A DNA stretch of 64,000 nucleotides from Undaria pinnatifida (taxonomy: Eukaryota > Sar > Phaeophyceae > Laminariales > Alariaceae): assembly GCA_012845835.1 (NCBI GenBank), contig JABAKD010000020.1, positions 2,118,936-2,182,935 of the forward strand, read 5' to 3'. This document shows positions 1 through 64,000 of this stretch, one piece after another (the stretch's first letter is position 1; the number at the start of each line of letters is the position of its first letter). Under the pieces are notes generated by a model. It did no database searches, was not told where the DNA came from, and saw nothing but the letters and a program-made list of their open reading frames with translations. A program made the translations under genes and the position numbers.

Positions 1-252
1 ATCATATCAACAAAATACTTGCACGGAGCCAAAACGCGTTAGTCCGATAGTCAAATTGTTATATATATTTAAAAAATGAAAAGAATGTTGTACAAGTATA
101 CATATACCTTGAATATTGAATATTTCTGTTATACCTGGCAGTATATGTTACACACGACAGAATGCCAAATTAACAGTTTTTTGTTTTGTTGCTTCTCCCC
201 CACGGCGTACTCGAATTATCGTCATTTATCGTTACGTTCTCTCGACACACAG
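1..252. other. No gene identified; upstream of first gene
   Basis: AT-rich sequence without a convincing exon. It may be an intron or 5' flank of the gene that follows, because a good splice acceptor (cgacacacag) ends at 252. Confidence 0.4.
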
Positions 253-2637
253 GGACATCGTGCCACCTAGTCCTGCGCAGGCAGAATCAATGGGACCCAA
301 GGAAACGTGGGCGTTGATCGCGCGAATTGCCGCCACGCTTGTCCGCGAGCTCGAGCCCCACAAGCTAGCAGAAGTGGAGCGAGGGTTGATGGGAATTGCT
401 TCGAGGGTCACAGGCACGACAGACCTGGAAATGGTCGTGCCTGAACTGATTGTTCTTCTTGGTGGGGACGGCAAAGCTCTCCGGGCTCTCAAGATGGTGA
501 GTCGAAATGCAACATGCACGACGGCCACCTGTTGAGTTAATGTATGGGTCCATTCGGACCTGCCAGCTCGCAGCTCTACTTATGTTGAGGGGCATGTAGT
601 TTTTGACGTGGTTAATATACCACTCATGACTAGAGCTAACGCAGCAGGTAACGAGCCAGAGGTACATGGTATAGCATGAACACCCTGGTGTGTGGAGCGT
701 ATACCAGTACATGTAAAAATTGGCCTCTTTATGTGGCCGGGAACGTGGCCGGGAAGGAGCGATTCACAAACGAGCAAGTACCCTTTTTCCAAGTTTCTGG
801 GTGCAACTGCCGCCCCTGTACTGTTCTGGTGAGTGTATGCTCTATATCACACATATTCTAATGTATAATAGAGTATGAATCGCACGAAGTTGTTTCATAT
901 GGTACAACGTGCATTACATGACTTTTTTTCATGACGATATGACGCACGAGGTCATAAGGCACGTTGTTGGTCGAAGGCGATGACTTCAACGACAGGGCAG
1001 CACCTTGGGCTGCTGTTTTCGAGTGCAGACTGCTTCCCAGACCACACACACATATCGTTGCTGGTGATGGTTTGATATTTTCGTTCTGATTTGTTGTGAA
1101 TATTGTTGTGGTTTCTTTCTTTGCCTGAAATGCGACGCTGCTTTGCAGGTGGATCAGGGTGTGGTGCTGCTGGGTGTGCACTACATGAAAGGAGGGGTGA
1201 CGAGGGGACTGCTCACCAAGGACGTGCGCTCGGCGGACGGGTGGCAAATCGGCATAGACGTTTTCGACCACGTGCAGGTGGGCGTCACGTCTTGAATGTT
1301 TAGAAATATTAATGGGAAGGGATGTCGGGTCGCTCGAGTCGATCGACTATCATCTTTAGCAGTTTTGAATGTTTGGGCCATGGACGTCTGTTGCGGAGTT
1401 CCTTTCCTCTCACCGCGAGAAATCAAGAGCTTACCTTTCAAACGCGCGAACAAGTGGTTTGTTTTTGAAACATTCATGTACACAACAGCGGTAGTGTCAT
1501 ACCTGGTAGGTGTAGTGGTATATATACTACACGAGTATCATACTCGTAGATGGTACCAGGTATGTATTAAGTCTTACTAACACTCGCGGTCGTCTGCTGC
1601 GCTGCGGCATAATTGATCGTTCTTTCATCGGACTAATTATACGTAGTGAAATCTGTGGAAGATCTTCGGCGGGTTTCCGCCGGCGCACGAAAATGCCAGA
1701 TATTGCTCCTGTTGTTGTTGTTGTTTGTTACAGCGTACGTACTCAGTGCAAGAGAAACGACACGCGGGACGTTTTTTGGATGTTTTCATGTTTTCCAAGC
1801 GGAAATGCGGGGCGTTTTCCAAGCGGCAGGCAGTACGAGCCAAATTGCCTTGTGGCCTGTCTGGCCCTTGCGCGTGCGTGTTGGTTGGCTGTAATAGGTT
1901 GCCTTTGCGGGTTACAAGACGAGCGGAAGAGTCGGCGAATGTTCGGCAAACTGCTATTCTAGAGTGTAGCGCGGAGCGAAGGACACGCACTCCGCTTCGG
2001 CATGACGCTTGTCCGCCAACTCACGGCGGCGTACGTAGGAGTATCTCTCACGAGTGGTGCAAGTAGCAGTGTCGTCCGTGAAAATATTCGGATGGCTTGA
2101 GTGTTGCAACCGATGCAACTTGAACATGGATATACATCAAGAGTATTTTTACAAGTACGAACCACGACACGAACAAAACGAACAAAGCGCATCGGAATGT
2201 TTGGCCGTGGCCTTCAGTCCTTTGATGACCTCCTTGGCAAGCTTCCTGGCGGCCATAAGTGTCACGGCGCTCCAATTCATCAAAAGCTCACCCCCCTCTC
2301 GGTTCGTCCTGCGTGCCGTCGCCTGTTTTGTTCGCGTCGGCTCCACGTTCGCATTATGTACCTTGTACCTTTTTATATACCCTTTGTACGCTGTACCTTG
2401 TATTGTACCCGTTGGCAGGTTTACCACAAGCGGCGAGAACAGTCGGTCGATATTTACGACGGAGCGAACAACCACTTCGAGCTCGACTTCGAGGTTCGAG
2501 CGACGTTCGACATCAACATGACGCAGCTCTCCGCGGCGGGGCTGCGCGTGCAGCGGCTGGTTTGCTCGCCGACGATGCAGCCTGAAATGAGGGTCCAGCT
2601 CGAGTCGCGCATCCTCGGAGACTTGATCGTTTTGTAA
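253..2637 (+). CDS. Three-exon gene of unknown function
   Basis: I do not recognise this protein family. Three exons join in one frame: 253 (or an ATG at 290) to 496, 1149-1277 and 2419-2637. The donors are gtgagt and gtgggc, the acceptors are ctttgcag and ttggcag, and all junctions are phase 0. From the ATG at 290 the product is 184 residues. It has a helical N-terminal half with hydrophobic residues at regular spacing (around EMVVPELIVLL), then a mixed beta-like C-terminal half ending in GDLIVL. No signal peptide, membrane span or metal motif is visible. The exon may instead start at the acceptor ending at 252 and have earlier exons outside the window; the frame stays open through PPSPAQAES before the Met. 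Support comes from frame conservation over two introns, not from homology. Confidence 0.6.
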
Positions 2638-4388
2638 AGGCCTGATTTGACTGACCACTCGTCGTCCATTGCTTTGTCTAAGAGGGCAAATTAAACCTAA
2701 AGGTTGATTTTGACGGCAAAAGTGCTGTTATGTCCGGTCCTTCCTTTTTCACGGGCAGGTAGCCCCACGTCGTCTGTCGATTCTATTCTATTATTATGTT
2801 TTTAGTATAGTGAGAGTATCCTTTGCACCAAAGGGCGGGGCGGCGTGCGCGGTCGTGTATGTGTACGTGTACATTCGGGTGTACCTCTAGTCGTACCATA
2901 CCGGTTGGCTTTTTTGTTGAGTGTATTTTTAGTGTACCATTATACTGTGCTATCATGGCTACGTACCGAAAAATGTTCATATTTTTCGATGTTGGAGTTG
3001 CTTAGCGCCACGCGCGAGCGAGCTTTGTTTTTTGTCCGTAGCCTTTTTGTGGCCCTTGTCCTGTGTTCCTGTTGTGTTCCTTTTGGCATCATCGTATGCA
3101 GTAGAGCCTCTCTCAGGGGAGGCGCACGCGATGTGGAGAAGAGGTTGAACCTTGCGTGTAGGTCTGATACAGGCAATCCGGTGAGCGCAGCAGGTAGAGT
3201 AGACTTGTACACACAGCATAGACTTGAGCAGTACGCACATATTTTTTATACTTTCGTGTTGTGTTTTAATATTATACACCAGGGTTATGCCAAGTACCAC
3301 ATGGCTGTTGAACTGGACCACCTGGAAACGGGTGCATTAAATGGGTGCATAACACTTAGGAGCTGCGGAGTAGGCGAGCGCCAATTCCACAAGCTCGATT
3401 ATAGTGGTAGCTCGTTAAGCTATCAAGAGCGCCGAGATCTTGACGCGTCCCTCACTGCGATTTCCTTGAAAACATAGTCTAGTGCGGTGAATCAGTTGTA
3501 CTCTAGAATCCAACGCGTTCCGTTTTAAGGGTCGGTGGTGGTGGGGAGTAGTGCTCCGAACTTATGAACAAATCCGTGTTTTATGGTTTGGAGGAAAGGT
3601 CGAACGCTTGTACTTTGGCAGTTTGGCTACTAATGTCAGCTGATCAAAATATTTATGGTGCGGCAGTACTTGAACAGCATGTATTTGCTGTTGTTTGTAT
3701 TTTGGTGTCTGGACTACTGCGTGATCTTGTTACACTTTTTGTGTTGCGTTGCGCTCCATGTTTTGGTCTCAAATTGTACACAAACATCTTGAGGCCTGGA
3801 TTACACAGCTTGTGCTCTTTGAGCCTAGCCGGGCAAAGTTGATGGTGGTGCATGAAGGCGATAGCCGAGATAAGCCAAGACGACCGAGTGTATTGTTTTA
3901 CGGCGGCGCATACTGAGCAAGGTTTTGCTTATAGACGGGGTAACATAAGAGAAGGAGCGGAAGCTATACTCGGCTCCAAAGCCTGCGCGTAACGCAGCTC
4001 AACTTACCCGCCGCAAACCTTAACCTCCTTAGCCTTACGTACTAAGGACTGCCTCTGGGGTGCGCTGCGCCTTATGAATCAAGCGTGAGGACAAACGGAA
4101 GCTTAATATTAAGATTTGAAAATGACTTGAGCCGTTACATGCCATGCATGATGTGAGCGGGGTTGAAGTGTAGTCGTCTTTTCTCCTTCATGATGGCATA
4201 TATTAAGCACGTTGACGGTACTAATTAATAATCTCTTTCGGAATGCCTTCTCGACGCTGGACGCTCTGGTACCCGGTGCATTTAGTGATGCTGCACGCTA
4301 CGTAAAATCGGTGTAAAAAAACGGACACTCATATCAGCTGGGTCAACTCTTTGGTAGCTCGAAGGGTGACGCGAACTGTCGTTGCCCC
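2638..4388. other. Intergenic stretch, no supported gene
   Basis: Open frames here, such as 3260-3477 (+) and 3564-3842 (+), have no splice partners or recognisable motifs. I see no clear repeat or RNA gene. Confidence 0.5.
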
Positions 4389-7300
4389 TTATCGCCACGT
4401 AGAAGGGCATCGCGGCTCAAAGTAGAGCATGTTCGCCATCAACATCAAGTGATCCGATGGAAACCTATCGTTGGGGATCTGATGTCTCACTATTTTTGAG
4501 TTCTCGCGCAAGTACGGCAACCACTCCCCCCTAAACCCTTGCGCAGAAGACTGTCGCCGCCAGTCCTTCGGCGTCTTGGACCCCGGTGCCGGAGCCAGCT
4601 CGGTCTGCTGGACATCTCGTCCCTCGAGGCTCCCCAATTCCGGAACGGACAGCACTTCCAGCGGCAACAAGCAATTCGCGCTGAAAAAAATGTAGTCGAC
4701 CGTCCCAGAATAGGTATCACAGAGCGTCGTAAACGTTGGCTCCCCACCGGAGCTGTACGACATGTACGCACTCCTGAGACCTAGCGCGTGTTTCTGCCGC
4801 TCGCTCCTCGCCCCGCTCACGTTCAAGGCAGCAAGTCTAAATAAAACGCTAGTTTCTCTCTCGGAATCTGCCCCCGCCGGCAATCCTTCTACTTTTGACC
4901 CCGCACGCTCGCCAGGGGGAGATGACGCGCCGTTCGCGCAGGAGTCAAGATGATCTCCAATTATCTCTGTTCTACAAAATTTTGGTTCCGCTTTACCCCT
5001 TGTACGTGCTTCGATCCTTCTCGCCGAGCTCGCATCCTCAAGAATATGCAATTGCGACGGGTGCCCATCCCCCCTCCCGTCATCGGCCTCTGATACGAAG
5101 CCGCTCGCATCCCCGACGCTTTGCTCATCACGCGACACCACCGCGGTGGTGGAGCCCGTGTCGTCATCCACGGCGAGAGCAGCAAGGTCAACATGGTCCC
5201 GTGCACCATTTTTTTCTCTTCGTCGTCTCCGCCGCCCTGTCGAGGAGCTAGCGACACCAGGGGAGGTTTTTTTCGGGGTAGCCTCCATTATGGGGAACCC
5301 ATTGTCAGTGCGGACGTTGGCAGAGTGGGGGTGGAGCGCCGCATCGGAATATCGCGGCGTCATGCCCGAAACAGAGTTAAAGGGATGGAGTTTCTCCGCG
5401 ACTAAATCTACCATCCCATCAACCTTCACCAACTTCCGCAACTCGTACGCTCGGGGACAAGCGAGCTTTTCCTCGGTCCTTTGTCGGACTGCTTTGAGTT
5501 CTCTCTCCCGTATAATTTTGACGGAGGCTGCCCCAAGAAGCACCCTGCTTTCCGGATCGTTGCCTGCAATGCGCGGCATACAGACAGGCTCTGAACGCTC
5601 GCTCCAGGGGCCTTGACCGAGGCTGTTCACGGCCGCGACCCTGAACTCATACGCCACGCCCGAGCTGAGGCCTGTGACAGTGAAAGACCGGAGAGGGTTC
5701 TGCTCCGACTTAAACTTACCCCCCTCCGTCTCGACAAGGTCATACCCCACGCAATCCGATTCACGGATGCCTACGCTTTCCCCCGAGAGAAAACGGCTAC
5801 CCCCCGGAACCCAAAGCACCTTGTATAGATCGATCGCAGGGCTGAGGGACTCGCTGTTTTCCTGGGGGACGGGCCATCGAACCAGCGCCGTGCTCGTGGA
5901 GAGGGGTTCAACGAGGGGCTTACCGGGGGGTCCTGGCTGTGAGGGCTCTTGGGGCTCAACGCCTTTGCAGAGAATCTCATACACGCCGCTGCTGGGCGCG
6001 CAGTTCATCGTTCCGCACAGAATTACCGGAAGATGGAAGTCGGAGTTAAAAGCTTCGATGGTTCGAGTCAGACCACGCGCTTGTAGAGAGCGCACCGCAT
6101 CTCCTTGAGGCCCCTGTTCGTGAAACAGCTCGGTGCACACGATGCATGCGCCCGTTGGAAAGTTGGAGCCTTGCCACGGTTGAAGAAGCGCCATTAGTGC
6201 GACGTTGTCACTCATCACGACTTTTCCCGCAAGCAGGCGATCCTCTTCGTGCTCTCCAAGCCTGAAACACATTAAGAAGCATTATGCGTATGTCAAATGA
6301 GTGGAGGTTTGGCTTGTCCATTTTTGCCGTCTGCAATTACTGGATCCAGCAAGTACAAGCAATGTTTACTGCAAGACAACATGGATGAACTCTTTTTGGC
6401 CAGCTGTACACGATATAGCATTCTGGTAATAGCATATAAGCGTGGAAAGGTTTAGAGGGTTTGCTTCGAGGCACAGCATACTGTCGCTATCTACGATGCC
6501 AGGAGTGCTTGAACCAACAACTCAAACAACAAGCAGACGTGAGACGTGAGACGGCGGTTTCATTTCGAGCAATTTCGAACATCGAAAACCAATCAATTTC
6601 CAAGGCCGATCGTCAATTCTCGGATTAACTAAGCTCGTAATGTGGTACGTAGTGGGAAGCTGGTTAGTATGTCCTACTGTCGCTAACCCCCCCCCCCCCC
6701 CCCCCCCCCGACCCGTATCCAGGGGGCCAGTACATTTCAATCAAGGATCGACCATATATATAGATTGGATCCTTATTTAAGTGTGACCTGTTTAACTCCA
6801 GTTCTTCGCTTCGTAATAAATCGAACACGTCGCGCTTCCAGGCAATCACAACTCCATCTCGGCGCACTCCCGCTCTGCTGGTCCTTTGCTTGTATAGGCT
6901 GTCGTACCCGGCGCCAGTTAACTGCGGCCCCCACCACTGTTGAAATGATTCAACATCTTGAAGACACAGCACATCGGCTCTGAGGTGGCGGTTCACGAAA
7001 ATATGACGGAGCTTGCAACGATGAGTTTCGGGTATATATTCAATCGGTCGAACCCGCAAAAAAAAATATAAAGCACGCAATACGCAACAGAGCGTGCCAA
7101 CCGGCAAGGCGAAATCATTCGCTGATCGTAATGGTAGTCAGTTGCAGGCATCTTATTCGCATGTTCATACTATCATTTTATACAAATATTTTTAGGACGT
7201 CAGCTGTGAGTTCGACGAATTTCGGGTCAATACTCATCTTTACAAGCTGCGTTGTTGATACTCGTAATATACTATATGGGTGAGTTTTTATTGGAAGGGG

Positions 7301-9999
7301 TCCTATTTTCTAATATATACTCCGTATATATATATATTATAAAAATACAAATACACTCCAGCTGTGAGATCGAAGATTTTGTCGAAACTCATCTTTGCAA
7401 GCTGTATGTGATACTCCGACCGCGCGTATTACGGGTTGTTTGTCCTCATTAAGGATGTGGGTCGGCGACCCCCCTTGCAACTACAGTGTAGCTATCAGGG
7501 TCAATAGGGTGATGTTAGTCAGTCCGTGCGCGGAAACTACAAAACCCGTTTTTGAGGGAGACACAACCTGACAGCTGTGGAAGGAAATGCTTTATTTTAT
7601 CAAGCGAATCCTGTAAGTCGAATAACCGGTGAGGGGAGGGCGGAGTTTTTAAGGACGTGGGGGCCTGGGTTTGATCAAGAGGGAGCGGGGGGGGGGGGGG
7701 GGGGGGGGCAGCTCAATCTGTACGTGGAAACAATAAATCCTATCCTGTAAGTCGTACAACCAGTGAGGAGAGGGCGGAGCGTTCGAGGGGGTAGGGGTAG
7801 GGGTGGGGGGGGGAGGGAGGGGGAGGGGGGAGAAAGGGTGTTTTAAACAACATCAGGTCGCATAGATATAGGGGTTTGCTATACGCGTGGTGCTAGGTCT
7901 AGGCGATGGTGCGGGTGGTGGGGAAAGAGGGGGCGTTGGGGGGGGGGGGTGGGGGTGAATTGCAGCAGCGGCATGGATGGCTCTAGAAAGATATAATGAG
8001 GTGATATCAAGTGCGTGGAATTGTTTATTACTCTGGCAGATTTCGATGTTAGGTGGGGCGTTTGAGCAAGGGGCAGCGGAGAAAAAAAATAGGGGGGGGG
8101 GAGGGGAAGGGTTTTCAAGAGGTTTAGGTCACATAATATAAAAATACACTCCAGCTGTGAGATCGAATATTTGGTCGAAACTTATCTTTATATATGTTTT
8201 GCTGTTCACCATTATAACGGTTAGTAGTGTTGGTATTTTTACTTTAGGTGGGGAATTTGGAGCTAAATCTGACGTCATACCAATTTTATAATTTTTTTTT
8301 ACTGTAGTTTCCACTATAGACTAGACTACTGCTGTTAAGATACGGCCTCGAAAGGCCTGTAGGTATCCGAATTTGAGATCATTTGGATGGGTTTCGTATG
8401 ATAAGGTTGGCGGTTTATATTCGGGGAAGTTAGGAATTAGATCGGAGGCACGCGCCTCCGATCTCAGAAGCTATCCCGGGCTCTGGTGGAAACGAATAAA
8501 GCTACATCTCTACGAAGGAACGAAAGTGAGTACTCTCCGAGGACCTGCTCAATTGGCAGACCTGCAGGGGGCACTCTGTGTCCCCACCTATTAATTTCTA
8601 TTATCGTATGTATGGTAGGTGGTTTATTTTGCTTTTTCTCTGCTTTAATACCTTAATGAGGACACACAACTCGTAATGCGCGCGATCGGAGTATCACACA
8701 CAGCTTGCGAAGATGAGTTTCGACGAAATCTTCGATCTCACAGCTGGAGTGTATTTTCATTTTTTATAATATCGGGAGGAGTACGAATACACAGCAGTAC
8801 AGAGCATTGCTAGTTATCTAGACTAATATGTTAATATTAATACAGCATTCGAGAATAAAAGTCGGCTACTCCCCCCCCAAAAAAACTGTGGGACACGAAG
8901 CCACTGCTGTTCCAAATTGATACGCTGTCACTCTGTCATTTATAACGGATTGCCCGCGTAGACTCAAAGGTCCGCAACAAACGAAACGAACCTCTCGGAA
9001 TATTCGCCGTAATTACGTAATTGCGAACCAGGGCACACGTGAAAGGTATGATACGGGCAAATCGCAGCTAAAATCAAACCCCAGTGAGCTGATGTTCGAC
9101 TGAGAAGGTGTTCTAACTACACGAGCGCCTGTTTATGCTGCCGTTGTTCATCGTCGCCACCCGAATGATCTAGGCCGGGGATGCAGTAGAAACCGACAAG
9201 CCTCACGAAGCGAAACCAGCTATGCTACCATCATCCCGTACGTTCTACACGTACCAGGGTATATCGTCATCGAGGAGTCAGACGGCGGGGGACAAATTGA
9301 GAGTGAGCGTGCTCGTCCGCACGAACGAGTAAAGAGGGCATCATAGATCACATGCTGGGGGAACAATTTGGGGTCGCACGTTCTCGTTTATCACACGACG
9401 AGTAGAAACAAAGCAGCATGACTACAATGGGACCCGAAGGGTGCGCCAGCTAGCGTTGGGCTGCGAAAGCAACTGAGTTAAATCGACACACGACGCGTAT
9501 GAAAATACGTGGAAGTGTGGTGAGCTAAAGCTTTATTTTTCCCCATCCGCCGGAGGATGAAGAAAAAAAAAAAAAAATGACGACGAAATCTCTACCTCCC
9601 TCACCGTACACTGAATATCTCTCTGAGAAGGATCTCTCGCCGTCGACCCCAATTGAGCACCGACGGCGGGCAATTACGGACCCGCACGCTGTTAGAGTCC
9701 GCCAGCACGTTGTACGACACCACGGATACCTTCAGAGGTACCTTCAGCGGAACCTTCAGAGGTACCTTCAGCGGAACCTTCAGAGGTACCTGAAGAGATA
9801 CCTGAAGAGGTGACCACTCCTTCTCCTTTGCCCTCGCATCCGCCGATGTTTTGATACCACTACTACTTCTGCTGTCTTCAGCCGCAGCGATATCTGGGTG
9901 GCGCGGCTGCACAGATAGGAGCGTCCTTGCTCCCCATGGCTCGCTTTCGTGCGTGAAAGGAGTGTCGTACGTTTGCACTACTTTGGCCTTGACACGCAT
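4389..9999 (-). CDS. CCR4/nocturnin-type EEP-fold protein with fibronectin type III domain
   Basis: Three exons join in frame to 819 residues: 9999-9605, 6979-6788 and 6261-4389. The first donor is gtgagg, the second a weaker gtcaca; the acceptors are cacctcag and gtgtttcag. Exon 1 gives VVSYNVLADS and NCPPSVLNWGRRREILLREI, the start of the CCR4/nocturnin/Angel catalytic fold. Exon 2 gives ADVLCLQDVE and GYDSLYKQRT, then DGVVIAWKRD. Exon 3 begins with CGTMN...SGVYEIL, continues into a Pro-rich boundary and a fibronectin type III module (ALVRW..., YEFRVAAVNSLGQGPWS), then a long Arg/Ser-rich linker, and closes with VDYIFFSANCLLPLEVLS and PSDHLMLMANM. Family members are Mg-dependent mRNA deadenylases or 2',5'-phosphodiesterases. 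Two usual active-site positions differ: LQE is LQD, and GDFN is GTMN. The role may therefore be altered or non-catalytic. The frame is open upstream to 10095, so the start is uncertain. Confidence 0.85.
6687..6709. repeat. (C)23 homopolymer in intron 2 of the EEP gene
   Basis: An uninterrupted run of about 23 C. Lengths of such runs are prone to sequencing error. Confidence 0.9.
6980..9604 (-). other. Intron 1 of the EEP gene, filled with repeats
   Basis: This 2.6 kb intron holds four or five copies of the dispersed CAGCTGTGAG...TTGCAAGCTG repeat (about 7009-7055, 7197-7251, 7357-7405, 8148-8200 and 8700-8750). It also has a (G)22 run at 7687-7708 and a G-rich tract to about 8110 made of two similar blocks. 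No other exon is supported inside. Confidence 0.7.
9448..9558 (+). repeat. ~110 bp repeat, inverted copy at 48911-49020
   Basis: The stretch from agctagcgttggg to ccatccgccggagga recurs in reverse complement about 39 kb away with only a few mismatches. It lies in intron 1 of the EEP gene, just downstream of exon 1. The element type is unknown. Confidence 0.85.
9727..9812 (-). repeat. 15-bp minisatellite inside exon 1 of the EEP gene
   Basis: About six copies of a 15-bp unit (ggtaccttcagcgga type) are in frame and encode a run of V-P-L-K repeats just before the EEP domain. Copy number is likely variable. Confidence 0.85.
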
Positions 10000-10312
10000 C
10001 GCTTTCGGCTGTCGGTGCTTGCATGTACCTGGTATGTGCGGAAGTGCGTAGTCGTGTGCGCAGTCACAGACGACGTGGGGAGGGTTGTTTTTCACGCCAT
10101 TTCCCTGGCCGGAGGAACTATCGTACCGTACCGCAACACACGTACAGCTATGCTACCATATGATACACACGACTACTCGTAAACTCATAACTCGCAGCGT
10201 CCACGTAGGAGTGTAGGAGAACGGCAAAGGGCAAACAGCAAACGGCAGATGATCGGTAGCAAACAAAGTCGGCACAACTTGTACCGTTTCAGACCGAGAA
10301 TACAACAACTCA

Positions 10313-10830
10313 GCTTGCACAGTTGCAAAGATGAGCTCAACAACAACCATTCAATCGGTTGTACTCACAGCTGACTTTTTTCAATTATTTTTATAAAAAA
10401 ACATCAACTATTCAATCGGTCGCACTCACAGATGACGTTTTTCCACGCAACTTGCAAGATTGAGTTTCAACCATTCAATCGGTCGTACTCACAGATGACG
10501 TTTTTCAATTTTTAACGACCTCACGTAAAGGTTGTTTGTGAAGCTGTGTAATAACAAACAGATTTTTCACAAAAACCATATTATCATAAATGAAACACAT
10601 CTAATAATGTACCACGCAGCTTGCCAAGTTGAGTTTGAACCATTCAATCGCTCGTACTCACAGCTGACGTGTGAAAAATAAAAAAAGTGAAGCTCTAGCT
10701 GTGTATTAACAACCAGGTTTAATTCACAAACACCACATCATAAATTACACACCCAGATCTAATAATGTACCACGCAGCTGGCAAAGTTGAGCTTCAACCA
10801 TTTAATCGGTGGTACTCACAGCTGACGTAT
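10313..10830 (-). repeat. Cluster of dispersed CAGCTGTGAG/TTGCAAGCTG repeats
   Basis: Four to five copies of the 50-60 bp motif lie at about 10313-10380, 10446-10500, 10618-10672 and 10776-10830. They read cagcttgc(aa)...caatcggtcgtactcacagctgacg. Between them is a second shared segment (gaagctgtgtaataacaaac, catcataaat, ctaataatgtaccacg) that also follows the motif at 16790-16880. The larger unit is about 160 bp. Confidence 0.85.
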
Positions 10831-11117
10831 TTCAATTTATATCGTATTTTTTTTTTTTTTTTTTTTCAGCACACTTTCACTTTCCAGCTTCTGGACAAGC
10901 CGTGGTCACAGGTGTCATCCCTTCTCCTCCCCGGTTCTTGCCTTCAATTTTTATCGCGCATAGGGTTCAGCAATCCCACTGCTCGTCGATTGTACATCGA
11001 ATGTTGCTAACTCACGCTCTCGCGCTTTCCGCAAGTCAATTTGTCCACAAGAAAAAGTCCCAACGAATTTATTCGAGAATGCACTCGGCGGGGCTCGAAC
11101 TCACGAAACTGACCTAT

Positions 11118-11383
11118 GACCCAGGCTACGGTAAGGGGGTCCCTTTTTGGGCCTTGAATTTCAGTGGCTAGGGGTCACTCGCGCGAGTAACCCCTTTGTT
11201 ATTTAGCGATCTTACGTTTTCTTCATGTTTTATGTTGAAATAAATCCGCAATGCAACGGTAATCTAAGCTGCTCCAAAACAACTGCCTAAACCATTATCA
11301 TCCGTGAGGTACAGAGTCACTCGTGCGACTTGCTCAAACTCATCAGTGAAAACGGGGGTACCCCCCCTACCGTAGCCTTGGTC
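11118..11383 (+). mobile_element. MITE copy 1 (266 bp), TSD CTAT
   Basis: The element starts GACCCAGGCTACGGTA and ends TACCGTAGCCTTGGTC, so the ends are imperfect terminal inverted repeats of about 16-22 bp. It is flanked by ctat (11114-11117 and 11384-11387), a 4-bp target duplication. Inside is a palindrome around tcactcgcgcgagtaa. There is no coding capacity. Three further copies lie at 16326, 23077 and 27320. Confidence 0.9.
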
Positions 11384-12163
11384 CTATACCAGGCTCGAGA
11401 ATAAGCTGATACGCCACCGGGGCGACCGGCTATCGTATATGAGGGCTTGGGATAACTCACGTTCGACTCGCAACTTGCAACTATTAATACTTATCTTCTT
11501 GTTCTTCGTAGCGTGGAGGACACGCCAGGTTGGAGCAAGGTTCGACGGCGAACCAAGCGACGGTAACGATAGAGAAGTGCCTTGAGGCAACGAAAGGTGC
11601 TTCGCAGGCAAAACAGAGAGTCGACAGAGATTACTTGTCAGCGGGAAACGTGATTACCCGCCTCTCTGGCATCAGAATCTACGGAAACTCCACGACCACT
11701 TTTAGTACAACAAGACACGACATCCAATACCTCTGGAACGGCTATCGTTCATACAAATCTTCACGAGAAGATCTGTCTACGTAACGGTAGAAGAAGGTGT
11801 ACCTGGAACCCATATATATACCGGTTTTTTTTGTAAATATATATATATATATATATTTTTATAGAAAAAATTTTACGTATTTTTTTTATAAAAAAAATTA
11901 TAACATCTGATTCAGTAACCAGTAATAACGCGGTGGAACATGGAACCAATTTCACGACTCACACAGCTCAATAATTCAACGTTCCCTGCTCACGGCAGTC
12001 TCACTGCTGCTGTGTGTTGCCGTCAGCGCTCACCACGCATCAAACCTGTTACCTGCTACCAGGCCTGTAGACGGCACGCCGTGAAAACGAACCAGCACGA
12101 TTGCAGCAGTCGTCGTGTCGTCGTATACTATTATTTTATAAAAAAATATAAAAATTGAAAAAC
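11384..12163. repeat. Repeat-derived non-coding stretch
   Basis: No gene is supported. The part from about 11930 to 12120 resembles 32460-32650 (shared blocks such as gctcaa..ttcaacgttccct and the gccgt motif), and 10265-10310 resembles 32398-32445. The two regions therefore share an older interspersed element. Confidence 0.5.
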
Positions 12164-12168
12164 GTCAG

Positions 12169-12835
12169 TGTTGAGAAATATTAGGTGACATCAGCCTATT
12201 GTCATTATCAATGTTCAGTAGCGAATGTACAACTCCATGTTAGCACTTGCACTGCAGTGTCACAGCAGTAGCACGTAGCCTACAGAGTTGCTCGTCGGTG
12301 TGTAGTAGCACGTAGCCTACAAAGTTGCTCGTCGGTGTGTAGTAGCACGTAGTCTACAGAGTTGCTCGTCGGTGTGTAGAAGCACGTAGCCTACAGAGTT
12401 GCTCGTCGGTGTGGCAATGCCATCTAATACTCGTAGCGTACTCGTAGTTTGCGTTCTAGAATGAGGGTTCTCGGTAGATCGTGTTTTGGGACTATTTGAG
12501 GGTTTTCTGACAGTCCCGTAACTGTCTACAGGCTTCTGGAGCATGGCTGGCATCTAGACGTCGGCCGAATAATGTTTTGGAACGTAGCGGCTCTTTCGAT
12601 ATCCAGGTAGCAGGTAGAGCACCCCCTCTCCTGCTCACTCTTCTCAACCACATCTGAGCGTCTTCCCGTTCATCGGTCAAAGTGAGCTTTAGTTGGGTCA
12701 TCGAGAGCCCTTCAACCGGGAATATGTATGTTCTATACCCTATGTGATGCTCGAGTTCGTCTCGCAACGACTCTGTGAGCAACCCCTGAAGACTGTCATC
12801 GGTCGGCCACCTGAGAGTGTCCTAGTTTCTCAATA
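12169..12835 (+). repeat. Copia 5' LTR (667 bp)
   Basis: Matches the 3' LTR along its length. It holds four tandem 37-bp units (agtagcacgtagcctacaga...) at about 12267-12414, where the 3' LTR has two. It carries the empty site ctatgtgatgctcg that is split by a MITE in the 3' LTR. Confidence 0.9.
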
Positions 12836-12852
12836 GGTTATGAGCCTCGTGA
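12836..12852 (+). promoter_or_regulatory. Candidate primer-binding site for an initiator tRNA-Met half molecule
   Basis: The first bases after the 5' LTR are GGTTATGAGCC. This is complementary to the anticodon stem-loop of eukaryotic initiator tRNA-Met (GGGCTCATAACC type), not to its 3' CCA end. Priming by a half tRNA is known for Drosophila copia and relatives. The match is from memory and covers about 11 bases. Confidence 0.6.
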
Positions 12853-15801
12853 CGTATCATACTAGCGCACTGCACTGGGGAAACTACGGGGGATTGCATT
12901 TCAAACGAGAGACACTCGTTTGGCCCGTTTATTTTCCTGCGGGGCCTGCTGGATTTTAAGTGACCACATACAACTATCCAGCAATCACACCGGTCGAACC
13001 ACCACTTCTACTCGTCAACGCATCGGGCTATCGCTTCTTCTTTGTCGTCTTGACGAGCCAAAGTTGGACCAACCAAAATCAACCTTGGTGGACCCGGAGC
13101 TGGATCAGTCAGCAGTTGAGGAGTTCATCCACGGTAGTCCAGCATGACTTTCAAGAGCCCAACACAGCTCGGTGCCCTGGATGCAATGACCCGACTACGA
13201 ATCGGGCTCGTGACTTTTGCCGCTCGACTCGGGCGCATCATTTCAGCACGGACACTGCTACACACAGCAGTAACGCGTGATCTTTCCATTGTATCATCAG
13301 CAGCTCGACTCCGACTCAGGCTCGCGATTATTGCCGCTCGACTCCAACCCAGGCGCATAATTTCATCACGGACACTGCTAGACACAGCAGAACAGCGAGA
13401 TTCTTCCAGCGGCCCAAGAAAGCTCGATGCCGTGATTTCAGCGATCCGACTCAGACTTGGGCACGTGATTCTACTGCTGACCCTACTACACACAGCTCAG
13501 CGCGAATTTTCAGCAGCCCGCCTCCGACTCGGATGCGTGATCTTCAGGGGTCTTGCACAACTGCAGCCCGACACAGACATGGGTATGTTTATAAACAGAA
13601 CTCGTATTACACCAAGGCAGGCTAGAAGGGTACGTCGCGAGATTCTCGTCAGCACGAAGCTCGAGCCCGGCCCGGATCTCCAAGCCAACAAAATAATGGC
13701 GTTTGATCTCGGTGGCCGATTTCATGAATTCCGTGGGAAAAGGCCAACCGGTGCACGCTGAGCGGTACGATGACATCATTGTCCAAGACATTCCTGCTGA
13801 GTTCATGAGAATGGGGCAGGCGCAGAAACGAGGACCGGGGAGTCCGACAGCTGTGCTTGAGCGGCCTGCTTTTTCCCCGAAGTGTTTCGTGAGCGTTTGT
13901 TTTTAAGTTGTACTCGCATTGACTCCCACAAGTGCTGGCAATCGTCGGCCATTGTCAGCAATTCGGTCGAGTTTGAGTTTCTCATCCCATCAAATACTGG
14001 TCATCATTTGTCACAATCAATATTTTGCTTGCTTTTTGTTGTCGTGCACTTTCCGTTGAGAGTGAGTGCTAAGTTTTATTTCGTTTATTATGTTGCTTCG
14101 TGCACTTTCCGTTGAGGGGGAGTGCCAAGTATGGCTGGGTAGTCCATACTTCTTCAACGTTGCAGTGCTAATAATAGTTGCTACTAGCAGTATAGCAGCG
14201 ATGAGCAGCACAGCTCCTGTGTCGAGGATAACCTTTTTGGATGGATTATACTTTGAACAAGCCCATCTCGGGTAAAATGAAGTAGAAAATGAAAATAGGT
14301 GTTGACGGTTTCAACTGAAACGAAACCTTCTGGATTCGGCGTGTAGAATAAATGCGGTGAGGACCCCAGTAGTTTTAGACGCTGTGGCACAGGACGGCAG
14401 TCTGCTTAAGTGTCACTACTCGCAGCAGCCGTATTGATTCTAGCCAGACTATTGTTCTCAGTATATTCTCGGCCTACCACTGGCAAGTGTGTGTTGTGGT
14501 ATTGCATTGTGTTTTTATTGTATCATTTCTTTGTGCGCACTATTCATATGATAGGCAGGCGTGGGGTGGTGTTGCTGTTGAAGATATATGTAGGAGTTAC
14601 TACGTATTGACACTACTACTATTAATACTGTGTTGCTATGGTCATATTTCGTGGCGAGAGACATGAGGTAGTATATAATCGCCTTTTTTCTTTGTGAAAT
14701 GATGTTACCGTGCTATCTAGGGTGCTCCTATTTGTGATGCTATCTACAGTACTAATTAGACCAGATTGCTACTCTTCATTACAGGTTTGATATTTCCTAT
14801 CGTGCGGCGATGTACGTATGGTTTCTATACCATTACTTACTGTTGACAGTGTTTCGTTGTGTTACGTATTTTGTATGTTGTTGTGTAATAATGGTATCTT
14901 ATTAATGTCAAGAACTGGCTACTTTGGGATGATGTATGTAACGTTGCTGCCAACCGCCACCGGTTCGCTGGAAATAATTTGTCATTGCATGTATTTGGTA
15001 TGATCATAAAATAATACCGACGAAGATGAGTATCGCCCTATAAATTGATCGAACTCACAGTTGACGTATAGAAAACATTTCTTGAAAAATTGTACATGCG
15101 ATTTTTCCTAACTACGGTGTGTGCATCTGCATCCGGCAGAGAGTCCATCAGGCTTCGAACTAAGATCGGTTGAGTTATTTGTATGAGTAGTGTAAAGTAT
15201 TTGTCTCTGGATCATTCATCGCTGTTATCTTTAGGTGACCCATCACCGCTTTTCACGTAAGGATTCGAGGTGTGGTATAAAGGAACATCAGATTATGTAG
15301 GAACATCAGATTAAAAAAAAAAAATCCTCGCGGAATTGCACGTGCCTAAGTCAGTGGCACCAAAATATCGATACATCCTCAGGCTGAGTAGAGAGTTGGG
15401 GGCCTACATGTAGAGGTTCTGAATATTCAAAGTGAGGTGTTTATTGTTGTGCTCGACTTGTTTTGCTATGCTAGCGTAAACGTGGGAAGTATCGAATAGG
15501 GGAGTTTCTGCTTTAAGGTAGACGTTAAACGGTACCGTTTGCCTTCTGAAAAAGCGGTAATATTTCAACGGGTGATTTTAACGAACCCTTGATGCGTTTC
15601 GATCGATGTTTTGTGATTCAGAGTAACTTTGTAGTATACACATGCATTCTATTGCATTAACAAGTTTACCAGTGAAAGGGGACACCGGTTTCAACGACGT
15701 TTCACTGCAGAAGCTATGATTTAAGAGTGAACTCCACGGTGGAAGGTTTGGGTTACGAGAGTACTTGTTGGCGGCATTGCAGCTGTATTTTGAATACATG
15801 A
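12853..15801 (+). other. Copia internal region, no intact gag-pol
   Basis: Open frames such as 13144-13761 come from a degenerate repeat of about 120 bp (13150-13520; shared blocks cggacactgctacacacagc and gccgctcgactc), not from a recognisable domain. Two purine-tract-like sites (ttgagagtgagtg near 14056, ttgagggggagtg near 14111) suggest remnants of another LTR element. No reverse transcriptase or integrase motif was found. Confidence 0.5.
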
Positions 15802-15818
15802 CATCCATTGAGGGGGAG
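15802..15818 (+). promoter_or_regulatory. Polypurine tract of the Copia element
   Basis: The sequence ccattgagggggag directly precedes the TG of the 3' LTR, the standard position of the plus-strand primer. Its sequence is typical of Copia elements. Confidence 0.8.
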
Positions 15819-16687
15819 TGTTAAGAAATAATAGGTGACACATCAGCCTATTGTCATTCTAAATGTTCAGTAGCAAATGTACAACTCCATGTTAGCACTT
15901 GCTGCAGTGTCACGGCAGTAGCACGTAGCCTACAGAGTTGCTCGTCGGTGTGTAGTAGCACGTAGCCTACAGAGTTGCTCGTCGTTGTGGCAATGTCATC
16001 TAATACTCGTAGCGTACTCGTAGTTTGCGTTCTAGTATGGGGGTTCTCGATAGACCGTGTTTTGGGACTATTCGAGGGTTTTTTGACAACCCCGTAACTG
16101 TCTACAGGCTTCTGGAGCATAGCTGGCATCTAGACGTTGGTCGAATAATGTTTTGGAACGTAGCGGCTCTTTCGACATCGAGGGAGCAGGTAGAGCACCC
16201 CCTCTCCTGCTCACTCTTCTCAACCACATCTGAGCGTCTTCCCGTTCATCGGTCACAGTGAGCTTTAGTCGAGCCATCGAGCGCCCCTGTTCAACCGGGA
16301 ATATGTATGTTCTATACCGTATGTGGACCAAGGCTACGGTAGGGGGGGTACCCCCTTTTTCACTGGTGTGTTTGAGCCACTCGCACGAGTAGCTCTGTAC
16401 CCTACGGATGAAGATGGTTTAGGCACTTGGTTTAACGCAGCTTAGATTACCTTTGCATTGCGGATTGATTTCGTCAATGCAAAACATGAAGAAAACGTAA
16501 GATTGCACAGGAACAAAGGGGTTACTCGCGCGAGTGACCCCTACCCACTGAAATAAAAAGCCCAAAAGGGGACCCCCCTACCGTAGCCTGGGTCTGTGAT
16601 GCTCGAATTCGTCTCGCAACGACTCTGCGAGCAACCCCTGAAGACCGTCATCGGTCGGCCACCTGAGAGTGTCCTAGTTTCTCAATA
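15819..16687 (+). repeat. Copia 3' LTR, split by a MITE
   Basis: About 600 bp of LTR plus a 269 bp MITE and its 4-bp duplication. Two 37-bp tandem units lie at about 15917-15990. Numerous substitutions separate it from the 5' LTR, so the insertion is not recent. Confidence 0.9.
16326..16594 (-). mobile_element. MITE copy 2 (269 bp) nested in the Copia LTR, TSD TGTG
   Basis: Starts GACCAAGGCTACGGTA and ends TACCGTAGCCTGGGTC, opposite in orientation to copy 1. TGTG flanks it at 16322-16325 and 16595-16598. The sister LTR has a single TGTG at the same place, which proves both the borders and the 4-bp duplication. Confidence 0.95.
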
Positions 16688-16925
16688 GTCAGCTGTGAGT
16701 ACAACCGATTAAATGGTTGAAACTCAACTTTGCAAGCTGCAAAAACGTCAGCTGTGAGTACGAAAGATTGAATGGTTGAAACTCAACTTTGCAAGCTGCG
16801 TGGTACATTAGATCTGTGTTTCATTCATGATATGGTGCTTACGAATTAAACCTGGTTGTCAATACACAGCTTCACAAATTTTACGGAAGGTCGTTCGCGC
16901 GTGTTCTATATTTTGTCCTCATGAG
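16688..16925 (+). repeat. Two dispersed-repeat units plus shared downstream segment
   Basis: Units at 16688-16738 and 16746-16800 (gtcagctgtgagta...aactttgcaagctgcgtggtaca) are followed by a shared tail (ttacggaaggtcgttcgcgcgtgtt near 16880-16905). The tail recurs at about 19495, 30957 and 32090. Confidence 0.85.
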
Positions 16926-17477
16926 GGCCCGAATTAACGAGGAACTCGCTGAATTAAATTTCGATTTTTTTTTCTGGAATTGAACTTAATTTGCATCTGT
17001 TTGGTCAAAACATGAATCACCAAGCAGGCATTCTCAGAATTATTACGAGAAATCAAATTGAAGAAAGAAGTTAAAAAAGACTTTCTCGGTCGAATTTAGT
17101 CGAAAATCGAAATTCTATTTGGCGAGCTTGTCCACCTAGACATGGCATGCTCTATGTAACCGAAGCCGCCCACGCGAATTGGTGCATGGCGTCAGCTGGT
17201 TGAGAGACGAGAAGCCAACACTGCGAGAGGTAGGACCACCGGAGCAGCCGCAGCGCGGCCTCCGAAGGTCCTTAGCACAGCGTAGACCGCCTGCGACGCT
17301 TCGAAAACAATCGAGACCGCCGCAAACCCAGTTTTTCGTCGCCTTGCACCTCGAAAGTTACACGACCAACTACCACATACATGACTACTTCGCTCAGAAG
17401 TTCGACCGCTATATCCCCGTCGCTGCTGCCCGTGTCGGGCGGCGGGGTGGCGCCAGCCCATCCAAGAGACGCCTAGA
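16926..17477. other. No supported gene
   Basis: The open frames on both strands at 17179-17623 are antisense or low-complexity and lack recognisable motifs. Confidence 0.4.
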
Positions 17478-18826
17478 TGTAATAGAGTGTCAGTATAGCT
17501 GGCAATAGATTCGGTAAGATAGCCCGCAGAGTCATGGTCTATTGGACCACAAGAAGGTTCCCTCAAACGGAATATTCTGAGTGAAGCGGATAACCCGTAG
17601 AATCTAGTTAGTTTATACCACAAGAGCGTTCTCGGTAATGGAACGTTCTTCCTCTGGACAAGATAGATAGAAGTAAGCGCGTTAGGCGCTCATGGGAATA
17701 TAGAATATCTGGGAGAACGTTCCTTGTACGTTCCATAGGTAAAGGTCCGGAAGAGAGCACAGCAGCAATGCTGGGGTGAAGCGAACTGTGTGAGCTTCAT
17801 CCCACCCCCATGCTCTCACTCCTCCACCTTCACCGGAGTTCCACCTTTCACCAGAGCTTCGTCGTCACCTGAGCTTTGCCACCAGAGCTCCATCGTCACC
17901 TGAGCTTCGCCGTCACCTGAGCTTCGCGACCAGAGCTCACGTTCACCGGAGTTCCACCTTTCACCAGAGCTTCGTCGTCACCCGAGCTTCAAGCCCAGAG
18001 ATCCACCTTTTTCAGAGCTCCATCTTCAGATGGGCTGGAGAGTCAGCACGGGACCGCTAACGTGGAACCTAAGGGGGGCTCTTAATGTGAAGCCAGTGGT
18101 CGACAACATGGGACCATAGACAGTAGCAATAGCTGGAATGCCGTAATACCAAGTGGCTGGGGCTAAAGTGCAGCGACGCCAGTCGTGGGAAGAAGTACGC
18201 CAAGAAGCAAGAAATGTCCAACAACAAAAAGGAAGTATGCCAAGGGGCAAGGAAAGTCCAACAGCAACAAGAAAGGAGGTAATGCCTCGCGAGCTCCATC
18301 ATAGGGTTGTATGTCTTGCAATGAGGCGTTTAAGCCTCATTATTACGAGGTGTGGGGGATCTATAGCCTCATTTTCGTTTGTTTCGAATAGCCGCATCTT
18401 CTATCCCCTTTCCAATTTTGGATGTTTTGTTGACATCCTTTGATGGGCAGGTGGTCTGCATCTACGACTATTCAGGGTAGGCTAATGTAATAGAGTGTCA
18501 GTATAGCTGTCAATAGATTCGGTAAGATAGCCCGCAGAGTCATGGTCTATTGGACCACAAGAAGGTTCCCTCAAACGGAATATTCTGAGTGAAGCGGATA
18601 ACCCGTAGAATCTAGTTAGTTTATACCACAAGAGCGTTCTCGGTAATGGAACGTTCTTCCTCTGGACAAGATAGATAGAAGTAAGGGCGTTAGGTGCTCA
18701 TGGGAATATAGAATATCTGGGAGAACGTTCCTTGTACGTTCCATAGGTAAAGGTCCGGAAGAGAGCACAGCAGCAATGCTGGGGTGAAGCGAACTCTGTG
18801 AGCTTCATCCCACCCCCGTGCTCTCA
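17478..18826 (-). mobile_element. Short LTR-type element (LTRs 17478-17819 and 18486-18826)
   Basis: Two near-identical direct repeats of about 342 bp start tgtaatagagtgtca and end gctctca (TG...CA). They enclose 666 bp with no coding capacity. Read on the minus strand, a purine-rich stretch (ggtgaaggtggaggag) precedes the left LTR, which fits a polypurine tract. The internal part has short repeats (tcacctgagcttcg) at 17830-18000. I could not find a target duplication or a convincing tRNA primer site, so a tandem segmental duplication remains possible. Confidence 0.6.
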
Positions 18827-19318
18827 CTCCTCCTCCTTCTCCTCCTTCTCCTCCTACTCCTCCTCTTTCCGTCTCCTCGAGCTTGTCATAGCACAACGCC
18901 AATAATGAGAAATCTATAAAGAAGAACCGGTGCTGTCTCCAAGCGAAGCTGATACCCCTGCGTCCCTTCCCTCCCACCTTCCGGCACCACGACACCTTCA
19001 CATAGAGCCATAGCCTCTAAGCCGCTGCCGGACAAAACAATCTGCCGCTAGCCGTGGCGCTCAGGGGAGGACGCGAGCCATCGCTCGCCTCGTTCGTTGC
19101 CCACGGGTGTTCATTGACCCTTTTGCGTTTTTTTAATTCTAAAACGCACTACGCCGTTTCTCCATGAGAAGCAGAGTTGAATTTTTCGTGTATTTTTCAT
19201 GAAAAAAAAAAAAAATCGAATAACGATTTTCCGTGCTCTTCGTTAATCTGGGCCCTGAAGGATGTAGGTCGTATAAAAATTGAAAAACGTCAACTATACT
19301 ACTTTTTTAATTGAAAAA
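18827..19318. other. No supported gene; polypyrimidine stretch
   Basis: Begins with a (ctcctt)n-like pyrimidine tract at 18828-18866. Nothing else is recognised. Confidence 0.4.
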
Positions 19319-19530
19319 CGTCAGCTGTGAGTCCGAACGATTGAATGGTTTAAACTCAACCTATTAATGTTATATTTTCTTTGTGAAGTTGAAAAATGTC
19401 AGCTGTGAGAACAACCGATTGAATAGTTAAAACTCAACTTTGCAAGCTGCGTGGTACATCTATGTTTCACTAATATACAAGTAGTTGCACAAAAATTACG
19501 GAAGGTCGTTCGCGCGTGTTGTATGTTTGA
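19319..19530 (+). repeat. Two dispersed-repeat units and shared tail
   Basis: Units at about 19319-19370 and 19398-19450 are followed by the ttacggaaggtcgttcgcgcg tail near 19496. Same family as 16688-16925. Confidence 0.8.
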
Positions 19531-19624
19531 TCCTCACGAAAGATATAGGTCGGTGACTCCCGTGGATGTTGTCAGTGTCAACAGGACGATTTTCCATAAC
19601 AATCATTTTGTGCACTGATACTTT

Positions 19625-19756
19625 AAAGCCCATGGAGGGTAGATATTATAGTAAGCATTGTTACTATATTATTAATATTTTGGCCCTCCAAAGCCCATGG
19701 AGGGTAGATATTATAGTAAGCATTATTACTATATTATTATTATTTTGGCCCTCCGA
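19625..19756. repeat. Tandem pair of ~66 bp hairpin units
   Basis: Two adjacent near-identical units each start aagcccatggagggtag and end ttttggccctcc. Within each unit ggaggg pairs with ccctcc, and tattatagtaa with ttactatatta, so each could fold into a stem of about 20 bp. Purpose unknown. Confidence 0.75.
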
Positions 19757-20085
19757 CAATATAGCGTGGATGTCGTTCGGATGTAAATCGAATATCCTTC
19801 CATAAAGCAGCAGTAGTACCTAATATGAAGTCGAATGATCGCACCATAATGCAGTGGTATCTTCCGCCAACCATTTGCCAATTTCCTTTCCCCACATCTT
19901 CTCCTTTTATCTATTATTTCCTTTCCCTAGACTATATGTTTTAGCTGAGAGTCTACCTTAATCCTCATCAACATTGCCACCCCAGGCCAGTGGCCGTAGT
20001 CCTCCCGATTCTTTCTCCCTTCCCCTTGCGGCCTGACGATCCCTCAGAGATGCCTATATCAATGAACTCTGCGCGAAATCGCGAC

Positions 20086-23020
20086 CTAAGTGGTCACAGA
20101 GATGATTTGGAATAGTCGCTCCTTGCACACGCCTTTCCGCGATAGGGACGATGCGTCCGTCCCTCCAACGATGCTTGCCGCCACCTGATCTATCAGGTCA
20201 CTGCCTTCTTTACCGAGGCGCCCAAAGCTTTCCACCGCAAGGGTGGCGAGTTTGTAGCTGCGTTCGTCGAAGGACACCTGTCTCGGACGAGCGTAGTGGT
20301 TGCGCTTGCGCGTCTCGGAATTGGAAGCCGCTGGTCCGTTTCGATTCGCGCTTCCTGCCCGCATGTGGACCCCTGCTTGTGGGTCCGCACACGTCACGTC
20401 GAGGAGTGTCGACTTGTTGCAATTCTCTAGTGCCGTAGTATCTCTTAGGCCACCTGCCTCAATCACGATGTCCATTCGCAAATCCCTGTCTGCGTGGAAC
20501 GGGGCTCCGCTTTCCACCTGGTGGCGGATGGACATGCTCTTAAGGATGCGGGAGAGCGCGTGCACAAGGGGTTGGTGCTGGTTCACTTGCGCGTCCGCTC
20601 GGTGACACCATCGTGCATGCCGTGTATTAACCTCCGCTTCACCGCAGCATGGGCATCTCGCCGCCAGGAATTGCTCCATCCCCAGAAATTTCTTCCCCGC
20701 AGTCACGAACTCAGATGCAGGGATGGTTCTAGCTGAGTCTACAGGCCTCGCCCTTAGGAAGGCAGTAGCTCCTGATCCCGATTGACTCTGTTGCCGGGCT
20801 TTGGCCAAGTCTCGTGTCTCCTTCTCGCCTTGAGATTCGCTTGTGTCTCGCTGGGGCCTCGTCTCGGGGAGCTGGTCCAGCGAAGAGACGTACCGCTCAT
20901 AATGTACTTGGTTTACCACTTTACCCACTCTATGCTGCGCTTTGCTGGAGCTGATAGTTTCGGCGTTTGCAGGCAACACGTCTGCAATTGATTGCCCTGA
21001 GGCACCTTGCTCTCCTGCTCCAAAGGCTCTGTCCCGCCAGCTTTCCGGCACGATGTTTGCCATGGCCTGCTCTGAAACCTCATGCACATTGCGCAGGTCC
21101 CTGACGCTGTTCCAGATGCACCACACGAGGTCAGAATCGGGCAGCTCCGTCCGGACTTTGTTCCCTATTGTGCCGAACAGATCAGCAAGCACCTCTGGCA
21201 CCGTCGCCACCAAGCTCCCAACGGATGCTGACATCCTTCGGGCTCCAGCCGACGACAACCCAAACCCTCCGGCCCCCGTGGACAGGCTCATCTGCGCCTG
21301 TTGATGGGGTTGCAGGGTCAGCATGTTTGTCGGGCACCCGTCCGCGAAAAACGACGATTTTTCTGCTGCCCCCGGAAGATCGAGCAATCTATCCAGCATC
21401 CACAAGGCGTTGCCATCTGCTTTTTCGCATGCAGCCAGCGATAGTTCTGGGTCCATCACGCGTTCAAGGTAGGATGTCCGTTGAACCATAGAGCCGGTGG
21501 CAATCAGGTTGGCTGATTGCTTGTCCGGCATTCGCGACAACATCCGCGCGAGTTGCTTCGCTCCCCCGTTTCGGACTATCTCCATTGCGCTCTCCCTTGC
21601 GTAATCATCTGTGCCGATGGGCACCCCCACCACCTTAACCCCACCACGTTCGGCGATGCTGACGCCAATGCTTTCAAGAAGGGTGATTTGTTCCAGCGTA
21701 GGTACGTGCCCCTTTGGGAGCAGGGCAACCGTTTTGCTCGGGTTCATCGAAATTCCGATGTTGGACACCTCACGCTGGAGAAAGGGTACCACTTCCACAG
21801 TATCGGGTGTGATTTCCATAATTCCGATGATAACATAATCTAGGTAGGCGAATGCCTCTACACCTCTTGGCTCGAACTCCGCCCGTGTCCACTTCAGCAC
21901 CGGCAGGAGCGGCATGCTGAACAACGCCGGCCTCATGGCATTACCTTGTTGCACCCCGCTGGAGCAGTCGATCTTCCGCCTTTCTCCCGATTCCATCTGA
22001 AAGAACACGGGCGCAGACATCTCGCCGTAACATTTTGCCACGAACGATGTAAGCGCCGGCACGCAAGTGGCCGCATCCGCTAGCGTAGCAGTCCGCTTCA
22101 CTGTGTTGAATGCGTTGGAGCAATCGGTGAGGATCTGCCAGTTTTTTGCCTCGTGATGTATTCTTGCGCGTAGCGCTACCTGTTCCACCCCCCCTCGTAC
22201 TCCGACTCCAAACTGTCTCGCTTCGCGGTTGGCCTCCTCCAGCCGTGGTCACCACTGCCGCATGGTTCCGGCCGCAATAAGCCGCCTCCACGTCATCCCC
22301 ACGCACACGGGGCGGCATTTTTTATCCAGGGCATTGAGGTTGGATTACAAGAAGAGCTTCCAGAATTCAGGCGGGAAGGCGTTTGGATCATCGATAATTC
22401 TTCTCCAGAAGGCTTCAATACCAGCTCTGAATTTTCCGCGGCCAAAACCAGTCCTGATTATTGACTGCAAGTGCGAGAAGCGCAGACCGTCGCTTCTCGC
22501 GCCTGATAAGGCGTTGCGAGAATTGATGACTCCGAGGGCCACCTGTCGGTCGAACTCTTCCTCCGGGCGCCAGTTAGGTACACTGCCTTCCTCTTGGTCG
22601 GAGGAACTTGCTGCCACCGCTGCCGCTGCAGTTTCGGAGACGCAGGCCTGGATCTCCTCCGGGAGCTTTGCATTTACGCGCTCCCACGTTTGCTCGTTCC
22701 CCGGCGCGCGCGGTTCCGCGAGGAGACTGCGTGCTGCCACAGTAACCCTCCCTTGCTGGCGGCATGCTGATGATGCCCTCTTGAACATATCAGCGTCCGT
22801 CTCTTTGCGGGCTTGGCCGATTTGCCTCGTCGATGTTCGACGGGTATACTCCATTAACCACGGGAGCAAGAGGGTGAGGTCACCGCGTTTGGCAGACGCA
22901 AACCTCTCACGCCGTTTCATTCGGCATCCTGCGAGTGCAGTAGAGCTGGGAGGACGTACCACAACTTGATTGACCTCAGGAGTGATTGCGGTGCCTCCGA
23001 TTGTGTGGATTGGCGATGCT
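20086..23020 (-). pseudogene. LINE reverse transcriptase with restriction-like endonuclease, broken
   Basis: One frame runs from about 23020 to the stop at 20086, over 950 codons, with two internal stops (TAA near 22345, TGA near 22265). Reverse transcriptase motifs are visible: SDGLRFSHLQ, LTDCSNAFN (first catalytic Asp), SSGVQQGNAMRPALF and FAYLDYVIIG. The last should read YLDD; the second Asp is Tyr. Near residues 505-525 of the downstream part is a knuckle C-P-C-C-x9-H-x4-C, followed by DLRMDIVI and LLDVTCADPQA. These match the R/KPD...D core of the restriction-like endonuclease found in R2, NeSL and CRE-type elements. These elements integrate by target-primed reverse transcription, often at fixed sites. 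The stops and the active-site change show that this copy is dead. Confidence 0.85.
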
Positions 23021-23076
23021 CTCCCAAGGCGTGATTGAGGAGGCCAAGCACATGGGTGATAAGCTTAGCATGGGCA

Positions 23077-23345
23077 GACCCAGGCTACGGTAGGGGGGTC
23101 CCCTTTTGGGCCTTTTATTTCAGTGGCTAGGGGTCACTCGCGCGAGTAACCCCTTTGTTCCTATGCAATCTTACGTTTTCTTTATGTTTTACATTGACGA
23201 AATCAATCCGCAATGCAAAGGTGATCTAAGCTGCGGCAAACCAAGTTCCTAAACCATCTTCAACCGTAGGGTACAGAGCTACTCGTGCGAGTGGCTCAAA
23301 CACACCACTGAAAATGGGGGTACCCCCCCTACCGTAGCCTTGGTC
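23077..23345 (+). mobile_element. MITE copy 3 (269 bp), TSD GGCA
   Basis: Starts GACCCAGGCTACGGTA and ends TACCGTAGCCTTGGTC. GGCA lies on both sides (23073-23076 and 23346-23349). It sits in the LINE between the zinc-finger part and the reverse transcriptase. Confidence 0.93.
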
Positions 23346-24679
23346 GGCAGTAGCCACCCTCTGCTGCACTTTGACAACAGTGGCGAAGCGTTGTTGGAGG
23401 TCCTCAAGGGGGACATCATCGAACGGTCCTGCAATTCCCAATATGTTTTGGTCCCAGGGATAGCAGAGGCCATCCCGGCGCTCTTTCTCGTCATCGTCAA
23501 GTTTTCCCCCGAGTCCCGCTGCCGTCACGCGTAGTCCAGGGTCAGCCTAAACTGCCGCTTCTATTGCTTCCCGTCTTCCATGGCGGACTCTGCACCCCCT
23601 TGCTCCGCAGAGAAACGATGCCTGCGCCCCGCCTCGTCTGACCTCATTCACCACGCACCGCGAATGCATTGCATGTTGACGTCCACGGGGCACCCCCACC
23701 ACTCGGTGTCCCCGAGCAATTGTTGCTCACAGCCCCCACAGCTCGTACTGCTGTGGTAGTCTGCAATGAAAGCGCGAAGTTGCGTGACACTCCCTGGTGC
23801 TGACCCTCCTCCCTTTCCGTCCCCGCCTTCCCTCTCTCCACCACCAACCCTTCCTTCGGCAGGATCTGAGGGAACCACGCCGCTTCCATGTCAAGGGATT
23901 CGCCCCCGGTTTGTGGTGGCTCCTCTCCCAGTTCTCGTCGCTCGTGTTCCTCTTCCGGATCCGCGCGGTCGACCTCGCGTGCCTCTTGTGCTTCTCCCAC
24001 CCTCTACTGCACCAGTGGACGTAGACGCAGTCGCTCTCGATGTTGCTGGGGTGACGCTGGGCTGTGTTGGGGGCGCGTGCGAGTGTCCCGGCGCCGTCGC
24101 CTCCCTGTTTTCGGCAGTTCGGGAGTTTTCCGTGGCAACAGATACAGCACCTCCTGGCTCCGTCTGCTCCCTCCCCCCGGGGTCACCTTCTGACGCTAGA
24201 GTTGCTCCTTCCGGTGGTGTCACGCCCGCTGCTGAAGGGTCGCTCTCCCGTGCCGGGCCCGTTCCTTCCGCCGTGCCCCTCAACGCCGCTGGGGTGGCGC
24301 TGGGCTGACTCAGAGGGGGGGGCAAGGGCCCCGCCACCGTGACATCTCCTTGTTCGGCCATGAGGGTGTTATCCACGGCTACATAAGCGGCGCCTCCTGG
24401 CTCCGCCTGCCCCCTTACCCTCGAGACACCTTCAGACGCCGGGGCTGCTCCTTCCGGTTGTGTTATTCCCGCTGCTAGCGAGTCACTCTCCAGCGCCGGG
24501 TCTGTTCCTTCCGGTCTTAACCCCGCTGCCGTCGGGGAGGGAAGTACCTCGTTCCCCGCCTCAAACCCGTTTTGGAGCCCGAGGGTCTACGTTGCCATCG
24601 GGAACGGAGGAAGCGCCTCCCCCTCTTCTAACGCATTTCGGACCCGGAGGGTCCATCTCGTTAGGCGGTCCTCCCACGT
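23346..24679 (-). pseudogene. LINE linker region with a Cys-rich finger
   Basis: Broken frames on the minus strand. At 23650-23765 there is SCGGCEQQL...WWGCPVDVNMQCIRG, a possible CxxC...C...C zinc site. At 23891-24376 the sequence is rich in Ala, Thr, Pro, Gly and Arg (low complexity). No enzyme motif is seen. Confidence 0.45.
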
Positions 24680-26154
24680 TCAGTCGAGGCCCGCCAAGAC
24701 CTCTTGGACATGAGGTAAGATGTAGATCCTTCGATATGGGAGTTGGAGTAGAGTATCCTGCGGGCGGATGCCGTACGTGGTGAAGATCTCACGGTAGTGA
24801 CCGGCTGCCGCTCTCCATTCTCTCGGTCGGGGGAAGCCAAGGTAGGCGCCTTGAGGCAGGCCAAGAGCATCGCCGAACAGGGAGCACAACAGGAACGAGA
24901 AGGTTGGGCTACTCCCATGAGTCCTCACCATCTCCTCAAAAGTATCGTGGGAACCAGCCGTGACGTAACTAGCTGGGTCCCACCGGGGGCCGTCCTCCTC
25001 CAAGAAATCGGCAAACTGCAGGGCTCCCGATACTGTCGGCCACTTTCCCCCCGAGCGTCGCCTTGAACGATCCTCAGCCAGCTCAGCCCGATGAAGAGAC
25101 TGATTCCTTGCCGGCCATTCCGAGTGACACGCGACGCATGGTTGTGGGTCTGCATGCCTACTCGCGAGGCGTTCCGCACGGTCTAGCATGCAGCGGGCAT
25201 GTACTTGCTCTCCGTGCGGACACGGAATAAGTGCCCATAAAGGGTCTACCGCCGAATCCCCAGTAGGCTCCTCGAGTGCCCGCCCGCAGTAGGCGCAGGG
25301 AGGTGCACCCCTGCTTCCCGCGGCATGATGCCTCTCTGCTGCACTCCTAGCAGCGCCTCCTTGTTCAGTTAGTCCCGTGTGTGAAGGGTCGTTCTCCAGC
25401 GTCCGGTCCGTTCTCTCCGGTGTCGCTGCCATCGCTGTTGAGAAGGACGGAAGCGCATCACCCGATTCCAACGCGCTTCGGACCCCGAGGGTCCACCTCG
25501 CTCTTCGCATTCGGCGTCGAGGCCTACTAGATATTGTTGAACGTGAGGTGCGATGTAGATTCTTTGATTTTGGAGTCGGAGTAAGATATCCTGCGGTTGG
25601 ATGGCGCACGCAGCGAACAGCGTACGGTATCGGCCTGCCGCCATTTCCCATTCCCTCGGTCGGGGAAAATTGAGGTATGCCCCTTGAGGCAGGTCCAGCG
25701 CATCGCAAAATAGGGAACATAGCAAGAACGAGGAGGTTGAGCTCCTTCCGTGTGCATGGAACATGAGCTCAAACGTACCGTAAATGCCGGTTGTCACGTA
25801 GCTGGCTGACCCCAGTCCGGAGATGTGCCACTGAACGCGGGCGACGAACTGCAGGGTATCTCTCACCGCCCCCCACCTTCCCTCATGTCCGTCCATGGAC
25901 ATCCCTCTAGCCAGCTCCGCCGGGTGGGGAAGTCGGCTTCCTCCCGGCCACGCCGAGCGATACGCGACGCAGGGCCTAGGATCTGCATGTCCTCTTGTGA
26001 GATTTTTCGCGCGGTCCAGCATGCAGCTGGTGTGCACAAAGCCTCCATGGGCGCACGGAACGGGTACTCGAGCGTCGTCTTCCCCTGACTCCCCACTAGA
26101 GTTATCGAGAGGCCAACCGCAGTACGTGCACCGAAATTCCTCGGACTCCTCCAA
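24680..26154 (-). pseudogene. Two tandem RING-like modules of the LINE
   Basis: Two related blocks of about 220 residues lie at 26150-25500 and 25320-24680. Module 2 keeps a full RING-type pattern: CAYC, PCPHGEQVHARC, PCVAC. Module 1 has CTYC, PCAHGGFVHTSC and PCVAY, so its last Cys is lost. Both continue with SFLLCSLF.DAL.LPQGAYL.FPRPREW and PHVQ..L.GLD, a conserved block I do not recognise. A frame change after module 1 separates them. RING fingers bind zinc and usually recruit ubiquitin-conjugating enzymes. In LINE proteins, Cys/His fingers more often bind nucleic acid, so the function here is open. Confidence 0.6.
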
Positions 26155-27319
26155 TCCCCTTTCAACGTCTTGACCACCTTCACCTGTGACTCGCGGCCTC
26201 CTCTACACCCGAGGTCGGTGATCGCCACAATATATCTAACTGTCGTTGTTGGTGAGCGCCATCCGGGGTAGTGCAATCGTATCTCATGTGGATTCTGGGC
26301 ACTATTGCCGTGAGTCGGAACGTTCTCCGACGTGACACCCTGTCCCGTCTCGGATAGGTACCCCAAATCGGTCGTTCCCCCTGCCGTCTGCTCCTGCTGC
26401 GCTTTCTACGGCACACCTCCTGTGGACGAGCCAGCCATCAAAGCGAACCTCTGGTCATCCTTCAAGTGCCTGCCACAGACCCCACACGGCGCTCGCACTT
26501 GTTGCTGGGGGATCGCGCCCCGTCATTCTCCGTGGTGGTCCTCCTCATCTAGATATGTGAGATTCCGCGATAAGTCCACCATTTCCGGCGTAATGTGCGC
26601 TCTTCTCCGGAGGCGCTGTTCAGCTGCGGTTACCTTGGCTCTGATCTCTTGTTCTTCCGTCGTGTTCACCGACCTGCCAAGGGCCCGAATCTGTTGGAGG
26701 AAGGGGCGTAGATCGACCTCTTGATGCTCCTCGTGCAGAGTCGGGTTCGGGCACGTAGCTAGGTCTACCCCTCCGAAAGTCCTAGCTCGGGGGACTGCAT
26801 CCTCGCAGAAGCCTAAAGCACAACAGCGATGTACGTCGCACGAGCAGGACACTTGTACGCAATGAGTCTCCATAACCAGACCATGGCAAACGCTGCATAT
26901 TGCTCGCCGCCTCCTGCCTCCTCTTACGGCCCTTGTTGTTAGCCTTGATTGCCCTTGTTGGCATCTCTCGCCATGCGACCGTCAACACCTCCACCATGAC
27001 CTCATTGATGTGCTGACGGAGCGCCATCCCGTCGGCCTCGTTGACTGTTACGATCGCCCGACATGCCGGACACCGTAGATCGGCCTCCGTTCTGACTCGC
27101 AGTGCGGTGTAAGACGGAAGGTGCAGTCGATGGGAGCAGCTCTCTAAATATACCAAAGGAGAGGCCAATGCCTCATAGCATACACAGCAGTCTTCCGAGG
27201 GTTCCTCCCAGAGCTGGTTTTCTGTAGGCGTCGGCGATGGTGTCCGTGGCGGAGACGGAGGCAGTTCGGGCGTCGGTACGGGTGCCGGACCCCTTCCCCC
27301 CGCCGTCCGTGTAGGTGTC
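26155..27319 (-). pseudogene. RING-like and second Cys/His finger of the LINE
   Basis: From about 27240 down to 26920 one frame encodes DCCVCYEAL...ESCSHRLHLPSY...LRCPACRA, a RING-like finger, then a Lys/Arg-rich stretch. A frame change near 26915 leads into ICSVCHGLV...HCVQVSCSCDVHRCCALGFC, a second zinc-binding segment, and then a helical stretch (PFLQQIRALGRS). An in-frame stop follows at 26523, then another CxxC (APCGVCGRHL). Direction and order match the LINE. Confidence 0.5.
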
Positions 27320-27588
27320 GACCAAGGCTACGGTAGGGGGGGTACCCCCATTTTCACTGGTGTGTTAGAGCCAGTCGCACGAGTGACTCTGTACCTCACG
27401 GATGAAAATGGTTTAGGCACTTGTTTTGAAGCAGCCTAGATTACCTTTGCATTGCGGATTGATTTCGTCAATATAAAACATGAAGAAAACGTAAGATTAC
27501 ACAATATCAAAGGAGTTACTCGCGCGAGTGACCCCTAGTCACTGAAATTCAAGGCCAAAAAAGGGACCCCCTTACCGTAGCCTGGGTC
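27320..27588 (-). mobile_element. MITE copy 4 (269 bp), TSD TGTC
   Basis: Starts GACCAAGGCTACGGTA and ends TACCGTAGCCTGGGTC. TGTC flanks it at 27316-27319 and 27589-27592. The frame of the interrupted LINE gene is continuous across the insertion if the MITE and one TGTC are left out. Confidence 0.95.
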
Positions 27589-28188
27589 TGTCGTCCGTGA
27601 CGGCCTTGGCGATGCTGCCTCTGCCGTCCTGACCACTGTCTGCGATGGCGTTTCGAGCGCAGGGACCACACTCGGTGTCAAGATAGGTGTCGCCGTCGAG
27701 GGATGGCCAGTTGTGGGCAGCTGCGGCCGCGGCGGCAGTGACGGTGACGGACTTGGCGATGACGTTGTGGGTGACGTGGCGGATGAAGAGGTAGCTGACG
27801 GCAGTTGCAGTGTCGTCGGAGGGGTCGAGGCGATCACCGATATCGCTAGGGAGGGCTGTATCGACGATTGAGACTGCCCCCTTGATGCAGGCCGTGGTGA
27901 GCGTGACTCGAAGATTGGTGCCTGTGCAGGCCTTGATGTCTGTGGTGGTGTCTCTCCTACTAGCGGTTCACCTTCTATGACGGGTGTGCTTAAGCCCCCA
28001 AGTGAAAACGGTGGATCTCCCGTTAGCGGCGCACCTTTTATGACGGGTGTGCTCGAATCCCCAAGTGTAAGGGGTGCAGTTAGGGGTGGTACCAATTCCG
28101 TTGTCGGCGGCTGTGATGCGCCAGGCGTGTCCGGAGATTGTTCCGGCAACGACTGTGCTGGTTGGGAATGTGTTGCCGACGACTCCAT
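27589..28188 (-). pseudogene. Pro/Ser/Thr-rich N-terminal segment of the RING-like LINE protein
   Basis: About 200 codons of low-complexity sequence with repeats such as TPVIKGAPL and TPVIEGEPL. It begins with an ATG at 28188 and runs up to the MITE border. Beyond the MITE the same frame continues through more Pro/Thr residues into the first RING-like finger. It is probably a disordered linker. Confidence 0.5.
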
Positions 28189-30842
28189 CCGTGCTATTGT
28201 TGGCTAGTGAGGCGACACTCCGCGGAATTGCCCAGTGAAAAGCTGCCTCCCCCTTCCCCCGTCCAATGATCGCGCGCTGATGGTAGCAGATGAACGGGTG
28301 CGCGCCCTCGTCCTGGAGGAGATGAGGCCCTCCGCAGGCGTACTGTTCGTGGCTCGTCGCCTTTCACCTGCGGCCGTTCCCGGAGATGTGGACGATTTTA
28401 GTCGCGGCGTTGCCCCGTCGGAACCTCTTTCCGGTGCGTTACCACTGTTGGGTTGGCGGTGACCTCTGGGCGTAGGCTCCCCAGCCCCCTCCCTCCCGGG
28501 AGAAAGTACTTATTGCGTATCGAGCATCTTGACACCTGTGACTTGAGTCCCGAGAGCCCGGTGTCGTGCCCGGTGGCATGGGAAGAGGATTGCTTGCTCT
28601 CTTACTAGTCCTCGTAGATGTTCCCGCCCTTAAAAGACCCCCCCGAACAAAGCTGTTCGCCCCACGACCTGCATCCTGGAAACAGAAACTCGAGTCACGA
28701 AACCTTAGTGCCGTGTCCGATGGCATACTATGGACACCGTCGCTGGAAGGGAAAGCCTGATAACCCTGCTGGGTCCTCTCAGGTGTGGACCCGCATAGAA
28801 TCCTCGGCTCGGCGGAGCTTCCGGCTGCACGACGGGCATTTTGAGGTGCGGGAACTGCTTCATTCATTAATGTTTACAGAGCGGAGTGGGAGGGTCCATT
28901 GCTCGTCCTCCCGTTCTCCGTGGGCGCTTCCTCGCCTCCTCGACCTCTCCTGACACGGGAAGGGATCGAACCCCTCCTCCTACCCAAACCAACGTCTCCG
29001 GTGACACAAGTATGACGACGACGCCGTGTCCTACGTTGCGAAATATGGATGTACCCACCTTCAACCTCCATTGCCGAAGGGCGCCGTCTCCGTGTAGTCC
29101 CTCTCCATGCACGTTGACAAGTTCTAGGAAGGAAATGTCTCCCACCAAGCCCATTTACCACTTGGGGGCCTGATACGAACTGCGCACCGGCCACCCTCGT
29201 CTCTGATCTGTTGCTCCACGCTCGGGCATTGGCTATAATCTCGGAAAGGGTAGACACATTCTTGGATGGGCGCGGGCTACGGCCTTGGACGGCTGGATTG
29301 TTTCTGCGAGGCACCAAGGCCCTCTGGTTCTGTGTTGTTTCGGTAAAAGTAAACCGAAGCCGCTGGTGCGGGCGCACCGGTGTTCCTGCGGGAGGGGAGA
29401 TGAACCGCTGCCGGCTCACTAAGATTCCTGGTACGAGCGAAGCCAAAGTGATTATGATATTATCTCCACAGGGCGATGGCGAGCGGTGCCTCGGCCGCGT
29501 TGTCGGTCGTGGCAAGGGCCGATCACATGATGCTGCCCTATCCCTCCGAGTCCCAATGATGCGGGGCGATGGGGGAGCGTTCCCACCCGTCGTTGGCAGC
29601 GACCGACGCGACGTCAATTGGTTGGGCCCGCTTGATGCGACACCTGCGCCTTGTGTCGCTGCATTCATAGTCTCGCGTTCCACCAGCGGCGGGACCTGCA
29701 ATGGACACCTTCCTACTGTCGCGGACGCCCGATCCCTCTCTTGCTGCGCTCCACTCGACGCTTGATGCTGCAACCCCCCTATCGTCCTCGCGTGCATCCA
29801 TGCCGGGGTATTCGTCCACCTCCCACGCCCCACTGGCCGTGGCACCATCGCTCGGTCCACCGCAGCTGGCGATGGAGAACGGCGCCTCTGCCGCAACGTC
29901 GGTCGAGGCGAGGGTCGATCGCCTGATGCTGCCCTATTCTGCGGAGCCCCGTTGGTGTGGGGAGACGGGGGAACGTTCCTATCACTCGTCGCCATCGGTC
30001 GGCACGACGAGGGCTGCTGAACCCCTCCTGGTGTAACACCTGGTACTCATGTCTCTGTGTTAGCCCTTGCCCCGGAGAGTCGTCCGTTTCGCGCTCCATC
30101 TCCAGCCGTTCCTCCGTGATACATCTCCCTTCTTCCGTAGGCGTCTGGTTCCCCTCCTGTTGAGCCCCACTCGGCGTTTGATGCCGGAGGACTCCTCCTG
30201 CAAGGGCCAACCCCCCTGTCCGGGCTCGTGTCCATGCCGGGGCCGTCGTCTGCTGTACGTCCCCTACCGGCAGTGGCACTATCGCCGGTAATGCACTTGT
30301 CGACGCACCCGCTGTACAATCTGTGGCCCCTGCTATGTTTTTTCTTCCTTGCTGCCCGAGACAACCGGTTTCCGACTCCTCCCCATTTGCTCTCTGTTGT
30401 TGTAACCCTCCCGGTTCGGGGATTGTTCCCATGACCCTAGACTGCATCCATGCCGGGAGGGTCCTCCCCCGTCCTCACCTAGCTGGCAATGGCCATAGTG
30501 ATTGGGCTGTTGCCGTAACTGCTGGTTGTGCTACAGTTTCTATGGTGCGGTTAGCCGGTCTCTGTTGGGTCCGGGTATCCGCCAGCGTCGCCATAGGGGG
30601 GGAAATAGCCCTGTACTCCGCCTAGCCTGTGTGATCGTTTTGCTAGCCACGATGGTAAGGTTCTCCATCGCCTTCGCCGTGCTGACAGTAGTAGTTTGCC
30701 TTCGCCGTGCTGACAGTAGTTCCCCCGACGGACCCCGTACGTTGGGCGGTAACGCAGCGTTTTCCTCCCGCTCTTGAAGGCCTATTCTCCTTTGAGCTCC
30801 CGTAGCCGTGCTTGCAGACACTCTTACATTATCTGGACGCAT
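28189..30842 (-). pseudogene. Arg/Pro-rich 5' region of the LINE with degenerate repeats
   Basis: Overlapping minus-strand frames (28874-29995, 29779-30447 and 30540-30842) encode Arg-, Pro-, Ser- and Gln-rich sequence. A block of roughly 420 bp containing ccatgccggg, ctcctgttgagccccactcg and gatgc-like anchors recurs at about 29735 and 30155, so this is a degenerate tandem repeat. It is most likely an untranslated or fast-evolving ORF1 region. Confidence 0.4.
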
Positions 30843-30866
30843 AGGTACTGGTGTGCCTTCCTCCTC

Positions 30867-32650
30867 CCCTCGAATAGTTTGTCGTTAATATACAGTTGCA
30901 CGAGTACTGGTGTGCTTTCCCCTCTAATACACTAATATACAGTAGTTGCACAAATTTTGCGGAAGGTCGTTCGCGCGTGTTATATGTTTGACCCTCATGA
31001 ACGATGTTGTTGTTGTTGTTGTTGTTGTTGTCCCACATTAACTCTTGTCAAACATTTAGAGTCCGTGGTCACACAAAGGTGCTGGAGCCCTAGGAAGATC
31101 CGAAAAACCAAATGAAATCAAAATTCGTCCGGGAAATACTACGCTTTCCTGCCTAGAAACGCACAATACGAAGAAGGCGCACAAGTGAAATGATCCAATG
31201 TGCAAACTGAACTTACATGGCCGCGGGTATCCACTCAACTACGGCATAGAGTTCCCCCGTTCCCACAACCAACCAACTCGCGGCTACAAACTACAGCGGT
31301 TGGGCTGCCTGCACCGTACGAACCGCACGGTAATCGTGAGCACAGACGAACGCACCAGCAGTCTAGAGTGCTGTCAGAGTGACGCCCGCTGCATGCAGTG
31401 AAATAAGGGCAATCGAACCAAAAACCACCATACAAATATCAATGATCGCCCCGTCTTTCCAAGTTATCTGACAGGTTGCATTGTTGTTGTTGTTGTTGTT
31501 CACACATTTACTCGCATCAATATCAAGTCCGTGGTCACAGGACAGGCTCCAGTCACTCTGGAGCTAAGGAATACCCCAGGGAAAAAACACAAACCAAAGG
31601 TGGTACACGCATATATCACAGCAGACGCAATTCATACCTCCACCAGAAACATATAAAAGTGAAACCGGGAGTCAGCCTACGATGTGCCAGGTCCATACTG
31701 GTTCATACGTTTCACTACTCGCGCCTGGAAGAACCAACTATACCGCTTGCCACCCAAGAAGGCATATAGGTCGGTGACTCCCCTGGTTGTTGTCAGGATC
31801 AACAGGACCATTTTCCATAATAATATATTATAATCATTCTGATAATTGTATAAAAATTAAAAAACGTCAGATGTGAGTACAACCGATTGGATGATTGAAC
31901 CTCAACCTTGCAAGCTGCGTGGTACATCTATGTTTCACTAATATACAGGCAGTAGTTAATTTTATAAAAATTGAAAAAAGTCAGATGTGAGTACAACCGA
32001 TCGAATGATTGAAACTCAACTTTGCAAGCTGCGTGATACATCTGTTTCACTAATATACAGTAGTTGCACAAATTTTACAGTTTTACGGAAGGTCGTTCGC
32101 GCGTGTTATTAGACTAGATTATAAAAATTATAATACACTCTAGCTATGAGATCGAATATTTTGTCGAAACTCATCTTTGCAAGCTGTGTGTGATACTCCG
32201 ATCGCGCGTATTACATTATGTGCTTGGTCCTCATGAAAGATAGTTGTTGTTGTTCTCACATTAACTCGAATAGTCAAGTCCGTGGTCACAGGACAGGTTC
32301 CAGTCACTCTAGAGCTGAGGAATACCCCAGGGAACAAACACACAAATAGGTCGGTGACTCGTAAAATTTTGGTCGGTAAATAATCGACCTAGTCGAAAAC
32401 AAAGTCGGCACAACTTGTGCCGTTTCAGACCGAATACCACAACTAGACCAAGAACCTAGACTGTATAGCAGTAACGCCATGGAACTAAGTTGACAAGTTA
32501 ACGATTGACAGCAGCTCAACGTTCCCTACTCACAGCAGTAACTCACAGCGGTCTTACTATCCGTGCCCACCACTCATCATACCTATTCTCTAATATCAGG
32601 CGTCGTAGCCGGTACACCGTGCAGACGAAAAACCAATCACTGCCTCGCAC
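30867..32650. repeat. Mosaic of dispersed repeats
   Basis: Dispersed-repeat units lie at about 31866-31920, 31980-32035 and 32140-32190. The ggaaggtcgttcgcgcg tail occurs near 30960 and 32090. A separate family of about 110 bp (tcaagtccgtggtcacaggacaggctcc...ggaataccccagggaa) has copies at about 31030-31115, 31500-31600 and 32255-32345, each near a GTT microsatellite. No gene is supported. Confidence 0.75.
31005..31031 (+). repeat. (GTT)n microsatellite
   Basis: About nine GTT units. Shorter runs at 31482-31500 and 32244-32254 mark the same position in related repeat copies. Confidence 0.9.
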
Positions 32651-32873
32651 TACGACACGTGTGTGGCGATGTGGTAAATCCATGCCATATGCGCATGATC
32701 GAAAACCTGGTGTCGTGCACATGTGCACATGAGGCGCACTACACGCCGTGAGGTTTGTCGTCCGTGCCTCGTGTACGCAATGCGCTCCGAAACAGCATTT
32801 CGGGTCGTCGCACCGTCGATGCGCTGGGCGTGAAAGTATCGACCCCGCAACCAGCCAGAGTCGCTGCTCATAA

Positions 32874-35800
32874 ATGAGGCCAGCCTCTGCAGGATGCGCG
32901 CGCAGCCAACAAAGAAGGTCTAGACTGCAGGTTCAAGTGAGCAACCGGGGCTTGTGCCGATCAACTGATCCCCAAGACGCAGATGTGCAAATGCAAAGCT
33001 TCCTCGATCACGGCACCGTTCCCGTCTTGTCCTTCAAGGGCAGCCGCGAGAAAGTCGAGGCTTCCCTTGTTCGTCCAGCGCAAGCTGTCCGGGTCGAGCT
33101 AATGGGCATCGCGACGGCAATCTTGGATCGTGTCGTGGGAGAGTGGGGCTGCCTGGAGGACCTGGTAAAGGAAACTCGGGGCGAAAGCATCGACAGGGAC
33201 CAGGCGGAGGCCTTCATCGAGGAATATCTCAGGCATCATAACGTGCCCGGAAAGCTTCAGATTTGTTGGGCTAAGGGGCTCAGTAGCGGCGGAAAGTTGC
33301 AAGAGTATGGGCGGCGGGACGAACCGACCCTGCGGAAACTGAGACTGTGGATCAACAGCGGGTTCGCAGGAGTGAGCTTTTCTAGGAGCTTGATGGCCTT
33401 CGCCGACCATGAGATCTGCACGCACGCTGTACGCGCGATCAACGATCACTCCCAGGTATTAAATTAGTGATACGTACATTGTGTCTGTCACCTCGAGTAT
33501 AATTTCTTGCTGGAACTGATCATAGCCCATCAGCCGAAACACCTCTTTTGCCTGTTTCTTGACATTTTAAGTAGGGCACACGGCGGGTTGATAGAAAAAT
33601 GTAAACCCGGATGTGTATGGGGGGGGGAGGGCTTTGCCCTTGCGTTTGGAAGTGGCAAGGTTAGGGGTGGGAGCAATAGTGTTTTGGGGGGAGGGGTTAA
33701 GAGGGCAGGGCCACAAAGAGAGCGAGACGGCGGGGATCCTTTCGTTGCCACGACCGATAGCATTAGGCAGCAGTACCGCACAGACTTCTGTGCGTTGGAA
33801 TATACACGCAGCAGTTACAAACCAGCCATTTATATGGATAATGGGTTGTCGTTCGATGCTTTTTCGGGAGTGTATGGGTGGGTGGACTTGGCCCTTGCGG
33901 TTGGAAGTGGCAAGATTAGGGGTGGAAGAGGAAGTGTTTTTTGGGGGAGGCGAAGAGGGCAGGGTCACAGAGAGAGCAAGACGGCGGGGACTCTTTCCCT
34001 GCCACGATCGATAGCAGTATTAAACAGCAATACCGCACAGCCTTCTGCGCGTTGAAACATACGAGTAGTAGTTACAAACCAGGCATTCATCATGTGGATA
34101 GCGGGTTGCCGCTCGATGCCTCTTCGGAAGTGTTTGTGGGGGAGGACTTGGCCCTTGCGGTTGGAAGTGGCAAGGATAGGGGTGGGAGCGGTAGTGCTTT
34201 GGGGGAGGGGGTGAAGAGGGCAGGGCCACGGAGAGAGTGAGACGGCGGGGACTCTTTCCTTGCCACGACCGATAGTATTAGGCAGCAACACCGCACAGCC
34301 TTCTACGCGTTGAAACATACGCGTTGCAGTTGCAAACCCGCCGTTTATGTGAACAGCGGGTGGTCGTTCGATGCTTCTTCGGAAGTGTATGGGGCCGGGG
34401 ACTTGGCCCTTGCGGCTGAAGGGGGCAGGGCCTGGCCCAGGGAGGTACATGTAGTATTCGTAGTTTTTGGTTATTGGAAACATCGTTTCACGCTTTCATC
34501 TGGATGTTGCGTTCTTTCATCTTGTTTCAGGTTTTTGACATTCAACGCTACAATGTCAGATGGCAAATGACATAATAATAATGTGAAACCGAACGTTGAT
34601 ACTTCGCAGGTACAATTCAAATGACGCAGGGATGGGGGATGAATTGAGGGGGGATAAATTGGGTGAGAGTGATAGTAGTATTCGGCATGTTGTGTCGCAT
34701 TCCGCGTATAGAATGGAATACGCACCTCGCATCAATTGTCGGAAGGAAAACGCATTAAATATGTGCACCTGTCTGTATGGCGTTCTATATTGCTTTAACT
34801 TTGTGCTTTCTTGCGCTACAGGTGTGGGTAAACCATCGTGGTAGGTATGGGCTGACCTCAGGCGGACGAGAACGCCTCACAACGGAGGAGGGACTGGCCA
34901 CGCTGAACTCTTTACTGTGCTACCCAAGCCAGACACGGCATTTGTGGAGTGCAGCGATCCTATACTACTGCGCCGTTAAGGGCCAGGAAATGGGCTTTGG
35001 CGAGCTTCATAAGCACCTCATCAAATACGTACGTTGTCCTGCGAAGCGATATTGGTAAGTGCTAACCGATTAAGAACTGCACCCGCGTTTGTGGCATACA
35101 TCACCTTATTGTTGTGTTTCGTCGCGACTGCTCATGAACAGTCCCATGGTCGCCCACGAGCGCCCACGACATGTCACTACGGGATCTCACATGGGCGCCC
35201 ATGAGACGTTGCGGAAAGTCACGAGATTTCCCGTAAATTCCGCGGACACCCACGGAGCCTATGTGCAACGTCAAGGACACGGGAAATTCCATGACATTTC
35301 CCGAGGAGGCCAATTTCGACCCACAAACTTCAACTAATAACTCAGCTAAGTACCAACTTGTAAACCACGAATATGTAAATCAAAGTGACTAATGCACTGG
35401 AATAATTACTTCGTAGCTGCAAACAGTCTAACCACTAAGCACTAAGCACTAAGCACTAAGCACTAAACTGCTGAAAATAGTTCGAAGCACCCGCGAAAGC
35501 TCGTGGGGGCTCGCGAGCACCCGCCAAGAGCGCTCGGATCACCCGCGAGCGCTTGTGAGAGCTCCCGTGAGCACCCGTGCGCACCCGCAAGCGCCCGCAA
35601 GATTTAGCGAGCGCCCGCGACCTGTCGCGGGTGCGCGCAAGAGTCCGCGTAGCTCCGTCAAGCTGTTGAGAGCGCTGTTAAGAGCGACGTTGCAACAACA
35701 CTAGCGTCTTCCGTTCACAATCTACTTCCATCAGAGCTTTTTGGTGCCGTTTATGATGGTGCTGCTCTATCCAGAGAAGTACCGCGCGAGCTATCGGACG

Positions 35801-38800
35801 CTCACACGCCCTCACGGGCACTCGTGGGCGCTTACGGATGCTCACGGACGCGAGTGGGCGTTTGCGGGAGCTCGCGAGATCTCGTGGGTGCTCACGGGCG
35901 CCAAACCGCTCACGGATTCTCAAGGATCTGCTCACGGTGAGCTCACGTTCACGGGTGTTCGCAGGCGCTCACTGGCGCTCGCCAGCGCTCATGGGCGGCT
36001 GCGAGATCTTGCGGGCGCTCGCGAAATCGTGCTGGCGCTCACGGACGCTGGTGAACGCTCGCCAGATCTCTCACCGGCGCTCACGTGCGCTCCTTGGATA
36101 TCGCGGGCGCTCACGGAAGCTTTGTGTAGGGGTTTGCTCACGGTCAGCTCAAGGTCACGGGCATTCGCGGGCGCCCACGGACACTCGTGGGCTTGCGGGC
36201 CTCGCTAGATCGTGCGGGCGTTCGCGTGATTTCGCGGGCGCTATTGGGTGCTCACGGGCGTTTGCGTGCACTTGCTAGATCTCACGGGCGCTCACCGGCG
36301 TCCGTTAGATTTCGCGGGTTCGGTAGGTCGGCGTTATCGAAGGGCTCTCCGGGCTCTCCCAGGCCCAGGCGAGATCTCGAGTGGGAGCTTTCGCGAAAAA
36401 TCCCATGGGACTTCAGGCGAAACATTCCGCGAAGATGACTACTTCCTAAGCGAGTTTTCACGAGAGCCTGCGACATCTCGCGGGAACTCGCGGGTGCTCG
36501 AGAGAACTCACGGGTGCTCACCGTCGTTCGCCATATTTCGCGGGTTCGGTAGGTGGGTGTTATCGAAGAACCCTCCCGGGCCCTCCAAGGCGCTCGCGAG
36601 ATCTCGGGTGGGAGCGTTCGCGGAAAGTCCCACGGGACTTCAGGCGAAACGTTCCGCAAAGGGAACTTCCGGGATAACCTAAGTGAGTTTTCATGAGAGC
36701 CGGCGACATCTTGCAGGAACCCGCGGGTGCTCGCGAGAACCCGCCGTATTTCGCGGTCTCGCATGAAAAACCCGCTTGGGCTGTCGCGGGATGACTACTT
36801 TTCGCCGGAAAAGCGGTTTCTAAAGAAAGCCCAGGAGCGCCCATGAGAGGTCCCGCAAAAAAACACCATACTGCGACACGCCCCGTTGTACTCTCTCTGT
36901 ACACGTGTTGCGCGATCATCATCGAAATCAGCAACCATAAACAATCAAGTGCTTGGGGGGAGTGTATGTGCTGTGTGGCCAATCCAAAGCCCTTGACTAC
37001 TTTGCAACGTGCAAGAATGATGCAAGTCTGATTTTAAGTGCTTTCTCCCCCCAAAACGCGAGAGCACATCTAAACCATCTGTTCACGCTCGCCCGAGTGC
37101 TGCTCATCGAGTACCAGGTACTGCTTACCTTTCCCGGTGATGTTTTTTTCGTCACTTCTGAACAGTGCCGAGCTCACCACGAAACGGATGATAAAACAAA
37201 AACAACAGGTACTGCATCAGAACCAAGGGTAAAATAGCCGACATAGATGAGCCGGGGTCGTGTGGCAAAGGGCAGGTGTACCTGGAAGGAGCAGTGGACA
37301 TCCTTCGAGAAGTGGACGGGATCAACTTTCATATACTCTACTCGGGACGGGTGAGTCGGTTCACTATTCACCAATATATGGCAGCTTATTCAGTAGTCTA
37401 GACGTGTCATGCACGTGAAAACGCGCGATGTCAAGGGTGTACAAGGCCAAGTGTTTACACTAAAAAATCTAGTAGTGTGTCGCCAGCGAAGGGAAATTGA
37501 GGCAACTTTGTTGTCTGTCATGGGGTGGAAGTGCTGCCTCCTGACCTATTTTTTATCAAGACTACGGACTGCGTTTGGACGATGATCTCATGTAAGAACA
37601 ACAACAAACAACAACGGACAGTAACGATATAGACTAGGTGCGGCAACAATCAGTGGGCTAAGCATCTCTGTTAAGGAAATTAGTGGGGTATTAGTCCGTT
37701 GGACCACTTGAAACTGGTTAACCAAACTAAGCCTTATAACACTCCCCCCCTGAAACGGCGGGATAGCAGGTCGGCCGGATATACGGCGGACCTCTGTCAA
37801 CATCCAAGCCGTTTCATTTCCTGGGGATACCGGGGAGAGTATTTTTCAAGTTCACCCATGCCATGGGGAAAATCTGAAAAGATTATTATTGTGGATGGTG
37901 GGGATCGAACCCACGACCCAAGAAACCCATGGTCTGTCGACGACGCCATTTGTTAAGGTTATTAGTGGGGTATTAGTCCGTTGGACCACTTGAAACTGGT
38001 TAACCAAACTAAGCCTTATAACATCTCACTACGATGGAGGAGATGGAAACCAAAAATCAAGTTCCGAAATGTTGAAGGCTGCAACTTTTCATGCTGGGTG
38101 CTGCGACCAAGACACTCGAATTGACAACAGCGTCGGCAAACCATTCAGCATTCATTGCATACCGCACTCGTAGCAGGGATAAGTGTGCCCACCGGTTCTC
38201 GGTGTTTTCTCCGTGAGTACAGGTGTTAACACCTTCAGATCTAGTAGACTATGTTCGCCGGAAGCTACCGTTAGCTTTTTCTCATAATGATGCTGGTGGG
38301 ATTCGCGCGAAAACGAAAATTGGGCATCCCAAGACCCCCGTTCGGTGAGAAACAACCGGGGGGTACCGGCAATCAATGAGTTGACGCTTTACCTCGCTGT
38401 GATATGTATTTCTCCTAAATTACCTAGGTGCCATTGAGCAAGCTGGGGCGAGTGAAGCGCATTGTCCGGCCCTCCCTGGTGACCTTGCCGAAATTTGTGC
38501 AAGACCAGGAGAAGTACAAGGCTGTCCTCAAGCAGATCGGTCGTCTCAACGGTATCCTGCCTGAGACTCTACACATGGGAGTGGTGCCCAAGAGAGGCGA
38601 AAGGCAGGCCAACGGCTTTTTACCAGACTCGCGAGACTTGGTTGTTGGTAGGAAATCCACACTCCGAAGAGTTTGCTCAGTGGACCTACCGTACGGAAAA
38701 TTGCAATCATCGCCCAAAACGGCCGCCATATCTCCCGTCGCTGTCGTTCCATGCCCGGATGGAATGTCGAGTTCCGCCCCCAACGTCAAGGGCGGAGCTG

Positions 38801-39153
38801 CAAACTTCACAAAACATTCTAGACTGAGGGCCGACGAATCGAGCTGTTGCGACGCACCTCCTGCCATTCCTTGTTCGGATGGAGTATCGAAGTCCACCCC
38901 CAAAGACACCGGTAGAACGAAATCCGGCGGAACTGCGAACAGCGCCGAATGTTTTGGAGTGGGAGCCGACGAGTCGAGCTGTTGCATCGAGGAAGCGGAG
39001 GGACACGACGGGGGATTGACGGATGACCGCAATTTGGAGGCCTTGCACGTGCACGTGGGGCATGGACTCGATGGGAGTGCAGTTACCAAGTCGGCACCAA
39101 CCAGCATTTCAATATTAGTGCCAAACCGATTGCAAGCGTTCCCTCCAGTATAG
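32874..39153 (+). CDS. DUF1704/MATCAP-family metallopeptidase
   Basis: Four exons join in frame to 560 residues: 32874-33455, 34822-35054, 37209-37350 and 38428-39153. Donors are gtatta, gtaagt and gtgagt; acceptors end in cag or tag. Exon 1 ends with FADHEICTHAVRAINDHSQ, an HExxxH zinc motif. Exon 2 follows with VWVNHRGRYG and LTTEEGLATLNSL, which holds the downstream Glu of this family. Exon 3 gives YCIRTKGK and KGQVYLEGAVDILREVDG. MATCAP1, the human member, removes the C-terminal tyrosine of alpha-tubulin; others are uncharacterised. By family, the likely role is a cytosolic zinc carboxypeptidase acting on tubulin-like tails. The last exon adds a tail of about 190 low-complexity residues with a repeated ADESSCC motif. 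The start is uncertain: a splice acceptor ends at 32930, so exon 1 may be internal. Confidence 0.85.
33611..34420 (+). repeat. ~258-bp tandem repeat in intron 1
   Basis: Three full units and part of a fourth begin near 33611, 33869, 34129 and 34385. Each carries gacttggcccttgcggttgg, aagtggcaag and gcagggccac, with moderate divergence. It lies fully inside intron 1 of the metallopeptidase gene. Confidence 0.85.
35420..36850. repeat. GC-rich degenerate short-repeat array in intron 2
   Basis: Starts with (actaagc)n at about 35433-35465. It is followed by hundreds of bases of a degenerate unit close to CGCTCACGGG: 35480-35690 in one orientation, 35790-36340 in the other. From 36290 there are two related blocks of about 220 bp (36290-36510 and 36515-36740) sharing atttcgcgggttcggtaggt and gggacttcaggcgaaac. 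Many restriction-like palindromes (agatct, ctcgcgag) recur. Confidence 0.8.
37665..38027 (-). mobile_element. TRIM element with 73-bp LTRs and tRNA-like interior
   Basis: LTRs at 37669-37741 and 37951-38023 begin TGTTAAGG and end CCTTATAACA. Both are flanked by TCTC, a 4-bp target duplication. On the minus strand the purine tract GGGGGGGAG precedes the left LTR, giving the orientation. The 209-bp interior has no coding capacity and contains a tRNA-like 3' half at about 37890-37945 with a perfect B box (GGTTCGATCCC on the minus strand). The element lies in intron 3 of the metallopeptidase gene. Confidence 0.82.
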
Positions 39154-40405
39154 TAGCTAGATCAACGAGTCGTTTGCACCCGTGGGCGGTTAAATTAAGC
39201 GATAAGTGTACTAGCTTTCGCTGCCGGGTCGTTCCTTCCCCTATTCAAACCAACGCCCACAGTTAGGGTGCTGCAGATGCATTCTCATTCGGGCGACTTG
39301 CCATGCGTTGATCAGACCGCACGGCTGGGCATTTCGTAGGCGAGGTGGTAGGCACACCACACATAAAAAAGCGGCGAGTGCATCGCGAAAAAAGCTTTTT
39401 TCCAGCGATGTTTCCACAGGATTCATAAAATTTAGGGCCAAGCACCTCGTTACATGGTAACACCCTGGTGGCGCTCCCCGTACGACAGTTCGAATAAACG
39501 ATCGAAGGCATGCGATGACGCATTCGATGCTGTGGCAAACATAAAGGCCACTTGCCGAACAGCAGTCGGACGGGAAGGAGCGTTGCGCAAACACGGATGG
39601 CGGGAACTCAAAACTCCCATGGCAGCTACATAGGCTCAGCACCCACCACCAAACGCATCAAGTACCTGGCGTGGATTGAAACCGAGAGCGAAACTATCTT
39701 TCATGTTCAGTAGCCGGTTTCCTGCGACCACGGATAGTAGTGGGCAAAATAGCTACACGATTTGCACGTTCGCCATCAAAGAATAACTCTGGGGTATTAG
39801 TTCCACGTTAAAGTACGTTGTAGTGGCATTGCGTGTATCACATCTTCACGCCACACGGTACTCACCCACGGCCTCTAAAATGACCCAAGCAAGATAGTTT
39901 CCTCTGCAGATAAAATGCCGGGTAAGGGCACTACTACGACTGGCCCACACGGCACAAGAAGAAACCAAAACGATGCGTAGCGCACCCCCTCTAAATCCCC
40001 TGCTCAAGCAGCCGCTTTCCCGACTATCCGGCAAGTGCGGCACCGAGCGACTAAACCGGCAAGCATGACAGAGAGGAATCCACCTTACGCCTCTCCCAAT
40101 ATTTTCGAGATCATGGGCGTGCGCGCGCGAGTGCGCACGCGTGTGTTGAGGATCTTTCGATCCGTTGCTGGCTCTATGATGCCTATGGCGCCAATGAGCG
40201 CGGTGAGAACAGACATGCGAACGATGCCCCCTCCCTGAACGTCGCCAACTTCGCTTCTTTCCACGGGGTGGCGGTGTGGTGCGGCCACAGTAGGTACCCT
40301 ACACAAAACACAAACTGGTATGCTGGTAGCCCCCCCCCCCACCCTCTTCCGCCCCGCCTCCTTGTAGGCCAAGTTGCCTGCCCATTCTGCCTGGCTGGTA
40401 CGATA
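39154..40405. other. Intergenic stretch, no supported gene
   Basis: Several short open frames (for example 39241-39642, -) lack splice partners or motifs. A short alternating purine-pyrimidine run (gcgtgcgcgcgcgagtgcgcacgcgtgtg) is at 40116-40145. Confidence 0.5.
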
Positions 40406-44078
<3,673 letters not shown>

Positions 44079-44288
44079 TGTTTCCAGTCACCTGAATTAG
44101 TGTGATGAAAGCTTGTGGAGTCAGGCATCGTGGAGCAGAAGAAAGATAGTTGTGGTGACGTGGAAAGGCTTTCTGCAGAAGGGAGGGGGGGTTGTAGTTG
44201 GAGCAGCACAGCAAACACAACGCACAATCAATCGACAATCTGCCTGTGACTGCTGTTGCCCAGTGTTGGAACGGGTTGGCTCAGAAGG

Positions 44289-47200
44289 ATGGAAGGGCAT
44301 AGGGCACAGCCAAATGCTGTTTTGGACGCGAAAAAACGGCGGAAAGCAAGCAAAAAGCGTCGGAAAAGGCTTGCCAAAGCTGGGTCGTCGAAGACGAGCA
44401 GCACACCCAGCAAACCCAGCACACCTCCCCGCGAAGGCACAGCAAGATCAATTTCTGGCCACAGCGGCGTCACCGACATCGCAGAAACCGAAGAGGCAGC
44501 CGCTGCCATCTCCGGAAAGAAACGACCACGGGAAACAGCTCCAGGGGAGAAGTCCAACAGCGTCTTCACCCATCCATTTCCGACGGAGTATGGTGACCAT
44601 TTCGAAACCCCTCTGCAAGCGTACCGAGACGTGGAAGGAGCGCTGGCTTTGTTGGCGAAATTGCTGGGGAAGAAGAGGCAGCATCTTCGGATCTGGGACC
44701 CTTACGTGAGTGAAAGAGGGATTTCGTAAGATCGGCTTACTACTGTATGTACTACCGTACCCTGCAGATCAGCTCAGCTCAGCAGCGCAACGCAGCGCTA
44801 GCTCAGCAGAGCGCAGCGCCGTGCGGTGCCGTGCTTTGCCGTGCTGCAGTCTTTGCTGTACTTATACTAGTTCGTGCATGCCAGTAATGTACGACGTATC
44901 ATACCACGTACCGGTACTGTTAATATCACACGAGGTTTGTACATATTACATTGTTGGATCACAAACAATGCACCCCCAGCTCAGGTCAGCCCGGCTATAT
45001 ATAGCTCAGCAGCGCAGCGCAGTGCGGTGCCGTGCCTTGCCCTTCGTTTTGCGGTGCTGTGTCGTGCGGCGCTGTGCGTTACTTCGAACATACAGCAGTA
45101 GTACCAGGTATGATACAGGTACCAGGTACCATTATGTACCTGGTATATGTTTCATACTCGTCTTTTTGCTTTCTTCAGTTGTGATTGTCCTCTCTCGGTC
45201 CCCATGTTTCCCCATCCCCGCAAATACCACATGTACTGCCGTTCAGAACGTGACATCAACAAGCACACAGCACAGCGCAGGGCAAGTAGCTCTGCGCAAG
45301 CACCTCAACTATCAAATCGCACCAAATAATCACGGTCCTCTTCTTCCTGCCCCCTTATTACATGTTTCAGTTGCATTTTTCCTTGCGCGAGCGTAGCGGG
45401 CGGCGTCAGCCGCCCGCGTAGCGGAGCCCTGTGCTTTCTTTAGAACACACAAAGTACCACCAGGTATTAGGCGAAGTACCGGGTACCAGGTACCGGTAGT
45501 TCGTGCGTGTGTACTCGTCTTTTTGCTTTCGTCGTTGAGTTTGTCCTCCATCTCGGTCCACTTCGCGATTTTTCCTGCGCAAATTTCACCCGTACTACTG
45601 CCGATCAGAATGTGATATCGCCAACATACACCACAGCATAGACAGGGCAATCAGCTCCGCACAAGTAGCTCTTGGCATTATCAAATCGCTAGTTGCACTA
45701 TATCATGGGCCTCTTCTTTCTTCCCCCTTCACACTCAGTTGAAATTCTTCAACCTTGCGCGAGCGTAGCGGGCGGCGTCAGCTGCCCGCGGAGCGAAGTC
45801 CTTGTATACCTTATCTCAAGTGCGGGCTTTAGCTGTACGCCATCCAATCGAAGGACAGAAGGCTGCAACCGTTTGGAAGTCACTTGTCAATGTCCGCGGC
45901 GAGTTAGCCGGGAAAGGCTCTATCTCGCCTTTAATAAGCCTTCCTGCGAGTAAGGAAGCCCAGTAAGTTGGATTGTCGGCACCTCCAGAAAGCGACCACC
46001 AGGTCATTACTGTAGTCTGATTAGCAACTAGTCAGTGACTTAAATCGTGCCGACTCATCTCTAAAGTTGTCCTGTTGACCCTGGCGGCATCCTGGCAAGT
46101 CACGGTCCTATACAAATCTACTACTGGTATACACTATACCAGAAACTACCGTAAAATGTCCTACCCGTTGCTATTCAGTGTTGCGAGAAAGACCCGCGAA
46201 ACATTTCGCATGCGGCGAAAATAGTTGAGCAGCCCGAAACGCGTGTTACACGCCTTCCGGCGCCTGTTGCTCAAAACTTCAATTCCGACCAACAAGTTAC
46301 GCGCGCGAAACAGCGCAACAGCTAATTAATGTCCTGACACGCACAACTTTTGGCCAGGACAAGATATTGATGCATGTTATCTAATACATGCACCGGTGTG
46401 CCGCTCGGTTATCCCTCCTGAAACCAATACCTTGGATTTTATCGGAGCACGAAAGGAACGCGCGTGATACTGTTAATTGCATCATTCATGCCTTTTCGTA
46501 CATACGCCAGCGTCACCATCAGGTATCTTCGAGGCGTGTCTCCATTGTTGTGCCTAGAATGAGCACGCAGCACATAACTTCCAAGAGTATTGCCCATTAT
46601 ATCCAACCCGGTGGTGTCTTTTTTGCAGGCAATCCGGAGATATACCCTCAGATTGCTGACTTAACGTCGATGGCTGATGTTTTTTTGCTTCTTTTTTTAC
46701 AATTGGTAGATTACCTGGTGCTCGGAGTATATGCATAAATAGCAGCTTGCGAAGATGAGTATCGACCCCAAACTCACAGCTGACGTTGTTAAAACTTTTT
46801 TTCTGTATAGACGTTGAACCGACCTTCCCTCCGTCGTGCAGTTCTGCGCAGGCCGCACACCCCGCCTCCTGGCCAAGCTGGGCTTTCCGAAAGTGGAGCA
46901 CCACAACCAAGACTTCTACGAGGTCATCCGAGACAACAGGCAGCCCAAGCACGATGTCCTCGTCACCAACCCCCCTTACAGCAGCGACCACAAGAAGCGT
47001 TGCCTGGAATACTGCAGAACTTCCGGCAAACCCTGGTTTCTGCTGGTCCCTAATTACGTGGCAACGAAAGACTACTATCGGTTGGCGGTGCTTGGGTCGG
47101 CGGCAGGGGTGGATGGCGAGCCGTTTTATGTAGTTCCTGAAACGAAGTATTCGTTTGATCACCCTGAAGGCACAGGACACGCCGACTCCCCATTTTCCGG

Positions 47201-47393
47201 CGTGTGGTACGTGCATTGCGGGAGCCATACCTCGGCTGTGTTCGAAGGCTTGAAGGCGGATAAGAGGGGGGGTGTTTCTGTGCTGCGTTCGTTGGACGAG
47301 CTCAGCCGGATAGGGGCGGTCAAGACCGAGCGGCGACTTAACCCGAGGCAACGGAAGGCGCTCAAGAAGAAGCGGAGCGCTGAGGATCAGTAG
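44289..47393 (+). CDS. NPPY-motif methyltransferase-like protein
   Basis: Two exons join in phase 0 to 322 residues: 44289-44705 (donor gtgagt) and 46842-47393 (acceptor cgtcgtgcag). The N-terminus is Lys/Arg-rich (KKRRKASKKRRKRLAK), probably a nuclear or nucleolar signal. The fold region spans the junction: RIWDPY then FCAGRTPRLLAKLGF, resembling the SAM-binding DPFxGxG motif, then QDFYEV and DVLVTNPPYSSDHKKR. NPPY is the catalytic motif of N6-adenine and some glutamine and guanine N2 methyltransferases. WFLLVPNYVATKDYY and a basic C-terminus (NPRQRKALKKKR) follow. The substrate is unknown; nuclear RNA, DNA or protein are all possible. The start is the first ATG in frame after upstream stops and non-ATG codons. 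Confidence 0.8.
44706..46841 (+). other. Intron of the methyltransferase-like gene, with duplications
   Basis: Contains repeated agctcagcagcgcagcgcag blocks (44768-44850 and 45004-45075). A tandem duplication of about 345 bp covers 45100-45440 and 45445-45795 (shared gcgcgagcgtagcgggcgg and actcgtctttttgctttc). A dispersed-repeat copy at 46743-46790 lies only about 50 bp before the acceptor. Confidence 0.7.
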
Positions 47394-50300
47394 CAGGGGT
47401 GGGGCGATGTCGCCGAAATTTTTCAACACGACTTATCGTTGTTATCCGTAGTCTAAGCAATTTGCGTGTTTTTGGGTTGTTCGGACGGGTGTACTGCGAG
47501 TCCTTCGTTCTAGTACGTGTGCTCTGGTCTGTCTGTGCCATGGAACTGGTATAGGAACGATCGCACTCCGCTATAATCAAGCATTTTCACCAAGAAATCG
47601 CCAGCGTGCTGAGATGGCTCCTGTTTCGGCATTGCCTACGGACGCTGCAATTTTTTTGTAGTTGCGCTCCGATGCGCATAAAGTCCGAATCGCACGGAGT
47701 CCCAACTCGACACGAAACAGCATTGTTCTGATGCTGGATATGTATTTTCTTTACACATTGTGCGCGGGGCGACGGAAACCGCGCACTGCTTCCCAAGGGT
47801 TGTGTTTGTGTCGTATGGTCCGCTCATGTAGACATTCGAGCGGATAAGTCGAGGCGCAATCTACTAGGTCACGCCCACGGAGGCAGCTGCGAAACGATGG
47901 CACCAACACTCGGATGACGGTAACCCGGTGTTTCACTGGATATTTTTATTGACAGTCCCGTCGACCTCCCTGCTTCCGCTATCCTGGTCCCACGCCAAGC
48001 TTCGACCGCGCCCTGCTTCCGCGGAGAACCATCATCCTACGCCATGCTGATTCCACAACGCAATGGTTCGATTGCCATTCCGATCCGATCCGTTATTTTC
48101 GACCGAAGGTGCGCGCATACGATCGTTTGTATCGTTCCCCGCAAATCGAGCACATTAATTTGAGGTCTTGCAAGGAATCTCAGCAAAACGGTCATCCACA
48201 TTCGTATCTACCAGGAAGGTGCACGCCCGGCTCGTCGGGCGATGGTGGCGCCGCGAGACTCGCAATGGTGGGATCCGCGGAGCTCATCTATCGCGCGTTA
48301 AACTTCTCTGTAGGTCATATATGCTTCACTGAACGTTTCGAGACCAGGAGAGACTGGCGTAGAAAAGAGAGGACTCTGTCCGCGCGACAGGGTGTTTTAT
48401 GTTGACGTCGTCACTATTGTTTGGCACAACACAAGACCAAGGCGAGCAAAACACGCAGAGCCTTCTTGGTCATTGACCCCAAGTGTCTTTTGCGGCGACT
48501 TTTCATTTTGGGACGTGTACAAGCATCGATCGAATTTGAAACGGCGAGGGGGACTTTGATTGTATCCATATGCACGACAACAGGCACCCACGTTGAGACG
48601 ATATTATATTTCATAAGAAGGCCATATCGCGCACGCCAGGAGCAGAGAAAAGGGAGCATGCGATGCTATCTTGTCGGGGATGGTGTGCGAGGTACATGGA
48701 TGCGGGCGCGGTGGGAGTGGCAGAGCGAAGGTATAAAATGGTAGTGGAGGGATCCAACATATGATGCCTCCAAACATACGTAGCTTTAAAAATGGTACTC
48801 CCGAGAGGGAGAACCGAACAGTACTTGAGAGCTCTTAGGAATTGTCAAGGGAGCTGCGCGAGTAAAATGGCAGCGGGGAGTAGGGCTCCTGACTTTTTTT
48901 TCTTCTTTTTTCCTCCGGCGGATGGGGAAAAACAAAGCTTTAGCTCACCACACTTCCACGTATTTTCATACGCGTTGTGTGTCGATTTAACTCAGTTGCT
49001 TTCGCAGCCCAACGCTAGCTCCTGACCTTCCATATATTTAATAAAACAAAGCTTATTTGAGTTAATACTATTACTAGAAAGTACGCCCCTGCGTGGTACT
49101 GTTTTGTAATCTTCTGGTTCCCATAATGAGCTTGCCCGTTTGAGCCTGCCGGGTCTGCAAGACTCGACGAAAGTCCCCATTACCTCCCGCAACGGTAACG
49201 CCAGCAACGATTTTGTGTCCCAAAGTCCTTCCACAGAGCGCGGCCCAATTTACCTGGAGTTTTTAGGTACGTTTGTCATGCGTTAGTTGGGGGATGTGTA
49301 TCTGCTAAATTCCGTGGGCAGAGAGTCCGAAATGTTGAGTTATTTTTTTCACAAACTTGAACTTGTGCTGGTTTACAAACAAAAAAGTCTACGGCAACGC
49401 TTGCATCGCAATCGTCACCGCAATCACCATCGAAATTGTTGACAGCAGAGCGTAGTTACCTCTTGTGGCTACGATGTGCACCAAGTTCTTCCAATGCAAT
49501 AATATCTTACCAACAATGAAAAGAGTGGACGGTGAAGACCTTCTCCAAACAATGCCAACAAGCCCCGGAACGAAAGGAAACGTTTTGACTTAATCTATCA
49601 CTGCATAAAGCGCACCGCGTCGTTTGCATGCTCAAACGCCAGTCGCATGGAGATTGTTGCCAAACTTGTCACCTGATGCGAGGCACAATCGCAGAGCTCC
49701 TAATGCAGCAAACTCAAATTGACCGATTTACATTACGCGTAATAACGAATTCGCCACTCCTGGCGTGCCATACCGTAGTGCACTACACTAGTAGCGCACC
49801 GCACGCAAGCGCTGGGACATCACGACAGTCGCGGCTTCTTTGGTGGTTGCTCCTGAGCAGCTTTCCCTACTCTGCTCGCGATCATCTGCTCCCATGGCGT
49901 AGAACATGTACAGCATACGACAAGTGCATCAGGCAGAGGGAGGCACGGGAAACGGAAGATCTTCAACGACAACAAGTAAAATCTAGGGGGACGATTGGGA
50001 ACCGGAAACTAGCCACGGACAACAGCAGTAGAAGGCATCAAATATGTTGTCTTCTCCCCCGCCCCACTAAGACAATACCACACACATTGCTTCTCATAGC
50101 AATATGTGACATCAAAGTCAAGGGAGGAGCCGTTTTACGGAGTCTGCAATCACACCCTTGACCCCCAAATAGCAAAGACAAGTTAACGTATTGGCGCTGA
50201 GGCTGTACGGTAGTACGGTAAGAAGCACTCTTCAATTCCTATGTATCACGCACATTCGAAGTCGATTGCTGCTTGAAAAAAGCTAACGCTGTGGCATCCA

Positions 50301-50466
50301 AGACTCTTCGTCGAAGGAGGCTACATTCACATACTATGGCAGCCTCCTCGACCAGCGAGCAACTCTTCGACACAACAGCATTGGCACGCGACGAAGAACA
50401 GTCGAGGCAGGGAATTGACCCATACAGTGCGTGCACCTCGCCCGAGCACAACCCAATATGACCTAC
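47394..50466. other. No supported gene; one shared repeat
   Basis: Only short unsupported frames. 48911-49020 is the inverted copy of the 9448-9558 repeat. Further exons of the minus-strand gene at 50467-51397 may lie here but I could not identify them. Confidence 0.45.
48911..49020 (-). repeat. Inverted copy of the ~110 bp repeat at 9448-9558
   Basis: Begins tcctccggcggatgggg and ends cccaacgctagct, the reverse complement of the other copy with few mismatches. Confidence 0.85.
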
Positions 50467-51397
50467 CTGCACCCTTGCGATAGCCTCTGCTCGCTGCTGC
50501 GCCTCTTTGTCCGCCTGTGCTTGCGCCTGCACCTGAGCGTTCAACAACATCGCGGCCTGGCCTGTCCGTGCGGAGCTGGCCGTTGGATCTGCCGAGAACC
50601 CCACTCTGCCGGTTGTCGGTCCCGTTTTCGCCGCGGCTGTTTTCGCCGCAGCCGCCGCCGCTGCCGCCACCGCTGCTGCCGCTGACGCCGCCGCCCCTGC
50701 TGCTGTTGCCGCTGCTGCAGCCGCAGCTGTGGCCGCCGGTGCACTAGCCATCTTCATCGGCTGCCCAATGAAAGGTAGATTGCTCGCTAGCCCCCACTTG
50801 CTGCCCCGCTTGGTAGTGGTTGCGGAGGCAGGAGCGGCTGCTGTTGCCGCTGCTGATGCCGTCGCCTCGGCAGCAGCCCGCCCAGCCGCCTCGGAAGCAG
50901 CTCGCCCCGCCGCAGCAGCCACCGCCGCAGCGGCAGCTTTCGAGCGCTGAAAGTGCAGCGAAGGGAAGGCAGAGCACACTTGAGAAGGAATTTTACGCAA
51001 AATAAGTCGTGCAAAGCGTGCCTAGATCATTCTTCTACAGTAACATGAGCTGGTTCGCAAGCAAGGACGCCCCAATAAATTGCACCATCACGCCGCCACA
51101 GACCGGGAACACTCTAATATTGTAAGTGCAAAGTGCAAAAACGGACGACGCTGCTGTTTTGCATTTGACTCGCCAAATATCAGACAGACGAAGAGACGAA
51201 CTTCAACGAGGTAACGCGAGCACGGCACTCCAGATAGCGCTGCTTGACCAAACCTTCTTATCGTCGGGGCGCGACGCTTTCCGTTCTTCAGCCATAAGCG
51301 AATCGTGGAAATCCTTGGTGTCGTAGACCGACGGGTGCACCATGCGATCTGCAGGGTAGTTCGTACCTTTGTCGTCCACAGTGCAGTAGTGGCAGAT
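50467..51397 (-). CDS. Two exons of an Ala-rich nuclear-type protein (partial gene)
   Basis: Exon 51397-51254 is preceded by the acceptor tttaccgcag. It encodes ICHYCTVDDKGTNYPADRMV and continues HPSVYDTKDFHDSLMAEERK up to a KK. Its donor (gtttgg) is weak. Exon 50946-50467 follows in phase 0 after the acceptor cactttcag and starts RSKAAAAA. It is very Ala-rich, with a conserved-looking island SKWGLASNLPFIGQPMKM, and ends in a Gln/Ala helix (QAQAQADKEAQQRAEAIARV) before a gtaggt donor. I do not recognise the family. The CHYC pair and the basic, low-complexity body suggest a nuclear RNA- or chromatin-associated protein, but this is a guess. Flanking exons are not identified. Confidence 0.5.
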
Positions 51398-53401
51398 CTG
51401 CGGTAAATTAACGCGACCAAAGCGACGATCAGGACGGAGCGACGGCACCACCAGTCACCGTGTTGATATCTGCGCTTGAGCATGGCCCAGGAGAAGAACC
51501 AATTCAAAGACACAAGGAATGCAGATGATAAGCAAATAATAATAAATAAATAAATAAATAAATTGGAATTAGAGTAGTATTTGCATCCTCCCGGTACACT
51601 ACGCACAACCGACAGCAGCATACCAGTAAAAAACTATCTGAGGCATATCCTTACCTTGGCACGTGCAAAAACAATCAAGGGAGAAAAATTCATATTTTCC
51701 GCCAAAAAAACAGGTACAATCAACAAGGGTGGTGCTAAAACCGATACTGCACATGGGTTGTCCCCCGCATAGGCAGGAGCGGCTGCTTTAAACGAAGATA
51801 CTCTTGTGGGCCAGCCAACCTATGCGCTGCACCGTAAGTCCTGCGTGTGGCATTCAAGTGCAAGACAAACACGAGAACAAGCTCTATCTGGAAGTAAGGA
51901 AGCAGTCAAGGAAGCAGTCCTACACCCACGCCGGTAGAATCGAACGTTCACCGTGACCCGTTGGAGAAAAGTTTTTCTCGGAGGGCCACAATCTTGAACG
52001 CGTTTACTGTACCACGGCGGCCTTCGGCGATTCGACAAATAACCCCTTCGGGACCCAGACACAGCGACAACCAAATGACAAGCATGGTCCTCTATGGCGT
52101 GAGCGCGCCGTACAAGTATATCGGGCAGAGCGCGTGCCGTGCCATTCCTTGCGTTGAAGTTCGGGTACTCCATCTATGATACCCGACCCCAGCAGCCCGG
52201 GTTACTTCATGTGTTACCTTTTCCCCCTTTGACATAGTTTCCCTCTCACGTCTCAAAGGGATTGGTCCAACTGCTAAATCCGAAGTGAAGCGCTGTTGGG
52301 CTTCATTTTCCACACAGCGAGTATGATAAAACGGCCAAGTTTGTCTCTTGTTTTGATCACGAAACAGGTGCACTCTTCTACACGTCGTCTTGGTTTATCG
52401 GACTTAAAGGGATGAGTCAGAAATAGTTTCGACATGTCCCGGTTTGGTGGTCTCTCAGTGGTGCTATATTGGGTTTTAACAGTACATATTCGTGCGGGTG
52501 GCAGCGGCACACCGCCAGTAAGCGCACAACACAAAATAGACGGGGATTCGGTCGTACGACAGGCAAACAGAAAATAAACTGCTTCTCGCCGCCGATTCAA
52601 GAATGAATCACAGCTGAGCTAGTAGTTACCATATCTTACCCTTAGTCCTTTAGTCCACTGGCATTGGATGAGTCACCAGCAAACGAACCAAACAAATGTG
52701 ACCTGTGACTTTTCGTTTGAGTCAGTACGGAAACGGTCAGGCAAAGCATCGTCGAAAAAACGCAAAATAGATCTCGGAACGGCCACTCGCTTAATGGACG
52801 CTCTAACACCACCTGGTCCGGTGACAGGGCAGGCTTCAGCGGTGCCCGCACCTTCGGGCCTGCCATCGGCACCGGTACCATCGATGGCGATGAGGTGATG
52901 CGCCATGAGTTGCTGAAGAACTTTCTCTGTGCTAGCAGCGTGGTTGTACTATCAATAGGTGTCGCCGGGAAATACGTACCTCGTATCAAACAAGCCCTCC
53001 GATAAACGAGGGAACCCAAGTGCGAAACTAGTTGGATGGTTGGCACCGCCGCACGTAGCTACAATACCAGGTACCTAAATAGATGGCGACTTCTAGTCAG
53101 CCAACTCACAGCCCTAGAGATCGACCAATCAGCAGCAGCTGGTTTGGACCAAATATTTCGAGAAGCATTTGGTGAGGTGTGAGCGCCAGACGGCGAGCCT
53201 ATTATTAGGCGTTTTCAACCTAATCCAAACCTCCGATGCCGTACGTATTTGCCCCATGTTTTCGGTTTTCGACAGGTGGCCGGACAACAAGATCACGTCC
53301 CCACGTGCACGTATTGTACGAGTGCCAATAAAAAATTTGAGGTCGTGGCAACTTCTATAAAAAGTACATCAATAATGCTGTCATCTGTCTTTGAATTGTA
53401 G
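51398..53401. other. No firmly supported gene
   Basis: Contains an (aata)n run at 51535-51561. At 52725-52892 (+) an open stretch with an acceptor-like start (gtttgagtcag) encodes RKRSGKASSKKRKIDLGT and then a Pro/Ala-rich tail. It could be an exon, but its phase does not fit the next candidate. Confidence 0.4.
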
Positions 53402-53499
53402 GCTTTGCCCCCTCGGTAGCATCTTCACCCAAGGCTGGGTACAAGGGCACGGTTGACGTCCACACCACACTCCTCACCCAGCAAATTAAACCACCGCAG
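53402..53499 (+). CDS. Candidate internal exon, gene unknown
   Basis: The stretch is bounded by the acceptor tgaattgtag and the donor gtattg. One frame is open throughout: FAPSVASSPKAGYKGTVDV then HTTLLTQQIKPPQ. Neighbouring exons were not found, so this rests only on splice signals and composition. Confidence 0.35.
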
Positions 53500-53597
53500 G
53501 TATTGAGCTCGCGCCTAATTACCATCAAATGCCAACACGGCAGCATGCACAAAGCGATACGATACGAGCAATCAATTCATATCATATAGTATCATAT

Positions 53598-53955
53598 CAT
53601 GGCCGCTCACCCCGGTGGCCTACTTCAGCGGTTACCCTCGAACGCTACCGTTAATAGAGTTGATCCTGGAGTTTCAAGCCCGCGAGGGTGGGACTTTATA
53701 TTTAATCTACGAAAAAAAAACAAGGAATCAGCTGCTGAGAGCGCTTAGCACCGTGGGTAGGCGCACTTCGATGCGAGTCAGCGAGGGAAAGAAGCGCTGA
53801 GGTTTTCTCGCGAAAAACGGGAAGGCGCGTGCCGTAGTATGGAGGGGGGAGAAGAGCCTGCGTAGTGACCCCGGATCTGAGCTACGACTAGGGAGGGAGA
53901 ATAAAAAATGCGAAGATATAGACGGGATGAGCAAAAAAAAGAAAAAAAGTACACT
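53598..53955 (+). mobile_element. tRNA-derived SINE, copy 2
   Basis: Shares head and body with copy 1: gccgctcacc.cggtg, cagctgctgagagcgcttagc, gtgggtaggcgcac, gcgagtcagcgaggga and ccggatctgagct. The tail is A-rich (aaaaaaaagaaaaaaag). About 12 kb separates the two copies, which are diverged. Confidence 0.75.
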
Positions 53956-55566
53956 TGAAAAAGGGCTGTTCTTGATACCACCCGCCGGCACAACACAGAC
54001 TAAACGTACAAAATGCGTGTGCGTCACATTAAACTGTGATTTCCTCCAGAACACCAAGTGCCCGTGCTGATGTCCCATTAGCTTTCTGGTCACAAACAAC
54101 GAGAAAGGCACTTACACCGCAAATAAAGGGGTTTGACCATGCAATGCCAAGCATACTGAATACGACAATGGAACATACACAAATCAGCACACACCACAAA
54201 CTCACTGTAAAATGTCGATGCCTTCGGGGGCCACCCTCGGCACTTCTTTGGCCTTTCAGACTACTCTCAGCTCTTAATTGTCGAGGGGGAAACTATTTTT
54301 TCCGGAACGATCCCTGGACCTGCCTGGACTGCTGTTTCCCCCCCCTTTTTTTCGTTCATGTTTGAACCTGCTTCCTCGCACACCATGAGGTGAAGGCCCA
54401 AACCAAGCTCCGATAACCACAGGATCTACGTACCGCAAGCACAGCAGAACAACCAGCAATCGGCCCTGCACAAAACAGCATAGTAGATACAGCAGTATGA
54501 TCGTGTCGACCAGACAGCAGAGTGCGACACCGCAAGCAAGCAGACAATAACAAGTGCTGCTGCCAAGAGCCACCATATACGAGTGTTTTAAGTTTCCTTT
54601 TTTCCTCTTTGTTGCTGTTCTTGGAATAATGCGTAAAAGCCACCATAAACTTTACGTTTTCCAAGTATCGCTGATACTCAGCCCTGTGATGGATCGCCGT
54701 TTAGACGTAACATACTTTTTTAGAATGCAATATTTAATGGCCGCGGGGGATCCCTAAGCCATATTTTGTCAAGTAGGCGCGAGTAGGTGTTTCGCCTAAA
54801 AATACATTTGACTTGGAAATAAAGCTAAGAGTGTTACAAGCAAGATCCACTTTTCTCGGATCACGAAGGCTGACGAGAAATTGAAAAAATCGGAGATTTT
54901 TCGCCCTTTTTCCAGCCCAATACTCGACTTCTTCAAACGGCGACGAAGATTCCCCGCCCGCACTTTTTTCGGACACGAATGCAGCCTTCACTTGACGAAA
55001 TCACCTCGTGAGTCATTGTTGGTTGCCTACGACTGCTGCCCGCTGCACCCGACGCCCTCACGCGCCTCAAAGTGAAAGTGGCTAGATTCCGCGGGCGGTG
55101 GTTGCTTGTGGCGAGACGTCGCTGTCCTCAAGTAAAGTGCAAACGTTCAGTTGGGGGTTGTTTCTTTGTCCCACTTTGTGCCTTCTGAAGGTCGACTATT
55201 TTCTACCACTGCAGCACCCCAAAGTCGAGGTATAGACCTCCTTTGAAAAACTGCGGACGGCCAATCAGAATAGAATCACGAGCTGCTGTGGATGCAACAC
55301 TATGCGTAAAGACACGTTGTCTGAGGCACCCTGTAGTTGGGGTCGGAACGCCAGCGTGTTAGAAATGCGGCGTAACTGGCTGCACCAAACAAATACCTAC
55401 ATGGTAGAACTTAGAGTTAGTCGAAACCCCGGGGATGGGGGGTGGTTTAAGATCCCCCGCGGCCTAAAGGTGTGACTGACATGACCCAAAACAGCTGTCT
55501 CTTCGCTGCCACTTTAACCGCTGTTGCCGTGGTGTGTGTTTTATTAAACTGCTTCTCCGCCCATAG
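53956..55566. other. No supported gene
   Basis: Open frames such as 54734-54991 (-) have plausible composition but no splice context or known motif. Confidence 0.4.
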
Positions 55567-55941
55567 ACATCCAGCAAAAACGGTGTCCTTGCCGATTCGT
55601 CATCCTACAGAGACAAAAGTTTTGTGCGAGTAGTCACAAACTTCGAAAAAGACACCGGTTTACATCGCAAGTACTACATCAAGACAAAAAGCACATACTG
55701 GCATATACCAGGGCAACCCCTTTTTGCACGACGATCGTCCAAAGAAAAAGTGCACGACTCCAAAACGCCTCCTGAACCACACACCCAGAAACCTGAACCA
55801 CACACCCAGAAACCCTTGTTCAAATCAGAAACACAACGTGAGTACCAAGGCACGATTACCGCACGCATCACAGCCCCCACACCGCCACAAGGATCAAGCA
55901 GCACGCGCAAATCAGACGAAACACAGCAGGCATGTCTCTGA
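55567..55941 (+). CDS. Hypothetical exon with WW-like segment
   Basis: After the acceptor ccgcccatag the frame is open for 124 codons to a stop at 55941. It encodes SFVRVVTNFEKDTGLHRKYY then IKTKSTYWHIPGQPLFARRS, loosely like a WW domain (YY...STYW..PGQ), followed by a duplicated PEPHTQK unit. It overlaps the ankyrin gene start in another frame. It may be the 3' exon of a separate gene. Confidence is low. Confidence 0.35.
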   Translation, partial: TSSKNGVLADSSSYRDKSFVRVVTNFEKDTGLHRKYYIKTKSTYWHIPGQPLFARRSSKEKVHDSKTPPEPHTQKPEPHTQKPLFKSETQREYQGTITARITAPTPPQGSSSTRKSDETQQACL

Positions 55942-57655
55942 TGGATGTTGCCATCGCGATGGTGGCTCGTAGTGCAAGCGCTGACACCGACGTGCGATCC
56001 GAGCACCAGCAGAAGCACCAACGGCCGAATCATCGGGAGGCGGCACGAGCAACCGCAGGAGCGACAGCAGGAGAGGCCGCAGAGGAACAGGTGAGGATAG
56101 AAGTGTGTCCCGTGAGATCACGTTCGACGACGTGCACCCCGTGAACTGAGACTGCTGTGTCGCCGATGTGGATGACGCCTTGTTGCTGTGGAATCATGTG
56201 GGCTGAAGAAAATTTAAAATTGAAAAAGCAGATTTTGTCATGTGTATGGACTCTACATTGTACAAAAGTGATGAAGGCCTGGTACGTTCGTTTTGTGTAG
56301 CAAATATTAAATCTCTGCTAAGTCCTTCCTCTCGCAAAACCTGCTGGATGTAGAGGCATCATGGCAAATTCATCCACACGACCCGCCCGCCGTGTTTCCA
56401 CCCATGATATTGGCCCATGTTGGAACTGTATTTTTGTTTTCAGGTGCTGCACAACCCGGACGTGCGTGCGGAGATCATTGCCTTCGTGGGCGGGCGGCAG
56501 CTGCAAGCGTATAAATTTGTAGGGAGGGTTTCAATGCGGTGGCGAAACACATTTTTCGAAGGGATACCACGGGAAACCGCGAGCTCCGCTATCGTGACGT
56601 CGGTTCCTCGCACGATGGAGGCGTTGGGCTTAGGTTGGAAGCCGGGCAACGGAGCACTGAAATGTGCCGCAGGAGAGGGGAATATCGAAGTACTGAATCT
56701 GTTGCTGGAATCGGAAGTACTGAAAGACGCACGTGACTTGGGCGAGTGGGGCGATGGAGTGTTCGCAGCTGCTGCGGAGGCCGGGCACACTCACGTTCTG
56801 AAGTTCTTGATCGTTGCCGGCTGCTATAAGGACCAGATGGGATTGAAGGCCTTAGAAGTCGCCGTTGAGTCGGGTAGTGCGGCCATGCTAGACTGCTGCG
56901 ACATCTCTGACCTACGTCATTCCGAAAATGGATTTGTTCTGGACGAGCAGCGCGTGGAGGCCGAGGCTATTGTGACCCCTCCTCTTAAAGAGGCGATAGC
57001 AAGCAGAGACTTGGAAATGGTGCGGTCTCTTTCGCATTTCGTGGGGGCTGCCGGGGAAAGCGGGGGATGGATGCGCGACCAAGTTCTGGAGTTTGCGGAA
57101 GATGGCGACATGGAGATGCTGCTATGCCTGGAGGATATGATCATGTGTGGGCGATATGAAGGGTTGTTCTTGGACACGTTCTGGACAGCGGTCGAACATG
57201 GCCGGTTTAGCGCGGTGGCCCAATTGTTGACTTGGTGGTCAGGAGTACCTCCTCACATGCGCGCTGAAACGGGCGGCCAGCAACTTGTCCCGGACGGCGT
57301 CCTGGTCATGGTAGCCAGACTCGGACATTTGGGAATGTTGCGGTGGTGCAAAACAAACTTTCCCTTAGTTTCCCGGGGCTTCTGCCTGTATTGCGCTTCG
57401 GTGGACGGCTGGTCGCGTGTACCCGCCGACGCCGCTGGCGCCGGGCATGTCGATTTAGTTTTGTGGTGCCTCGATAACGGGTGGGAATATGACGAGAGTT
57501 GGATGGAAGCCGCTGCGAAGGAGGGACGTTCGCATGTCATTGCGGCGTTGGTGGGGAGGGGTTTCGCCTGCCAGGTGCAAGTTGAACAGGCAGCGAGGTG
57601 TGACGAGGGTATGGAACGGTATCTTGCTGATCTTCTGCCTTGCGAGTGGCATTAA
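55932..57655 (+). CDS. Ankyrin-repeat protein, left palindrome arm
   Basis: Two exons join in phase 0 to 456 residues: 55932-56090 (donor gtgagg) and 56444-57655 (acceptor tttgttttcag). The N-terminus is Ala/Arg/Gln-rich. At the junction VLHNPDVRAEIIAFVGGRQL and FVGRVSMRWRNTF form an F-box-like helical segment. About nine degenerate ankyrin repeats follow, for example ALKCAAGEGNIEVLNLLLES, VFAAAAEAGHTHVLKFLIVA, GAGHVDLVLWCLDNGW and AAAKEGRSHVIAALVGRG. Large families of such proteins occur in brown algae and other stramenopiles; they are protein-binding scaffolds of unknown targets. The start could lie further upstream. An identical copy occupies the other arm. Confidence 0.75.
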
Positions 57656-58290
57656 AAATCCGTACTTGTCGTGCCGCGCAAAGGTTTGCGCTGCTGTTTC
57701 AAGGTCGCGTGGCTACAGGTATTTTTAGATTGAAAACCTGCTGCGTTGTGATCGTCGTTGAGGGAAGACGGGGCCCAAGAGACGTGAAAAGAGACGTGAA
57801 AACGCACGCGTGCATGGCGATCCATGCGTAAGGCTAGATGTTCGGAGGGAGGGACCGTCAAGGTGCTGGGTTCCTCGAGGAGATGAGGTTCTCGAGTCCT
57901 CTCTCGTTGCGCTTGCGATGTGCGGCAGACGTGCCCTCGAGCACAACACCTCAACACCAATCACCCGAAATGCTAAATGGCGCTCCTTATTAACGTGGTA
58001 ATTTCGAACGGTCTGCTGGCTTTCAACTCGTACCCCCTTTATCACACACCCCGTTTACCACCGGTGGAAAATCACCATCCAATCACATCCAATGACCCCC
58101 ACACCGCTTGAGGACGGCGATGACATGAAATCATCCACCCAAACACGCTATGTGGCAGTCCATCACCTTGGATGTAGATCCACAGGGGGGGGGGGGGTCG
58201 ACCAACACCAAACGCGAAATCCGCTGAGCAGCACGATGCCATCGGCCTCCAACTTCGTTTAACTTCCCTCGTGGTCGTGCACGAACACGT
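57656..58290. other. Non-coding part of the left arm
   Basis: No gene. Has a (G)13 run at 58185-58197, mirrored by (C)13 at about 61795-61807. Confidence 0.5.
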
Positions 58291-59862
58291 CTAAACAGGA
58301 AAGAACAGGAAACCGGCAACCTCACCAACGTTTTCAATGGCCTTGCGCGCGTCCCCTAAGCAGTGCCCCGCCGGATTCGATGCTAGACCGCTGCTACTAC
58401 CTTGACTTCTAGCGGCTGGTTGGCGCTCAGCTTGTGGGTTGCCAACCACAGCCCCCTCTCCCGAAGAAATCCTCGCCGCGGCGTTGAGGCTACTCTCGAA
58501 AGTCTGTACGATGGCACGCAGAGTGTCAGGGGGGACCAGCTGCACCCCAGAGCTCACGGCCGCACGGGTCCTCTTCAACATCTCAACGTACAGGAGCCGG
58601 CGTTCCTGGCTACTCTGCCCTGTCTGCGCATCCCTCCTCTGCAGAGTACACTCTATGGTGGCGTTCTCCGGGATTGCTGGGATTGCTTGCCAAGTGTCAA
58701 CCATCGCTACGGTAGGAGCGCGTACTTGGTTTTCGTCGGACGCGCCGGCGTGGTTCCGCGCTACCATCCATTGCGGTTTGCACTCTGGTGGCCAAGCCTC
58801 TAGTTCCCTTAGGCCATTCTCTGTTAGCCAATGCCTGTTGAGTATGCCTACATGGAATTTGAACTTCGGGGTCAAACGCATGGCCTGCCAAAAGTGCCGA
58901 CAACATAGACCGAGCTCTTGCAGTGTACGGCACGAGCAGACGTGACTGCCATCCTCCATACTGCACACTATGTACTGCATCTCTCGGCCCTGACGGCTCT
59001 CAACGACGACGGCGACCGTCTCGACGCTTACCATCAAGTCGCCCAGGAACTCTAGTTTCCCTAGTGCTGAGAAACGTTCCGCCCCCTCAAGCACTTTGTT
59101 ACCACCACCACAAAAAATGGCGGCGGCGTCCATCTCTTGGGTCATGAACCTAAGCGGCCACTGCCCAAGCCCGTAACGGATGGGGGCCATGAACCTCTCC
59201 CCAAACCGCACCCCGCCAATGTCCTGAAGCTCAACAGCTGGAAGGGCGAGCCGAGCGCTGCGAAATTTCGCCCGATCTTCCTGAGCCTCGAGTGTTCCCT
59301 CGAAGAACTCAAAGACCCCTTGCAAAGAAGTCATCGCGCCGCAGACTTTCTTCATGATTTTGTTGATACCTGCCGCGGTTGGCAGGCGTGCCGAACATGG
59401 TTCGGTGGGTTGTCACAACATTGCATGAAGTGGAGAACAAGTACATAGGACAGACATCGATGGACGTCTACCACTCTTTCCAGAGGGCAGAGCAAAAAGA
59501 AGTTGAGGAAATGGGTCGCCAGCGTCGCTATTCCTAGTGTGGGCGCTGCAAAAGTATACAAGCACGCAACATGCAGCAGTGGACACGTGGCCGTGGTCGC
59601 CCCGACGAACACCGAAGCACAAAGCATACTCCGATACATGCTGACCACGCAAGGGCCCACCTTCGACTCGGCTGGAGGTGAAGGACGAAATACTGAACTT
59701 CAGCACAGAGAAAGCAGCTGCCCAGCGATGACGGTCCTTGTACAGAGTGTGCCGCAAGTACCCCTCCGCCTTCGGGTATTTCTCGACCAGCTCTTCGAAC
59801 GATTCCTCGAACCCGGACTCCGACAGCAGGCCGCGCATCTTCAGGAAGTCTCCGAAGAAAGC
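58291..59862 (-). pseudogene. MULE/FAR1-like transposase, 3' half, left arm
   Basis: Exons 59862-59661 and 59369-58291 join in frame (donor gtgggc, acceptor cgcggcag) to 426 residues. The first exon is preceded by the acceptor ctacactcatag, so earlier exons are missing. It encodes FFGDFLKMRG, ELVEKYPKAEGYLRHTLYKD, RHRWAAAF and SSRVEG, continuing INKIMKKVCGAMTSL, the C-terminal part of Mutator-like transposases. A SWIM zinc finger follows at VCSCRTLQELGLCCRHFW (CxC...CxH). The N-terminal catalytic part with the first two Asp residues is absent, because the palindrome axis falls in the preceding intron. The product cannot be an active transposase. Confidence 0.8.
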
Positions 59863-60089
59863 CTATGAGTGTAGTGGGTGGGGTTACAGACAGCGACGAC
59901 GGCAGCTGCCCAGCGATGACGGTCCTTGTACAGAGTGTGCCGCAAGTACCCCTCCGCCTTCGGGTATTTCTCGACCAGCTCTTCGAACGATTCCTCGAAC
60001 TCGGACTCCGACAGCCGGCCGCGCATCTTCAGGAAGTCTCCGAAGAAAGCCTATGAGTGTAGTGGGTGGGGTTACAGACAGCGACGACG
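59714..60089 (-). repeat. Two tandem 188-bp units at the palindrome axis
   Basis: 59714-59901 and 59902-60089 are near-identical direct copies covering the end of the transposase intron and part of its exon. The right arm holds one inverted copy (about 60091-60278). Confidence 0.95.
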
Positions 60090-60100
60090 GCCATCGTCGC
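60081..60100. repeat. Axis of the palindrome
   Basis: gcgacga-cggcca-tcgtcgc: the two arms meet with a spacer of at most 6 bases, around 60090/60091. Confidence 0.9.
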
Positions 60101-60130
60101 TGTCTGTAACCCCACCCACTACACTCACAG

Positions 60131-61701
60131 GCTTTCTTCGGAGACTTCCTGAAGATGCGCGGCCGGCTGTCGGAGTCCGGGTTCGAGGAATCGTTCGAAG
60201 AGCTGGTCAAGAAATACCCGAAGGCGGAGGGTACTTGCGGCACACTCTGTACAAGGACCGTCATCGCTGGGCAGCTGCTTTCTCTGTGCTGAAGTTCAGT
60301 ATTTCGTCCTTCACCTCCAGCCGAGTCGAAGGTGGGCCCTTGCGTGGTCAGCATGTATCGGAGTATGCTTTGTGCTTCGGTGTTCGTCGGGGCGACCACG
60401 GCCACGTGTCCACTGCTGCATGTTGCGTGCTTGTATACTTTTGCAGCGTCCATACTAGGAATAGCGACGCTGGCGACCCATTTCCTCAACTTCTTTTTGC
60501 TCTGCCCTCTGAAAAGAGTGGTAGACGTCCATCGATGTCTGTCCTATGTACTTGTTCTCCACTTCATGCAATGTTGTGACAGCCCACCGAACCATGTTCG
60601 GCACGCCTGCCAACCGCGGCAGGTATCAACAAAATCATGAAGAAAGTCTGCGGCGCGATGACTTCTTTGCAAGGGGTCTTTGAGTTCTTCGAGGGAACAC
60701 TCGAGGCTCAGGAAGATCGGGCGAAATTTCGCAGCGCTCGGCTCGCCCTTCCAGCTGTTGAGCTTCAGGACATTGGCGGGGTGCGGTTTGGGGAGAGGTT
60801 CATGGCCCCCATCCGTTACGGGCTTGGGCAGTGGCCGCTTAGGTTCATGACCCAAGAGATGGACGCCGCCGCCATTTTTTGTGGTGGTGGTAACAAAGTG
60901 CTTGAGGGAGCGGAACGTTTCTCAGCACTAGGGAAACTAGAGTTCCTGGGCGACTTGATGGTAAGCGTCGAGACGGTCGCCGTCGTCGTTGAGAGCCGTC
61001 AGGGCCGAGAGATGCAGTACATAGTGTGCAGTATGGAGGATGGCAGTCACGTCTGCTCGTGCCGTACACTGCAAGAGCTCGGTCTATGTTGTCGGCACTT
61101 TTGGCAGGCCATGCGTTTGACCCCGAAGTTCAAATTCCATGTAGGCATACTCAACAGGCATTGGCTAACAGAGAATGGCCTAAGGGAACTAGAGGCTTGG
61201 CCACCAGAGTGCAAACCGCAATGGATGGTAGCGCGGAACCACGCCGGCGCGTCCGACGAAAACCAAGTACGCGCTCCCACCGTAGCGATGGTTGACACTT
61301 GGCAAGCAATCCCAGCAATCCCGGAGAACGCCACCATAGAGTGTACTCTGCAGAGGAGGGATGCGCAGACAGGGCAGAGTAGCCAGGAACGCCGGCTCCT
61401 GTACGTTGAGATGTTGAAGAGGACCCGTGCGGCCGTGAGCTCTGGGGTGCAGCTGGTCCCCCCTGACACTCTGCGTGCCATCGTACAGACTTTCGAGAGT
61501 AGCCTCAACGCCGCGGCGAGGATTTCTTCGGGAGAGGGGGCTGTGGTTGGCAACCCACAAGCTGAGCGCCAACCAGCCGCTAGAAGTCAAGGTAGTAGCA
61601 GCGGTCTAGCATCGAATCCGGCGGGGCACTGCTTAGGGGACGCGCGCAAGGCCATTGAAAACGTTGGTGAGGTTGCCGGTTTCCTGTTCTTTCCTGTTTA
61701 G
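60131..61701 (+). pseudogene. MULE/FAR1-like transposase, 3' half, right arm, frameshifted
   Basis: Exons 60131-60331 and 60623-61701 correspond to the left copy; the second exon encodes the same 354-residue SWIM-finger part. In the first exon the left copy reads gaggggtac and this one gagggtac, so one G is missing near 60228 and the frame is broken. The upstream acceptor is cactcacag. The 5' part of the gene is missing here too. Confidence 0.8.
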
Positions 61702-62336
61702 ACGTGTTCGTGCACGACCACGAGGGAAGTTAAACGAAGTTGGAGGCCGATGGCATCGTGCTGCTCAGCGGATTTCGCGTTTGGTGTTGGTCGACCCCCC
61801 CCCCCCCTGTGGATCTACATCCAAGGTGATGGACTGCCACATAGCGTGTTTGGGTGGATGATTTCATGTCATCGCCGTCCTCAAGCGGTGAGGGGGTCAT
61901 TGGATGTGATTGGATGGTGATTTTCCACCGGTGGTAAACGGGGTGTGTGATAAAGGGGGTACGAGTTGAAAGCCAGCAGACCGTTCGAAATTACCACGTT
62001 AATAAGGAGCGCCATTTAGCATTTCGGGTGATTAGTGTTGAGGTGTTGTGCTCGAGGGCACGTCTGCCGCACATCGCAAGCGCAACGAGAGAGGACTCGA
62101 GAACCTCATCTCCTCGAGGAACCCAGCACCTTGACGGTCCCTCCCTCCGAACATCTAGCCTTACGCATGGATCGCCATGCACGCGTGCGTTTTCACGTCT
62201 CTTTTCACGTCTCTTGGGCCCCGTCTTCCCTCAACGACGATCACAACGCAGCAGGTTTTCAATCTAAAAATACCTGTAGCCACGCGACCTTGAAACAGCA
62301 GCGCAAACCTTTGCGCGGCACGACAAGTACGGATTT
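61702..62336. other. Non-coding part of the right arm
   Basis: Mirror of 57656-58290; no gene. Confidence 0.5.
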
Positions 62337-64000
62337 TTAATGCCACTCGCAAGGCAGAAGATCAGCAAGATACCGTTCCATACCCTCGTCACACCTCGCT
62401 GCCTGTTCAACTTGCACCTGGCAGGCGAAACCCCTCCCCACCAACGCCGCAATGACATGCGAACGTCCCTCCTTCGCAGCGGCTTCCATCCAACTCTCGT
62501 CATATTCCCACCCGTTATCGAGGCACCACAAAACTAAATCGACATGCCCGGCGCCAGCGGCGTCGGCGGGTACACGCGACCAGCCGTCCACCGAAGCGCA
62601 ATACAGGCAGAAGCCCCGGGAAACTAAGGGAAAGTTTGTTTTGCACCACCGTAACATTCCCAAATGTCCGAGTCTGGCTACCATGACCAGGACGCCGTCC
62701 GGGACAAGTTGCTGGCCGCCCGTTTCAGCGCGCATGTGAGGAGGTACTCCTGACCACCAAGTCAACAATTGGGCCACCGCGCTAAACCGGCCATGTTCGA
62801 CCGCTGTCCAGAACGTGTCCAAGAACAACCCTTCATATCGCCCACACATGATCATATCCTCCAGGCATAGCAGCATCTCCATGTCGCCATCTTCCGCAAA
62901 CTCCAGAACTTGGTCGCGCATCCATCCCCCGCTTTCCCCGGCAGCCCCCACGAAATGCGAAAGAGACCGCACCATTTCCAAGTCTCTGCTTGCTATCGCC
63001 TCTTTAAGAGGAGGGGTCACAATAGCCTCGGCCTCCACGCGCTGCTCGTCCAGAACAAATCCATTTTCGGAATGACGTAGGTCAGAGATGTCGCAGCAGT
63101 CTAGCATGGCCGCACTACCCGACTCAACGGCGACTTCTAAGGCCTTCAATCCCATCTGGTCCTTATAGCAGCCGGCAACGATCAAGAACTTCAGAACGTG
63201 AGTGTGCCCGGCCTCCGCAGCAGCTGCGAACACTCCATCGCCCCACTCGCCCAAGTCACGTGCGTCTTTCAGTACTTCCGATTCCAGCAACAGATTCAGT
63301 ACTTCGATATTCCCCTCTCCTGCGGCACATTTCAGTGCTCCGTTGCCCGGCTTCCAACCTAAGCCCAACGCCTCCATCGTGCGAGGAACCGACGTCACGA
63401 TAGCGGAGCTCGCGGTTTCCCGTGGTATCCCTTCGAAAAATGTGTTTCGCCACCGCATTGAAACCCTCCCTACAAATTTATACGCTTGCAGCTGCCGCCC
63501 GCCCACGAAGGCAATGATCTCCGCACGCACGTCCGGGTTGTGCAGCACCTGAAAACAAAAATACAGTTCCAACATGGGCCAATATCATGGGTGGAAACAC
63601 GGCGGGCGGGTCGTGTGGATGAATTTGCCATGATGCCTCTACATCCAGCAGGTTTTGCGAGAGGAAGGACTTAGCAGAGATTTAATATTTGCTACACAAA
63701 ACGAACGTACCAGGCCTTCATCACTTTTGTACAATGTAGAGTCCATACACATGACAAAATCTGCTTTTTCAATTTTAAATTTTCTTCAGCCCACATGATT
63801 CCACAGCAACAAGGCGTCATCCACATCGGCGACACAGCAGTCTCAGTTCACGGGGTGCACGTCGTCGAACGTGATCTCACGGGACACACTTCTATCCTCA
63901 CCTGTTCCTCTGCGGCCTCTCCTGCTGTCGCTCCTGCGGTTGCTCGTGCCGCCTCCCGATGATTCGGCCGTTGGTGCTTCTGCTGGTGCTCGGATCGCAC
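62337..64000 (-). CDS. Ankyrin-repeat protein, right arm (5' end outside window)
   Basis: Exon 2 (63548-62337) encodes the same protein as the left copy with no coding change that I can see. Exon 1 starts at 63902 and continues past the window edge; its ATG would lie near 64060. Intron borders are the same. See the left copy for domains. Confidence 0.75.

Follow-up and report, generated by a model that had tools for sequence, protein, structure and literature searches.

The 64,000-nucleotide stretch of Undaria pinnatifida DNA analysed here (the window) ends in two mirrored arms, and this locus raises the question of whether such a long palindrome was formed in the alga, and by which route, or was produced during sequencing and assembly. 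The kind of rearrangement is already known. The pattern of differences between the arms suggests that the structure arose, and subsequently broke again, in living cells and not in a sequencing machine. We consider it slightly more probable than not that the inverted duplication is real, that a break which folded back gave rise to it, that its centre was broken again afterwards, and that its outer arms have been kept alike.

Geometry of the palindrome

The mirror structure is read directly from the sequence. A minus-strand self-BLAST of the last 14 kb paired 55992-59903 with 60090-64000 at 99.64% identity (13 mismatches and 1 gap over 3912 columns), and a MAFFT alignment of the arms gave 13 substitutions and one 1-bp gap for 3910 aligned positions (0.33% overall). 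At such length, pairing by chance is out of the question. The longest of the other inverted pairs in the self-BLAST of the window (rows above 60 bp) was 275 bp.

55992-60090, + strand: left arm, visible part; it extends left of 55992 if the mirror extends right of 64000
60091-64000, - strand: right arm, still paired at the last base of the window
60088-60093, no strand: axis hexamer CGGCCA, centred on 60090/60091

The symmetry axis is at 60090/60091, and the first 30 base pairs outwards from it contain a single non-pair (60088/60093). The hexamer CGGCCA can be read as a zero-spacer axis bearing a single point mutation, or as a hairpin loop of 6 nt. Head-to-head copies with a short or absent spacer are found, as in a fold-back inverted duplication. 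The initial annotation had described a near-perfect palindrome meeting at this axis with almost no spacer and still paired at the window edge; BLAST and MAFFT agree on the former, and the right arm is indeed matched through 64000. Its left limit of 55992 does not stand as a boundary, because this position is the mirror image of the last base of the window and the first ankyrin exon runs across it. The arm length seen is therefore a minimum.

Gene content of the arms

Each arm consists of a convergent ankyrin gene and the 3′ portion of a Mutator-like transposase gene, which is broken off within an intron. An ankyrin ORF of 412 codons and a transposase ORF of 354 codons are shared by the two arms.

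55932-56090, + strand: ankyrin exon 1, left arm (residues 1-54 of P0037 map to 55932-56093, 100%)
56444-57655, + strand: ankyrin exon 2, left arm (listed as ORF 56417-57655)
62337-63548, - strand: ankyrin exon 2, right arm (listed as ORF 62337-63575; same protein)
58291-59370, - strand: transposase last exon, left arm (354-codon ORF 58291-59355)
60622-61701, + strand: transposase last exon, right arm (identical protein over 354 codons)
59659-59862, - strand: preceding transposase exon, left arm, in copy L1 of the 188-bp unit described below
60131-60333, + strand: preceding transposase exon, right arm (reading frame shifted by loss of 1 nt from a G run)
58294-60354, - strand: gene model P0002 (HiC_scaffold_20.g08641), 100% match through the axis

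An intact ankyrin gene had been assigned to each arm, which holds for the 412-codon ORF; in the right arm, the window stops within exon 1. The transposase was correctly called truncated, as both arms lack its catalytic part. The PF10551 MULE transposase domain is absent from the arm ORFs, in which a SWIM match below threshold (E 0.4) was the only one obtained. In the relative P0011, PF10551 occupies residues 186-279, and the arms start at about residue 293-294 of this protein. Thus, the arms begin past the domain and are fragments related to MULE.

P0002, labelled jgi/Undpi1, comes from the right arm, where it lies antisense, crosses the axis and continues by way of L2 and L1 to the left arm. 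This model may derive from the window's own assembly and is thus not independent support for the structure; it is also the single source of the placement on HiC_scaffold_20. Elsewhere in the window, a 627-codon ORF (4389-6272) has 38 protein matches, none of them labelled Undpi1. Neither tRNA genes nor Rfam matches at the gathering score were found in the window. In collections unlikely to hold kelp DNA, a transposase search of viral contigs gave six stretches fitting the pattern and no confirmed relatives, an axis pattern had no match in viral contigs, and the intron pattern adjoining the axis had none in prokaryote genome contigs.

A tandem unit ending on the axis

At the centre, a 188-bp unit is present as two tandem copies in the left arm (L1 and L2) and as one copy in the right arm (R).

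59714-59901, + strand: copy L1, left arm, outer
59902-60089, + strand: copy L2, left arm, inner
60091-60278, - strand: copy R, the only copy in the right arm

With two copies on one side against one on the other, the arms are out of simple register: the long arms pair with i+j=119992, and the innermost 188 bp pair around 60090/60091. The mirror described in the initial annotation therefore stands, and its simple register does not. The joint between L1 and L2 has a 2-bp GC match, and the inner end of L2 falls on the axis, within the 2-bp ambiguity of that joint. Repair of a break at the axis would be expected to leave such a unit, stopping on the axis and joined through 2 bp of matching sequence.

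Each copy also carries its own changes. L1 has Leu for Arg and L2 has Glu for Gly, in both cases where the four Undpi1-labelled relatives P0004, P0006, P0011 and P0036 agree, and R has Lys for Glu, a position with Glu in three of the four relatives and Asp in P0004. A change from Glu to Gly against all four relatives is common to L1, L2 and R.

Differences between the arms

Residual PacBio error consists mostly of indels. The arm differences are unlike it, since 11 of the 13 are transitions and they are accompanied by one single-base gap. They also cluster at the centre, where the innermost 501 bp hold eight of the 13 (1.6%), in contrast to five in the outer 3409 bp (0.15%). For this split Fisher's test gives P = 5e-5, with the cut picked after viewing the data; a KS test of the position gradient, which uses no cut, gives P = 0.002, both resting on 13 differences. 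The initial annotation had proposed a recent duplication, if real, which fits the outer arms better than the centre. A gradient of this kind would also be expected from mutagenic repair at the centre or from survival of a less regular centre. Within the two long ORFs there are three differences, all synonymous. In the upstream transposase exon, those at 59784 and 59828 both change the amino acid; purifying selection thus does not act on this exon, which counts against a real duplication.

Origin of the palindrome

From these features we infer the following course of events and, with it, the presence of the palindrome in living cells. The starting point would have been a DNA end formed within an intron of a Mutator-like transposase gene that has an ankyrin gene beside it. 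Fold-back of this end, or its fusion with its sister, would have taken place no more than a few bases from the CGGCCA axis, and copying would then have yielded two head-to-head copies of the ankyrin-side part of the element. After a second break at the centre, one end may have been rejoined 188 bp back through the 2-bp GC match, which would account for the extra 188-bp unit with its end on the axis. Near-identity of the outer arms would have been maintained, most simply by arm-to-arm gene conversion, and the last 0.5 kb or so by the axis would have drifted apart or been mutated by repair. Among the origins that the initial annotation had offered for an inverted duplication, the foldback or breakage-fusion type is thus the best reading, and the transposon-driven type is kept as a rival. 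The likely source assembly was described as coming from one male gametophyte clone, the haploid stage (PMC7058681), which makes alleles unlikely. Against this reading, the survey of this supposedly haploid clone gave a k-mer heterozygosity of 0.48% (PMC7058681), so that repeats or mixed DNA blur the survey data.

A more far-reaching version can be put forward tentatively, and we think it rather less likely to be correct than wrong. A zero-spacer palindrome of at least 8 kb would be passed on in a brown alga whose life cycle includes a haploid phase, its centre broken and rebuilt in place with the axis surviving, its outer arms kept alike by conversion, and its last 0.5 kb or so either unconvertible or mutated by repair.

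If the palindrome is real, a natural example with readable scars would provide a test case, beyond those in yeast, mouse and human, for formation, breakage and persistence, and would probably do so in a haploid clone. Under the more far-reaching version, the arms would preserve a record of the way in which such a structure, rapidly altered or eliminated in laboratory hosts, is tolerated by living cells.

Alternative explanations

First, the palindrome may be an artefact of assembly or library, which is possible although we judge it unlikely. A PacBio molecule could have been read round its end because of a missed adapter, or a contig end could have been misjoined, and the differences would be polishing leftovers or come from reads of other repeat copies. 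Foldback reads are a known long-read artefact able to tangle assembly graphs (PMC12870357), and Falcon assembly of PacBio Sequel reads is the likely origin of the sequence (PMC7058681), in which case arms of about 4 kb fit within half a subread of N50 length (11,463 bp). Moreover, a multi-copy repeat element misleads polishing, the visible window ends before the far side of the right arm, and the 1-nt gap of R sits in a G run, as a sequencing error would. However, arms read from a single molecule should be equal apart from random error, and these are not: they should not differ mainly by transitions, nor carry a one-sided 188-bp tandem with private changes in L1, L2 and R. The synonymous nature of the three changes in the long ORFs also argues against this origin, and a zero-spacer join of two different repeat copies would need both to be cut at the same base. 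Foldback artefact, named in the initial annotation as the main alternative, is thus made less likely by the arm differences, their central cluster included, and is retained as a rival. A literature search of one collection of open papers gave no match linking palindromes to PacBio chimeras with missing adapters. If the structure is an artefact, HiC_scaffold_20.g08641 is a false annotation and this part of the assembly has to be corrected.

Second, the transposon itself may have driven the duplication. After excision of a Mutator-like element, both ends of the gap would have copied the same ankyrin-side end of the sister element and then met, giving a two-ended element of mirrored ends. Interrupted gap repair is a source of broken Mutator elements, and both arms are the same part of one such element. 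However, two independent copying tracts usually stop at different bases and leave an unpaired middle; here the arms meet on the same base, and double same-end gap repair is therefore ranked as improbable.

Third, selection for arm-to-arm conversion, as on the mammalian Y, could have kept the palindrome and preserved the ankyrin gene. In both arms the ankyrin and transposase ORFs are intact and encode the same proteins, and similarity between the arms is much higher in their outer parts than at the centre. Against this, the genes look like cargo of a transposon and have relatives elsewhere (the cluster of P0037 has 17 member sequences), the kilobase spacer of Y palindromes is absent, and the scaffold, which may or may not be a sex chromosome, shows no sign of being one. 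In a paper on the sex chromosomes of brown algae, a term search of the main text gave no occurrence of the word stem 'palindrom' (PMC12592211). The proposal of a maintained palindrome of the sex-chromosome type thus found nothing in its favour, the content being a truncated transposon, and it is very improbable.

Finally, a head-to-head join of two alleles of a heterozygous locus is scarcely credible, since the likely source is haploid: the arm difference of 0.33% (13/3910) is, in our judgement, of a size that alleles could show, but allelic differences are not expected to cluster at the axis, and the HiC_scaffold label matches the assembly of the gametophyte clone, for which 3D-DNA was used in scaffolding (PMC7058681), and not the sporophyte assembly Kr2015, which was anchored with a genetic map (PMC7929912).

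Comparison with known systems

MULEs are recognized by terminal inverted repeats and a target-site duplication of 9-11 bp. Among brown algal MULEs, five of the seven Undpi1-labelled models found (P0002, P0004, P0006, P0011 and P0031) are 97-100% like the last transposase exon of the arms, and the remaining two are at 53% (P0033) and 74-91% (P0036). Relatives carry PF10551, whereas both arm copies lack the catalytic part. By title, one collection of open papers gave no MULE or Mutator element carrying or capturing ankyrin genes, brown algae included, and, among the matches listed, no genomic palindrome in Undaria; the matches listed for palindromes or inverted duplications in brown algae mention no brown alga.

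Fold-back or hairpin-capped inverted duplications, known from yeast without Mre11 nuclease activity and from human, resemble the Undaria palindrome in having mirrored copies that meet at a centre, where short inverted repeats would be expected in the unrearranged parent sequence; past the axis this parent sequence, the rest of the intron, is present in neither arm. However, sequenced human inverted duplications were reported with disomic spacers of 766-70,466 bp (PMC3907307), in contrast to 0 or 6 nt here, and the Undaria centre also has the 188-bp tandem unit ending on the axis. In wild-type yeast such events are few, 2/3 with a 35-bp spacer (PMC10622511), which counts against the fold-back reading.

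Revision by centre break in mouse cells is similar in its asymmetric change at the axis. A 15.4-kb palindrome in mice was reported to be rearranged at its junction at high frequency (PMC8701086), which favours a re-break at the Undaria axis. Revisions in mouse cells are mostly small deletions that break central symmetry (PMC8701086). In Undaria, a duplication left a 188-bp symmetric core instead. Of the 118 centre revisions in mouse cells, 93% were deletions, not duplications (PMC8701086); this, and the fact that the Undaria axis itself is still symmetric, count against the proposed re-break. Y-chromosome palindromes likewise have long, highly identical arms, as arm-to-arm conversion could produce. 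The arms of palindrome P8 are given as 37-38 kb with a spacer of 3.4 kb (PMC6790999), whereas those in Undaria bear transposon-borne genes and meet without a spacer.

Mirror structure of the arms

By BLAST, 55992–59903 pairs with 60090–64000, and the 3,912 alignment columns contain 13 mismatches and a single gap; this confirms the mirrored arms meeting at 60090/60091 that the initial annotation had described. Global alignment of arm against arm gives 13 mismatches over 3,910 aligned positions, and a single non-pair (60088/60093) lies within the first 30 bp outward from the axis. The mirror is thus present, but the arms are offset, with a 188-bp unit occurring twice on the left and once on the right. 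Position 55992, formerly taken as the left boundary, is merely the mirror of the window's last base, and its status as a biological end is unsupported because exon 1 of the ankyrin gene runs across it.

Features at the axis and at the left boundary
59714–59901, left arm: outer 188-bp unit (L1), head-to-tail with L2
59902–60089, left arm: inner 188-bp unit (L2), head-to-tail with L1
60091–60278, right arm: single copy of the 188-bp unit (R)
55932–56090, left arm: ankyrin gene exon 1 (residues 1–53 of the database protein P0037), crossing 55992

Gene content of the arms

Both arms are laid out alike. The outer part carries an ankyrin gene (ORF of 412 codons; Ank_2, E = 1e-9), and toward the axis there follow, in convergent orientation, the last exons of a transposase. 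The SWIM match of the arm ORFs is weak and below threshold. In P0011, a relative carrying the label Undpi1, which we take to be Undaria pinnatifida, the MULE domain (PF10551) occupies residues 186–279. Because the arm transposase begins at about residue 293–294 of P0011, directly past a splice-acceptor-like AG, it lacks its catalytic part in both arms and appears to have been severed within an intron.

The ankyrin-repeat gene and Mutator-like transposases appear to occur together in Ectocarpus and Undaria models (window 55932–59370; database proteins P0012, P0035/P0040, P0009/P0044 and P0039). P0012, from Ectocarpus, combines Ank_2 and MULE within one model. P0035 and P0040 have an identical longest-contig value (65,700), as do P0009 and P0044 (8,352), which suggests that each pair sits on a shared contig. 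The terminal stretch of P0039, another ankyrin copy, matches the ankyrin–transposase spacer at 58188–58259 (91.7%). From these models, shared contigs and spacer match, the ankyrin gene seems to be part of a Mutator-like element; it appears to travel with brown algal Mutator-like transposases, possibly as element cargo.

Other features of the window

11118–11384, 16325–16597, 23075–23349 and 27316–27591, both orientations: four copies of a repeat of about 270 bp (86.6–95.6% pairwise); its ends (GACCAAGGCTACGGTAGG... and ...CCTACCGTAGCCTGGGTC) nearly mirror each other, and the repeat is probably a small non-autonomous DNA transposon
4389–6272 (–): ORF of 627 codons that encodes a fibronectin type III domain; 38 matches (best 98%), the six named by organism being five brown algae and one green alga; four of the 38 additionally have PF03372 (endonuclease/exonuclease/phosphatase)
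20086–22188 (–): retroelement fragment, an ORF of 700 codons encoding a reverse transcriptase domain (PF00078)
24680–26154 (–): two neighbouring related ORFs (67% DNA identity across about 700 bp) with a cysteine/histidine-rich stretch by eye; a Pfam search of the pair gave nothing over the cut-off
42113–42228: AAT microsatellite, about 39 units, 98% matching

Differences between the copies

Transitions account for 11 of the 13 arm differences, to which a single-base gap is added. The exon inside the 188-bp unit was compared with the four Undpi1-labelled proteins having an alignable version (P0004, P0006, P0011 and P0036). Relative to these, Glu to Gly is common to L1, L2 and R. Private changes are Arg to Leu in L1 and Gly to Glu in L2, both at residues shared by all four relatives, and Glu to Lys in R, where three of the four have Glu and P0004 has Asp; R also bears a one-base deletion within a G run. 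In the more distant P0012 from Ectocarpus, Arg and Gly are retained, and different residues stand at the remaining two sites. In the two long ORFs all three arm differences are synonymous, and in the upstream exon both differences (59784 and 59828) change amino acids.

Since transitions dominate, the copies have private changes and the long-ORF differences are synonymous, the arms look as though each had descended separately from a single recent parent, and not like one molecule passed over twice. An assembly or library artefact is the less likely reading, though one of appreciable probability: the repeat is multi-copy, and the deletion in R could be a sequencing error.

A gene model through the axis

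The transposase ORF as query returned 36 proteins, among them P0002 (jgi/Undpi1 HiC_scaffold_20.g08641), of whose 550 residues 549 align to the window, in four blocks of 100% identity.

Blocks of P0002 in the window
60354–60130: 100%
60035–59892: 100%
59862–59659: 100%
59370–58294: 100%

The path runs from the right arm (antisense) across the axis into L2, L1 and the left arm, and therefore the axis exists in the assembly underlying the model. This is no independent proof of the axis, since window and model may share one assembly. P0002 as a whole spans 58294–60354; its first 75 or so residues are antisense of the right-arm transposase exon and intron, and this model, built over the palindrome axis, is likely false. 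The HiC_scaffold label is consistent with the assembly by Shan et al. (2020), which is reported to rest on PacBio Sequel reads of male gametophyte clone M23 and on the programs Falcon, Arrow, Pilon and 3D-DNA (PMC7058681). The Kr2015 assembly is described as having a sporophyte source and genetic-map anchoring (PMC7929912).

The centre and its formation

Differences are concentrated near the axis: the 501 bp of the arm closest to it contain eight of the 13 (1.6%), the outer 3,409 bp five (0.15%). Fisher's test of this contrast gives P = 5e-5, the cut having been picked after seeing the data. A cut-free comparison with an even spread gives KS P = 0.002. Coding sequence is poorer in differences than non-coding sequence (5 in 2,597 bp vs. 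8 in 1,313 bp; Fisher P = 0.04), but coding constraint alone is insufficient as the cause, because the gradient remains at non-coding sites (8 differences, KS P = 0.013). Three processes fit the gradient: failure of conversion near the axis, mutagenic repair at the centre, and the survival of those palindromes whose centre is less regular. The inner end of the tandem unit coincides with the axis, within a 2-bp ambiguity from a GC match at the joint; for a random tandem joint along the arm, a boundary at most 2 bp from the axis is expected about once in 800, a post hoc figure. We read this coincidence as the scar of a break there.

The central sequence, CGGCCA, can be read in two ways: as an axis that had no spacer and then acquired one mutation, or as the 6-nt loop of a hairpin. 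A resected break end may have folded back and primed its own copying, giving the inverted duplication; on the sequence, sister fusion in place of fold-back priming would be equally possible. After fold-back, a later break at the axis would have been repaired with addition of a 188-bp unit, a symmetric 188-bp core being retained.

Comparison with known systems

Yeast work supports the priming of synthesis by fold-back of a resected break end: without Mre11 nuclease activity, inverted duplications are reported to centre on inverted repeats of 3–15 bp, and one inverted repeat studied there has a 6-bp spacer (PMC10622511). The sequenced human inverted duplications reported in PMC3907307 have a spacer of at least 766 bp, in contrast to 0 or 6 nt here. 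In the mouse, the junction of a 15.4-kb palindrome was altered in about 35% of offspring, asymmetry made it 25 times more stable in cells, and deletions made up 93% of 118 changes (PMC8701086), whereas in Undaria the revision would have brought the gain of a unit and left a symmetric 188-bp core in place, an unusual outcome compared with that report. Fold-back inverted duplications are already known; a kelp example that is natural, has no spacer and bears a scar at its centre would be a good new case rather than a new kind.
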